This document shows, one piece after another, positions 1 to 64,000 of a stretch of DNA of 64,000 bases. A program made the position numbers and the translations under genes. How positions within the stretch are numbered: position 1 is the first letter of the stretch; each line of letters starts with the position of its first letter. The notes under the pieces are model-generated. The model was not told where the DNA came from. It saw nothing but the letters and a program-made list of their open reading frames with translations, and searched no databases. The stretch comes from Terebella lapidaria. Its lineage: Eukaryota > Annelida > Polychaeta > Terebellida > Terebellidae. The stretch spans positions 18,821,001-18,885,000 of the forward strand of contig OX424563.1 of NCBI GenBank assembly GCA_949152475.1. The letters run 5' to 3'.

Positions 1-1862
1 AGCCGAACACGATAAAATAACTAATTACCGTCCAGTCAGTCTATTGCCAGCATTTTCCAAAATATTTGAGAGAGTAATGTATATCAAAATAACAAAATTC
101 TTTGACAGTCAAAATCTATTTTATAAACATCAATATGGTTTTCGGAAAAAACATAATACCGTTCATCCTATAATTCATCTATTGAATGAATGTGCCGAAT
201 CACTTAATAGTACTCCAAAACGATCAACAATATCAGTCCTCTGTGATCTATCGAAAGCATTTGATGTTATTAATCACAATGTGTTATTAAACAAACTGGA
301 CTATTATGGTATCAGGGGAATAGCAAAAGACTGGATATCGGATTATTTGATGAATAGAGAACAATATGTGGAAATTGAAAATTTATTTACTTCTAACATT
401 CGGAAAATCTCATGTGGGGTTCCCCAAGGGTCAATTCTGGGCCCACTTTTGTATTTGATATACGTTAATGATTTGCCAAATTGCACGTCTGCAAGCATAC
501 TATCATTTGCAGATGATACAACTCTGATAATTTCCAACTCAAATATGATAGACTGATACCATAAAACAAACATTGAGATCAATAACTTATTTCAATGGTT
601 CTGTTCGAATAAACTACAACTAAATGCTTCAAAAACTAAATTCATAGTTTTTAACAACCAAGCAACAAAACAAAAATGCATAAATTCCAAAATACTAATC
701 AACGGAATAGCTCTTGAGCAAATAGGAAATAACCACAATGAAAAAACTACAAAATTTCTAGGTCTTAAACTTGATGAAAACCTAACCTGGAAACACATGT
801 CTTACATAAAAAAACAAAATTTCCAAAGCTTTATTTCAAATAAAACAGGTGAAAAATATTTTACCAATAAATTCTCTCAAAACCTTATATTATGCAATGA
901 TACATCCTCACATCCTATATGGTATTCTAGCCTGGGGAAATGCATCTCAAATCCATTTAAAAAATATAATAAATATACAAAAACATGCTATTAGAATAAT
1001 AAATAAAGCTCATTTCAACAGCCATACCGAACCACTATTCAAACAAACCAATGTACTTAAAATACAAGATCAATATCAGTGTGAAGTCTTACTATTCATG
1101 CATGACTATTATACAGGTAATCTCCCTCTCTCTTTTGACAACATTTTCACAACGAATAGAAATATCCAACTGAATTACGAAACCAGACAATCTAATTTAC
1201 TACACATTGAACGTTGTGACTCATCAGCAGCGAGGAAATTACCGCTTTTCAATTACCCATCAATATGGAACACTTGGTCACCATCACTGTCATCTATCCA
1301 GTCTAGAAAAATTGTTAAAAAAGTTGTAAAAAAACATTTTATTTCTTCTTATTTCGAATTAGTTAGATGTTCGCATAAGCTTTGCAAAAGCTGCTCTAAT
1401 CACATATAGCGACAGAAATAGTTAAGTGAATAAACTATATGAATTGTATGAAATTTCCCATATTCTTTATATTCTTTATATTTTATGACCGGTTCATGAT
1501 TTATCTCTAACATGATCCTGTTCATTCTTGGTCTAAACTGGAATCCAATCACACTCACCCTGCCCTCTGCCCCTCCAACTCCGTCGTCTTCGGGAGGCTT
1601 GTGTGCTAATATATGTCCCTAACTATTAAAAGTAGAAAATTGTATTTCCATACATATATAGATGTATGTATAATATTGTCATTCGTGTAAATAATAACAA
1701 TAGTGAGTTTAATTTTATTTCATTTTGGGCCAAACGGAAGACAGCTTTTAGCTAATTTGGTCCCTCAATTTTCATCACAAATATTAGTTTTCGTCATTCC
1801 ATCATTTGTATATAACGTGTGAAAATTGAATAAATTGCTATCCTATCCTATCCTATCCTTTA
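1..1862 (+). mobile_element. LINE (non-LTR retrotransposon), 3' part, Jockey/CR1-like
   Basis: Two frames give reverse transcriptase and its C-terminal region. Positions 44-556 carry the RT fingers and palm, with the typical strings LCDLSKAFD, CGVPQGSILGPLL and SFADDTTL. Positions 849-1409 carry the C-terminal part, with HPHILYGILAWGNAS, usual in CR1/Jockey-group LINEs. The first frame meets a TGA at 554-556, continues in the same frame to about 850, and then a frame change leads into the second piece, so this copy is broken. The 5' end lies outside the window. An AT-rich 3' UTR runs to a short pentamer tail, (TATCC)n, at about 1842-1862, the kind of 3' microsatellite seen on CR1/L2-like LINEs. 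Clade placement is from memory of motifs; an RTE or L2 relative is possible. Confidence 0.8.
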
Positions 1863-1970
1863 TAATGCCAAGGTATGATAAAGTGATATAAATACACAGA
1901 TTCTATTATATAAATTCTCAGCAATCGTTTTTATCGAAGATAGCATTTTCGCTTGCTTCACTTTCGACCA

Positions 1971-2410
1971 TTGGGCGCGTTTCTTTGTGGCAGGTTGAAT
2001 GTAAACTTTCTCAACTTTTTAAACCTTTTTAGGGGAATTCCAGGTTTGCAATTTGTGCGCGTTTCATGTAAAAGTTTAGTGTGAACTTTTTAAGCCAGAA
2101 ATTAAGGGGGATCTCAACATTGGACAATTAGCTATTGTTATCAAATCCGTTGCCATGACAGCATAAACAGTACCATTGTTGGAAAGTCTAACTGCATGAA
2201 GGTTGCTGTGCAATTTAGGTATAAATATGATGACAACAGTTACTATATAGGCGTCATATACAAGCAGTTTCACTTTCTATTATCAGTTTCTAGCTAAAGA
2301 AAAGGTTGAAAAGGTTCACAAACTTTGTCAACTTTTTCAACCTTGGGAATTCCAAGGTTTAAAAAGTTGACAAAGTTTACATTAAACCTGACACAAAGAA
2401 ACGCGCCCAA
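1971..2410. mobile_element. MITE with about 55-bp terminal inverted repeats
   Basis: The left end (1971 onward, TTGGGCGCGTTTCTTTG) is matched in inverse at the right end (about 2345-2410), including a shared stretch around AACTTTTTAAACCT. The element is about 440 bp and has no coding frame. I see no clear target duplication, so the superfamily is open. It ends 95 bp before the start codon of the SWIB gene and so probably lies in its promoter or 5' UTR. Confidence 0.65.
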
Positions 2411-2505
2411 TATTATTTGGCTCTAAAACTTAATATTATCAGATTATTGATCAATATGGCTACCGATACCGGTTATTTTTTTCCATCACGAACAAAACAC
2501 AAAAC

Positions 2506-5500
2506 ATGGCTTCTTTGACAAAAGCACAGATTAAAGATGCTATAAAAGGTTGTATAATGAATATCATTTGTTCTTTTAGGTGTTAGCATTCAGTTCATGA
2601 GCTGGTAAATTCCGATCCCACTGGGTAAACACGGTATCTTGCATATTTTAACAATTGACATTTGCAATCATCAGTGACACTCACAGTGCGCGACAATCGA
2701 CATCATGGTGCGCGATGACACTCACAGGGCCGCATCCCATGACCAGATGACCCTCATTTCTGGCGGCTAGCATGGCTTGTTTGCTGGTCTGTCGATCAAT
2801 TGGGGCCTGTGACAATGACAAATCAAGGGGTCCGGCTACATAACTTATGATGGTCTCACAGGAAAACGGACGCCACCGGATAATAGCTGCCAGTGTCATA
2901 ACGCACACGATGGTCGTGTAATGCAAATACACAGACATGTATACCCGGTACACAAGCGTGTGGATGTGCATCAATGCGCAACACTGCCAACAGCGAGTGT
3001 AATTCACTGTAAATCCATGTATTTTGATGGAATTTATTTTATTCCATTTTGGACTGAAATTTAACATGGAGTAGATTGCCAGCTTTTTCATTTTTAGAGA
3101 TAAAATTCTGAAATTCGATGAAAAATTTCAGCATGATACCCAATTGACCTATCGCCAAAGCCCCTAAAGGTTGCACATATTAAAAGTTCCCCTAGTTGCA
3201 CATATTACGTCGGCAAATTTCTCTTTGACCAATAGTAACGTTTTGCAGAATGCATCGAAAATGACATAAAAAGACTCGGACAAATTGGTTTGGCGATAGG
3301 TTAATTGAGACACAAAATTTGAAGTTGATCCGATGATCCAAAACAAAACTACGACCGAAAAGTGTGTTTCACTGATACATGAACTTGACTTTACATATAG
3401 TTTTGCCGACCTGTAGACTGGGACTGTTCAAAATCAACATACAATAAGGACAACCTATTCAGGGAGGTAGGAGACTGACTGAAATTTTTATTGCAGAAAT
3501 CCTACGTGGGGCTGACCTGTCACAGTTATCGTCAAAGAAAGTTCGGAAACAGCTAGAAGAAAAATATGAAATAGAGCTCACAAATCGGTGAGCAAGATTC
3601 ACTTTACGTTACTCTGTACATGTATCAATCACAAAGAGCAAATCTTGAAATTGAGAAGAAATTTCATATCAAATGTTATATTTATAAATTCTTACCAAAA
3701 TTTAATGAGAATATTTTCTTCTAATTTTCCATTTACAAATTTCCTAATAGCTAGAGCATGTAGATTGTAGAAGTAAAAGAACAACATCTGAATCTGATTT
3801 ATTATGCAGCCGGAAGGAAATCGACGAGCTGTTGATGGCTATAATTGAGGGAGAAGACACAGAGAAAGACAGCGAGTCGGAAGACGCAGCAGTCGAAGAC
3901 GCAGAAGTTGAAGATGTGTCAATCGAAAATGCGACTGCTGAAGATGCAGTGGTTGAAGAAGTGCCTGTCAAAGCAGTTGTCTCAAGTTCAGAAAGTGACT
4001 TTGATGAGGTATGTATGAACTTAATGATATTCAACATGCATCTGATATCATGATTGCTATTATGAGAAGATCTGTTACATGTGTATTTTTATCCAAAGAT
4101 GAAGATAAATGATGGTTGGGTCAATCCAGTATGATATATTTACGAACATTGTCACTGTTCGAATAGTGAATTTAAAATGTGTTCTTTTTATTCATATGTA
4201 GCCAATTGATATACATGTAACACCCTCGAAGAAATTGAAGAAATCCTCACAGAAGAGAAAGGTATGTACTCTCAAATATTTGGTGCTGAAATTCCTCCCA
4301 AGATAATGTAATGCCACAACCAAATACATTTAATGAGTATTATTAGTGAATTTTTGGGATCTTGCCATATATGTTTGCTCACAGTTTGGAATGAATTAAT
4401 AACATACTGAGTAAAATTTTATATGACATTGTGCACTTCTCCTGCAAACATAAGAAGGAAGTAATGAATATACAAATACAATGTACCAAATTCACCCCCT
4501 CACTGACCTCTATCCTCCACCCACACACATACACACACAGACACCCACATACATGCAAAATAATATAAAACTATTCCTAATACCTGAAATACATAATACC
4601 TAGTCCTATGTATTTCTGCTTATACCTCTCTCTCTCCCTCTCTCCCCTCTAATCGCGCAGAAGCCACCGGAGGAAGCCCCGCTGAATGATGAGGAGCTCG
4701 CGAGGAGGCTCCAGGAGGAGGAGGAGGAAATGATGATGAGGAGGACGCGGAGGTCAGCGACACGGCCCGCGCCTGTGAGTTATAGAATCAGCCTCAGGAT
4801 CGTATCAGCTGTCAGGCAGATTTAAGTCGCCTGAGTGTTGAAAAAGGATATTGAAGAAATATACCGAATTGGTCCTAATAGTAGCATGGCGTGCCAAAGC
4901 AAGGCCTCCTGCAGCAGTGCGCTCAAAAATACATATAGCCTTCAATCCCCTTTATTATGAGTCAAATAACATGAATGTGTGGATTGGAACACTCCCAAGA
5001 TCTTATTAGAAAGATATGAAGTGTATTATAAGGTTACCAGAAATCAAACATTTTCGGGCGAAAGAGGGGGGTGCTGTACTATTAGGGCATGTGCCACTAT
5101 TGGGACCAAATCTGTGTAGCTAGTAACTACATTGTATACCGTTATATTATTTTAATTCTCTGGAATTCATGTATTCAATATATTTTCTCATTTCAGCTAC
5201 AGATATTAGCATGGTTAATAGAATTAAGCCTTTATTCTCTTGATTTAAAGAGCATGTGTCACGAAAATTGGGTATTGGGTTTTTCTGTGTATGTGAAAGC
5301 ACAATTTGAACTGAATAAAGCGGTCTTTACAGCATATTGATATCATGATTTCTTCCAAAGTTATGGCACTTCAAACATTTACATATTCACAGAATCTGAC
5401 AACAGAATCTGACAGCTAATTAATATGCAAATGAGATGTGTGACGTCATTGACAGACTGGTTTTTAATTAGACATTTTAAAATGGAATAATGAGAATGTT

Positions 5501-8500
5501 TCTTTTCATAATTGTTCACCAGAACCCACTTTTTATGTTTCATGGTTAAAATAGTCAGTGATTTCATGAAATTTTTGGTTACCATGGCAACCATTGTCCG
5601 GCTGGGTCCCTTAGCAACCATGGTTGCTAAGGTCAATATCTAATTAAAAACAGGACATACAGGAATGAAACTATTTCAGACAATGAATAATGACAATATA
5701 TTGTGGAATATATCAGCAAAATGTTTGAACACAACACTTAGCAACCAATAAAGGCATTGGAAACCAGTGATAATGGTATCCATTCACTTGCAATGGCTTT
5801 AAACATTGGTGATTTCTCAGGCCTGTATCGGTTGCTATGGTGTGTAGTTGAACAATTTGTTTATTAATTCCACTAGATATTGTCATTATCTCGTTATTTG
5901 TGTTGGTTTCATACTTTCATTTCGTGTTTTGACGTTAATATTAGCCTTAGCAACCACGTCGCTAAGGCCCAAATCAGCCTATTGGTTGTCATGGCAACCA
6001 AGATTGGCATGCACTCACTGACTATTCCTACTGGACAATATTTCTGATGGGTGTTGGTGACCAAATGTGAACATAAAAAGCTCCATTTTGTCATGTTAAG
6101 ACACCTAATTAAAAACCAGTCTGTCAATGACGTCACACATCTCATTTGCATATTAATTAGTTGTCAGATTCTGTTGTCAGATTCTGTGAATATGTAAATG
6201 TTTGAAGTGCCATAACTTTGGAAGAAATCATGATATCAATATGCTGTAAAGACTGTTTTGTTCAGTTCAAATAGTGCTTTCACACACACCTAAAAAACCA
6301 ATACCCAATTCTTGGTGACACATGCTCTTTAATACTGTACAAGTATATCATTGTCAAATATCTTTCAGCGACCAAGAAAAAGTCCAAGTACACGAACCAA
6401 GAGAAATGACTCGAAATCAAAAAGGTCCAAACCTAAAGGTAAGTTACCATACTCAGTGCAAGCACTGTTAAATAGAATTATTCTTATGCTAAATATCATT
6501 GCAGTTTATGTGTTTTGTATCAAATTCCTGATCTTAAATGTTTTTTTCTCATTCAGAGGGTTACTTAAGGTCATGTTTGCTTAGCCCAGCTTTGGCAAAT
6601 GTCGTCGGAACTGACAGGGTAAGGGGAAAGGATTGTACATGTATATAATAAGCTCTATTAGGAAAAATCAATTTATCTCATGAAGGGAGCATGCCTGCTG
6701 TATGGTGTCATTATGATATGGACCGACTGCCATTATGATATAGACTCGATCACACTACATGTACTTCCCTTGGTCTCATGACAACTTCAAATATAAACAC
6801 GCGCCATCTCGGAAATCTCAGGAAAATCAATAGTCTAAGAAATGCCATCTTCCACTTTTGTTCATCACATCAAGTGTGTTTTCTGAGTAGAACAATACTG
6901 GTGAATGTATACTGTAAACGTATAAAATTTTGCGTGTATTATTGTTCGCGTTTTCAACATCTCAACATGTTCGTGTGGATTTAAGTTCGTGACTGTTGTG
7001 AATGGTCGACCCCCCGACTGAATAACCGTGTATTCGCGTGTATTTATTTTCACGTTTTTTTTTTTTTTTTCAAACGCGAAATTCGCGAAATTAATACATC
7101 GCAAAATTTCATACGTTTACAGTAATGGATGCACTATTGGCGGGCCATTCGTTCGAGAGACGTCTCCTAAGCATCTACCACACTCAAAACCCAATGTTAA
7201 TAACGTTGTGACCGCGCACAAACTCGCCTCAGAACTGAAAGTTTCGGATCACTATCATAACCTCCACACGTTTTTTGACAATATAAATTTGCTATTCCAA
7301 GTGGACATCCAACCATCATACTTACGATCGTCACAAATACAAGTCATTGGGGTCGAAAATGGTTCTAATGACATCACCAATTGCATGTCAGTATCGACTC
7401 TTTGATGCCATACCCAGGCCTTCCAGGGTGTGGCCCCACCTGTACATATATGTGTAGCGTGATCATGTCACAAAATAGTATGTATTTTAGTATATCATAA
7501 TGCTCGTCTACCATAACTGAGGCTTCTGGGTTATGGATACATTTGTTCTATTTATCTCTATACATGTCTTCCTACCAATATCCTAGTCCATTGTTACGTG
7601 TATGTCATGTGCTACCAATCGTCGTCCTCTTGTCTGTTTTACTAAATTTTTTGTGTCTTTTTCCGACAGCTTCCCAACAATGAAGTTGTGAAGAAGATAT
7701 GGGAAATATCTCGAGAACGGAACCTTTTTGTAAGTGGTCTAAAAACAAAACAAAAAAATTGTTTGGTGTATTCATTCCTTTAATTTGTGTTTAACATTCC
7801 GTGCTATGTTCTATTTTATCCTCCACTTCCAAAAAAAAAGTATTACCTAAAGTTTTGCTCGATTTTTTTACAGGATCCAAAGAACAAGAGTTTCATTATT
7901 TGTGATGACGATTTTTACAAAATTTTCAGTAAGTTCCTTTTCAAATAATCTTCTACATGTAAGTGTATTTATTTACATTAAGCGACTCGACACAACTGCC
8001 ATTTAAAAGATTTATTGGACTAGGTGTGGTGCGATAGGAACAAACATGGAATGAAATGACTTGAATACATATGACGAATTAAGGTAGAAGACCGCCTTAA
8101 TTGTCAGACCACACACATGAATCGTTTGACATAAACACAGAAACAATCTTTGAACATACTACAACTACAATTATCTGACGAACAACCGTCCGTAAGTATT
8201 TAAGCCTAGGAAGCAAGCTACAAAACCAACTAGCTTCCGAACATCAAGATTAGAGAAATAACATGAGTATTTACAAGGTAAGGATTGAACCAATCAATTC
8301 ATCTTGCGAACACGGACGGCATGACTTGAATACATATGACGAATTAAGGCAGAAGACCACCTTAATTGTCAGACCACACACACGAATCGTTAGACATAAA
8401 CAATCATTGAACATATTACAACTAAAATTATCGGGCGAACACCGTCCGTAGTATCTGAGGATAGGAAGCAAGCTACAAAACCAACTAGCTTCCGAACATC

Positions 8501-11500
8501 AAGATTAGGGAAATAATATGAGTATTTACAAGGTAAAGCATTTGAACCAATCAATTTATCTTGCGAACACAGGCGGGACTCAAACAGATATGACAAAATA
8601 AACTAGAACCCATACCCATTGTAAGAACAACACATGGATACACGGAGACATTTTTGAACAGACTACAACTACAATTATCGACAAACAACGGTCCGAAAGT
8701 ACCTAGACTAAGGAGCAAGCTAGAAGACCAACTTGCTTCTGGACGGAGAGCTGACCCTAATGGTATGAGTATTTGCAAGGTGCAAAACATGGAACAAATC
8801 TATTCATATGAAGCAATGACTGAAGGATATGACAATGACTCGAGGTAGGTATTAATGGTGGTGGTTGGGGTAGGTGGAGGTAACAAAATCATAAAAGTTT
8901 TTCCTTCAGATTTCCTTCATTTTGGTTGGGCGGAACCGGAAGTTAGGATATGAGGAGATAAACAGTGCATGATGGGAACCGTACTTTCATGTATATATAG
9001 CGAATTTAAATTTGAGCACCACACCAGCGTCCATATGTAAATAAAGAGCTTTATTGCATGCATAAAGCATTATTTATTTACATTAAGCGACTCGACACAA
9101 CTGCCATTTAAAAGATTTATTGGACTAGGTGTGGTGCGATAGGAACAAACATGGAATGAAATGACTTGAATACATATGACGAATTAAGGTAGAAGACCGC
9201 CTTAATTGTCAGACCACACACATGAATCGTTTGACATAAACACAGAAACAATCTTTGAACATACTACAACTACAATTATCTGACGAACAACCGTCCGTAA
9301 GTATTTAAGCCTAGGAAGCAAGCTACAAAACCAACTAGCTTCCGAACATCAAGATTAGAGAAATAACATGAGTATTTACAAGGTAAGGATTGAACCAATC
9401 AATTCATCTTGCGAACACGGACGGCAAACAGAACGATGGAGTGATGCGGCGGAAACAGAACGATGGAGTGATGCGGCAAGATGAGACCTGGACAAGGCAC
9501 AAGAACAAGATTTAGGCGTAGACCAAAGTAGGTTTTATGTATGATTGATAAGCTGACGATTTCCAACGACCAACCAAGGCAATGTGGGATCTGGACTGAC
9601 CACTGACAGCCAGGTCCGTAGTTTTGCCAATCCGGAAAGAATGAGTATTGAAGAGGGAAGGGTCGTACCCAGCGTAGGACAGGTGGGTGTGGAGCCAGGT
9701 TTGGAGTGTACGGCGTTTCACAGGGAGTCCAGACTTATGAATAAATGCAGGACCAGAGAATGGCCCGCGGCGTGCTTTGTATTTCAACCAGGCCCGAACT
9801 GGACATGAAGCGTCGTTGGTGGCACGAAGAGCCAGGCGATAAGGACTGCTTTTGGAGTGTTTGAAGGAAGTGAAGGTGATGATTAACATTTTTTCAGACT
9901 GATCACTGGAGACAAGAAACTGATTCTCTTGTAGTGAATGAGCTGAGCTGGTAACATGACATGTTTCACTGACTCGCAAGGCGGCGTGGTACATAATAGT
10001 AAACATAGCCGTGATCAGACACCGGTCATACTTGGGCTGTTGATGTCTCTTAACAGATGCCAGGAGTTGGAGTAGAATGTTGAGAGTGATTGGTTTTCTG
10101 GTAGCAGGAGCTGGATCTGTTTTGGAATATGCAGAGAGCAACTTGCTGATAAGGAATGATCTGGTGGGGTTGGAGTGACCAGAAAGTTCGTGCATGAAGC
10201 CAATGGCTGAAAGGTGTGATCGAATGGAAGAGGCTTTCAGATGGTTGTCATGGAGATGGGCAGCGTACATAGCAATGTGATGGACGGTCGCAGGTATTTG
10301 CGCATGTACCTGTTTCTTCAAAAACCTTTTGAAGGCACGCCACGACCGCTTGTACGTGAGTTGAGCAGATGGAGACAGGGAAGACAAGGCGTCCATCTTC
10401 ACTCGATGCCGAAGTGCTCTGGTAGTAGATGCATGGGTATTGGCGTGGGGGTCGGATCCATCCGGTAACGTTGGAGCATCTCGGAGGTGACCTTGAAACG
10501 GGAAATGGCATCGGGTAAATGGTTAGAGATACCAGGAATATGAGTAGCTTTAAGACTTATGTTATGGCGAACGAGAATTAAGACAAGAGCCCTAACTATC
10601 GTCATGGCATGTTTGTTTTTGCTGGTTTGACGGTTGATGATGTCTTTGACAGCCTGATTGTCTGTACTGAACAGTATGTTGCTGTTTTGGATGTGGGAAC
10701 CGAAGAGGGCCATCATGACGTATATGGGATAGAGTTCCAGAACGGTTATGTGGAATGAAGCCCAATTTGGTGGATATGGACATTGGATCCACTGATGATG
10801 GAAACAGGCTCCAAAACCTTGATGGCTAGCATCTGAAGCCATACCAATAGCATCAGAATGGGTGATGTTCAATGCTCGGAAATATGTAACCCCGTTGTAT
10901 TGATTCATGAAATGCAACCATGTGGCTAGGTCATCCTTCACTTCCCGAGACAAACGAATGAAGTAATGAGGCTGTTGATGAGGCTTCAGCAAATCAATAA
11001 GGCGTCGCAAGAATGGTCGGGCGGGGATAACAGCCGCGGCAAAGTTAAGTTTCCCAATCAGAGATTCGAGTTGTCTCCTGGTTATCTTTTTCTGAAGAAG
11101 GGTGTGAGCGAGAACATCTCGATATTCTGTCAATTTATCCAAGGGAAGGCGGGCCAATTGGTTGACACTGTCAAGCTCGATTCCCAGAAAGGTGGTGTTT
11201 GTTGATGGAAGGGTAGTCTTTTTTGATGAGAGAGGAACTCCAATGTCTGTACACAGTTCAATGAAGGCTTGAAGATTGTAGTTGCACGATTGGAAGTCAG
11301 ATGAGAAGAAAATGAAATCATCAATGTAATGTAAGCAACGTCCAGCACCAGTGGGAGTGCAATGCTCGAAAATTGCTTGAAGTGCTGTAGAAAACTTCTC
11401 AAAAATGCTGCATGAGCTGGCACAACCCTGCGGTAGACATTTATCAAAGTAAAACTGTTGATCAAATTGCAGGCCGAGTTTGGGATGATCAAAAGGGTGA

Positions 11501-14500
11501 ATAGGGATGAGACGGTAAGCATCTGAGATGTCGGTTTTTGCAGACATAGCGCCTTTAGGAAGCTGAAGCAGGATCTTGATGGCATCACGGATGGAAGAGT
11601 ACTGAACTGTTTTGCAGCTGTCAGGAATACCGTCATTGATTGAGGTGCCATCATAAGGATGTGAAAGGTTGTGAATGAGTCTGAATTTTCCAGGTTCTGA
11701 TTTTGGTACGACAGTCAGTGGAGAAACATGAAAATTTGGAAATGGTGGCAGATCAAATGGACCTTCCATTCTTCCTGCAGAAATCTCAACTGAAAGTTTT
11801 TCCCTGATCACGTCACGATACTGATGTGTTGACTTGGGATTTGGAACTAAATGGTTAGTGATTGGGTCGGGATGGTGGAGGGGAAACCCAAAAGTGAAAC
11901 CAGTGACAAGATATTGAGATATCGTTTCATCGTATCTGGCAGATGCCAGATGATACTGGAGGCGGTCCGGGTGAATTGGAGTGATGATTGATGAGTTAGG
12001 GTTTGGATGGATGGGTCCCGCCTGACTTTGCGAATGGTCTGGCTTGAAGTTCTTGGGCGGGTTTTCCGGCAGTGGAGGGTTTCGGAACAGGAGTGGTGGA
12101 GGTTGACGAACACATTCGGTAGACTGGATGTCTCCCTTGGCATCGAGGGCATTTGTGCTGAAACTGGCATCCCATGCCGTTGTCACATCGCTCACTACGG
12201 TTGTGGAACCGGACGCAGTAACCTTTGGGGATGGAATGACCTTCGGAAGTCTTGAGCATGTTGGGGGCGGAGCGAAAGGACGTGGTTTGTTGTTTTTGTT
12301 GGGGACGAAAAAGCTGGCGTTGATAGGGTCCATACGAGATGAGAAGATCGCTCCGAACTGTGGACCAGGAACAGGGTACAAATTCGCGATCAGAGCGAAA
12401 GTGACGGTCATACGCTTGCCAGTCGTACCCCATCTTGTTGAGGTCGAAGATTTGTTTCTTGTAGGTGAGGAGCTCGGTGACCAAAGTGGACATAGATGAA
12501 GATGAGCGAGCTGTGTGCATATATATGGAGATGTAGGTGTCGAAAGCCAGTTGCCAGAGTTCGAGAGTTAAGTCTATTTTTGGTTTGTTTTTGATGAGTT
12601 TGGTGGAGTTATTGGCACCCTGACGGAGGACGAATTCTGGGGATGATTTTGTGAGGTACTGTGGAATCAGGAGGGCTAGGTCAATATAGCGGTTTTGCAT
12701 GATCTTGTTTCTCAGCTTCGAGGAAACGTTGGCACCCAGTGAACAGCCGAACGAAATGGTGGGATGGGAGATTAATGGAGTATTATCTGAATCTGAAGCA
12801 GAAGAACTCTCACCAGAGGACGTTGAGGAGGTACTGGTAGAGCGGGACCTGCGATGTTTCCGGGACTTCCGACTTCTAGACTTGCGATGTTTCCTGGAGG
12901 AGCCTGCGGAGGAGCTGCGGTGTTTGCGACGCTTCGAGGAGCAGACTGGAGAACTTTCCAAAGAATCCATTGAAGACTGATCTGAAGGGACGTTCTTGGA
13001 AGATTTCCTTGGAGGAGATCTGGATCTCTCTGGAGAAGCTTCCTCTGAGCTGGAAGGTGGATCACTGGGAGGACTGGAGCGCAGGCGTGGCCTTGAACGA
13101 GCCTCTGCTGCCAACTTAGCGCGCAATGCGCGAGCCTTCTGCAGGATGTTCTCTGCTGAGCTGGTGGAGGGCTGATCTTCAGGTTCCTGTGATTTTTTAG
13201 GTCGCCCCATGTTGACTGGAGAAAAATTGGGAGAAAAGAAATGAATGGATTACTAAAAAGTATTGTAATGGGGTATATAGATAGGCGAAAAATTCTGAAC
13301 TGTAGAGAGTGAACTGGGGAATGTATCGATAATATATGCAAAAGAACCCAATTACTGAACGTTTAGGTTCAGAAAAAATATGGGAGGAGGTGCATTACCA
13401 GATGGAAAATATTGCATAGCACTGGTACCATAGGACTAGTATTGAATAGCCATTAAGTGTAAAAAGGTTGGTGCATAACACCGGAATGAAATAAAATTAG
13501 TCCATAGGACTGGAAATAATGGAAAGGTAGTGCACAGCACTGGAACAAGTGCAAAGCACTGGTGTTAAATGGAGAATAGTGCATAGCACTGGTGTAAGGT
13601 AGGAGGTAGTGCATAGCACTGGAAATAAGGTAATGATAGTGCATAGCACTGGAAAAATGGATGGAAGTGCATAGCACTGGAATTGGATAAGCAAAAAAGG
13701 AATCTGACATACCGAACGTTTTCCAGAAATTGAGGGAGGAGGAGGAAGCTACCGGAATTTCCTGTTCATGAACAGGATCCCGTGCCTAACGCGGGCAGCG
13801 TAGTGGCACAAATGTTCACTGTTGACGTGTATGCCGTCGTCAGACCAGTCCTCCACTGGGCGGCTTGAAAATCCCTTTATTTTGTTGTGATAGAATAGTT
13901 TTTCGTTGGTGATGGACTTGCTGAGATAGTTGTTGAAGATTTTTGCATTCTCACGAAAAACATCCTGGCTGCACAAAAGTTTTCCCGAACGAGGGATCAC
14001 ACTGTTAATAGCGCAAGCTTTCACAGAGTCTGATGTGCTGAGTGCTTGCAAGAAATCCAATAATTTTGTGGCCAATTGTAAACACTGATTGGCATCAACG
14101 TCGACTAAGTTGGCCAAATCGTTCGAACCTATGTCCAGTAGCACAATGCACGAGTGCAGTGTTTGTGTGACGGGGAGGATTTCCCGAATCTTCAAGTCAT
14201 CTATAAGATTCACACGATCACAGAACGAGTAGATCCCATGGAATTGGTTATCCACTTCTAGGAAAACAGAGCCTCGGGCGGCCGAAATTGGCGAAATGAT
14301 GTTGGACGGATAACAGTACCTTTTCTCCGTCAGATAGCAAGAAAATCGTCTGATAAACGAGTGACCAATCAGCAAGCAATCCATGAATTCAATTCCTAGT
14401 TCTCTGAGTAACAACAATGTTCAAGAATGGCTGCTAAAGCGATAACAAAATCATAAAAGTTTTTCCTTCAGATTTCCTTCATTTTGGTTGGGCGGAACCG

Positions 14501-14773
14501 GAAGTTAGGATATGAGGAGATAAACAGTGCATGATGGGAACCGTACTTTCATGTATATATAGCGAATTTAAATTTGAGCACCACACCAGCGTCCATATGT
14601 AAATAAAGAGCTTTATTGCATGCATAAAGCATTATTTTATAAATAATAATAAATGATTTAGAATATTTGTGTCATTTTCCCTCCCAGAGCGCCGCAGAGT
14701 TCGGCTGTTCGGCTGCATGAAATACCTCGGTGATCATATAATCTCTAAGATGGATGAAGAACAGTTAGTATAG
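2506..14773 (+). CDS. DEK_C and SWIB/MDM2 domain protein (UAF30/SPP27-like), ten exons
   Basis: Predicted 279-aa nuclear protein. Exons: 2506-2548, 3497-3587, 3810-4008, 4202-4261, 4661-4774, 6369-6438, 6557-6618, 7670-7729, 7874-7928, 14688-14773; all introns are GT-AG and the joined 840 nt is open to TAG. Residues 1-57 form a DEK_C domain (KEILRGADLSQLSSKKVRKQ, then ELTNRRKEIDELL). Residues about 60-111 are acidic, 112-192 basic and Lys/Arg-rich, and 193-270 a SWIB/MDM2 fold (LLSPALANVVGTDRLP, VVKKIWEISRERNLFDPKNK, FIICDDDFYKIF, FGCMKYLGDHI). The family includes yeast UAF30 (RNA polymerase I upstream factor) and SWI/SNF-associated proteins; a role in transcription or chromatin is inferred. 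The last intron (7929-14687) was enlarged by an antisense Ngaro element. ATG 2506 was chosen because it opens directly into DEK_C. Confidence 0.88.
3142..3306. repeat. Short inverted-repeat element in intron 1 of the SWIB gene
   Basis: AATTGACCTATCGCCAAA near 3142-3160 is matched in inverse near 3288-3306 (TTTGGCGATAGGTTAATT). The sequence just after it, a 'gatgatccaa-acaaaactac' stretch, resembles 45795-45830, so it looks like part of an interspersed family. No coding content. Confidence 0.4.
5249..6328. mobile_element. Foldback element with long inverted repeats and TTAA target duplication
   Basis: The arms at about 5249-5640 and 5940-6328 are inverted copies of each other over about 390 bp with some divergence, starting AGAGCATGTGTCAC. 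Both ends are flanked by TTAA (5245-5248 and 6329-6332). It encodes nothing. TTAA targets are typical of piggyBac-like and Kolobok-like transposons; which one mobilised this copy is not visible. It fills about two thirds of intron 5 of the SWIB gene and ends 40 bp before exon 6, so the acceptor of that exon has only a short host-derived lead-in. Confidence 0.75.
6912..7122. mobile_element. TA-flanked MITE (Tc1/mariner-like ends)
   Basis: 211 bp with ends CTGTAAACGTAT and ATACGTTTACAG, flanked by TA on both sides (6910-6911, 7123-7124). The inside is rich in 'cgcg' and 'ttcgcg' and holds a T15 run. It lies in intron 7 of the SWIB gene. Ends of this type are common in marine invertebrate genomes. 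Confidence 0.65.
8322..8880. repeat. Diverged tandem copies in the Ngaro B2 side
   Basis: Two further, increasingly diverged copies of an approximately 250-bp unit, recognisable by 'gaagcaagctacaaaaccaa' and 'gagtatttacaaggta' variants. They extend the outer 356-bp B2 block, so the repeat unit is itself tandem (about three copies from 7966 to 8850). Confidence 0.65.
9512..10396 (-). CDS. Ngaro part: tyrosine recombinase
   Basis: About 294 aa, starting at an ATG just after the RT-RNase H stop. The N-terminal SAM-like core-binding part has AQLTYKRSWRAFKRFLKK. The catalytic part has ALRVSET, HSFRIGKTTDLAVSG and a GRWKSSAYQSYI C-terminal block carrying the tyrosine. It integrates a circular DNA copy without target duplication, which matches the ends seen here. 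Confidence 0.85.
   Translation of the reverse strand: MDALSSLSPSAQLTYKRSWRAFKRFLKKQVHAQIPATVHHIAMYAAHLHDNHLKASSIRSHLSAIGFMHELSGHSNPTRSFLISKLLSAYSKTDPAPATRKPITLNILLQLLASVKRHQQPKYDRCLITAMFTIMYHAALRVSETCHVTSSAHSLQENQFLVSSDQSEKMLIITFTSFKHSKSSPYRLALRATNDASCPVRAWLKYKARRGPFSGPAFIHKSGLPVKRRTLQTWLHTHLSYAGYDPSLFNTHSFRIGKTTDLAVSGQSRSHIALVGRWKSSAYQSYIKPTLVYA
10399..12411 (-). CDS. Ngaro part: reverse transcriptase-RNase H
   Basis: 670-aa open frame. RT motifs are visible (KTDISDAYRLIPIHP, LPQGCASSCSIFEKF, HYIDDFIFF), followed by an RNase H domain (GMASDASHQGFGACF, FSTDNQAVKDIIN, HIPGISNHLPDAISRF). This is the arrangement of DIRS-order retroelements. It copies element RNA into DNA. The frame begins inside the gag frame; expression by the overlap or read-through usual in this family is inferred. 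Confidence 0.85.
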   Translation of the reverse strand: MTVTFALIANLYPVPGPQFGAIFSSRMDPINASFFVPNKNNKPRPFAPPPTCSRLPKVIPSPKVTASGSTTVVSDVTTAWDASFSTNALDAKGDIQSTECVRQPPPLLFRNPPLPENPPKNFKPDHSQSQAGPIHPNPNSSIITPIHPDRLQYHLASARYDETISQYLVTGFTFGFPLHHPDPITNHLVPNPKSTHQYRDVIREKLSVEISAGRMEGPFDLPPFPNFHVSPLTVVPKSEPGKFRLIHNLSHPYDGTSINDGIPDSCKTVQYSSIRDAIKILLQLPKGAMSAKTDISDAYRLIPIHPFDHPKLGLQFDQQFYFDKCLPQGCASSCSIFEKFSTALQAIFEHCTPTGAGRCLHYIDDFIFFSSDFQSCNYNLQAFIELCTDIGVPLSSKKTTLPSTNTTFLGIELDSVNQLARLPLDKLTEYRDVLAHTLLQKKITRRQLESLIGKLNFAAAVIPARPFLRRLIDLLKPHQQPHYFIRLSREVKDDLATWLHFMNQYNGVTYFRALNITHSDAIGMASDASHQGFGACFHHQWIQCPYPPNWASFHITVLELYPIYVMMALFGSHIQNSNILFSTDNQAVKDIINRQTSKNKHAMTIVRALVLILVRHNISLKATHIPGISNHLPDAISRFKVTSEMLQRYRMDPTPTPIPMHLLPEHFGIE
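11996..13210 (-). CDS. Ngaro part: gag-like protein
   Basis: 404 aa. The N-terminal third is very rich in Ser, Arg and Lys (SR-like), followed by a globular middle and a Cys/His-rich stretch near the C-terminus (CDNGMGCQFQHKCPRC, a CCCH-like pattern). Position and composition fit the nucleic-acid-binding gag-like ORF of Ngaro/DIRS elements. Its end overlaps the start of the RT frame by about 0.4 kb. Confidence 0.7.
   Translation of the reverse strand: MGRPKKSQEPEDQPSTSSAENILQKARALRAKLAAEARSRPRLRSSPPSDPPSSSEEASPERSRSPPRKSSKNVPSDQSSMDSLESSPVCSSKRRKHRSSSAGSSRKHRKSRSRKSRKHRRSRSTSTSSTSSGESSSASDSDNTPLISHPTISFGCSLGANVSSKLRNKIMQNRYIDLALLIPQYLTKSSPEFVLRQGANNSTKLIKNKPKIDLTLELWQLAFDTYISIYMHTARSSSSMSTLVTELLTYKKQIFDLNKMGYDWQAYDRHFRSDREFVPCSWSTVRSDLLISYGPYQRQLFRPQQKQQTTSFRSAPNMLKTSEGHSIPKGYCVRFHNRSERCDNGMGCQFQHKCPRCQGRHPVYRMCSSTSTTPVPKPSTAGKPAQELQARPFAKSGGTHPSKP
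13390..13690. repeat. Hairpin mini-repeats inside Ngaro
   Basis: Eight or nine copies of GTGCATAGCACTGG or near variants, spaced roughly 20-60 bp apart, between the hydrolase and gag frames. Each unit holds AGTGC and GCACT and can fold into a small hairpin. This could be an RNA structure of the element's leader. Confidence 0.7.
13749..14384 (-). CDS. Ngaro part: SGNH-type hydrolase-like protein
   Basis: About 211 aa from the ATG at 14384. The string LLIGHSFIRR near the start, LLDIGSNDLA in the middle and DDGIHVNSEHL near the end match blocks I, III and V of SGNH/GDSL hydrolases. A hydrolase-like gene is known in several animal Ngaro elements; its substrate is unknown. Here it is the first gene after the A1 repeat, upstream of gag. 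Confidence 0.75.
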   Translation of the reverse strand: MDCLLIGHSFIRRFSCYLTEKRYCYPSNIISPISAARGSVFLEVDNQFHGIYSFCDRVNLIDDLKIREILPVTQTLHSCIVLLDIGSNDLANLVDVDANQCLQLATKLLDFLQALSTSDSVKACAINSVIPRSGKLLCSQDVFRENAKIFNNYLSKSITNEKLFYHNKIKGFSSRPVEDWSDDGIHVNSEHLCHYAARVRHGILFMNRKFR

Positions 14774-14878
14774 CAACAGGCCTGGGGGTCCAAAAGGGAC
14801 TCATTGCTGCATGTATTTGTGTGAATTAAAAGTAAGTACATGTATCTCAAACAATTGCTGAATTTGAGCCTTTGAGGA

Positions 14879-14884
14879 AATAAA
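14879..14884 (+). promoter_or_regulatory. Polyadenylation signal of the SWIB gene
   Basis: AATAAA about 105 bp after the stop codon at 14771-14773, in AT-rich sequence with no later coding exon. It fits the end of this transcript, leaving roughly 350 bp before the transposon at 15241. Confidence 0.55.
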
Positions 14885-15240
14885 GCAATATTTTGGGCTT
14901 CATTTTACAACTGGTACATTATATCATACCAAATGTATTTGATCGCTAATTTACATAGACAAATCCAGTTTGATCAGTATTTGTTTTTTAGTCAGTATCC
15001 TGTTTTAAAAATCAGCGGTGGTGAATCATTAATATTGCAGCCATATCATTGCAATTCACACAACAACAAAAATATTTCGTCCAATTTCAAGTCTGCTTCA
15101 GCTCATGTCTGGCAGATGCTGACACCTTGTGGCTATTTCTAAAACTACAGTCCCAACATTGACACCTGCATGAAACCACCGCAAACGCAGACATCGTTAT
15201 TGATTGCTTGTCCTTGACATGTTTGGGTGAATGTAGGGAG

Positions 15241-15881
15241 TAGCCCCAGTGGTGACCCTGTACACAACTATTTTATATCTGATGTTTATGTTGTTGTGTG
15301 AGGGTCACAGTTCCTGGCAATTGCCCAGATTATCGCCCGGACCTTTGCAGCTTCAAACGGACATGAGAACAATGACAGGCTGCCATCCGAACATTTTATT
15401 TGTGAAGACGCATATCTTCGCTAGAAATCCGGTATATCAATTGCATGCCAGGTCCAGTTTATAACCAGATAACAGCTTACTTTCGCCAGGGGATAATTTT
15501 CAAGTCTTTTGCTCATGGCCGCTTCAAGGGAGTGACGGCCTCTGATTGGCTGGCTCGCCAAGGCCACCAAGGTCGTCTGGAATACGGTGTCCGAATGTGG
15601 CCATTAGTAACCTCGTTTTATTAAAACGTTGAATTGCCGTTGCAAACCATATCAGTGTACATTGGATGATGATACGGGTGTGAAATTTTTGTATTATGTA
15701 CCTCTGATTATTTTCTGTGAATGATACAATCATTTTATCAATAAAATAACTTTAAAAATACTACGTGTTGATTTTGTCACTTGGACATTTTTTTTATTGT
15801 TTTAATAGTTTTATGCTAATATCCCTCCTAAATATGGATCATGTGATCTGGTGCCAAATGCAAACATGGCTGAGTCAACAT
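15241..15881. repeat. Left 641-bp terminal inverted repeat with promoter and first codons of the helicase
   Basis: Matches 24093-24733 in inverse. It includes the helicase leader and its first five codons (MAEST), ending at the CAT after 'gagtcaa'. Promoter activity is inferred from position. Small frames inside it (15249-15464 and 15524-15733 antisense) recur in the other copy only because the DNA is duplicated. Confidence 0.9.
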
Positions 15882-17854
15882 CAGCATTTACTGCTATTCT
15901 TGAAGAAAGCAGAAAGAAAATGGGTATAAAGTACCAGTTCAAACCAGAACAGAGAGATGCTATCATATCTCTCTGTGGGAGGCAAAACATATTTTGTGTT
16001 CTGCCTACCGGTTTTGGGAAGTCCGACATATATGGTTTCGTTCCCGTGGTTTTGAACAAGGTATGAACTGCAGTTATAAACCAAATTGAATTGAAATTTC
16101 ATTGCATTTCATGGAATATTCCGAAGAATACAGAACGTTATGGTGAAAATTATTTTTAGCTTCATTCCGGCCCCCAAATTAAGTATATATATTTGCAGTT
16201 GCATCCGAACAACCCAGTTTCTGCACTGGTTATCAGCCCTTTAAGGTCGATCATGAAGGAGCAGGTCACAAAATGGTCCAGTCGTGGTGTGAAGTGTGTT
16301 GCACTTACACAGAAAAAGGAAATGGCACCCCAAGATATCGATGGCATGTAGTGGCACGCTTTATTTAGAACCAATATAGATTATAAGTTAAAAAGTGCCA
16401 CATTTTATTACAGTAAAAAATTTCTGTCGCAGATGTTCTGCAAGGGAGAATTACGTTACTATTCGCGACTCCCGAGAGTCTGTTTGCCGAGCCTTGGTTC
16501 TCCGTTATTCGAGAACAAAGGCGAAAGATATGTCTGATGGCACTAGATGAGGTGCACTGCATGGCTGTATGGTAAGAAAAGCGATAAAATCTAAGTTATT
16601 CATGTCAATAAATTATACTGATAGGTAAAGCATTAAACATGTCACTGAATTCTGCACTACGTGTATTCTATGTAGGGGTAATACATTCCGGCCAATGTAC
16701 CAGAAAGTTGGGAAAATTCGCTCCCTACTCAGCAAGGTGCCAATCTTGGCGGTCACGGCAACGATAACTGCAGATATGCAGAAGCAAGTATTCGAGCTGT
16801 TGCATGTGACTGCAGTGGACTTCAAGCACATTGTAGTTGTTCCAGATAGGTCAGTTATTCAGAATTTTTAGATTAATGAAATGAAAAAAAAACTCTGATA
16901 AATACACATGACATTCAAGTGTAAATTTTCACATTACAAATATGCAGGAAAAACATCAGCCTAGCCATTGACAATTCGACTGGTCAGTCTCTGAAGAATG
17001 ATCTGATGTGGTATGCGGAGGAGTTGAGAGACAAAAAATTAGCTGCTAGAAAAACAATTATATTCGCAAGGTATGAATATTAAATAAAGTGTGAATTTCA
17101 AAATTTTTCAATGTATGCTGTATTAGTTTCTAAAGTGTAACCAAGCAAGTAGTGGCCCGTCCAGATTATGATTGTAACCCAAAACCTCTTCCACATCAGT
17201 CATCCACTTTACCGCATTAGCTTATAGGAAATCCCGCTAGCCAATCTAGTTCGAATCCCATTCTGGGCTAGGCATTGCTTGGTTACTCAAGTGCAAATTG
17301 TAAACTGATATATACACCACAGGTCGATTGACACAGTGATGGAAATCTTCGGATTCATCTCGGATGTACTGGATGACAACCTGTATGATGGAGATACCGC
17401 TGTTGTGGAAGTTTTCCATGGACGCGTGGACCCAACTGCTGAGGAGGAAGTTCCACAGTCATTTGCCAAGGAAAATGCTTACCCTCGATGCATAATCACA
17501 ACAGTTGCTTTCGGGATGGGCATGGACATACCTGACGTTGAACTCGTTATCCATTGGGGCCCACCTAGCAACCCACTAAGCTACTGGCAAGAGGTTGGAA
17601 GATGTGCCAGGGAAGGAAGCAAGGGTATTGCCATAATGTACACTCCGCCTTTCTCGGTCAGCTCACGATTGCTGGAGGATCGTATGATGACTATTGTGCG
17701 CAAAGAAGTGACATGTATACGGAAGCTGATGCTCACTGAACTGAAGGTTGAGGGGATAACAGATCATGAAATTGAGCAATGTTGTGGAGGCCCAGCATGT
17801 TGTTCCAGATGCAATAGCGATTTATTGGCATCATACAAGACAAATTGTGATTAA
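15866..17854 (+). CDS. RecQ-family DNA helicase, transposon-borne, six exons
   Basis: 435 aa, a 3'-5' DNA helicase by family. Exons: 15866-16060, 16199-16343, 16433-16571, 16676-16849, 16948-17070, 17323-17854; joined length 1308 nt, open to the stop. Visible motifs: Q-motif-like YQFKPEQRDAI (residues 23-33), Walker A LPTGFGKS (46-53), DEVH box (152-155), TATIT (187-191), motif V TTVAFGMGMDIPD (about 318-330), motif VI QEVGRCARE (348-356), and a Cys cluster CCGGPACCSRC near residue 415 like the RecQ zinc site. It is a short RecQ without recognisable winged-helix or HRDC parts. Intron 2 seems to use a GC donor (16344). The start codon lies in the left inverted repeat. A role in unwinding transposon ends or copy intermediates is inference. 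Confidence 0.88.
17140..17288. repeat. Short inverted-repeat insert with tRNA-like A and B boxes in helicase intron 5
   Basis: GTAACCAAGCAA near 17140 is matched in inverse near 17276-17287. Inside, TAGCTTATAGG (17218-17228) resembles a Pol III A box and AGTTCGAATCC (17248-17258) a B box, about 20 bp apart. It could be a worn tRNA-derived SINE head or a small MITE. Confidence 0.35.
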
Positions 17855-17865
17855 GATTTCAACTC

Positions 17866-18477
17866 GTGTTTGTGACATTCATCAAATACTGACATACAAA
17901 ATTTAAAGATAAATAGATCTATCTTGGACAGTACAAAGGTGGTGATACAGAGATCAAGGGTTACTCTGTTCGTACTTGCTGCTTGTACAAACATGCACAT
18001 GACTGATGTCAAAACGCTACATTGCAGTCTGACTATTAAATACATGTACTCAACAGTTTATTTTCACTAGTCTCATTGGATTGGATGAACCAGGTGACAA
18101 TCATCTCAATTAGTCATATAGATAGCTTTGAGACTTCTATGTGCAATCCAACCATAACTATTCTGAGTACACGATTACAACGAGTTATTTTGGTAAGTTT
18201 CTCACTGACTTACAATTCTCCATCTCTTGATCAACATTTTAATGAAAATTTGAATCTTCAACTGATTTTTGTGACATTCATCGAATCCTGACATATCAAA
18301 CTTCAAAGATAATAACACTTAGCTTGGTACTCAACAGCTGAATTTCACTAGTCTCATTGGATGGGATAAAGTAGGCGACAACCATCTCAAATAAAATATA
18401 TATACCTCATAGACTCCTATGTGCACTTAAACATCAACAATTCTGAGAACACAGAACCAGTCATTCATGTGAATTTC
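17866..18477. repeat. Tandem duplication between the two convergent transposon genes
   Basis: An approximately 400-bp block beginning GTGACATTCATC occurs twice in a row (from about 17871 and about 18271), with shared landmarks such as 'cactagtctcattgga' and 'cttctatgtgca' variants. It separates the two stop codons and probably holds both 3' UTRs. No coding frame. Confidence 0.6.
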
Positions 18478-21400
18478 TCACTTATTTACAATACTTCTTC
18501 TCTTCATCAACATGTGATGCCATTTATCTGCCTGAGTGGTTAACATTTTCAGTTTTCGACCCAACTGCACAGGACTTTTCAGTGTCTTATCAATCCGAAA
18601 TGAGGGAAAGGACTTGTGCTCACGAGGTGGGCAGTAGGCGAACAGAGCTTCTGAAACGTTGGCGCTCACGAAGTTCCGAACCTCACTCTTCGGAGTTGAG
18701 TACTTGCTGCCGCACTTAGGTTTCGGATCGTCCGACAGCCCCAGCAACGATCCTGACAAGCGCTGTCTCACCTCATCACGCATCACCCCCGACATGCGAC
18801 TGCATCTCTCCACCTGCTGTGGGGTGTATACACCTCTGGAGTTCTTTATCATGGCTGAAACCAAACATCAAGGAATTGGAACCCACCACTAAAAGTTGCT
18901 AAACGAGACAATGAATATGTGTGCTGCCAATATGAAATTAAGAAAGGTTGGCTTTGCATGTCAACAGAAAACAGTACGGATTTCAGTAGTTCATCTAAGG
19001 TACACGGTAAAGACTTTGAATGAATATATTTACTTTTGAAAGAGTTGTTGAGGTGTTCGTTCACAAGATCTAGTCCTAAGTTAGCATCTGGCTTCCCGCT
19101 AGGATTAGCAACACGGTTCCAAATCAACTGGTGCGTCTCGGTGGATGGGAGTATACCACCAGTGTCTGCAAATTGTAATTGTCACTCAGAAATTGAAAGT
19201 AATCTTCGAACAAAAAATGTGTGAGGTTATGCCTGGTGTCAATCTTTCCTCTGAACAACATTTGTTATCAAAATATGTTTTGAGATGTGTTTCGTCTGAA
19301 GGGAAGCAAATTGCACATACTGGTTAGCAAGCGGTGTCCGATTCTCAGGTATCGTGTGTGTCCATTGTGCCAGAATGACAGCATGTCGAAACGCCAAAAC
19401 ATCAGCATGGCAGGTCCATCACCTTGGCGTACAGCGTCTCGTCGAACGATGTGGTTGAGACCGCGCCAGCACAGGTCTAAACTGTACTGCTGCACAGCGT
19501 CATCATCACTGGACATCAGCTCACAGCGCTCACTGCAGTACCAAGTCTCTGTTTGGGGAATAAACGATATGTGTGTAACTGGAATGAATCTCATTGTTTA
19601 TTGTGTATTTGCAAACTTATTATGTAATATAATATAAATATAAAATGTATTATATAAATTATAACCTGGCAATGGCGCTTGTTGTCGGATGCATGTCTGA
19701 TGATACCATTCTTTCCCAAGACACTTGTCCTCACGAGCACACTGGACCATGGGATCACCTGTACGCTGGCCACACAAGCAATAAATGTATGTGTCAACGT
19801 CTTGGCACTCTGGACAAAACCAATCATCTTCGGGCGCCTCTTTCATGATCGGTTGCAAACATGAGAAATGATACCAGCCATTACAGCAGTGGCTGTTGGC
19901 ACACTGTACCATCTCGTCATCCTTATCTGAAAACCATTGGAATAAATTGGAGATATGGTAATACATAAATGCAGAAACCCATAAGATCTCTTATGGGTTT
20001 CTGATGAATGCTATTATAATATAGGTATTTGTTTAACACATCATCTAATATATGTATGAAATGCAATGCCATATTAATTGATGTGCACCTTCTCTGCAGA
20101 CACAGAAATGAAACTCGTCTTCGTCCATGTCACTTCTATCATCTGAATTCTGATATGCAGATTTGACAGATTCCAGGTCCTCGTGTGATGGCTGCTGCCA
20201 CAGCTGGTCGACAATCTTCTGCGCCATGAGCCAAACCCATTGCTTGAGCTCTTTCCGATCCGATGGTAGGTCTGTCGGTGCGTCTTCTAGGGCAGAAATA
20301 TCAGCTATCTGCATGTACAGCAGAAGAGTCAACCCATTGGTTGATAGCTGCGGAATAAATCAGACAAAGTACAGAAGATGAAAATCATATATTATGATTC
20401 CATGATGCGTATTTTATTTAATAACATATATATATACATGTGTGGGAAAGGGTATTCAGCAATTTCTAACCTCCAACATGTCCCAAACCGACTGGAAATG
20501 TGACATGACAGGCAGGGTGGCATTGTTTCGATTGAAGAATGTTCGCGTCTGAGATAATGTTCCCACATCTGCTTCACCATGGTTGACACACAAAGTTCGC
20601 ATCGTGTCCTATGATTGACAGTAAAATGTGCAGGTGTATGACCTGAGGTAGTCGCTGGTTGTTGAACAATTCTGTAAAGCCACAACAAAATTGCATTGAA
20701 TTTTTGCATTGCATACCTCGAGCAAGATACCCTCTTTGTGGAATTCTTGGGGACTCTCGATGAAACAACCAAGATCGTGTGTCTTTGTGTGGAACATCGT
20801 GCGCGCTTTCTTGGCCTTGGTCATGCACTCGATGCTCAAACCATCCCCATGGCAGGCTATGTTGACAGGTGTTCCATCATCAGATACAGGAACATACTGT
20901 CGGAGATGGTCTAGTACCTGCAATGTTCCGGGAGTCCCCGAAGGATTTGCATCAATGACACCCAACTGACAGAGTTCACTCTTCTGTGCCATCTCTGTGC
21001 TGTGCTCGTGTTCTATCCGCCGGGTACATTCTGTTCCTTCCAGGCACGGGACATGGTCAACCAGAATCTGAGCAACCAGAACAGTCATGCGGTATCTGAG
21101 AGTGTCAAAGTCTGCCGGAGATGGTACAAAGGTTGATGGCGGGAGGTCAAGGGGTTTCGTTGGTAGAGAATCGCTTGTACGTGTATTCTTTGGTGCTGCA
21201 ACTCGATCTTTAGCAGCGAATGCCATGGTGTACATGTGGAACGTTTTCTTTCTGTCTGTCGTCTGGTGTTTGATCGTTGACTGGAACTGCACGTTGTCAT
21301 ATGTGAGACTGAATCCAGCCATACCCTCAGGTGCTTCTGTCGAGAATTGGAGACGCTTCCTGCCACCTGAGCCCCTGCTCTTACCAGTGACTTCTGTCGT

Positions 21401-24108
21401 GGCTGCCTAGATCACCAATTCAAAGAGACATTACTATGTATTGAAGGAGAGGATGGTGTACAACATTGTGTTAAATAGCTATAACTGTAATTACTGGTAT
21501 GAGTTCAATTTGAAAGTACAATCACAGGGTTGGGTACCATATCTTGGTATCCCACCTACCCAATTTACTAAAAACAAAATAATTTTCCACATACTCCTTG
21601 ACGTGCAAGCTTCCAGACTTTGACATTCTTGTCGTGGTCAACACCCAGTCGGTCAACCAGGCTCCGTGTGGCCTTCACACCACTGGAAAGTCCGAGGTAC
21701 TGGAGGTGAACGTATGTGGCTTGGGTTGCATTCTCACTCCATAGCTCCAGTCCCATGGCACTCTGGGTGAACTTATACTTTCTGGGAGCATTGCTATGCA
21801 AAAGCACTCCCATGGTCAGACCCGTTCGAGCATTCCACTTGAGTCTGGCCTCATTGGTACTGAGGTGCCTTAAAATCAAAATAAACTAATTTCAGTTGGT
21901 GTTTATTATATTTGGCTTTTTATAGTCAGTAACTTACCATTATTACATATTATTATAGTGATGGAATAACTGCATGTCAGGTGTTATGACGGAGGTAACT
22001 GCAACATTCTAGCGCTATGGGCGAGATCTAATAAATTTTCTGTACTAAACCCTATTTCATAAAGATGATGCAAAATTTCATGCCAAACCCCGACCACCTG
22101 CCCTACTAGCATATTTGAACCCATATAAATCAACAAAAAATAACCTACACGTTTGTAGGTTATTATCAGGGTTGGGTTCAATTAATTGAAAATCAATGTA
22201 GTTAAGTCTCAATGAAACCATAATTGTAATTGGGCATTTAGAGGAAAGCATATAATTGTGATAGCTTTCACTATAAATCAACATAATTGGAAAAAATGTA
22301 ATTTATTTACCATCGCATGTCAGAATGCTGAGTTGTTGACAGATCCATTTATTTAACCTTTTCACCACTCATGGTTACACTGCGTAACCATACCACACCC
22401 CTGTCGCTGTACTGATGGTTACGTTGTGTAACCATAACTTTGGTAACCAATAGATGTATAAATAACTGCCCACTGATTGTATTTAATGCTAAATATACCT
22501 GAATATACCTGAGAATGTATCTACACGCTTAACTAGCACATACATATTGCCACCGACTGAAATTTAGAAGCTTAGTTGACTGTTTAGTTAATTGAATAAT
22601 TACCTGTATTGAATTATATTTCATTACACATTCGAATATGGCTGTATGATAAAGAAAATGGAAATAGCCATCTGTTTGGTCCCTAGATTTTTTCTTTCCA
22701 CGGTAACTGATGAAATGGGTTTGAAAGTATACTACTAAAGTATTTAGACTTTGTTTTCACACATAATTATTCTGAAACATCTTTAAATAAAAATAATAAA
22801 ACATATAGAAATCCTATCAATTCATATATGAATCGGCTTAGTATGGAGGCTGAGGGGCGGGTCAGTAGCGAAAATGTCAAGTTATGTCATTTCTCAAGGG
22901 TATGTTGAGTGAACCTTGAACTTGACCTATTTGTGTGTGTATGTGTGTGTGTGTGTGTGGGTGTGTATGTGTTTCTCATTTTATGATATCCTTGGAAAAA
23001 TGTCTCCTAGAGCAACACAGACGTAACTTTGGGACTCGTCAGCAGAGTATTTTAATTCCTGATTTGTAGTATTTTGAGTTACCCTGTTTTATTCTTATGC
23101 TGTCACAAAAAAATGGGCAAAGTCTTCTTTATCCTTTGACCTAGATATTTCTATGTGGTAGAAAATTTTCAGTAATTGTCAATTAAAATAGTGGGACCAA
23201 TATTGTAATTGAAAATGGATTCCGTGTTTATTTTTTAAATGGAATTTTGCACACACGAGATTTGTATTTATGAAGCTTTATGTTCTAGGACAAATGCAAT
23301 TGTAATTGTCATAAATGTTTGAACCCAACACTGATTTTATATTATTATTGTATCATTTTATTGTATAATTTTATTGCACTTTTTGTTACTCTTTCTGTCT
23401 TGACTACCTCTTCTCCTTCTTTGGACCAAGGCTAACTTGGCTGCCTAATTTCTCCTGGCTTGGCATGGCAGCTCGCAAGCACGATGTCAAAAATGGCAAT
23501 TTCTCCAGACATTCGTCGACGACATCCTGCCAGGAGAACTGGTCCAACGTTGGCCCTGTCACCACGTCAGCTAGTGAGGTGATTTTCCCTTTCCGTCCAC
23601 GAGCCGATACACTCATTACCTCCCGCTTGACTGTATCTGTCATAACCCTGACAAGAGCTTCCTTCGCCGATGGGCTATTACACACTAGAACCTTGAAAGC
23701 TGACAAATACTTTGAGCTCTGGATGTACATGCAAGCTCTGTCTCTGTAGCTATGGTTTTCGTCAGCCTGCGCTTCTATATGTATTTGTTTTGGCTTGGGT
23801 GTTTCTTTCATGTCTAGTTGCTTGTGGGGTTGGGGTGTTCCCGGTAGCGACAATGCTGGCCTCTTAGCTGTAGTTGTTTTAATTGGTGTTACATATTTTC
23901 TTGTTTTAGTTCTTTTATTGAGAATAGTTTTTTTCTGCATAAGAGATATGCAATCTGTGCAAATATAACCACCGGTGTAGTTATGAATACTAGGGAACAC
24001 TCTCTTCACTGTGTGTGGAGATGCCAACTTTTGTAGTCGTTTTCTGTTAAAACCCTTAGAGGATTTCACAAATCTAAATGAACACGCTGAACATGTTGAC
24101 TCAGCCAT
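18478..24108 (-). CDS. DUF6589-like putative transposase with zinc finger and two internal PHD-type fingers, nine exons
   Basis: 1019 aa from joined exons (minus, in order) 24108-23408, 21868-21595, 21406-20717, 20608-20471, 20347-20089, 19926-19666, 19548-19321, 19165-19034, 18854-18478; 3060 nt, phases agree, open to the stop. N-terminus: CxxC pairs at residues 6/9 and 50/53, a ZAD-like finger. Residues about 234-600 and 770-1019 match, from memory, the invertebrate and fungal DUF6589 pattern: SLTYDNVQFQS, KHQTT, CHGDGLSIE, LIWNRVANPSG, GLDLVNEHLN and PPREHKSFPSF. Between the halves sit two PHD-like fingers (683-728 and about 737-785). Asp362, Asp513 and Glu887 are candidate metal ligands of an RNase-H fold (inference). 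Start ATG 24108 is in the right inverted repeat. DNA binding and strand transfer are inferred from element context. Confidence 0.8.
19973..20002. repeat. Perfect 14-bp-arm palindrome in a transposase intron
   Basis: AGAAACCCATAAGA, two bases, then its exact inverse. It lies in the intron between exons 5 and 6 of the DUF6589-like gene. Confidence 0.7.
22167..23333. mobile_element. Possible non-autonomous element with hAT-like ends, nested in intron 1 of the putative transposase
   Basis: CAGGGTTGGGTTCAA at 22167 and its inverse TTGAACCCAACACTG ending at 23333. About 1.17 kb of AT-rich noncoding DNA with a GT microsatellite (about 22930-22965) and two TGGTTAC...GTAACCA palindromes (about 22371-22432). 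No clean 8-bp duplication is visible, so the ends may be slightly misplaced. Confidence 0.4.
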
Positions 24109-24733
24109 GTTTGCATTTGGCACCAGATCACATGATCCATATTTAGGAGGGATATTAGCATAAAACTATTAAAACAATAAAAAAAATGTCCAAGTGACAA
24201 AATCAACACGTAGTATTTTTAAAGTTATTTTATTGATAAAATGATTGTATCATTCACAGAAAATAATCAGAGGTACATAATACAAAAATTTCACACCCGT
24301 ATCATCATCCAATGTACACTGATATGGTTTGCAACGGCAATTCAACGTTTTAATAAAACGAGGTTACTAATGGCCACATTCGGACACCGTATTCCAGACG
24401 ACCTTGGTGGCCTTGGCGAGCCAGCCAATCAGAGGCCGTCACTCCCTTGAAGCGGCCATGAGCAAAAGACTTGAAAATTATCCCCTGGCGAAAGTAAGCT
24501 GTTATCTGGTTATAAACTGGACCTGGCATGCAATTGATATACCGGATTTCTAGCGAAGATATGCGTCTTCACAAATAAAATGTTCGGATGGCAGCCTGTC
24601 ATTGTTCTCATGTCCGTTTGAAGCTGCAAAGGTCCGGGCGATAATCTGGGCAATTGCCAGGAACTGTGACCCTCACACAACAACATAAACATCAGATATA
24701 AAATAGTTGTGTACAGGGTCACCACTGGGGCTA
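24093..24733. repeat. Right 641-bp terminal inverted repeat with promoter and first codons of the putative transposase
   Basis: Inverse copy of 15241-15881. It supplies the leader and codons 1-5 (MAEST) of the minus-strand gene, after which the two genes diverge abruptly. The 8-bp duplication GTAGGGAG follows at 24734-24741. Confidence 0.9.
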
Positions 24734-24741
24734 GTAGGGAG

Positions 24742-27700
24742 GGGCGAAGCGATACAGGTGCTTCACTGCATGCATTTTATTCAATGTTTGAGATCGGTGT
24801 GATATCAGTTTGCTAGACATGATCTGGTTTAGAATTATTGAAAATATCTGGTTTCAAATTGTTTGTCAGCTTGTCAAAGTGACCTGGTGAATTTGATAAA
24901 TCACATGCCATTTTTGTCTGGAAAATAGTCAATTAATATGGTAGCTGATATAGAGGACTATTTTAAATGGTCAAAATATTAAAGAATTTTATACTGCTAA
25001 CCCCCCCCCCCCCCTCCCCCTATCTGTATGAATAGGTGTAACTGACAAGTGCTGAACAATTTCATAATGAATGAGATAACAATGAAGAGGCAAAGTTGTA
25101 AAGAAGAGCATCTAGGTGATGTGCCAAATTTGCTGCAAGGCATCTGTAGTTTCATCCGCCTAGGTCAAACCACGTTCAAGTCGTCCTTCAGATTTTATGT
25201 TCATTGATGTTTTTGTGTGTCTACGGTAATTTCGCGAACAAAAGGTACACTGCCATTTGAGCTAAGATAAGAACCAGTTTCTCATTCTATGGTAGTCTAT
25301 TATATAAATACTTCACCACCCAAAAAGTGTGAAAACTTTTTGTTCAAATTTATCACACACTGCTATTCTCCACAATGCAAAGATTAATATCGCCCACGAG
25401 CAAAATATGGGCACTTGCTTTCAACGTGTTATACTGTGCTGGTAAAATAGCGGTATACAAAATTCACAACAATGGGTGTCTTTATGCCCCTTCGGAAGCC
25501 CCACAGGGATACTACGGTCTGTTTCGTGGACCGGCAATTGGTTGGCTGCATGTTTGGATCCCATCAGGCATGGAAAAAGTATTGTCATCCCTTAGGCAAG
25601 AGTCGTTGTTCACATACCGGGTGTACTAGTATATGGTAATCGCACAGTACAGGGCAATAATATCTAGAGCGCGATTTTTCATGAACTTTGGTGATCACTT
25701 TTAGGGGCGATATTATCATTGATTTGCAGGCTAGTGTTTGGTTCAGTTTTGTTGAAATCTGTGGAGTGGGTCAGTGGGGGTGTGAGGAGAGGTTAAATTT
25801 ATAGTAAAAAGGCATGATAAAATGTTGATGGTAGACACTAAGTGTATTTAATGAAGCATCTGAAGACCGAGTGCCTGATTTGACGAGTGCCTGAAAAATT
25901 GTCAAATACAGTACAGTTCATCACTGTTCAAGCATTGATAAATTGGTATGTGTGATCTCCTAAAAAATTAGGATTTTGCGCTAGGCATGTATGTCCAGTT
26001 GGTTAGTTAGAAATATCCAATAAATATCAGTTCTCTTGGCTGATTTGATCCGCTGTGGAATGGTTTATCAGACACTGATGGTCGATGTATCCTTGAAGTT
26101 ACATGTTAAAAGATCATTATCCATTAACCCCTTTATTCCTCAAATGTACTATTTAACATGTAGTAAAATGTTGACACTTGTGAGTAAAGGTGACAATTTA
26201 TTGTACAAGGTCATGACTTTATGACCCAATCAACTCGATTTACTGGGATATTAAAAGACGAATTGTCCGAAGTGAAGTGATAGTTTCATCAGTGGTAAGG
26301 ATGCCGAAGTGAAAATCATAAAAAAGCACCATGAAGAATAAAAAAAGAGACGCATATAATCATAATAAAGATGATAAGGTCTGGACATCTGACCTTAGGA
26401 CAATTTCTCTTCACGGAAATTTGGGGGGTTTTCTGAAATATTGCCATGTCTGAATAAGGGCTGTCGGGTGTGAATAAAAAATAATAATCGAATGAAAAAG
26501 TACAGTTGTGCAATGTTGCGTGGGCCGTATTTGTCACCACGAAATGGTATTAATGTGGCCAAATGGAACAACTTCCTCCCCGGAAGAATTGTTATGGAGC
26601 ATAGCTGAGTGCGATCATGGTCCGTGGTTCGCGATAACGATTCTCACCTTTGAAACTACTTGAGCCGTGGACTCAACATAATGGGTCATGGCACTTAACA
26701 AATTACCTCTTCTGCTTGGTGGGGAAAGGAAAAAAATCATTAATTAACCACGTTCTTTTTTCTCACACCTTCCGTCATAAATTCTGCTATGTAGACGAGA
26801 TGGATAGACATTGCCCATTGCACTGGAAATGATAAAATAGCGTGCAGCCCAGACCAGAAATAATACCTGCCCCTTCCAAGGCCGAAGTCTATGTACTTCC
26901 CAAGGATCTCGTTACACATTCATCAGTTTGGCCGGTTGGACAAGCGAAAACAACGATAATAGCTGTAGAGAGGCTGGCAAATGAGTATGATTTGTGGCGA
27001 CCTTACATGGTATATCTTGGCACAGGCATTGTCGTCACATGTTGACTACCGGTAGGGCATACTCTGTGATTTTGACCACTTCCCAGAAAATACAGCGATG
27101 TAGCTGGTGACTTTTGCTCTGTGGCCATTAAGGTATCTTATTCTCGCTGTTCAACTTCGGAAATTTGCACAAAAGTTGCAATTTGTATATATATGAAAAT
27201 AAATACCTGGTAATCAGATTTGGTATTTTTCAGATTTATGTAAGTAAAATGCGCACGTGTTTGACATCTGAATTTACAAGAAAAACTGAAAGTAAATATG
27301 ATAGGTGATAGTTTAGACCTGCACTGTCCAAAAGTGCATAGTTTTGAAGACCAGGGTAATATCGAATCGATAAACATGTCAAAAAGTGACACAGGTGAAA
27401 TATGCATATACTGTCTCTTATGTTTTTGCGATATAGAATATGTCCATCAGGCCGAAATACGTATGCAGAAAAAAATCTATCGCATGCCATGTTCCATTCC
27501 TATTAAACTATGGTTTACGGCATGTTTCAATAATGCATATCTGCTGTTATTTTTGCCGTTGGGGCACGGTTCATAATGGATGCAACATGCTCGAGACTCT
27601 GTCAATTGCTATTTGCCATTACAATCCATTGTTATCCGCACAAAACAAAATTATTTTTTGGATCGAATATGTCCCTAGATTGAATGAAAAAAAATTTCAT

Positions 27701-29257
27701 TTCCCCTGTCTGTATGCCATGGCTTGTTGAACTAGTTACACGTTTGATTTTACCGTTCACTGCATTGCTGGCCGCAGGGCTATGGTTTTCGGGAGAAAAG
27801 TAACATGCATTGTGTAATCGATTGATTGACGGGGTGTTTGGATGGGGACATTGTTACATGACTCGCGGGGATATTGTCTAGACAAGGCACAAATGCCTCT
27901 ACAATGGCCAATAGTCGTGCTATTCACCGAGCGTGAAATTTGTACATTATTGAAATCTACCAAATAACTGCAAGTTAGCTTTCTCATAAGGGAAAAAAAA
28001 TCTTTGTTTCCCCAATTTCGGAACATTGTTTGATCCACACTAATGACACCGGATTAATGTTTGAAGTTGCCGCCGGCACTGAAAAACTTCAAATCCGAAA
28101 TTTTTTCATCATTGGGCTTCGTTGTTTGTATTCATGCATTTTTAACTCCCAGAGAATTCGGAATGATTGTGAAAAAAATCATATACAATGGGAAAAAAAT
28201 TTCCAAAGAGAATTGGCTGGTGTGGATCTTTTGAAATAACCAATTATTTCCCCTACCCGGTATTTGTGCAGGAATAAGAATATCATGGGAATACATCTAA
28301 ATAATATTGTAAATTGTATCCACCCGTTTGCCTCAAATCATGCCGTTTGATAATTCCTGGTACATGTATTTATGTCTGTCTATTCAACATAGTGACCATA
28401 CCCCTCCCAATCATGTCTATTATTGATGTTTTTCTGGCCTCCAAGAATCACATCCACACGAATACACAAATAACTGGATGTATTTATGGCAATCATATGT
28501 CATACTTTGATTAATGAGCTGGAGTCACTCCTCCATAGGCCTGAAAAGTCACATATGATCATGGGAAATACTGGATTTGACATATCAAAAAGCAAACTGG
28601 GACTGTGCAGCACCCGCCATGGAATACAGGGTAGAAAAATATGACCTTGTATATCACACATCATAACTGATATATTTTCATACAGGCGAAAACTCAGACT
28701 TCCTATGCCCCATGCCAAGGGGGAAAGGGTCACTTCATTAGCATAACAGAGGCAGGTGAATCAGGCAACCTGTCGTTTTGGACAGAAGTCGATGGACTTT
28801 GATGATCAGGTACTATAAATCATTGTCTATCAGGGAAAGAAAGGCATGCATCATTAATTGACACTGGCTGGGCGCTGAGAAGGACTGACGGCCAGACAGA
28901 TGGTCAGACACTTCGGCAAGGTCACAAGTCCCAGAAATTTAAGAGTATACCATTTGTATACTGGTAGACCGCCAAAGTCAGGTCTTTGCAATGCAAAAGT
29001 TATTGCTGAAAATAACAAGTTTCGATAGTGATGTTTTGTTATGGCATGACTTTCATGATGTCTTCAGTTGTAGGAGATGAACCTCCAATAACTGACATGC
29101 ACATGTGACTAATCTTCTGCAAAAGTTTATTAAATTGAGAAAAAAACTTATTATTTGAGAGAATAGTCATAGAAAATTAAAGCTTCTTGAAATATCACTG
29201 AGCTGGCATTTACATGTACTCCTTGAAAAAAAAAAAATTGTATCGCTTTTCTACCGG
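24742..29257. other. Gene-poor stretch
   Basis: About 4.5 kb without a supportable gene. A C16-like run interrupted by T lies at about 25002-25019. The small frames at 25375-25629, 26842-27045 and 27298-27576 match nothing I recognise and lack splice context. It may be intergenic or intronic. Confidence 0.5.
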
Positions 29258-30270
29258 TATGTACGGAAGCTCATATTCGCCACATAGAGGACCGCAACTT
29301 TTTAATTACAGTGTAATAACGCTGTAATACAGCGTTATAACGCTCTAATTTAGAGCGTTATAACGCTCTATTTTAGAGCGTTATTACGCTCTAAATTAAA
29401 CCGTTCACCTTCCTAGCATATTTCCATTATCGTGATTTGTAATAAACATATCTAGATCAGAATAATTTTGAGATTTCCCTACAAATGATTGAGCTGATGA
29501 ACTAGCAGGTCCGATGATGTCTCTGGCAGTGTAAATTAGAGCGTTATAACGCTGTAATTTACAGCGTAATTACGCTCTAATTACAGCGTTACTACGCTGT
29601 AATAGAGCGTTATAACGCTGTAAATTACAGCGTTATAATGCTCTAATTTACAGCGTAATTACACTCTAATTAGAGCGTTATTACGCTGTATTAGAGCGTT
29701 ATAACGCTGTAATTACAGCGTTATTACGCTGTAATTAGAGCATAATTACGCTGTAAATTACAGCGTTATAACGCTCTAATACAGCGTAATAACGCTGTAA
29801 TTAGAGCGTAACAACGCTGTAATTACAGCGTAATTACGCTGTAAATTAGAGCGTTATAACGCTGTAATTTACAGCGTAATGACGCCTAAATTACAGCGTA
29901 ATAACGCTGTAATTAGAGCGTAATTACGCTGTAAATTACAGCGTAATTACGCTATAAATTAGAGCGTTATAACGCTGTAATACAGCGTAATAACGCTCTA
30001 ATTTACAGCGTAATAACGCTTTAATTTACAGCGTAATTACGCTTTAATTTACAGCGTTAATACGCTGTATTACAGCGATATAACGCTGTATTAGGGCGTA
30101 ATTACGCTGTAAATTAGAGCGTTATTACGCTGTAAATTAGAGCGTTATTACGCTGTAAATTAGAGCGTTATTACGCTGTATTACAGCGTTATAACGCTGT
30201 ATTACAGCGTTATAACGCTGTAAAGAAAAAAGTGCATTCCTCCATCTGGCGAATATGAGCCACCGTAGGT
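29258..30270. repeat. Palindrome array bounded by inverted repeats
   Basis: From about 29308 to 30222 the DNA is built almost wholly of a 12-bp core, GCGTTATAACGC or variants (GCGTAATTACGC, GCGTTATTACGC, GCGTAATAACGC). Cores are joined by linkers such as TCTAATTTAGAG, TGTAATTTACAG or TGTATTACAG, which are themselves palindromic. There are several dozen cores, interrupted by one unique spacer (about 29403-29528). The block is flanked by GCTCATATTCGCCA (left) and its inverse TGGCGAATATGAGC (right), within diverged arms of about 32 bp. It looks like a foldback or MITE-type unit whose interior expanded. No coding content. Confidence 0.85.
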
Positions 30271-33200
30271 ATGTGTATAATCCTGGAATGTTGGTGCATG
30301 TGCCTCAGCATTCTCGAGTGTCACTCTAGAAACGAAGATTCTGCAGAAAGAGATTGTAGAGATTCAGGATGAGAAAGATTTTTGATACATATTGATACAT
30401 ATTGCCTTGTAATACTGGTAAGCGAAAAGTCCCATCTGCATTGAGCATGCTGTACCTTTGTGAACTCAGTAAACTGAGAGCGAAAAAAATAAATAAACAA
30501 GCAGCAGTCGATGTCAATACAGTGTGAATCTCATTATATTCTTCATGGGAGAAAATTTATTTGTTTTGCCCATGTCATAAATAAAATATGAACTGATATT
30601 GATGGTCAAATTGATTTGGTTTTTCCCTCCACACTTACTATATTGACTCTCTATCCAATCCAATTGTAGCTATGCTGAGTACAGCTTAGATTCCAGAATA
30701 CATTTTGTTTGCACTGCGGGTTATTACCCTTGCAGTGCAGAACCATTTCATCTGATGAAAAAATTGATAAGTTTTAAATAATGCATGATGTTGGAACATA
30801 CAAGGACTCTCTCTATGTGGGATTGATCAATCAATATACACTTTGTATAACAGTAATATACATATATCTGTATATATGTACGTCTGTTCTCAGTTGAACG
30901 AGAGAATGAACTTTTCGTACCATAAGCCAGAACAAAAATTGCATAAAGCTAGAAACGTGACGGGTATTGATAATGGAAAATGCCAAGACAATCCAGGCGA
31001 TGACCTTGGGATTGACAGGGAAAAAAGTGGAAACTGATCAATGTGTGGTTTGTTTATGCAGATAGGGGAGAAGGAAATCAACTTTGAGGGAGGAGATGGT
31101 GGGAGGGTCCGGTAACTGCGAAGCATTGCATCCATACATATACATGCAACTTTGGATGGAAAAGACGAAGATTGTATGCTAATGTGTGCTGGGTTTTCGT
31201 TCATTCGGGTCACTATCAGTGGTCATGCTTGAAGTCACATGCATGTATCTTTTAGATGTCTTGTGGTCAATATCCCCAGGAGTCCGTGCCATTAATTGAT
31301 ATTCATTGAAAATAATTTCCATCTGACTTCATCCCTTCAAGTACAGTTATTCACAGAAAATATATATTCGGATGTTCTGAAGTCATCCTTTGTAAAATAG
31401 GGACAGTCACATGCAGCCAAATTAAAACGCAGTCCCAGGGGTGATGATTGGTCTGCGTTGATTTGAACCCACAAAAATGTAAGAATCAGGGGTCACCAAT
31501 TACACATGAATAGCATGTGACATGACACCGAAGTTGACACTAGTGTCATCAGCTTGTGATCCTGTCCAAAATACAGTTACACCAGGCCAGAGAAAATTCT
31601 ATGCTAAAGCCAATGAAATTTCTTTCTGCCCATTTGCCGTTCTGTCATTCTTCCTTTATCAAGTGGCAGAAATTATATTCCTCGCACAAACACACAAGAA
31701 AAGTGCCCAGCTAAACGCATGAAATTAAGATATTATGGTTTTACTTTGGAGGAAACATTGAGTACGCTGTAAGCTGGAAGTTATCTGGGGTTAATTTCTC
31801 GAGGTAACGCCCTCAAGCAAACTGAAATGACCAAAAAAAAAGGTTAAAAAAGGACAAAATACCATACATTTTCAACTGTAATGATCTGTACGAAATTTGC
31901 TATGTAAACTGATACAGGTATCAAGTGATCGCCATTTTTTCCCTGCTTTCTTTTCGTCTTTTCAAAACTGGGTGCACCTGGGTGTGAGTTATTCGGGGAC
32001 AACTCCATGAATTACTGCCAGATAGCAACAGCAAAAATCCGTGAATTCCTCAACAATGACGAAAAAGAAATATGCGACAAAGCAGCTCTAGTTTATCATG
32101 GTTATGATTAAAAGGGGTGCTAACCTTAAATGGCCAGTCATTTGTACATAATTGATGACTTTTGTGTTGTTCAGCACGACACAAGGTCCCACCAAGGTTC
32201 AATGATTTACTTTTGATATTGCTGGGGGTATTTAGGTGAGGAGATCCTGATAATGACTGTAATTATTATGGAATTGGTACATGTATCAGAGAATTGCTAT
32301 TGTAAGGGCACAATGGAACTAGAGTATTAGAGCTGCTTTCCTGTCTTTGCCATCATGTTAGTGGAATGTATAATTCCAACTCAACGTTTGAAGAAAACAA
32401 AGACAGCTCGACTATGAAATTTGGTGTATGATAGGCTTTGTGCACATGTTACAGGGGTTTTCATAGCTGATAAATGTTGATCAAATGATCAATATTTTTT
32501 TTTTATCCATGCATTCAGCTACATTTACTTAGCTTTATGCTCCAGTTTCTCATTTCAATAAATTCCATGTTACTTACAGATTTTATATCGATATAAGTTA
32601 CAGGATTTATTCAAATGAAATTCTCACATCTGAGAACTTTTCCAATGCATAGATATAAAATATTGTCAAAAGATATGGATATTATGTATTATTGTGTATG
32701 TATGAAATGAATAATTTTGTCATGCCAATATTATACTCTTTTTCGTTACAGGATTTCCTTGCTGGACACGATGTGGACAGCTGACTAAGGCTCAACCTTT
32801 TTTTGACAAGCTTGTTACCGTGGCAACTGCATGTACACCTGCACGTTCATTGGCTGGCTAGGGAATATTAGTACGAGTGTTACATAATTTTGATGTTGAT
32901 ATATTCAATGTGAAACACCAACATTAGCCCAGACGTGATTACATAGTAGGTATGTACCATTATTTAATGCTGATTGTTATGGGAATTGTGCACCTTAATG
33001 TGATACCAATTGATCGTGATACCCAGTAATTTGGAATATAGTTATAATTTGGCATGTTTTATATCAAATATATATATATGTATGTAGGGCAAAGGAGAAT
33101 GGTGCGGCAATATATTGTGCTAATAGATAGAGAGTAGTGTGTATTATGTAGAAAAAAATATCAATAAATGTCCTATAAGGAGTCTAGTTTATTCCGTGAA

Positions 33201-34618
33201 TAAACCGTAGATGCCTGGTGATTGTGGTGATGGATGGTGAATTAGGAAATTGACGCAAATTTTAGTGTAAATATGTATACGTGCCAGTAAACTGCTTGAT
33301 TTTGCTATTGAGATGAAATGGCCTGATGTTTTGTTCTGCAGTATATATCGTTCAATATATATTAATGTTGTTGGCACTAGTAGTTAAAGTACAAAGCGGT
33401 GACTGGGAAAAGTGATGCGAGTTTTGTTTATGTGATAATCTTGTAAAACAAAATGAAAACATTCGTCATGTATATGGATAAATTGCATGTCCAGTATGCT
33501 CAACTTTCAATACATGTTTGTATATAGTGTATTAATTTCCTTGGGAGTGGACAACTTTTGTATGTTTTTCGATGTATTCCATATGTGATGTGTGATACAG
33601 CTTCGAGCATAAAATTTCTTTTGTTCATGAATATCTGTTCAGTCTGTTCTTGTAAACTTGTAAATTTGATGTACAAGTTGAAATAAAATTGACAGCAATT
33701 CTAACTATAACAATATTTATGGTTCAATAGAATTTGGTACAAAATACATGTATTCGTCACGAGGCAGTTACAACTACACTATACGCATACTGAAAACTCA
33801 AGTTGTTCATTGTAGACAAATGAAGGATTCAGAATCTGCTGACTATATATTATTCTGTTATATGAAACGATGATAAATTCCTCAACATTTTAATGATATC
33901 AATATTTGTGACCAAAGATCAGTTCAGAAATGTTGTTCAACTACCTGTTCAGATGAAAGTCCTCTTCGTGTGCGTAGCTTTGCCAAGAGGTCATTTGAAA
34001 TTTAGTTCAAGGTTGCCAAAAACGAAATGTAGTTGGAACCCGGCTGTCAGCTGTCTGGGAGTGTCAAATCCGAATATCATATGAATTTTCCCATTCTGTT
34101 TCACATTGTTCTTTATGAAATATCTTGAAGTGAATTTTTTTTTTTTTGATTGATTGAAACGATTGGGCCAATCAATGCTAATTGCCTTTTTTTTTGCACA
34201 ACAATAATAAATGTTCATACATTCATGCCGTACAATTCCCTGTGGTAAAAAATGATTCATGGAGGGTTGAATCACATACAATGTATGTTACAGGAATTCA
34301 TATGTTGTGCATCTTGCGGTGACCTCAACTCACCTTGAGCATTCAGTCTCATTTTTACCAGACTGTGCAGTGAAAGATGGATTTTCCATCAGAGACAAAG
34401 AGATTGAAGATAAAGGTTAGGTTTGTTATATGAGCGTATACGAAGCTCATAATATACTTCAAGATATATGTAGATCGGCCATAGGAGACAACATTGTTGG
34501 AGAGTACAGCTCAGATATGTATTTTGAGCATGTAGGGAAGTCATATCTGCTGTATCTTTCAGTGACCTTGATCTCAGGTGACCTTCAGTGATCATATCCC
34601 ATTTTGATACATCAATTT
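30271..34618. other. Gene-poor stretch
   Basis: No supportable coding gene. AT-rich DNA with scattered short frames. A possible acceptor and short terminal exon begins near 32753 and an AATAAA lies at 33682-33687, which would suit the 3' end of a gene with exons elsewhere, but no upstream exon is recognised. From about 34310 'gtgacct' and 'aggtca' words of a repeat family appear. Confidence 0.4.
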
Positions 34619-35210
34619 TAGCTTACCGGCCCTTTGGGCCGATAAGCTATTGTCGTTCCAGCAAAAAAAAATTTTGGAAATTTTTTTGGACTTGGAAAAT
34701 TTCACTCAATTTTTCCTTCATAATGGGAGCTGTGCAGAGTAAACTCATAGAACACTTCAAGATAGAGCCTAAGTATTGGCACATTCAAATGGGAAATCAT
34801 ATATTGCGCTTTGAGTGGTGACCTTGAGTTTGACCTTCAACGACCTTGGAAGGTCAAAAACGACTTTTTTTGTCGTAGAATTTTGAACGATGAATTTTGT
34901 CTTTGGTGGCACTTTTCTCAAAATGTATTCAGACAATTTTCCGCACATGCATAGATTCTCCCTATGTACCTTTGTGATATGTAAAAGTTTTGTTGCCTTT
35001 GAATCGACAGTCTGTGAATATATGTCATTAACGAAAAAAATCTTCTGAGATGTAGCTTGATTTCTTATTATAGTCCAAACAGAAAATGTGCTTCCGGCAA
35101 AATTTACGAACATGTTTCGACAATAGAGTTTAAGATCAGTGTAGCAATTTATATGTTGGAAAATCAATACTCTGTGCAATTCTAATGATTGCCGGTAAGC
35201 TACAGCACCC
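34619..35210. repeat. Interspersed repeat with TAGCTTACCGGC ends
   Basis: TAGCTTACCGGC at about 34620 and the inverse GCCGGTAAGCTA at about 35194-35205. The left end has a CCGGCCCTTTGGGCCG-type hairpin. Similar hairpin ends (ggttatcggaccaaaggt type) recur near 42770-42801 and 45625-45652, so this is a dispersed family. Class unknown. The DIRS element starts just to its right. Confidence 0.45.
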
Positions 35211-35522
35211 TTGGTGCTATGTTTGTTATGCTAAGCGATACTTACCTCTGACTCTGGGGTCGTGTAATTGGCGAGCCCTCATTCGCCAACCACACATGAA
35301 ATATGGGTGAAAAAGCTAAACGAAAGTTAGCCGGTCCGTTTAGACCCTGCGTTAGTAATGGTAGTTACCTGAGCAGTTCACCCTCCGTGTGGTAGCATAA
35401 TCGTGCCGGTCCACTGCCTCCCAGTTCACTTTTGTTTTTGGCGAGCTCCTGTCAACAACAACTTTGCGTCGCTCGCGATTGCCCCTTTGAAGTTTGGATT
35501 TTGGAACTTAGCTGTTTCTACG

Positions 35523-38042
35523 ATGGAATCGTCTTCTGTCAGGAGATGTACCAAGTGTGGACACTTCTTGGTTCCTCTCGATCTCGATCCTCACGATCGC
35601 TGTCCGTCTTGCAGACCGTTTGTTTGCTGTGCGTCTCAGCGCTGTCAGATCTGCGAATCTTGGCCCGATGACAGATTCGACAGGATAGATCAGCGTAGGA
35701 TCGACAGGGAGAAGAAGAGGTCGCGTTCTGCTGATCGACGATCTCTGGATTCCTCTTCCTCCTCTCGTCTTGATTCCCTCGAACAGACGGTTGGGAATTT
35801 GCAGACTTCCATTGCGTCCATGTCGGCGATGTTGTCGTCCCTGGTTGGGAAAGGAGTTGCGACACCGGCCACCCCCACGGTGGATGAAGTTCCGACGCCG
35901 CTTCTCTCTGGTGACCCGTTCGTCGGCGGCAACCCCCCGAGCCACAGTCCAGCTGACCAGCCTTCGTGTTCCTGGGGTTTGCCTTCGTTGGACCCGATCT
36001 TCTCGGAGCCAGTTGACTCGGCCACGGTGGATTCCCGTTCCCAGGCTGCCGAGACCGGCGAGTCGGTCTCGGAGGAACAGTCAGGTGAAGGCAGGGGCCC
36101 CGTCGGTCGTGCCAAGTGTGGCCCCCCCGACTACTCCACCGTCCAGCTCTCCGACGGCCCTGTTGATGTGCTTGTGGTGGACAAGTCTCTCGCTGGTAGC
36201 CCGGGCCGTGTTCAGCACCGTGACGCCTCTTCAGCCCAGGGTACCTCTTCTCCAGCCGCAGCGGTGCCGCGCGGGTGCTTACCCGACCGTGACCGTGATC
36301 AGCAGCCACCGGTGGCCAGCCCGGGGGTTTCTCAGCCCAGTGTTCTGCCCCGCGATCTTCCACCGTCCGTCAGTCGACGCGCGGACAGCCGGTCGTCTTC
36401 CTCCAGTGGAGATTCGCACCGCGGGTCAACAGCCACGGCGGATAGTGTTCTTCCAGCGGTGGGCCGCCCGTCCTCGCCTGACCGCCGCCACCGTCCAGCT
36501 CGGCCTGTGGATCAACACCGTTCCGGCGATTGGGATCGTCCGTCCTCCAGCCGCGCGGATCGGTTCCGTGATTGGGTTTATGATCATCGTCGTGAATATG
36601 ACTTTGACCGTTCTTACCATGAAGAGTTGGATCGTTACTACCGTTCCGGCCGTTCTCGTGACGATAGGGACTACTACTACCGTCGGGAGCGTGCGGACCG
36701 CAGGGACTACTCCTCCAGGGATTCTCACGGTAGCCGTGGAGAGAAAAGTTCACGCTCGGACTACGACCGTGTGAGGGAGCCCAAGCGTCCCGCTTCAGAC
36801 CACGCCCCTAGGTCTGAAGGTGAGCAACACGCGGCCGGGTCGTCCTCTGTTGCTGTTTTGGAGCCTCCAGTCTCGTTGCCTCCCCCCCCGGCAGACCAGA
36901 TCTCGGATGAACCTCCAGTCAAGAAGCCGCGGGTGGCTAGCCCGGCTAGGTCTGCCGACTCCTCAGCTACGGCCGGTACCTCCAAGCCTTCCTCCTCCAA
37001 GTCTGACGACGACACCTTTGCCCAGGTCCGCGTTTGGGTTCAGGAGGCCTTCCCTGACGAGATTGAGCTACCTGTAGCCAAGGGGACTTCTTATACGTCG
37101 GTGGGTGAGCGTGTGCTCCACGCCCGTCAGCAGCCGGAGCCGGACGTGCGCTTCCCGTGGTCCGAGGGTATCTTGTCAGTACGGACTCTAGTGGAAGAGA
37201 AGATCGTCCCAGTCAATGGACAGCCCCTACGAGCTGGCAAGTTCGCCTCGTGCTTCCAAGGACAATTAAAGCACTACCAGTCTACGGATTGCGGTAGCAC
37301 TCTGGAGGCAGCGGCGGTGAATGACGACCTGTCAGTCATCGCCCCTGGGCTCAAGTCCTCGAGTGTTACCGCTACACTTTCGGACTCAGATCTCAAGACC
37401 TGGGAATCTTACCCGCGTCGGGTACAACTGGTTGCCAACACCCTCGACTGGCTCTCGGGCCTCCTCAGCGTGCAGGTCGACCGTCTGGCCCCCGGTTCGG
37501 TTCCAGCGGACGCCGATTTGGACACGGATGCCACTGTTCAAGTACCGGTGTCGGAGTTGCTGCGCATCAAGAGGACTCTTTCCTCCGTTAACAAGTGTGT
37601 GGGACAGATTACGAAGGAGTCGCACGTAGAGTGGGCCAACGTCGTTCTCAGGCGACGGGACGCTTTTCTCAAGAGATCTACCTCCAAGCTGTCGGACGCC
37701 TTCAAGTCCAAGTTACGCACGTCCTCGGTCTTTGGTCCTCGCCTCTTTGACCCGGATGTCCTGGCCAAGGCAGGCCAGGCGGTTGCCCAGGAAGCGGACC
37801 TTCTCAGCAAATTTAACTTAGTTAAATTGGTGGAACGCCAGGAGAAGAAGCCTGCGGCATCCTCTTCCTCGTCGTTCAAGATCCCGAAGGTCAAGGCCAC
37901 GGAGTCGAAACAGCAGTCTCAGTCGTCTCAGTTTTCTAAAGGCTCCAAGTTTGACAAGAACAAGAAGTCGACTAACTCTTCACGTGGAGGTCGCGGCGGC
38001 AGTGGATCCTCGTCTTCTGCCAAGCCTCAGCCCCGCTCCTGA
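35523..38042 (+). CDS. DIRS part: gag-like protein
   Basis: About 839 aa from the ATG at 35523. Near the N-terminus CTKCGHF and CPSCRPFVCCASQRCQIC look like a zinc-binding knot. A long Ser/Arg/Asp/Tyr-rich low-complexity middle follows, and a Lys/Ser/Gln-rich tail ends in a Gly/Ser run. This is the usual place and composition of the DIRS first ORF. Its end overlaps the RT frame. Confidence 0.65.
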   Translation: MESSSVRRCTKCGHFLVPLDLDPHDRCPSCRPFVCCASQRCQICESWPDDRFDRIDQRRIDREKKRSRSADRRSLDSSSSSRLDSLEQTVGNLQTSIASMSAMLSSLVGKGVATPATPTVDEVPTPLLSGDPFVGGNPPSHSPADQPSCSWGLPSLDPIFSEPVDSATVDSRSQAAETGESVSEEQSGEGRGPVGRAKCGPPDYSTVQLSDGPVDVLVVDKSLAGSPGRVQHRDASSAQGTSSPAAAVPRGCLPDRDRDQQPPVASPGVSQPSVLPRDLPPSVSRRADSRSSSSSGDSHRGSTATADSVLPAVGRPSSPDRRHRPARPVDQHRSGDWDRPSSSRADRFRDWVYDHRREYDFDRSYHEELDRYYRSGRSRDDRDYYYRRERADRRDYSSRDSHGSRGEKSSRSDYDRVREPKRPASDHAPRSEGEQHAAGSSSVAVLEPPVSLPPPPADQISDEPPVKKPRVASPARSADSSATAGTSKPSSSKSDDDTFAQVRVWVQEAFPDEIELPVAKGTSYTSVGERVLHARQQPEPDVRFPWSEGILSVRTLVEEKIVPVNGQPLRAGKFASCFQGQLKHYQSTDCGSTLEAAAVNDDLSVIAPGLKSSSVTATLSDSDLKTWESYPRRVQLVANTLDWLSGLLSVQVDRLAPGSVPADADLDTDATVQVPVSELLRIKRTLSSVNKCVGQITKESHVEWANVVLRRRDAFLKRSTSKLSDAFKSKLRTSSVFGPRLFDPDVLAKAGQAVAQEADLLSKFNLVKLVERQEKKPAASSSSSFKIPKVKATESKQQSQSSQFSKGSKFDKNKKSTNSSRGGRGGSGSSSSAKPQPRS

Positions 38043-40116
38043 TGTGTCCCAGACGCTCCCACGGAACCACGATTCGGATGTATCCCCCGTGGGAGCTCGT
38101 CTTCAGGCCTTTTGGCCAGTCTGGGATACGGAATTCGAGGACTGTCTAGTAACTACCATACTGCGTCACGGGTACCGGATTCCCTTCAGTCAGGCGCCTC
38201 CTCTCTCCCCTCTACCGATAGCGTTCGCATCCTACGCCCCGGGGTCGGAGAAGTTTGCGGTCCTGGACGCCCTCGTGTCCGAGATGCTCCTCAAGGAAGC
38301 CACGGAGAAGGTGACCCAGAACTCTCCCGGCTTCTACAGTCGTCTGTTTGTCGTCCCCAAGCTCACGGGCGGCTGGCGACCGATAATCGACCTCAGTCCC
38401 CTGAACAAGTTTGTCTCCAAGGAGAAGTTTTCCATGGAGTGCCCACGGACGGTTCTACTGTCTCTGCGCAGCGGGGACTGGATGACCTCCATAGATCTGA
38501 AAGATGCCTACTTTCACATCCCGATTCATCCCTCATCACGGCCCTACCTTCGTTTCCAGTGGGGCAACGTGATCTACCAGTTCCGTGCTCTGTGTTTCGG
38601 CCTCTCCACCGCCCCGTGCCTGTTCACCAGGGTGTTTCAGCCGGTATCGGCGTGGGCGCACCGCAGGGGGATTCGTCTCACGAGGTATCTGGACGATTGG
38701 CTGATTACGGCCACGGACCAGCAGACGGTGGCCGCACACACGGACCAGATCGTTCGGCTTTGTCAGCGAGTCGGTCTCATCATAAATTTCAAGAAGTCAG
38801 ACTTGGCTCCTTCCCAGCGTGTCACCTACCTCGGGATGGACATCGACACGCAGTCCTTCCTGACACGTCCGACGGCAGATCGTATTCAACGTTTGAACGG
38901 CGTTCTACGGTCTTTCTCCATCGGGGTTCCCGTCGCGGCGGTGGTGTTCCTGAGGCTCCTAGGTCACATGGTGTCGCTAGAGAAGATCGTCCCTGGTGCA
39001 CGGTTGCGCATGCGGGCGATCCAGTTCCACTTGAAGGACCACTGGTCTTCCGAGCAGGACTTGTCAACTCTGGTTCCGGTGGTTTCCGCTCTCCAGCCAG
39101 ATCTCCTCTGGTGGTCCGATCCAGTCAACCTGCTACGGGGTCATCCGATTCACGAGTTGGAGCCCGACTTTCTCCTGTTCTCCGACGCGTCTCGCCTCGG
39201 TTGGGGTGCTCACCTCGGCGAAAGTCAAGTCTCCGGTCTCTGGTCGGCGGCCGATCTCCGGCATCACATCAATTGGCTGGAGCTCAGGGCTGTCTGGTTG
39301 GGCCTGCGCCATTTTCATCAGACGGTTGCCGGGTCCACGGTACTGGCCATGACCGACAACACGACGGTCGTCGGCTATATCAAGAATCAGGGGGGGACAC
39401 GATCAAGGGAGCTAAGCGCCTTGACTCGAAGAATCTTGGAGTGGGCGGAATCCCAGGATGTCAGTCTTCTGGCCCGACACATCCCGGGCTCCATGAACAC
39501 CATCGCCGACGCCCTTTCGAGGAAGGGTCCGGTTTCCACGAACTGGTCTCTGAACCCTCAGGTTTGCAGTCACCTGTGGCGTCTTTGGGGTCAGCCTCAC
39601 TTGGACCTGTTCGCCACGTTCCAGAACAATCGTCTACCTCTCTATGTGTCCCCGTTCCCGGACCCTCATGCCTGGGCAGTCGACGCCCTCGCTCAGGACT
39701 GGTCCATCCTATGGGCGTACGCTTTTCCTCCGTTCTCACTGATTCCCGTGGTTCTACAGAGGATTCGGTTAAGCTCGGCCCAGATCATCTTGGTGGCTCC
39801 CTGCTGGCCAGCCAAGCCTTGGTTTCCGGAACTCCTGGAGCTTCTGACGGATCTTCCACGGTTGTTACCACCGATCCCCAGCCTGCTTCGTCAGGGACGT
39901 CAGTTTCACGAGCATCTGGGCGTTCTCCATCTTCACGCGTGGAGATTATCAGGCGTTCATTCAGAAAGGCTGGCTTTTCGAAGAACGCTGCCAAGCGGAT
40001 GTCCAGAACAGTTCGGTCATCCTCAGAGCGATTATATCAAGCCAAGTGGAGAGTCTTCTCTTCTTGGTGTGGTCGACGGCAAGTTGATCCACGCCGTCCC
40101 CCTCTCCCTACGGTAG
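37951..40116 (+). CDS. DIRS part: reverse transcriptase-RNase H
   Basis: Open frame of 721 codons. RT motifs: GGWRPIIDLSPLN, SIDLKDAYFHIPIHP, FGLSTAPCLFTRVF, RYLDDWLI. RNase H motifs: LFSDASRLGWGAHL, ELRAVWLGL, MTDNTTVVGYI, HIPGSMNTIADALSR. It overlaps gag upstream and the recombinase frame downstream; overlap expression is usual in this family. Confidence 0.85.
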   Translation: MTRTRSRLTLHVEVAAAVDPRLLPSLSPAPDVSQTLPRNHDSDVSPVGARLQAFWPVWDTEFEDCLVTTILRHGYRIPFSQAPPLSPLPIAFASYAPGSEKFAVLDALVSEMLLKEATEKVTQNSPGFYSRLFVVPKLTGGWRPIIDLSPLNKFVSKEKFSMECPRTVLLSLRSGDWMTSIDLKDAYFHIPIHPSSRPYLRFQWGNVIYQFRALCFGLSTAPCLFTRVFQPVSAWAHRRGIRLTRYLDDWLITATDQQTVAAHTDQIVRLCQRVGLIINFKKSDLAPSQRVTYLGMDIDTQSFLTRPTADRIQRLNGVLRSFSIGVPVAAVVFLRLLGHMVSLEKIVPGARLRMRAIQFHLKDHWSSEQDLSTLVPVVSALQPDLLWWSDPVNLLRGHPIHELEPDFLLFSDASRLGWGAHLGESQVSGLWSAADLRHHINWLELRAVWLGLRHFHQTVAGSTVLAMTDNTTVVGYIKNQGGTRSRELSALTRRILEWAESQDVSLLARHIPGSMNTIADALSRKGPVSTNWSLNPQVCSHLWRLWGQPHLDLFATFQNNRLPLYVSPFPDPHAWAVDALAQDWSILWAYAFPPFSLIPVVLQRIRLSSAQIILVAPCWPAKPWFPELLELLTDLPRLLPPIPSLLRQGRQFHEHLGVLHLHAWRLSGVHSERLAFRRTLPSGCPEQFGHPQSDYIKPSGESSLLGVVDGKLIHAVPLSLR

Positions 40117-41045
40117 CGGACTTCTTTGTCTGGTTGAGAGACAAGCGCAAGAGGGCGCTTACTACTGTCAAGGGATACCGTGCGGCATTGTCTAATGTGC
40201 TAGCTTCTCACGGTTTGGACATTTCTACATCACGGGAGATTTCGGCCCTGTTCAAGTCCTTCGCCCAGGATTTGCCTCCGGTCTCCCGCGCACCAAAATG
40301 GGACTTGTCATTGGTCCTTTGTAGCCTCAATGAATCTCCATATGAGCCTCTCGAGGAAGCGGAGCTTCGTTTTCTCACGCACAAGACTGTGTTCCTGTTG
40401 GCCCTTGCTTCCGCGAAGCGGGTCAGTGAGCTTCAGGGACTGTCTGCGGAGGTCTTACACCCGGAAGATTGGTCTTCTGTTACCCTCCAGTACCATCTGG
40501 GGTTTCTTGCCAAGACCGAAACTCCTTCTGCCCTGGCGGCTGGGATGCGAACGTTCTCTGTCCCCGCCTTATCTCAGTTGGCGACTGACTGTGGGGATCT
40601 GTCCCTGTGTCCGGTGCGTGCGTTACGGTTGTATCTGAAGAGGACTAAGCCTTCACGACCAAGGGAATCTCACCTCTTTCTCCCGTTTTCGGCATCGAGA
40701 GGACAGGTCTCCAAGAACACGATCTCGCTTTGGATCAAGGCTGTTGTTACACGTGCTTACAGTAAGGATCGTCGGGACCTACATCAGCTCTACGGTCGTA
40801 CGGCTCACGAGGTTCGCGCCATCTCCACTTCCTGGTCGTTTGCACACAACATGTCACTTCAGGATCTCATGAAGGCAGCCACTTGGAGATCTCACTCTAC
40901 GTTTTCCTCTTTTTACCTGCGCGATGTATCGCTCCTCGCGGATGACCTCTATCATCTGGGACCCATCGTCGCAGCACAAGTCATCGTGCAACCCACTGCT
41001 TCTTCTGCCAAGAGTCCGGGGGGGGAGCGCCGTCTCAACACCTAG
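38112..41045 (+). CDS. DIRS part: tyrosine recombinase (domain from about 39870)
   Basis: The frame is open from 38112, but the recognisable protein starts near 39870, after the RNase H region. A SAM-like core-binding part (RLYQAKWRVFSSWC, VKGYRAALSNVL) is followed by the catalytic part (LASAKRVSELQ, GRTAHEVRAISTSWSF, ATWRSHSTFSSFYLRD). It would integrate the circular DNA without target duplication. The upstream part of the frame lies opposite real RT codons and is probably a shadow. Confidence 0.82.
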   Translation: MASLGYGIRGLSSNYHTASRVPDSLQSGASSLPSTDSVRILRPGVGEVCGPGRPRVRDAPQGSHGEGDPELSRLLQSSVCRPQAHGRLATDNRPQSPEQVCLQGEVFHGVPTDGSTVSAQRGLDDLHRSERCLLSHPDSSLITALPSFPVGQRDLPVPCSVFRPLHRPVPVHQGVSAGIGVGAPQGDSSHEVSGRLADYGHGPADGGRTHGPDRSALSASRSHHKFQEVRLGSFPACHLPRDGHRHAVLPDTSDGRSYSTFERRSTVFLHRGSRRGGGVPEAPRSHGVAREDRPWCTVAHAGDPVPLEGPLVFRAGLVNSGSGGFRSPARSPLVVRSSQPATGSSDSRVGARLSPVLRRVSPRLGCSPRRKSSLRSLVGGRSPASHQLAGAQGCLVGPAPFSSDGCRVHGTGHDRQHDGRRLYQESGGDTIKGAKRLDSKNLGVGGIPGCQSSGPTHPGLHEHHRRRPFEEGSGFHELVSEPSGLQSPVASLGSASLGPVRHVPEQSSTSLCVPVPGPSCLGSRRPRSGLVHPMGVRFSSVLTDSRGSTEDSVKLGPDHLGGSLLASQALVSGTPGASDGSSTVVTTDPQPASSGTSVSRASGRSPSSRVEIIRRSFRKAGFSKNAAKRMSRTVRSSSERLYQAKWRVFSSWCGRRQVDPRRPPLPTVADFFVWLRDKRKRALTTVKGYRAALSNVLASHGLDISTSREISALFKSFAQDLPPVSRAPKWDLSLVLCSLNESPYEPLEEAELRFLTHKTVFLLALASAKRVSELQGLSAEVLHPEDWSSVTLQYHLGFLAKTETPSALAAGMRTFSVPALSQLATDCGDLSLCPVRALRLYLKRTKPSRPRESHLFLPFSASRGQVSKNTISLWIKAVVTRAYSKDRRDLHQLYGRTAHEVRAISTSWSFAHNMSLQDLMKAATWRSHSTFSSFYLRDVSLLADDLYHLGPIVAAQVIVQPTASSAKSPGGERRLNT

Positions 41046-41320
41046 CTACGGCTCATCGCCTCACAAGGGACTCGACGACAGGTATGTAATCTCAGATTCT
41101 TCTGGATTACAAAGTATCTCTCAGTATACTATTAACTTCCGAGCTACTCTGTGGTTAATTAGTATTATAATTACTATAGGAAAGGAGCGGGTTCCTTATC
41201 CTTTATACAGTAATTATAGTCACTGGTATTATGCATAGTTCTCATCCTTCTACTTTCAGGGGATGATCTTGTGCAAGGCGTACTTTCTCTCTGAGGGGCC
41301 CACCACCGGCAGGCCATTCC

Positions 41321-41409
41321 CCAGAGTCAGAGGTAAGTATCGCTTAGCATAACAAATCAAAAGTTCTAAAATAACTTTTATTTTTATACTATGCATACTT
41401 ACCTCTGAC
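41321..41409. repeat. DIRS internal complementary region
   Basis: One side matches the inverse of the left outer end ('agtcagaggtaagtatcgct'); the other matches the inverse of the right outer end ('aaaataacttttattttt' side). The two meet near 41355. This is the DIRS signature for making a circle. Confidence 0.8.
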
Positions 41410-41732
41410 GTTGGATGGTCCCACCCTCCTCCCCGCTGATTATCTTCTTGTCTTTTCAGAAGATAACCTTCAGTGATCAAGTGTTGCAACTCAACAAAAG
41501 TGAACTGGGAGGCAGTGGACCGGCACGATTATGCTACCACACGGAGGGTGAACTGCTCAGGTAACTACCATTACTAACGCAGGGTCTAAACGGACCGGCT
41601 AACTTTCGTTTAGCTTTTTCACCCATATTTCATGTGTGGTTGGCGAATGAGGGCTCGCCAATTACACGACCCCAGAGTCAGAGGTAAGTATGCATAGTAT
41701 AAAAATAAAAGTTATTTTAGAACTTTTGATTT

Positions 41733-42880
41733 TTCCATTATGAACAGAATGCATGGAGATCAAGCTTAATCATGCCTATATTTCCTGAGTGTTGAAACTC
41801 AAGGTGTCCAATAAGGAAAGGTCCTCTCGAGAACATGTTATATTAGCTTATCAGGCAAGGTTACGCAAATATGTACGATTATTATCAAACATTAGACATT
41901 ATCCTCACAGCAAGGGCCTAGGCTTTATTTCCAACAGTGTCTGCAATTACCAACTCACACATTTTCAGTCAGACATAAGCTATGAACACTGAAGTTCACT
42001 TGAGTTGAGGTCAAAATTCAGGTCTCCAAAATTGCAATTTACAATATGCTCATACGTTACATGCTATCATAAGCTCTTTGTGCAAGAGATTCTTCTCAAA
42101 TGGCCAAGTTCTCTTGCAGACACACACATTCAGATTTGAACATTCAAGGTCATCTGAAGGTCAATGTCACTAAGCATAAATGTATCATATATATTATGTA
42201 TTGCCTTTCTATGTGTTTCCTTATGTTCAATTTGCACTTTCATCATTGATTTCATCACCCCAGTGTCATGAGATCAATGTAAAAAAGACATACATGTGTA
42301 TAGGAATCATATAGGAATAAATGTAAAGGGTGTGGTGTCCCGAAAAGTACAATGTATGCTTTCTAGGCATTTGTGTGCCATTCAGTCCTACAGTTTTGGC
42401 CTTTCAAACAAGTGAAGCCGAATCAACTTCATAGATATAAAACAAATGTCATGTCATCCTCACTCAAATTGAATTCTATGGATGGTTAAGCTAGAACATA
42501 GGACCATAGGTGGTGTAGCTAACCAGTATGATTCCACATATGTTTATGAGTACAATCCCGCAAGTGCTTCATTAATATACAAATTCCCAATCAACACTTG
42601 TTTGACTACTGCATTGGTCCTAATAGTAGTACGCGTCCTAATAGTAGAGCGGCCCCTCTTTGCCTGTAAAATATTTGCTTTTTGTTAGGCATTTTTGTGC
42701 GAAATTTCAGAAAAATCCACCTGTAAACTTTACAGATAAAAATGTGGACGGACGACGAACACAACGCCACGACAATACGTTATCGGACCATAGGTCCGGT
42801 AACCCAACATACAGAACAATGTTGCATACATTTAATATGTGCGATATTTGTTGAGAATCTTCAGTAGTTTCGCAATCACA
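41733..42880. other. Repeat-family flank of the arrays
   Basis: No gene. 'gaggtcaaaattcaggtctcc' near 42009 and the hairpin-ended segment at about 42690-42801 link it to the repeats on both sides, suggesting the DIRS element landed in older repeat DNA. Confidence 0.45.
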
Positions 42881-45220
42881 GCTATTTGAAAAAATTAGCC
42901 CAAAGGCTATATGACAGGTTACCGAACAATATATGTAGCCTTTTTCCCCGTGACCCTGAAAACAAGGTCTCTAGCCCGAAGGCTATGACAGGTTACCGGA
43001 CAATTTATGTTTTATATATTAGATAATAGCCTTTTTCCCCGTGACCTTGAAAATAAGGTCTCTGGCCAAATTCAAGGTCATGAGAATATCCAGCATAAAT
43101 GTACATGTATATCATTCTCATATGTCCACAAGTGATTGCTAAGCTGTGAATTGAATAACAAGGAAGATATTAGCAATTTTGTCCTGAAGATTTTGTGGTC
43201 AAGAGTCAAATTCAAGGTCTCCGAAATATTTGCACAATTGATTCCTAAGCTGAAAAGTCGATAATAAGCAAAATATTAGCCATTTTGTGCTGTGACCTTG
43301 CGAATGAGTTCAGAGATCAAAATCAAGGTCATGACAATATCCAACATATAACATTTCCTATATATGCACAATTGATTCCTAAGCTGTAAAGTCGAAAAAA
43401 GCGAGATATTAGCCATTTTGTGCTCAGTCCTAAAAAATATGGTCAAATGTCAAGTACAAGGTCATCATAATTTTCAGCGTATATCATTTTCTGTATGTCC
43501 ACCATTGGTTCCCATGCTATTAAGTCGATAAGAATCAAGATATCAGTCATTTTGTCCTGTGACCTTGAAAGTGAGGTCGAATTCAAGGTCATGGCAATAT
43601 TCAGCATACCTCTATCATTTTCTATATATGTTCACACTTGGTCCCTAAGCTGTCAAGTCAATAAGAAGCGAGATATCAGCCATTTTGTGCTCTGACCTTG
43701 AGAATCAGATCAAGGTCAAATTCAAGGTTATCAGAATATTCAGTGTATATTATTTTCTGTATGTCCACAATAGGTTCACGAGCTATAATGTCAATAGAGA
43801 AGCAATATATTAGCCATTTTGTCCTATGATCTTGAAAATGAGGTCAAAGTTTGAAATCAAGGTCATGGCAATATCCACCATATATGATATCGACGAAAAT
43901 GAAAAATGTCGACTCACCAAAAAAATTTGAGGTCGAGGTCAGAATTAATCCATAATACCCCTTAGACATGTTTGTCTAGGGCGACGAGTCTGAAAATAAA
44001 GTCGGTTTCGCTCTAAGACACACCATCTCTGAGATATTGTCGAAACCGACTCGGCAAACAAATTTCAGGTCAAGGTCATCTAGGGCGACGAGTCCGACAT
44101 AAAACTTTTGTTTCGCTCTAGGACGCACCGTTTCCGAGATATCGACAGAAAACGAACAATGCTGACTCGGCAAAAAAATTTCAGGTCAACATCAAAGTTT
44201 TCCATAATACCCCTTAGACATATTTGTTTAGGGCGACGAGTCCAAAAATAATGTCCGTTTCACTCTACGACCCACCGTTTCCGAGATATCGCCGAAAACG
44301 AAAAATGTCGACTCGACTAAAAATTTCGTGGTCAAGGTCAAAGGTCATCCCTAATACCCTCAGACATGATCCTCTAGGATGACGAGTCCGAAAATAACGT
44401 CCGTTTCGCTCTACGACGAACCGTTTCCAAGATATCGGCGAAAAAAAAAAGGCAACTCAGCGAAAAAATTCAAGGTCAAGATCAAAGGTCATCCATAATA
44501 CCCATTAAACATATTTGTCTAGGGCGACGAGTCCGAAAATAACGTCCGTTTCGCTCTACGACACACTGTTTCCGAGATATGCAGGAAACCTCCAGGATGA
44601 GTCGGCAAAACTCTTCCGACCTCTAGGTCAAAGGTCGTTTGACGGCTTCATCCCAAAATCAATAGGTTTCTTCCTTGTTGGTATATGAACCCCCATGCAA
44701 AGTTCTGCAGCCATTGACTGAGGAGTTTTTGAGTTATCGCGCGGAAACAAAGTCCAGAAAATGACCACGATTTCATCCTCACGGACCTCGGATCCGGCTC
44801 AAAAACTATACAGCCCATAATATATCTGAACAGTGGTGAAAATTTAAAGTCGATCCCTCAAGGCGTTCTCGAGTTATCGCACGGAAACAGTGTATATCAT
44901 TATGTTCACAATTGTTTCCTAAGCTGTAGAGTCGATAATAAGCGAAATGTTAACCATTTTGTCCTGTGACCTTGAAAATTAAGTCAAAGGTCAAATTCAA
45001 GGTCATGACAATATTCAGAATATATCATTTTCTTATATGTTCACAATTAATTCCTAAGCTGTAAAATCGATAATAAGCGAGATATTAGCCATTTTGTCAT
45101 GTGACCTTGAAAATTAAGTCAAAGGTCAAATACAAGGTCGTGAGAATATTCAGCATATATCATTTCCAATATGTTCACAATTGATTCCTAATCTCAATAT
45201 TAAGTGAGATATCTGGAAAG
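42880..45220. repeat. Two tandem-repeat families rich in AGGTCA half-sites
   Basis: Family A (about 42940-43880 and again about 44890-45200) has units of roughly 135 bp marked by GTGACCTTGAAAA, 'attcaaggtcatg' and 'tattagccattttgt'. Family B (about 43960-44590) has units of roughly 145 bp marked by AGGGCGACGAGTCCGAAAAT, 'cgtttcgctctacgac' and 'tttccgagatat'. Most units contain 'aaggtca' or 'aggtcaaaggtca'; 44335-44347 is a perfect AGGTCA-A-AGGTCA (DR1). No coding function is seen. Confidence 0.75.
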
Positions 45221-45519
45221 TGTTCCCCATTATAAAGCATAGGTGAATTTAACATGGGAAAGTCCCTTTGGGCCGAGTTCGGGTCCAAAATGGCCACTTC
45301 GAGCAATAAGGGCAACGAAACTTGTACATGTCACAGGGGTACATATGAGGAGTGTTGTGCAGAGAAGAACAAGAGAGAACAAAGAAGAATGAACAGATTT
45401 AAAAAAAAAAAAAAAAAAGAACGCCGTCAAAGTCCAAAATGGTAGTTTTTCGTCAAAAATGGCCGCCATTCTGGAAACAAATTGCGAAAATCAAAAAATT
45501 ACCTCCCTCTCCAAATATT

Positions 45520-45652
45520 TTTAGGCATTTTTGTGCTAAAATTTCAGAAAGATTTTATCGTGAACTTCAAGGATAAAAATTGTAGACGCACGACGACGGA
45601 CGCAATGCCACAGGTTATCGGACCAAAGGTGCGGTAACCTAATATGACAAAT
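45520..45652. repeat. Interspersed repeat tail with terminal hairpin
   Basis: Matches 42685-42801 over 'taggcatttttgtgc', 'atttcagaaa' and 'gacggacgcaatgccac'-type stretches. It ends in GGTTATCGGACC..GGT..GGTAACC, able to fold. Probably the shared end of a family that includes 34619-35210. Confidence 0.5.
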
Positions 45653-45982
45653 CAGTATATCTAGTTTATATACCTTGCATCAATTGTGGGATTAATGAAT
45701 TGGCCAAGCAAAAAAATGAAAGTGTAGAAAAATATTATCCTGCATTCCAAGTACTAAAATTGCGGCTTAATACCCAATTAGAAGATGCAAAATAAGTTTA
45801 TTCGATGATCCAACACGAAACTAAGGCCAAAAAGGGGGTTAATTTTTCATGAAATGTTTACTTGTAGTTCCTGTTTCATACCCGACCCTATATTAGCTTT
45901 ACTAGATCTGACAAAATTTAGCACGTTCCGTAGCTGTTCCAGTGATTTAGTAATCGTTATAAACTTTTCGAACATGTGGTTT

Positions 45983-45998
45983 GGCCCTGAGGAGGGCC
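45983..45998 (-). terminator. Histone mRNA 3' stem-loop
   Basis: On the minus strand GGCCCT-CCTC-AGGGCC, a 6-bp stem with a 4-nt loop, 36 bp after the H1 stop codon and followed by AAACCACA. A purine-rich GAAAAG (about 45963-45968) downstream resembles the histone downstream element read by U7 snRNA. Confidence 0.88.
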
Positions 45999-46033
45999 GT
46001 TTGGTTGCCGAAACTGGAGCAGCAGAAGAGTGC

Positions 46034-46579
46034 TCACTTCTTGGCTGCTGGCTTCTTCGCCTTGGGCTTCGCGGCTTTTTTGGCAGCTGGCTTCTTGGCT
46101 GCAGGCTTCTTCGCAGCCTTTTTGGCAGGTTTCTTGGCCGCCGGCTTCTTTGCTGCCTTCTTGGGCGACTTTTTGGCAGCACCTTCCTTCTTCTCAGCCT
46201 TCTTCTTGGGGGCCTTTGGCTTCTTTGCTTTCTTCGGGCTCTTGGGCTTCTTTGCCTTTGGCTTCTTGACAGCCTTCTTCACCTTGGGCTTCTCTGCCTT
46301 CTTAGCCAGACGGTAGGATCCCTTGACCTGTTCCAGGGCCTTGTCGGTGACAGCCTTCTTCAGATAGCGGCGGATGAAGGGTCCGGTGCGGACCATGTCG
46401 ATGCCCTTGTAGTTGGCCTGGATGTATTTCTTGATGGCAGCCAGGGATGATCCCTTCTTCTCCTTCAAGGCTGTGATAGCGGCTTTCACCATCACAGCGG
46501 TCGTGGGGTGCTCACTGGCCTTGGCTGGCTTCTTGGCCTTAGCCGCTTTCTTCGCTGGTGCTTTCGCTGCGTCAGACAT
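46034..46579 (-). CDS. Histone H1, replication-dependent type, intronless
   Basis: 181-aa linker histone that binds the nucleosome dyad and linker DNA. A short Ala/Lys-rich N-tail is followed by the winged-helix globular domain (about residues 23-92: TAVMVKAAITALKEKKGSSL, AAIKKYIQANYKGIDM, FIRRYLKKAVTDKALEQVKG, SYRLAK). A long Lys/Ala/Pro-rich C-tail has repeated AAKKP and PKAKKP units. There is no intron. A TATA box lies upstream (46667-46672) and a histone-type stem-loop downstream (45983-45998), both expected of S-phase histone genes. Codon use is more GC-rich than the AT-rich flanks. No core histone gene is visible nearby, so this H1 stands alone within the window. Confidence 0.96.
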   Translation of the reverse strand: MSDAAKAPAKKAAKAKKPAKASEHPTTAVMVKAAITALKEKKGSSLAAIKKYIQANYKGIDMVRTGPFIRRYLKKAVTDKALEQVKGSYRLAKKAEKPKVKKAVKKPKAKKPKSPKKAKKPKAPKKKAEKKEGAAKKSPKKAAKKPAAKKPAKKAAKKPAAKKPAAKKAAKPKAKKPAAKK

Positions 46580-46666
46580 CTTGTAAAGTTTCTCGGTCCT
46601 CTTCGTAGATCTGCTAAGTGCAAGCTCTGTCGATGAAGTTATGCCCCATCCATTTCTGCTCGCGTA

Positions 46667-46672
46667 CTTATA
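46667..46672 (-). promoter_or_regulatory. TATA box of the H1 gene
   Basis: TATAAG on the minus strand, 88-93 bp upstream of the ATG, in a GC-rich stretch. The distance fits a leader of about 60 nt. Confidence 0.7.
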
Positions 46673-46799
46673 GGGCGCGCGCGGACCTCAGAGTGGCACG
46701 CGGCTCGCAGGTGCCCGAGTCGGTGCGCGGATAACAATTCATGCAAACTCTGTGCTAGATGTTCGACTTTACGCCCTTATAGACGCAAGAATACTGTAT

Positions 46800-48559
46800 A
46801 TTCGACAGTGAAAGTAGTAGTGTTCATGGGAAACATTGTTTTATACATATTTCTGAAAGTATGTAGCATTTCACCGCGAACAATCGAAGTTATAGCCCTT
46901 TTTGCGTGAGAAAAAATATGGCGATATAACAAATTGAACAAAATTTCCGAACATTTCCTCTTTTGCTGTTTTTCTGGTTAATGTATGGAATGGATACTTT
47001 ACTGCAAATGAAAGTATATGTGATTACCTACAAGCTGATATAAAATTCAAGGCATGTTATCACGCCCAAGTCGAATTATTGACAATTTTAAAATGCTATC
47101 TAGCACACGATTAGAACTCTCTCGACCCATTTTTGGGGTTCGGTTCGAGCCGAGGATCAAGAAGATCGAACTTAGTTTTCTAACAATTTCAGGCATATAA
47201 TCGCCTAAAAAGTTACTGTTATTAATTTAAATGATGTTTTCTAACTAAGTTAGTTGTTACATGGGAGTTTATTCAACGTTATTTAGAAATACGGACAGAA
47301 TTACGAAATGGCCTTTGTTTACGAACTCGCGCGTTTGCTTTCAAAATGGCCTGCCTCGAACCGAATCTTGTTCGTATATTTTCAATGTTTTTATGGCGTT
47401 CTTTCTGGAATATGTTGCTTTCCTTATAATGTGAAAGTACATATGTAAGGCAAACATAGGGAATTGATGAGGTTTGTAGTTTTGTAATGGGATAAGTTTG
47501 TTTCTGAGTCAATATACAAAATCGTAGGCCTTCTTTATTGTGGTCGCTCTGGCCCAAACAAAATGGCTACATGCATGTGAGGGATCGAATCGATCATGTA
47601 TATTATATTTGTGGAGTGGAAGTGAAATCTCTAGTAGTTGAAAGAACAAATCGTTATGAATTTAGAAATAAGTATACATGCAGAAAGGAGCAATTATTTT
47701 GTAAATATTTTACTTCAACATTACTATTGAATTATGAAAACACATAACTCAGCATTATAAAGCTCACTTGATTATACACGTATAAAAAAAATAAAGTTAA
47801 CTATGACCGCCCATCTTGTGAGACCAAAGTAATATCAAAATTCAGGTAATATAAAAAAAAACTAATCAAAATCTCTGCTCAAATAGTTTACATGAATACA
47901 CGAGCTAATGCCTCTGCTATACCCAGCTATATAGTAATCAGATATGGATCTTTGAAAAAAATATAGGCCTATGTATGGTTATTTACAAAGCTAACGTTTA
48001 ATAAATATCAGAAATACATAAGATCATGATGATCTTATGTATTTCCGTCTATATCCACCGCATCATTCAGCATGAATAATGGAAAATGTAACTAGGCTAG
48101 TTGATTTAGGGTGGGCCTGTATCTACTACCCCCAAATCAATTTCCATAGCATAGCCTACATCTGTGGTCAAAGTTGGTTTTTCCCAATGCTTGACGTATA
48201 TATGAATGTCTTGGTCATAACTCACTGTAGCTTGCCCTGTATTTTTGTAATACATGTATTATGTAATAAAGATTTGTTTGGCAACATTACTATCTCTGTC
48301 TTCAAGAACGTTTTTGTTTTTCAATCATCAATATCTTACATGTTATTTATTGTCAAATGTTCACATCTAGGCCCACAATATTCTTGGAAACTACAGAAAT
48401 ATACATGTAATGGTGCAGGTTCACATGCATAGGCCTAAATATTGGTTTAGTTTATCGTTTCCTGATATAGTCTTCATAATTCCTATTATATCGCGGGATT
48501 TTGTGGTTGTATGTGATGTACTAGGGCAATAATCTATCGAACAACAATTTTAGTCCTCC

Positions 48560-48591
<32 letters not shown>

Positions 48592-49130
48592 TTTCACGGA
48601 GTTTTGACTGGACACCTCTATATATATATGCTTGTCTTAGCAAGTTCGATACCAATATATCCTTAAAACCCGATCTGTTTCTAAGAAAAAAAAACGTCTG
48701 AACACAATTTGGTCGATTAACGTATTACTGTATTCAATGCACATGTGCTTCGAAAAATAATATGCAAAAAAAATGACTTCGGACTTAAAATCATCCCGAT
48801 TTTTGGTGCATTCAAGCATTTCAAACATTTTGGAACCACAGATTTGCTTTAAGTTCAAAACTCAAAATTCGGCCATAATACTTCAGGTATATCGCCGAAA
48901 TTTTTAGTTTTTGTAAGCCCTAATTTTGTGTGAAAAAGATGGTAGGCCTATATGTAGATAACTATAATGTTCAAATGATGCCGATGTCCCTAAAAATGTC
49001 TCGTTGATAAATTCGAAGATTGTGTAACATAAGTATCTAATAATAAGCCTAATAGTTTTGAGATAATACAGAAACAGATTTAAACGTATATAACTAATAT
49101 TTTTCACGTCGTAACATATATAGGGCCTAC
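46800..49130. other. Gene-poor stretch
   Basis: No supportable gene. It contains a 35-bp near-palindrome (48011-48045: 17-bp arms, one central base) and a C-run followed by a CA repeat (about 48557-48591). Confidence 0.5.
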
Positions 49131-49132
49131 CC

Positions 49133-50235
49133 GGGGATCCCCGTGTTTAAACCCCTCTTTGGATAAGCCCATGGGCTAATACAAGGGGAGGTATATTCTT
49201 GTATAGGCCCATGGGCTTATGAACGGAATAAAATTTTGTCTCGCTTCAGGACTGGGCTTATATTTGGAGAAACCGTAATTGACGTTATGTTTTTCGTACG
49301 AGACGTTGGTAAGTGTTCGCACCTAGAATAAGGTACTGAAATGAAATTGATAAAGACGTGCGTGATCGAGCGGTGCCTAGGGCTAGTACGGAGATACTTG
49401 ACCAGCTGGATTTTATCTGGTATATGCATGCATAGGCATGTATATGTGTACTTTTTTATTCGCCATGAGTGCGTCTAATATGACTCAATATCTGTGATTA
49501 TACACTGGAATAAATGTTTATATACAATTATTAGGGCCTCAAGGGGATACGCTAACGCGGTCGTCGGCGACCGTATCGCCTCCTATATGTATGTATACAT
49601 GTGTGTGTAAATGTGTGTGGTGGGGTGTGGGTGCGTATGTGTGTATAGGTGACCGTGTGCTTGTATATGATATTATGTACATGGGCATATTTCTTTTTAT
49701 AAATAAGTGTGTGATTAATGTGAGTGGTGTGTGATTGAACATTCCTATTGTATAGAGTTGTAGCTATATTAAGGTGTATGGGTGGTGGGTGGTTAGTGTG
49801 TTCAATAAGTTTCGGTGTTGGTATTTCCTTGTATTATTTTGTTTACTCATTAAGTTTCTTTTTTTTTTCTTTCTTTCTTTTTTTTTTTTTTTTTTTTCTT
49901 TTTGTCTAAATTGCTATTAGTTATTATTTCTATATATCTCGGGGGGCAGTAGGAAGACAGTCAGGATTGACTATACTGTCCCTTCGCATACCACAACCGC
50001 TTCATATATTTTATATTTGTCCGTGTGTTAAAATTTTTTGTGTTATGCGAGAATAAACTACTACTACTATTACGCATATAAGAAGTGCTTTCTCCTCTAA
50101 TCCATTGTAAATTCAAATAAAAGTCGTTGAATAATTATTCCCCAAATACAAGCCCATGGGCCTATATCTTATTTCATTCGACACAATACCCTTTCCCCAA
50201 TTATAAGCCCAGGGCTTAAATACGGGGATCCCCGG
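49133..50235. mobile_element. TA-flanked foldback element holding a LINE tail
   Basis: Ends CCCGGGGATCCCCGTGTTTA and the inverse TTAAATACGGGGATCCCCGG, with TA outside each. Second inverted segments contain 'aagcccatgggct'. Inside, about 49940-50070 looks like a LINE 3' tail ending in AATAAACTACTACTACTA, preceded by a T-rich run (49860-49900) and GT-rich DNA. Tc1/mariner-like mobilisation is inferred from TA only. Confidence 0.55.
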
Positions 50236-50852
50236 TATAACAAGTTACTCTGTACTTATTTTTTTCTTTATATTTCTGCGATGCTAAATGGTATCGTGTT
50301 ACAACTTAACATACTCCACGCCGGAGTCAACCCTAAAAGTGTTTTATGCCCTTTGGTCAAACGGCAATTCTGTACTAATTTTCATACTTCTGTCGCAAAA
50401 ATTGTAGAAGTTGCAATCTGAAATTTGGTATATAAATGGTATATTTGTTTGACAGGTTCTGGAGAGTAGTTTATAATGCGATACCATTTAGCATCGTAAC
50501 AATATCAGCAAAAAAAAAATAAAAATAGTTTAAACCAGTTTTTTAAAAATCAGAGTAGATATAGGCCTATACTCCAATTTCAAAGTCATTAGACTAGGCC
50601 TATATCGTGAAATATAGGCCCACTCTTCTAAACTGTAATGGATCAGAATATATAACAGAAAAAAATATATCATTTAGATGCTAAGAGTGGGAAAATCTGA
50701 ACGGAATTTATTATTATGCCCTTGTTATCTAGGTCGACTGTTCACACTAACTTCACGGGCCATGTGCACTGCATTCGTATAAATTGATCGATAGTGCCCT
50801 TTTATGACACCGTAGCATACTCTACCACCTTTACGCGCTTCGTAAGTCACGT

Positions 50853-50924
50853 GGTTCTATGGTGTAATGGTTAGCACTCTGGACTTTGAATCCAGCGATC
50901 CGAGTTCAAATCTCGGTAGAACCT
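50853..50924 (+). tRNA. tRNA-Gln (anticodon TTG)
   Basis: 72 bp without intron or encoded CCA. The acceptor GGTTCTA pairs with TAGAACC, with discriminator T. The A-box region has TGGTGTAATGGTTAGCA, the anticodon stem CTGGA/TCCAG encloses CTTTGAA (TTG at 50886-50888), and the T arm has GAGTTCAAATCTC (B box). The D-arm pattern and the T-arm sequence match the conserved animal tRNA-Gln. It decodes CAA. A T7 run about 6 bp after the gene is the Pol III stop. Confidence 0.95.
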
Positions 50925-50929
50925 CTGAA

Positions 50930-50938
50930 CATTTTTTT
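50930..50938 (+). terminator. Pol III terminator of tRNA-Gln
   Basis: A run of seven T directly after the tRNA gene. Confidence 0.8.
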
Positions 50939-50939
50939 C

Positions 50940-53900
50940 CTCAATAACTCAATTTTCTCCAACACATGTCCATTCTATGTGGTCCAAAGTGAATTTCTAG
51001 GATCAGACATGCATATTTTCACTCATTTTTATATTGTTATTTTTGGATAGACTCACTATATTGCAGCAGTAGATCCAGGCAAAATCGAGTCATATTTTCT
51101 GTAAATTGCTAGGCCTATAGATTTATAAGGATTCATAGTACACACAAATTAACAATTAGATCTTTTCATACCCTCAACATCTCTGTGTTTCACAGTAAAT
51201 CATTGTGCTTTCTACAAGTACTGAAAGGAAAACGTATTGAATTCAATAAACAACAATTCAAGTGCAGTCAATCGCAGGAAAAATATGTTTCTTAAAAATT
51301 GTTATAATAAGATGTTATTTACTTGCTATACTCCCAAGATAATTTTATTCCTAAAAATAAGTATTTGAGTCTTGAAATGAAATGATATCATATTTCCGCT
51401 TAATTTAGAAAATATTATCTCATTCATCCAAGTAAATATGTTCTTGGTTACTTATACTTGGTAGTAAGAACATTTTTACTTGGTGGGTGAAATAATATTC
51501 TTTGAAGTTTCTGGAAATAAAAGTTAGATGACAATACTAAAATTCTCAATAAGAAGATATTTATTGAAAATTACACATTTTTTCCAAGGAAGGTAGGGCT
51601 GGGGTACGCAAATGCCCTCGCAGGCCCTCACCGCTTCTACAGGTCATGGAAGTATTTCTATGTACAGGTAGGCCTATATAGGACTATGATATAGGGGCCT
51701 AGCCTGCGACAGCTTTAATAGCGAAGGGGCCTACTGTAACAGTAGTCCATAGATTTCAATTTCCAATTTCATATCTGAATACTGTCGGGAAAATTAGCAT
51801 TATATTTTGATCTCATTTTTAGAAGGTTCGAACAAACTTGTTCAAAATTTTTGCAAAATTGTATTGACTTTTCATGTCACTGGAACCAATAGAATTGTTT
51901 TGTTACGCAATAAAACTATAGTAATCTATAATCGAATGACATAGACTACTAATATCTAGGCCTACTACATCTGAAAAAAAGTGTTTTGAATTGTTTTGGT
52001 TTCACCTTTTACTCGCTGGCGTGCCCATGTCACTGTAAAAGTAGGCCTGTTTACAAATACAGAAGAGAGAATATCGAAGATGTCACACATGCTGGAGTCA
52101 AGAGATCATTATGGATGGTACAAACCTATTATTGTGTTGACTGGCGGTGAATTATTTGTATTCGATTCAAAGGCAAGCACCAATGAGAAGTTTCATACAT
52201 GGTTCCTTCTGAATTAACGCTTGGACCGTTATAAAAGTGGATAGTTCTATACTCAAAGTGCATAAAACGTTAGGTAATGAATAGAATAGCCTGAAAGTGG
52301 ACAAGCGGAATTGCATCAATGAACATGAACTAGCATATTATTAGTTTATGGACTAGAGTCGATAAATGCTGTATGACCTACATGTGCGAAGAATCTTTAT
52401 TCATAAATGATACATGTCAATGATTAGGTCTACGTAAAATTACTCTTTAAGACTTTTTAGTTAAAAAATAAATACAAAGAGTTAATAGCATACAAATCAA
52501 TGATTTTTATAGAAATATTTTCATGATTTTTTTTAGATTGTAATGAAAATTTTATATCATTATTTTCGCATGTCTGTTTAATTTGTTTAATGTTGATTTA
52601 CATGTGTGAGCATGCATGTCGCATGTTTTGTCTGTCATTGATTCTGTCTGGGACAAACTTATACGCAGATAGACATAAACATTCCAACATCCTCTCGACT
52701 TCTTTTCGGGGATCGATACAGGACAAAAGTTGCTAGCAAAACTGGTTGGAGGAGAAAAAACGCAGGATCAATTGTGAAACTGACGTCATCAAATATAGAA
52801 AGCGTGTATGCAACTGACATCTTAATGTTATTCCCCGCAGAATAGTCGATAAAATGGTTTTGTCAGGATAATTAACATTTCAAGATGTTATAACACAAGA
52901 CTTGTATAAATAGAGAGGAATGCAGACATAACAAATGTGTTCGTATTTATCAAACCAATAGACAAGCTTAATGGGACAATCAATTTTGTTATATTGAGAA
53001 TTTAACTTTCTCTCTGAAGAATTGATAACTGGTTTCCATATTTATTCTTTAGCTTTGAAAATTTAGTAGAGTTTTCATTATTAATTTCCCAGTTTCTAAA
53101 GTGAGTGAATATTTCTTGAGAGAAAAAAAATCCCAAATTTATAAAAGTTGAATGTCCCTTATAAGCTTCTCTATAGTATTCGTTTATTCATACATTTATT
53201 GATATATTTATTCATATATTTGTCCAAAGTCTATACACTTTCATTCACTGTCGAATGTGACGCAAAATGAACATGGATTGGGTTGCTTAATTTCGTTTGT
53301 GCATGTGATACTGCTATTTTCACGCTCACAGCTGTGATTTACACAAGCCGGACATGTAATTAGGGCTGGATGCTTGGCCGGAATACAACATCACAAAAGA
53401 AAGGAGGCAGTTTGTTTTGATCTGGTGACAGATGCGTATCGATTGCGTACGTTTTCAGCTTATAAATAGTATTATGATAAGGGGTTTAAAATCTTCGGAT
53501 CTAGGCCATTGCGGAACGAGAGCTGACGCATATCATTCAGATTGTTGCAATTCCTATGAATTTTGTCGAATCTATTAAATATCCGCTTCAAATACAAACA
53601 TGTGCTTTTTTACCTGTCATAGTGAAGCGATCCTTGCAAAATACTTTTTTTTTTTCGTCAAGATCTATTCTGTACTTCGATATTATAATAGGAGATAACT
53701 TTGCTTGTGTGAAAAAAAATTATGTAATGGCTGTAATGATTGAACTATCATTTGAGAATTTATTAACCATTCAATTATCAGAAATCATTCGAAAATCAAT
53801 ATATTTCACGGGTGACCCCAGAAATATATTAGTCCACTTTATATGTCGATGAATTTTGATACACCGTCTGCAGACAGTGACGTCATTACAGGCTTCAAAT

Positions 53901-54540
53901 AAGTACGCGTGGATTTGATAAATCGATTGTTTGTGTTGACGGTTTGAATTGAATCGCACAAAGAGTTCATTAGCAATGGATGTATTCATGAAATTGACCC
54001 TCATTGAACTTTACAACAGATGTAATGTTCGTACCCCCCCCCCCCCCCCACTCTCTCGTACCCACACCATCATTTATGCCAATGACCAATGGAGCACAAT
54101 GGTTGAGATGAACTCTACATGTTGTCACTCATGCTGAATTAACGCCATCGAAGTCATTTGAAGTTTCTAATTAATTTATACCACGTAACGACCTCTAAAA
54201 GTTGCGAGTGTTGCCAACTGAATATAATGGTGATTCTCCCAGTAGGCCTACTCAACTTATGTAATGTCAGTTGAATGGATGAAGGTTAAAAGGTCAAAAA
54301 TGACTGATGATCGTCATTGTTAATGTGATAGTCCATCTGTTTTCAATAAAAGTTCAGGGCCTATAATATAGAAACACAGAAAACCGTGATTAAGCAATAC
54401 AAAAGATATTATTTGTTTTTATTCCCTCGTGTATAGGCCCTATGTTTTATTTTTGGACGTTTTGGTACATAAAAATATTATAATACACATTATTGATACA
54501 TCGATGTACGGTGCCCCTGATAGGACATGATGAAAAAAAA
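50940..54540. other. Gene-poor stretch
   Basis: AT-rich DNA with many 'aggcctat' words and a C-run at about 54035-54049. The frames at 51996-52217 and 53556-53852 have no recognisable domain or splice context. Confidence 0.5.
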
Positions 54541-54633
54541 TACTACTTCGTTCGCACGAATTACTACTTCGTTTGCACGAATTACTACTTCGTTTGCACG
54601 AATTACTACTTCGTTTGCACGAATTACTACTTT
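54541..54633. repeat. 21-bp tandem repeat, about 4.4 copies
   Basis: Unit begins TACTACTTCGTTTGCACGAA; the copies are nearly identical. A passing frame would read as a seven-residue repeat (NYYFVCT), but nothing suggests it is coding. Confidence 0.85.
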
Positions 54634-54639
54634 CGATGT

Positions 54640-56968
54640 GATGTTGTCAAAAAAAATACAAATCATTTGCTTAGCGTAGATCTACATTAAATTACGTTTG
54701 TAGACATCATGATTTTATGCTCCAATACAAGGCCATGACAGAAGTGAACCAACACATTTCAGGACATACCCGGTACCAACAAAAGAACTCTAAAAACAAT
54801 AGACTTCTGTCATATTATGCCTATTACCGGCCGTAGTGCCATTTAGACTGAGGGATAAATTCTAATTATATAAAAATAAAATACAATCTAAATAATCTTT
54901 TCGTTGATATAGCTAATTCATCCGTGGAGTATGTGCCCGAAATATCTTGTGTTGTCTCAACAAAATTGAATCATCAATTACTCAACTGCACATCGGGGCA
55001 AGCCTGGGAATTCGACAAACCATTAGGCCTATTTGATGAACAGTCTGGTTACATTTATTTATAGTACATTCCTCGAAGCACACCCCCGGGCAGAATGCCA
55101 TCCCAACTTCTCACCCCTGGTATCGGCTGTTAGGAACGATGAGGTACATGTACTTTGAACATGCGGCCGCCTGCCGTATGCTCGTTGCCAACAAAGCACG
55201 CACGCGCCAGTCGTCGTCTGACATTCAAATTTCGCGCCACTCTCCAACATGAGACAAAGCTCATTGTCTACCATTATTATCGGGCGGGCGGGTGTTCGGG
55301 GCATAAAGGGCGTATCGATGGTATTAACTTGGCTAATGTGTGCAAAACACGAAAGTATGCAGATTTAATACATTAAGATATGAAAGATCTAATTTGGAGG
55401 ACAATCATCTTCCGCACCGACCCCATCCCTCCCCTCCCCCTCCATTTCCCAAAATGCACCAGCTCCGAATCACCATCACATGTATCTTCAACAATCTCTA
55501 ATATGAAGTACATCTGCTGTGAACTTTGACCTGATAGAATTTGCTGGACAGGTGTCGTGTGGAACAATTGCCGTGTCCCTCTCAAGCTCCACCCTCCCCC
55601 TTTTCTGTTTACACTCCCAATTCCCCAAACTTATTCGTAGCAGTGAAGCACAGAAATATATCTACATCATTTAGCATAATATATGTTTAAATTCTTAGTT
55701 GAAGGAGAATGTACGTGGTATCGCAACCCTGGGGACGTCAGTCACTCACTTTCGCTGAGACTAATAGCCTATTGTGCAACAATATTGACATCAATACAAT
55801 GCTAGCCTTTTTTGTGTTATTACTATTTCTTCTTTCTACTTTATCCCTGCACCCATTTTCTGTGAATTGAACAGATATCCCGCTGTATTTTCCATCGAGG
55901 TGCCACGGCTCATTAGGTCTTATATTCGGATATATATAAATAACGAATGATCTTCGATATAAAAAAAATATATGTACTGTTTGATGTGCAAACCTAATTT
56001 CGTTATGCCCCGCATTTTAATGCGCAACCCGTGTGGGTTGATTATTATCATTTACTAGCGAGTCATTGAGTATGAAATCACACCAAACATATGCGGTGGT
56101 AATCTTGTAAACAAATCTAAAATGACATGGAATATCAAAACAACCGGAATGTCATCTTGAACAATGTACCCAGACCACCCCTGTGGTGCAATAATACATT
56201 ATTATACCGCCATGTACATAGATATTCTGCAACACGAACGAAAAAAATTCTAAACATAATTATGCATCTGTTATATTTCATCATAACATAAGTGAATATG
56301 TGGGATTCTGGTAATATTCTGAAAGACTCTAACTATAGCAACATTAATTCAATACATCAATTAAAACGTAGGTGTGAGTAAACCTGCTTTCGTTGGGTCT
56401 TTTCCATATGTTGCACGAAACAAAACTAAATCTCAGTCTTTGTTCATGGCCGGTGACACGTACGAATCCATTATATATCCGATAATTGAATGCCAATTGA
56501 TACTGAGTATCAGTTGCTAAATGATAATCATATTAATAGTGACATATATAATAATAGTGACATATATGGCCTCACCAGGGAAAAAATGGAACATGAATGT
56601 ATCGTGCTAATTCTTCACACTATGGGGTGGAGTGGATATAGCGAACAAAAATAATAATGCATCATCATCAATAATGGTGCGATATTATTATTGTTATCAT
56701 CGCTTGACAACGAAATCCAGGATATCAATCCAAAAAGAGCATATTATAGCCTCTATACTTTCTGTCAGAATTACCGATAGTCAAATTAGTCGTTGTTTAT
56801 TTTGTAACCCATATTGTGGTACTGGGTGTGAGTTTGGATAGGCTGCCAAGCCAACTATCGAAGCTCTCACACTCTTGTTTTAGGAATTGAAGTTTCAGTC
56901 GACTCCCACCATTGTTGAGGATGGATCCATGAATCCATTAAATACCAAATACAAAGATACCATACATG
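54640..56968. other. Gene-poor stretch
   Basis: No supportable gene or clear repeat. A pyrimidine-rich stretch lies near 55420-55445. Confidence 0.5.
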
Positions 56969-57508
56969 TGTAACGTTTGACGCCCGTTACCTAGGGCGCA
57001 TGCGCCCCGCACCTTGGACACGGTCAAGGCGGGCGTCGTAATTACTTAACTACAACCAGGTAACGCCGAACGAGTCCAGCTCAATACATAACATCAGATA
57101 TTACATCATCATAGCCATGTAGCCTGGTGTGTCGAGCCCGAGAGCCATGGGAGTGGCTTCCGGAACACGAGCACGTGGGCGAGTTGCTGGCCGGCCTCGC
57201 CGACGGTCCACCTCCCGGATAGAAACCCGGATAGTACGACGGTCTGCCTGAACCTGTACGCACCATCCCAGGGCGGGAGACTACCAATTCATGGGGGCGT
57301 GAGCCCCCGGATTAGCTGTAAAGCTAGCAGCACACGAGAGCGAGGGTGTGACGTCACAGCCAATTAAACAGTCTAGTGAAGCGATAAAAGACAATGCGTC
57401 TCCAAGGAGACACACGAGCTTCGAACGTGAAGCCGCCAAAACAGGTATGGTGTTCGGAAAAGGCCAAATCTCCTAGTCCTATTGCAATCTTTGGGCAAAA
57501 TCGCCACA
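56969..57508 (-). repeat. Possible 3' LTR of the gypsy-like fossil
   Basis: On the minus strand it starts TGTGGCG and ends CGTTACA, and is preceded by a purine-rich tract (GTAAGAAGAGGGTAT) like a polypurine tract. The partner LTR would lie beyond the window, so this rests on end motifs only. Confidence 0.4.
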
Positions 57509-60500
57509 ATACCCTCTTCTTACAATGTTAGTCCCCAACATGCTCCGTCTCGGCCAAAAACCGTGCCAAAACCCGACCCAGGCATCGCATGGTAGAACAG
57601 GAAGGAAGCGAAGGGGAGCAGTACCCAGAAGTTGCGACGCAGAGAGATCAGACCTTAAGGGTCTGTTTTGGAAGAATGGGGGTCGACCCGGGGCTTACGG
57701 ACTACACAGTAACACTCCTAAAATTTTGAATAAACCTTAATTAACAAGCTATAACTTTGAATGAGGTATTCCAGAAAGGATCATGACCTGGGAAGGCCAT
57801 AAGCCGAAAGGAACGATATGCCGAGTGTTTGGAATCCAATCAACCTTTGAAATTAGAAATTTTGTAGAATAACACACCGGAGATCGAAAATGATAGTACC
57901 TCTAAAAAGGGTTGCCGGTTGCCCTCGCCACGGATCTGCTCCCGGGCAGGGCGGAGCTGTGGGGAGTGACTCCGTACCGTCACCGCGTCCGTACAATGAC
58001 GAGGCTATCTGGCCTTCATCCATCCCCTTGTCGTCCTCTTTGCTGGAGGACGACAGCCTCCTCTCCCAAAGGGGCGTTGGGAGAGCATACTCTCCAGGAA
58101 GCGGTAGCAGTAGCCCTGGCGGCGGTCGCTGGGGTTTGGTGGGTGACCCCTGCGACGCTGGCCCTGGCGGGGCTGCCTGGATTGACGCTGGGAGACCTAC
58201 CGTGGGGAACATCTTCACCTGATCCTGGACACACTGCTGTCCGCTGGTCCACTCGCCCCATTTCCTGACCAAAATGAGGTAGAACACCAGCTCCAGAGCC
58301 GTGTCTGAGCGACGTGCATCGACCTGACTGACGGCAGATGACATAGGGTCATCGACGCACTCTCGTGGGTGAGTCTGAGCAAGCTCGAATCCTCATTTTC
58401 AGCCCGATGTTCCTGCATCTCTGCTTCTATCTTGGCGGAGACGGAACTTTGCCGGGACTCGGCAGCCTTAGCAGCAGCAATTCCTTCACAGAAGGCCTGC
58501 TGCTCACGGTCATTCGCCAGAGTCCGATAGCTCCCACCTGTCGGAGAACCTCCTCGACTGGGTTCAGACGGGTCCGCCATCCAAATGGATTGGGGAGGTG
58601 GACGCCAACCTGGAGAGAGGTGACACCCATGCTGAAGTGCCTCCAGCCGGGGGAACAACAGCGGGGACCACACACGCCGTTGACACGAACGGAGATAGTG
58701 CCGCACTGGGCTGAGATGGATGCACCTCAGCTGAGGGAGCACCCGGCGAGCCAGGGGGAGATTCAGTCCTTGGTGTGCATCCGGAAGACTGGCTCTTCCC
58801 CGAGATCACAGGCTGGGTGCACTGCTTCGGCGAGGCTACGCGGGTCCGGGTCGCAATCTGAGGCATCTTAGACACAATGGTGAACATCCTTTCTCGTCGG
58901 TCTAGGTCACGCTGGACCTCTGCAGGTTGCCAGATGGCCTCTGCTGCCGTCCTATAAGGCTCCGGAGTCTGAGTCATAGTAGCTGATAGGTGAGCTCCGT
59001 AGCTCGAACCTACCAATACCATGCCAGAATCCTTCCTGCTCTCGTCCATGATGTGCTGAGCGAAGTGCCATGGAGCTAAGTGCCATACCCGTTCTTCGAG
59101 CGGGCCCTACTTCGTCTCACTCCATCGCAACAGCCTCACAGTAGTGGGCTTGGGCGCTGTGTGCATTTAGGGCTTCCAGACTCGAGAAGTGTCTTTCCCA
59201 GGGGCCTCATGAAAAGCACCTCCTGCAGATTAACATCCTCATCCAGGGGTAATGATAAGCCCCCACGTAACAATTCAAGTGATCGGCGGTGGGGTACCAC
59301 CAATCTCAACTGAGCACCGAATGTGGGTCATCATATCCATCCAGGGACGCCGGAGAGAAGGGACATTTGAATCCCTGCTATGTCGGCAGAGGCAGCATTC
59401 TCACCTCCACCTCTGTCAGCGGTCACGGAGCGGCGGGAGTGGTAATCCCTGGAATACTGAGCGTAGCTCGCTTTGTCGAACTCCAGATAGTTTAGGGCCC
59501 ATCTCAGGCCACAGTTTCTTAGTTGGAGCCTGCTCCGAAACAGGCCACTGCATCCTGCCCAGACCAGACTGTGCATGGGAGCGATGGGGCGCGCTACTCT
59601 TCATTTTCTCTAACCAGCCAGCCATCATAGTCTTGTCAGACAGCTTCTTGCCCAATTGCTGGGCCTTAACCGCAGTGCATCAAACTGTGGCATAGTGCCT
59701 GCAAATGACTCCTGCCCGTCAGTGGTACCTCTGGACTGTTTGGCTTATCTGGATGGCTGCCCAGAAGAGCTTCCTTTGGGCGCCCTGATGAGCGACCTAG
59801 CACGAGGGCTCTTCGAAACCGGTCCGGACTTGGTGGATGTGCGGTCTGAGCAGTCTCCCAAAGGAGCAGGTGCCTTGGCACCACCTTGCCCGTGTCTGGA
59901 CCTGGGAGTCGGAGCGCCGCCGATCGAGTTCAAGGTCCTTGGCCGCTTTCGGCGCATCTGCTTCTTCTTGGTGGCAGTCTTCTCGATGCCGGACTCAGCA
60001 CCAGACTCGTATTCACCAGAGTTGGCTGCTTCGCTTTTCGCATCAGCCTCCACTGCTGTCATGCAATTCGCTGGGCCTGGAGGCGTGATGATCTGGGCAT
60101 GGGCTTCACGTAGCACTGCTGCTCAGTGTCATCATGGTCCAGTGCACCAGTCTCCTGCGATTCGGCAGTTGACTGAGTCGCGGCTTGTTTAGCCTCAACC
60201 TGTTGTGCCAACTTGCAGACATGCAGATCCCCGGGGATCCCGCAATAGTAATCAGTAATTAAATTATGTAAATTATGTATGATAGGGAGTGTTTTCAAAT
60301 TGACAGTAGCCGTCCACTTGTGGATGGAACAAATATAAACAGTTGAAAGCAACAATAAAATAAATTATTATCGCTCTCGTTTTGTCTTAGGTCAAGGTAT
60401 TCCACCACTGCCAACATGTACACAATCCATTATACCTCTCCTTCGAGAGCGAAAATCACCTGATTTTCAAACCCTCTGTTGCATAAGGGAGGAAATATAC

Positions 60501-63500
60501 CACTAAACTTATCTCAATTGTGTCATTCAAGCTACGTTCCGATCAAGAGCCACAAATTGACTAAGGGAGCATGATTCACTAAATTTACATGAGAAGCCGA
60601 CAGACCAGTAAGCTGGGGGTTAAGGGGCAGAGCCTTTGATGCCGGCGCCCAATCTAGAGAACCTAAAATATGATCAAATCAATCACCGCCGGTCGTCCAG
60701 AATTGACCACAGAAGGAGTCCAGTCCCAGACAACCACAGGATATTGGCATATTGACCTTAAATGTAAGTATCAATCTATTACCACCAATATATACAATCA
60801 GATTTTGATGATGCCAATAACAAACGTAAAATACAACATTTTGCAATAGAAACAAAGCTCGACCAAATGGTTTATCCAAAGACACACTGGCGTCATCAGG
60901 GGCAGACAGTGTGTTCAATGTAGTTGTTTCTACTGTACACCTGATGGAATTAGTATACTACTGCCCAACAACCTATGAAAATAATTTTTGAAATCTGAAA
61001 CAAACCCCATGGAATAGATATATGACAAGTACATAAGTACCTAATCACAAGCCAGAAAGCTACAGAGTTGATGGTATCCTCGGGGACAGATTTAACGTCC
61101 GCCAGCAGTGACACCGACTCAGTGGTATGAATGTAAGTATCAATCTATGAAATATGTGACGGTAGGGATTAACAACCACAAAGTATGCAGTCACAAGTAG
61201 AACTCGATCCCTGGTCCATAGCCAGCTCCCCATCAATGTGGGGAAGGCACTTCTCCAGTAGCGGATGAAAGTCCCAACCTCTATCTGGCCCTATAAGAGG
61301 CTGTCCCAGGACCATCGGGCATCCGGCATATCCACAAAAGTGGTCCGGTCTGTGCAGGCAACAGTCTACATGATGCGGATAGGGTTGTGCCGGACAACAG
61401 TCTACATGATGCGGATAGGGTTGCCAGATGACTTTAGCACTAGAAACTACGGGAGGTTGGATGCACGGTGGTGGCACTTCAATGCAAAATGTTCATCCGC
61501 TCACACCTGCGGACCACCACAAAGTAGTGATCGCGGTGTTAAGCAGTCCAGACTCCTGCGACTGGATATATCCAAGATTGGAATGTCATCCGGCGGAGAA
61601 TCCTGAGTGAGTGGATACAAAACAAGCGGGCCCTGGTATCGCTTCAGGTTATCAATATTCACAACCAAGATCCAGTCCGGATCGAAATCCCAATGAATCC
61701 GGTAGTCCACCTTCGTCACTGGGTGCAATACGGTGAAGGGGCATATCCGCGGCTTGGAAAACTTGTTGGATAGTAATAACAAGCCTTCCTCAAAAGTGGG
61801 CCTACCCTTGGCAAGGGAGTCATAGTCTCGCTTCTGTTGGATAGCGGACTTATCCAGGTGCGCTCACCCAGAGTCGTGGGCGTTCGCCAGGGTGCGGCAA
61901 ACCCACTCCACATACTTGGGGCTCTCCAGACTCATAAACACATCCACATACTGCCAGAGCAATTTGTGGAATACGAGCTGTTGATCTTCATCAAACTGAT
62001 CCTTCGGAACTCAAGACTCCACATGGTCTGGCAGGTTGAAAAAAGCCGCAAGTGTGCATATGGCTGCAACACACCTGCAGTGTAGTACAACTGGAGTGTC
62101 TGTGGGATTCACCACGAGAATGACAATCACGCCAGGATCACACTTGACCAGAGTGATCTCATTGTTGGGCGGCACTACTGTGGTGTGTGTCACCCGGTGT
62201 TGAAACGAATGTGACGAGCCTATCTGGAAGAGGTAATGGACACCCTCTCCCACCCGGAGTTTGCCGGCACTGAAGTCCACGATCAACCGGTGGGTTTGTA
62301 GGAAGTTCCTTCCAACTATCCCAGCTGCACCGATATCTGCAGCGATCGCTTCTGTCAGGTACACCTTGTCCCCAGTGTATTTGGCAGATCGATCAACCTG
62401 TGGATAGGAATGCAGTTGTTACCAGACCCGTAGTGCTGAAAACTGCCGGGGTCTCGCAGCGCAATGCTGCGGAGGGCGGGATGCTGCCTGTATGTACATG
62501 TGGCTACGAGGGTCACTTCTGGTCCAGAATGGACTAGGAAACGCACCAGATCCCACCACAAAGTCAAGTGTAGATACGAGCACGTTTCCTGAACTAATGG
62601 ATACACAGGGTGATCCAGCATCGAGTCGAAACAGAATCCTTGTTGTCTGCCACAATGGCAAAGGAGCTAGCAGATCCTCAAGGACTACTCCTGAAGGAGA
62701 TATACTAGTATGTACTTGAGGGTCGTCCTGCTCGTCCACATCGGGTCTATCTCTGGACAAGGTGTTGGTCGCCACCATGTCCGGATTAAGTTTCCCTCAC
62801 ACGGAGTATGGCATTGTGGTCCTAAAGGACCCGGCCGATGGAATAGTTCCTCCTTCGTGACTCAGGCATGTTGCCCTTGTAGCCACTGGCCCAAAACAAT
62901 CAAAAAAATTCTGGACATTGCAACCAGAAGTGCCCTTGCTTACTGCAAAAGTAAAAGGATCGGTTGATGTTCGGTCCGGAAGTGAATGCGCAGCAGTCTA
63001 CGGGACCCAGAGCCTCGATCCCGGTGCAATATGCAATCATCTGCGCGACGCCGAGATCATACTCTTCCACATCCAGTAACAGCCGGAGCCGCTTGCACAG
63101 TCGTCGCTGGCTGTTGAGACAGTTCACTAACCCACTGGCAGGTTCCCGACCAGCCGGAAATTGCCATGGGACCGCTTGAGATGCTGCCACGGAAGGAGCT
63201 GGTGCACCAACGTGCACGGAGACAACCGAGGCGGGAGCTGGAGGCATCTGTCAGGTCCTGAAAGCTGCTTCTATTGCGAGTGATGGCCTCCTGCATTGTT
63301 CACTTTTCATGGGCAGCCAGAGCATATCCGATGTGGTACGGCTGCCCATCGACAAACTGATCAATCAGCATCATCTCAAACCTAGCCGGCTGAGCCTCCT
63401 GGTAGGCTTTCTGGCCGAGAATGCGCAGTTGAAGCGCATGCTCAGTGACAGACTCAGTCGGAAGACGGTAGCAAGCCTTAAACTGCTTCTCGTACATCCG

Positions 63501-64000
63501 CGTAGCAAACGTCGCTGGCCAGGGCGGAATACTTGACATATTTTGAAAAGCCTTGCTCTCCAGGCTTCCTGTGAGGATATGTTCGGCCTCGGTGGGCATC
63601 CACGCCGTCCATCCCTCCAAGGAGTCAATCCTCCACATCTGCATGCAGTAGTCTTCAAGATCAGCTTTGTCACCGTTGAACCGCTTACGCCACAAGGACT
63701 GGTCCAGTTTCCAGTCATGCAGGAAGCTCTCATTGGAGTCTGAACTAGAGTTCGTGGCGTGAGACGGGGTAGCCCATGCTCCATCCCTGGTCGCAGTGAG
63801 ACCCACAAGGGAGGGCCTGTACACCGCATACGATGATGGAGCAGGTGCTGGAGCTGCCAGTGGGTATTCACCTGGATATACAACGCTTCCAATAGGCACG
63901 GACGGAACCCCCACCAATCCTAACAGAGAGGATCCAGGCGAGGCAGGGTAGCTGGCATAGCTCGAGCCGAATCCACAGGATGCCAGCTAACTCCCAGAGT
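56969..64000 (-). mobile_element. Ty3/gypsy-like retroelement fossil, broken, runs off the window
   Basis: On the minus strand a gag-like part (about 63917-63300) is followed by a zinc-knuckle region (about 63247-62900), a protease-like region (about 62778-62011) and an integrase C-terminal-like stretch (about 61782-61501). The order fits a Ty3/gypsy element read right to left. I could not recognise a reverse transcriptase part. A 540-bp TG...CA block at 56969-57508 may be its 3' LTR. The frames are scattered, with several breaks, so it is an old, broken copy. The GC-rich part at 57850-60230 holds frames I do not recognise, and 60230-61130 is AT-rich and may be a later insert. Confidence 0.55.

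Follow-up and report, generated by a model that had tools for sequence, protein, structure and literature searches.

The locus considered here lies within a 64,000-bp stretch of the Terebella lapidaria genome, which was analysed in full and is called the window below; all coordinates are window coordinates. Positions 15241-24733 hold what appears to be a complete DNA transposon of 9,493 bp, which carries two predicted genes, one for a RecQ-type helicase and the other for a protein of the DUF6589 family. The element is bounded by terminal inverted repeats of 641 bp each, the left one at 15241-15881 (forward strand) and the right one at 24093-24733 (reverse strand). These arms are 100% identical, with 0 mismatches over 641 positions and divergence starting at position 642, and the likelihood that such a perfect repeat arose by chance is negligible. 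Outwards, the inverted repeat cannot be extended, because the first outside base is G on either side. The element is directly flanked by two copies of the 8-mer GTAGGGAG, at 15233-15240 and at 24734-24741, which match at 8/8 positions and constitute the presumed target-site duplication. With the boundaries fixed, a match at 8/8 positions would arise by chance with a probability of about 1.5e-5 by simple reckoning; on direct reading of the sequence, moving the element boundary by one or two bases does not lengthen the duplication. The 17-bp terminus, with up to three mismatches allowed, was found twice in the window against 0.07 expected, both times at the ends of the element. Overall, the inverted repeats and target-site duplication expected of a DDE cut-and-paste transposon are present here.

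The RecQ gene occupies positions 15866-17854 of the forward strand and was delineated by gene modelling, homology and motifs. Its six exons (15866-16060, 16199-16343, 16433-16571, 16676-16849, 16948-17070 and 17323-17854) join into an open frame of 1,308 nt with a single terminal stop, encoding 435 aa. Four of the five introns have GT-AG borders; the remaining one, intron 2 (16344-16432), has a GC-AG border, and using the GT available 4 nt downstream would lose the frame. Among Pfam models, the product matched DEAD (E 9.7e-20) and Helicase_C (E 5.2e-17), while its nearest relatives in PDB were the WRN, RecQ, BLM and RecQ4/Q5/Q1 helicases (best E 1.5e-36). PDB yielded 134 matches, of which the 60 best were examined, and the best 37 were all RecQ-family chains. 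TIGR00614 was the best NCBIfam model, with an E value of 2.9e-59, though its score of 201.1 bits is below the curated cut-off of 219.8. All five of the RecQ motifs looked for are kept, namely TGFGKS (Walker A), DEVH, TATIT, AFGMGMD and QEVGRCAR. The C-terminal 51 residues contain a cysteine cluster reminiscent of the RecQ zinc module; no Pfam model matched this segment. Judging by these features, the predicted protein has the SF2 motor core of a helicase closest to RecQ, and it would be a minimal one, composed of the motor core and a Cys-rich tail, with no recognisable HRDC domain.

The second gene runs in the opposite direction (18478-24108, reverse strand) and is composed of nine exons: 24108-23408, 21868-21595, 21406-20717, 20608-20471, 20347-20089, 19926-19666, 19548-19321, 19165-19034 and 18854-18478. 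Joined, they give 3,060 nt of open frame with a single terminal stop, encoding 1,019 aa, and all eight introns have GT-AG borders. The first intron (21869-23407, 1539 bp) is mostly occupied by a hAT-like insert with short ends (approximately 22167-23333, CAGGGTTGGGTTCAA ... TTGAACCCAACACTG), for which a perfect 8-bp duplication is absent. The Pfam family DUF6589 (PF20231) covers residues 414-930 of the product with an E value of 1.4e-32 and 113.3 bits against a curated cut-off of 27. Each half of this region also exceeds the cut-off when taken alone: the first half aligns to profile positions 8-210 (E 2.8e-13, 49.8 bits) and the second to positions 281-400 (E 4.4e-14, 52.4 bits).

The question of whether this protein is a transposase deserves separate comment. 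We picked a candidate catalytic triad by eye, which would consist of D362 and D513, both encoded by exon 3 (20717-21406, reverse strand), and E887 in the context GLDLVNEHLN, encoded by exon 8 (19034-19165, reverse strand). Against this choice of triad, D362 lies upstream of the Pfam DUF6589 match, which starts only at residue 414. Searched against Pfam, the protein gave only DUF6589, PHD and sub-threshold matches, and no named DDE model was among them. An AlphaFold2 model of exon 3 alone, built from a single sequence, has the order strand-strand-strand-helix-strand, which would suit an RNase H-like core; at a pLDDT of 36.4 (pTM 0.20), we give this order no weight. We infer the catalytic fold from context: apart from RecQ, no other large gene than that of DUF6589 is present in this element, which has inverted ends and a target-site duplication. 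On this basis, it is plausible that the DUF6589 protein is a DDE transposase.

The DUF6589 region is interrupted by two PHD fingers (approximately residues 680-785, encoded by the region of exons 5-7, 19321-20347, reverse strand), both lying between the two profile halves. The closest match of the first finger was ING1 (E 1.2e-10), with ING3 also found; the second was closest to ING2 (E 1.8e-6), followed by YNG1 of yeast (E 5e-6), and when taken alone it scored 18.4 bits, below the Pfam cut-off of 24. In ING proteins, an aromatic residue before the first cysteine and a Trp preceding Tyr-His form a cage for trimethyl-lysine 4 of histone H3. According to our alignments, the first finger retains F and the second finger Y at the aromatic position, and both retain the Trp. 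The element may be compared with RAG1/RAG2 and ProtoRAG, in which a DDE recombinase is guided by a PHD finger recognising H3K4me3. However, in RAG1/RAG2 and ProtoRAG the PHD finger belongs to a separate protein (RAG2), while here two PHD fingers are found inside the core of the putative transposase itself. A precedent for PHD fingers in a transposase is provided by Rehavkus, a MULE-related group; as tabulated in the literature, Rehavkus differs in having 9-bp duplications and a MULE-related transposase, with RecQ not being listed in that table, whereas our element combines an 8-bp duplication, DUF6589 and RecQ.

The RecQ and DUF6589 genes are convergent, with stop codons 623 bp apart. The spacer between them (17855-18477) contains polyadenylation-like hexamers on both strands and most of a diverged duplication (18046-18237 and 18327-18513, within the region 17858-18513; about 77-85% identity), which slightly overlaps the end of the DUF6589 CDS. 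At the outer sides, each gene has its start codon in its own inverted repeat, 16 nt from the inner edge; the left arm includes the presumed 5' leader and the initial 16 nt of the RecQ CDS, and the right arm the corresponding parts of the DUF6589 gene. Both proteins begin with MAEST, because their start codons fall inside the inverted ends. We infer that the inverted repeats serve both as transposon ends and as promoter, leader and start for the two genes, the promoter and the leader being presumed.

These observations agree in large part with the sequence-only reading of the locus, which had described 641-bp inverted ends free of differences, an 8-bp duplication, a RecQ-type helicase and a DUF6589 protein. 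We also rebuilt its two convergent spliced genes, whose open frames measure 1308 and 3060 nt; both models were predicted from genomic sequence alone, and their splice borders were set to keep the frame with the previously reported CDS lengths already known, so the agreement in length is not independent. Its view of the element as complete and recently mobile stands as well: since identical inverted ends, a perfect duplication and intact frames are all found in the single copy examined, recent mobility of this DNA transposon is well supported by the anatomy of that one copy. The identity of the 641-bp arms may be due to recent transposition or to gene conversion between the ends, two causes that one copy cannot separate.

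The window contains several other features, of which the ORFs were assigned by eye. ORFs at 9515-13249 (reverse strand) resemble a DIRS-type element with a reverse transcriptase and a tyrosine recombinase. Near these ORFs, there are two pairs of direct repeats with 100% identity, one of 356 bp (7966-8321 and 9071-9426) and the other of 195 bp (8881-9075 and 14443-14637); the direct repeats in 7966-9432 and 14443-14637 are perhaps split ends of this DIRS-like element. A second set of long ORFs, DIRS/Ngaro-like, is found at 35373-41042 (forward strand) within the region 35223-41705, where it is flanked by an inverted pair of approximately 214 bp and 98% identity (35223-35436 and 41493-41705). 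LINE-type reverse transcriptase ORFs, split across more than one frame, are located at 2-1406, and a histone H1-like ORF at 46037-46687 (reverse strand). Along with the spliced genes of the element, the DIRS-like, LINE-like and histone H1-like ORFs suggest an animal-like eukaryote as the host, which bears on a link to AcademH as a lineage of animals and fungi; the H1-like ORF may serve as a clue to the host. Dense local repeat arrays were observed at 29262-30267, with direct and inverted copies, and at 43023-45213.

Relatives of the element were sought in viral and prokaryotic sequences. Searches with exact 8-residue peptides, which reach close relatives only, gave no pattern matches for the DUF6589 protein in viral contigs and four in prokaryote genome contigs, none of them confirmed; for the RecQ protein, none of three pattern matches in viral contigs was confirmed. 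One stretch of DUF6589, searched for as a degenerate DNA pattern, had no matches in viral contigs, and tblastn of the 604-aa DUF6589 core against phages revealed no relative at E up to 1. The exact 17-bp end occurs in 39 viral contigs, where the longest extension was 1 base past the pattern (in two contigs). When the 641-bp arm was compared with those contigs by blastn, the best among the matches listed was 18 bp (E 0.014), and tblastn with the two proteins yielded nothing beyond two RecQ matches of 24 residues (E 0.63). We take these matches as chance.

In the published record, the closest counterparts of the element are to be found among Academ transposons. The sequence-only reading knew of no named superfamily in which a transposase is joined by RecQ, and ascribed another type of helicase to Academ. 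Neither claim is supported: 'RecQ Helicase in Academ' appears in a list published in 2013 with reference to Kapitonov et al., where a role in transposition is noted as having been suggested for this helicase (PMC3627910), and RecQ is also reported for KolobokH (PMC9587614). As the title of a cited work indicates, AcademH is a helicase-encoding Academ lineage of animals and fungi (Kojima 2020, Mob DNA 11:15). The relevant lines of PMC10045372 give target duplications of 9-10 bp for AcademH and 3-4 bp for AcademX and ascribe the distinction between AcademH and AcademX to the helicase and nuclease that they encode. In PMC10799480, the domains DEAD, Helicase_C, PIF1 and Helitron_like_N are assigned jointly to AcademH, KolobokH or Helitron, and DEAD and Helicase_C are also matched by the RecQ protein of our element, which resembles AcademH in bearing a helicase. 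It differs from AcademH as described there in the length of its duplication, 8 bp (GTAGGGAG, from a single copy) against 9-10 bp. At 9,493 bp, the element also exceeds the mean of 5,565 bp given for Academ consensus elements of bivalves, though about 1.2 kb of it resembles a nested insert. A search of openly licensed PMC papers for Academ, XPG and transposase together retrieved none.

Kolobok offers a second comparison. According to the Kolobok passage of PMC9587614, KolobokH encodes RecQ and is reported only from fungi, Kolobok-1_CCri has a RecQ helicase on the complementary strand, and the Kolobok target duplication is TTAA (4 bp). The likeness lies in the combination of a DDE transposon with a RecQ helicase; the differences are the 8-bp duplication GTAGGGAG and the DUF6589 protein. 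We rejected an identity with Kolobok or KolobokH on the grounds that the duplication is 8 bp rather than TTAA. A Helitron was rejected too, given the inverted ends and the duplication, and no Rep or PIF1 Pfam model was reported.

Overall, the most likely explanation of the locus, to which we assign a probability of roughly 0.7, is a complete, coding-intact cut-and-paste DNA transposon that carries RecQ, is Academ-like with AcademH as its nearest counterpart, and uses the DUF6589 protein as its DDE transposase. Within this explanation, the ends, the duplication, the two open genes as predicted and the protein families are established at the level of sequence. We regard the element as working in the manner of AcademH and as a probable relative, a likeness judged from descriptions of AcademH. 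We do not file it under AcademH, because its duplication is 8 bp instead of 9-10 bp.

Several alternatives should be weighed against this explanation. DUF6589 proteins might form a DDE superfamily of their own, apart from Academ and Kolobok, with RecQ acquired independently and the 8-bp duplication as its own hallmark. Such a superfamily would fit a duplication that matches neither the 9-10 bp given for AcademH nor the 3-4 bp given for AcademX, but the duplication length is not fixable from one copy. The word 'DUF6589' is absent from the openly licensed PMC papers searched, and 'PF20231' occurs there only in an unrelated optics paper; however, this proves little, as transposon papers may skip Pfam DUF numbers and the search concerned openly licensed literature only. 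Moreover, the pairing with RecQ has already been described for Academ (PMC3627910), and a helicase-bearing Academ lineage exists, by its title, in animals and fungi. We consider a separate superfamily unlikely. A bolder version seems less likely still: a DDE superfamily so far unrecognised would have acquired RecQ separately from Academ and Kolobok, would have two histone-mark readers in its catalytic core, and would insert at H3K4-methylated chromatin with dedicated RecQ processing of its ends.

It is quite improbable that the RecQ gene is a passenger captured from a host, with no role in transposition. In favour of a capture, RecQ genes are widespread in eukaryotes; yet the RecQ start, with the presumed leader and promoter, lies within the terminal repeat, mirrors the transposase gene and specifies the same first five residues. 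The retention of all five helicase motifs looked for also speaks against a passenger, as does the recurrence of RecQ in Academ (PMC3627910) and KolobokH (PMC9587614), to the extent that these sources describe it. The least probable possibility, to which we give very little credence, is a hAT, P or Zisupton element with cargo genes. The 8-bp duplication would suit it, as 8 bp is the length reported for Zisupton and, usually, for hAT. However, Pfam models of the hAT, P or SWIM type were matched neither by the whole proteins (E up to 1) nor by five protein pieces (E up to 10), in which the first PHD finger and its flanks as well as the bulk of RecQ are not represented; furthermore, DUF6589 is the sole large gene apart from RecQ.

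Returning to the Academ-like cut-and-paste transposon, we can propose how it might operate. The DUF6589 transposase would recognise the terminal repeats with either its basic tail or a CxxC...CxxC segment near the N-terminus; it would then cleave the ends and insert them into target DNA at positions staggered by 8 bp. Its core contains the pair of ING-type PHD fingers, which could tether the transposase to open chromatin methylated at H3K4. For the RecQ protein, a role in unwinding or remodelling is conceivable, either at the transposon ends or on gapped intermediates of target and donor, and it might also promote repair of the donor gap by homology-directed filling. With each inverted end supplying the promoter, leader and start codon of one gene, RecQ and DUF6589 would be co-expressed, and gene conversion between the ends might keep the inverted repeats identical.

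Our analysis leads us to conclude that the element is a well-preserved variant of a transposon type already in print, and not a new kind. The novelty of joining this type of helicase with a transposon falls; the interest left is in an intact gene pair read from two repeats and in a pair of ING-type PHD fingers within the core of the putative transposase. To our knowledge, the role of the Academ RecQ helicase in transposition has never been assayed, and the present copy, which seems intact, with perfect ends and two open genes, is a candidate for testing the part that RecQ plays in cut-and-paste transposition. The PHD pair, with its methyl-lysine cage positions kept, makes H3K4me3-guided integration directly testable. 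Finally, if the DUF6589 protein is indeed the transposase, a function would be attached to the Pfam family DUF6589.
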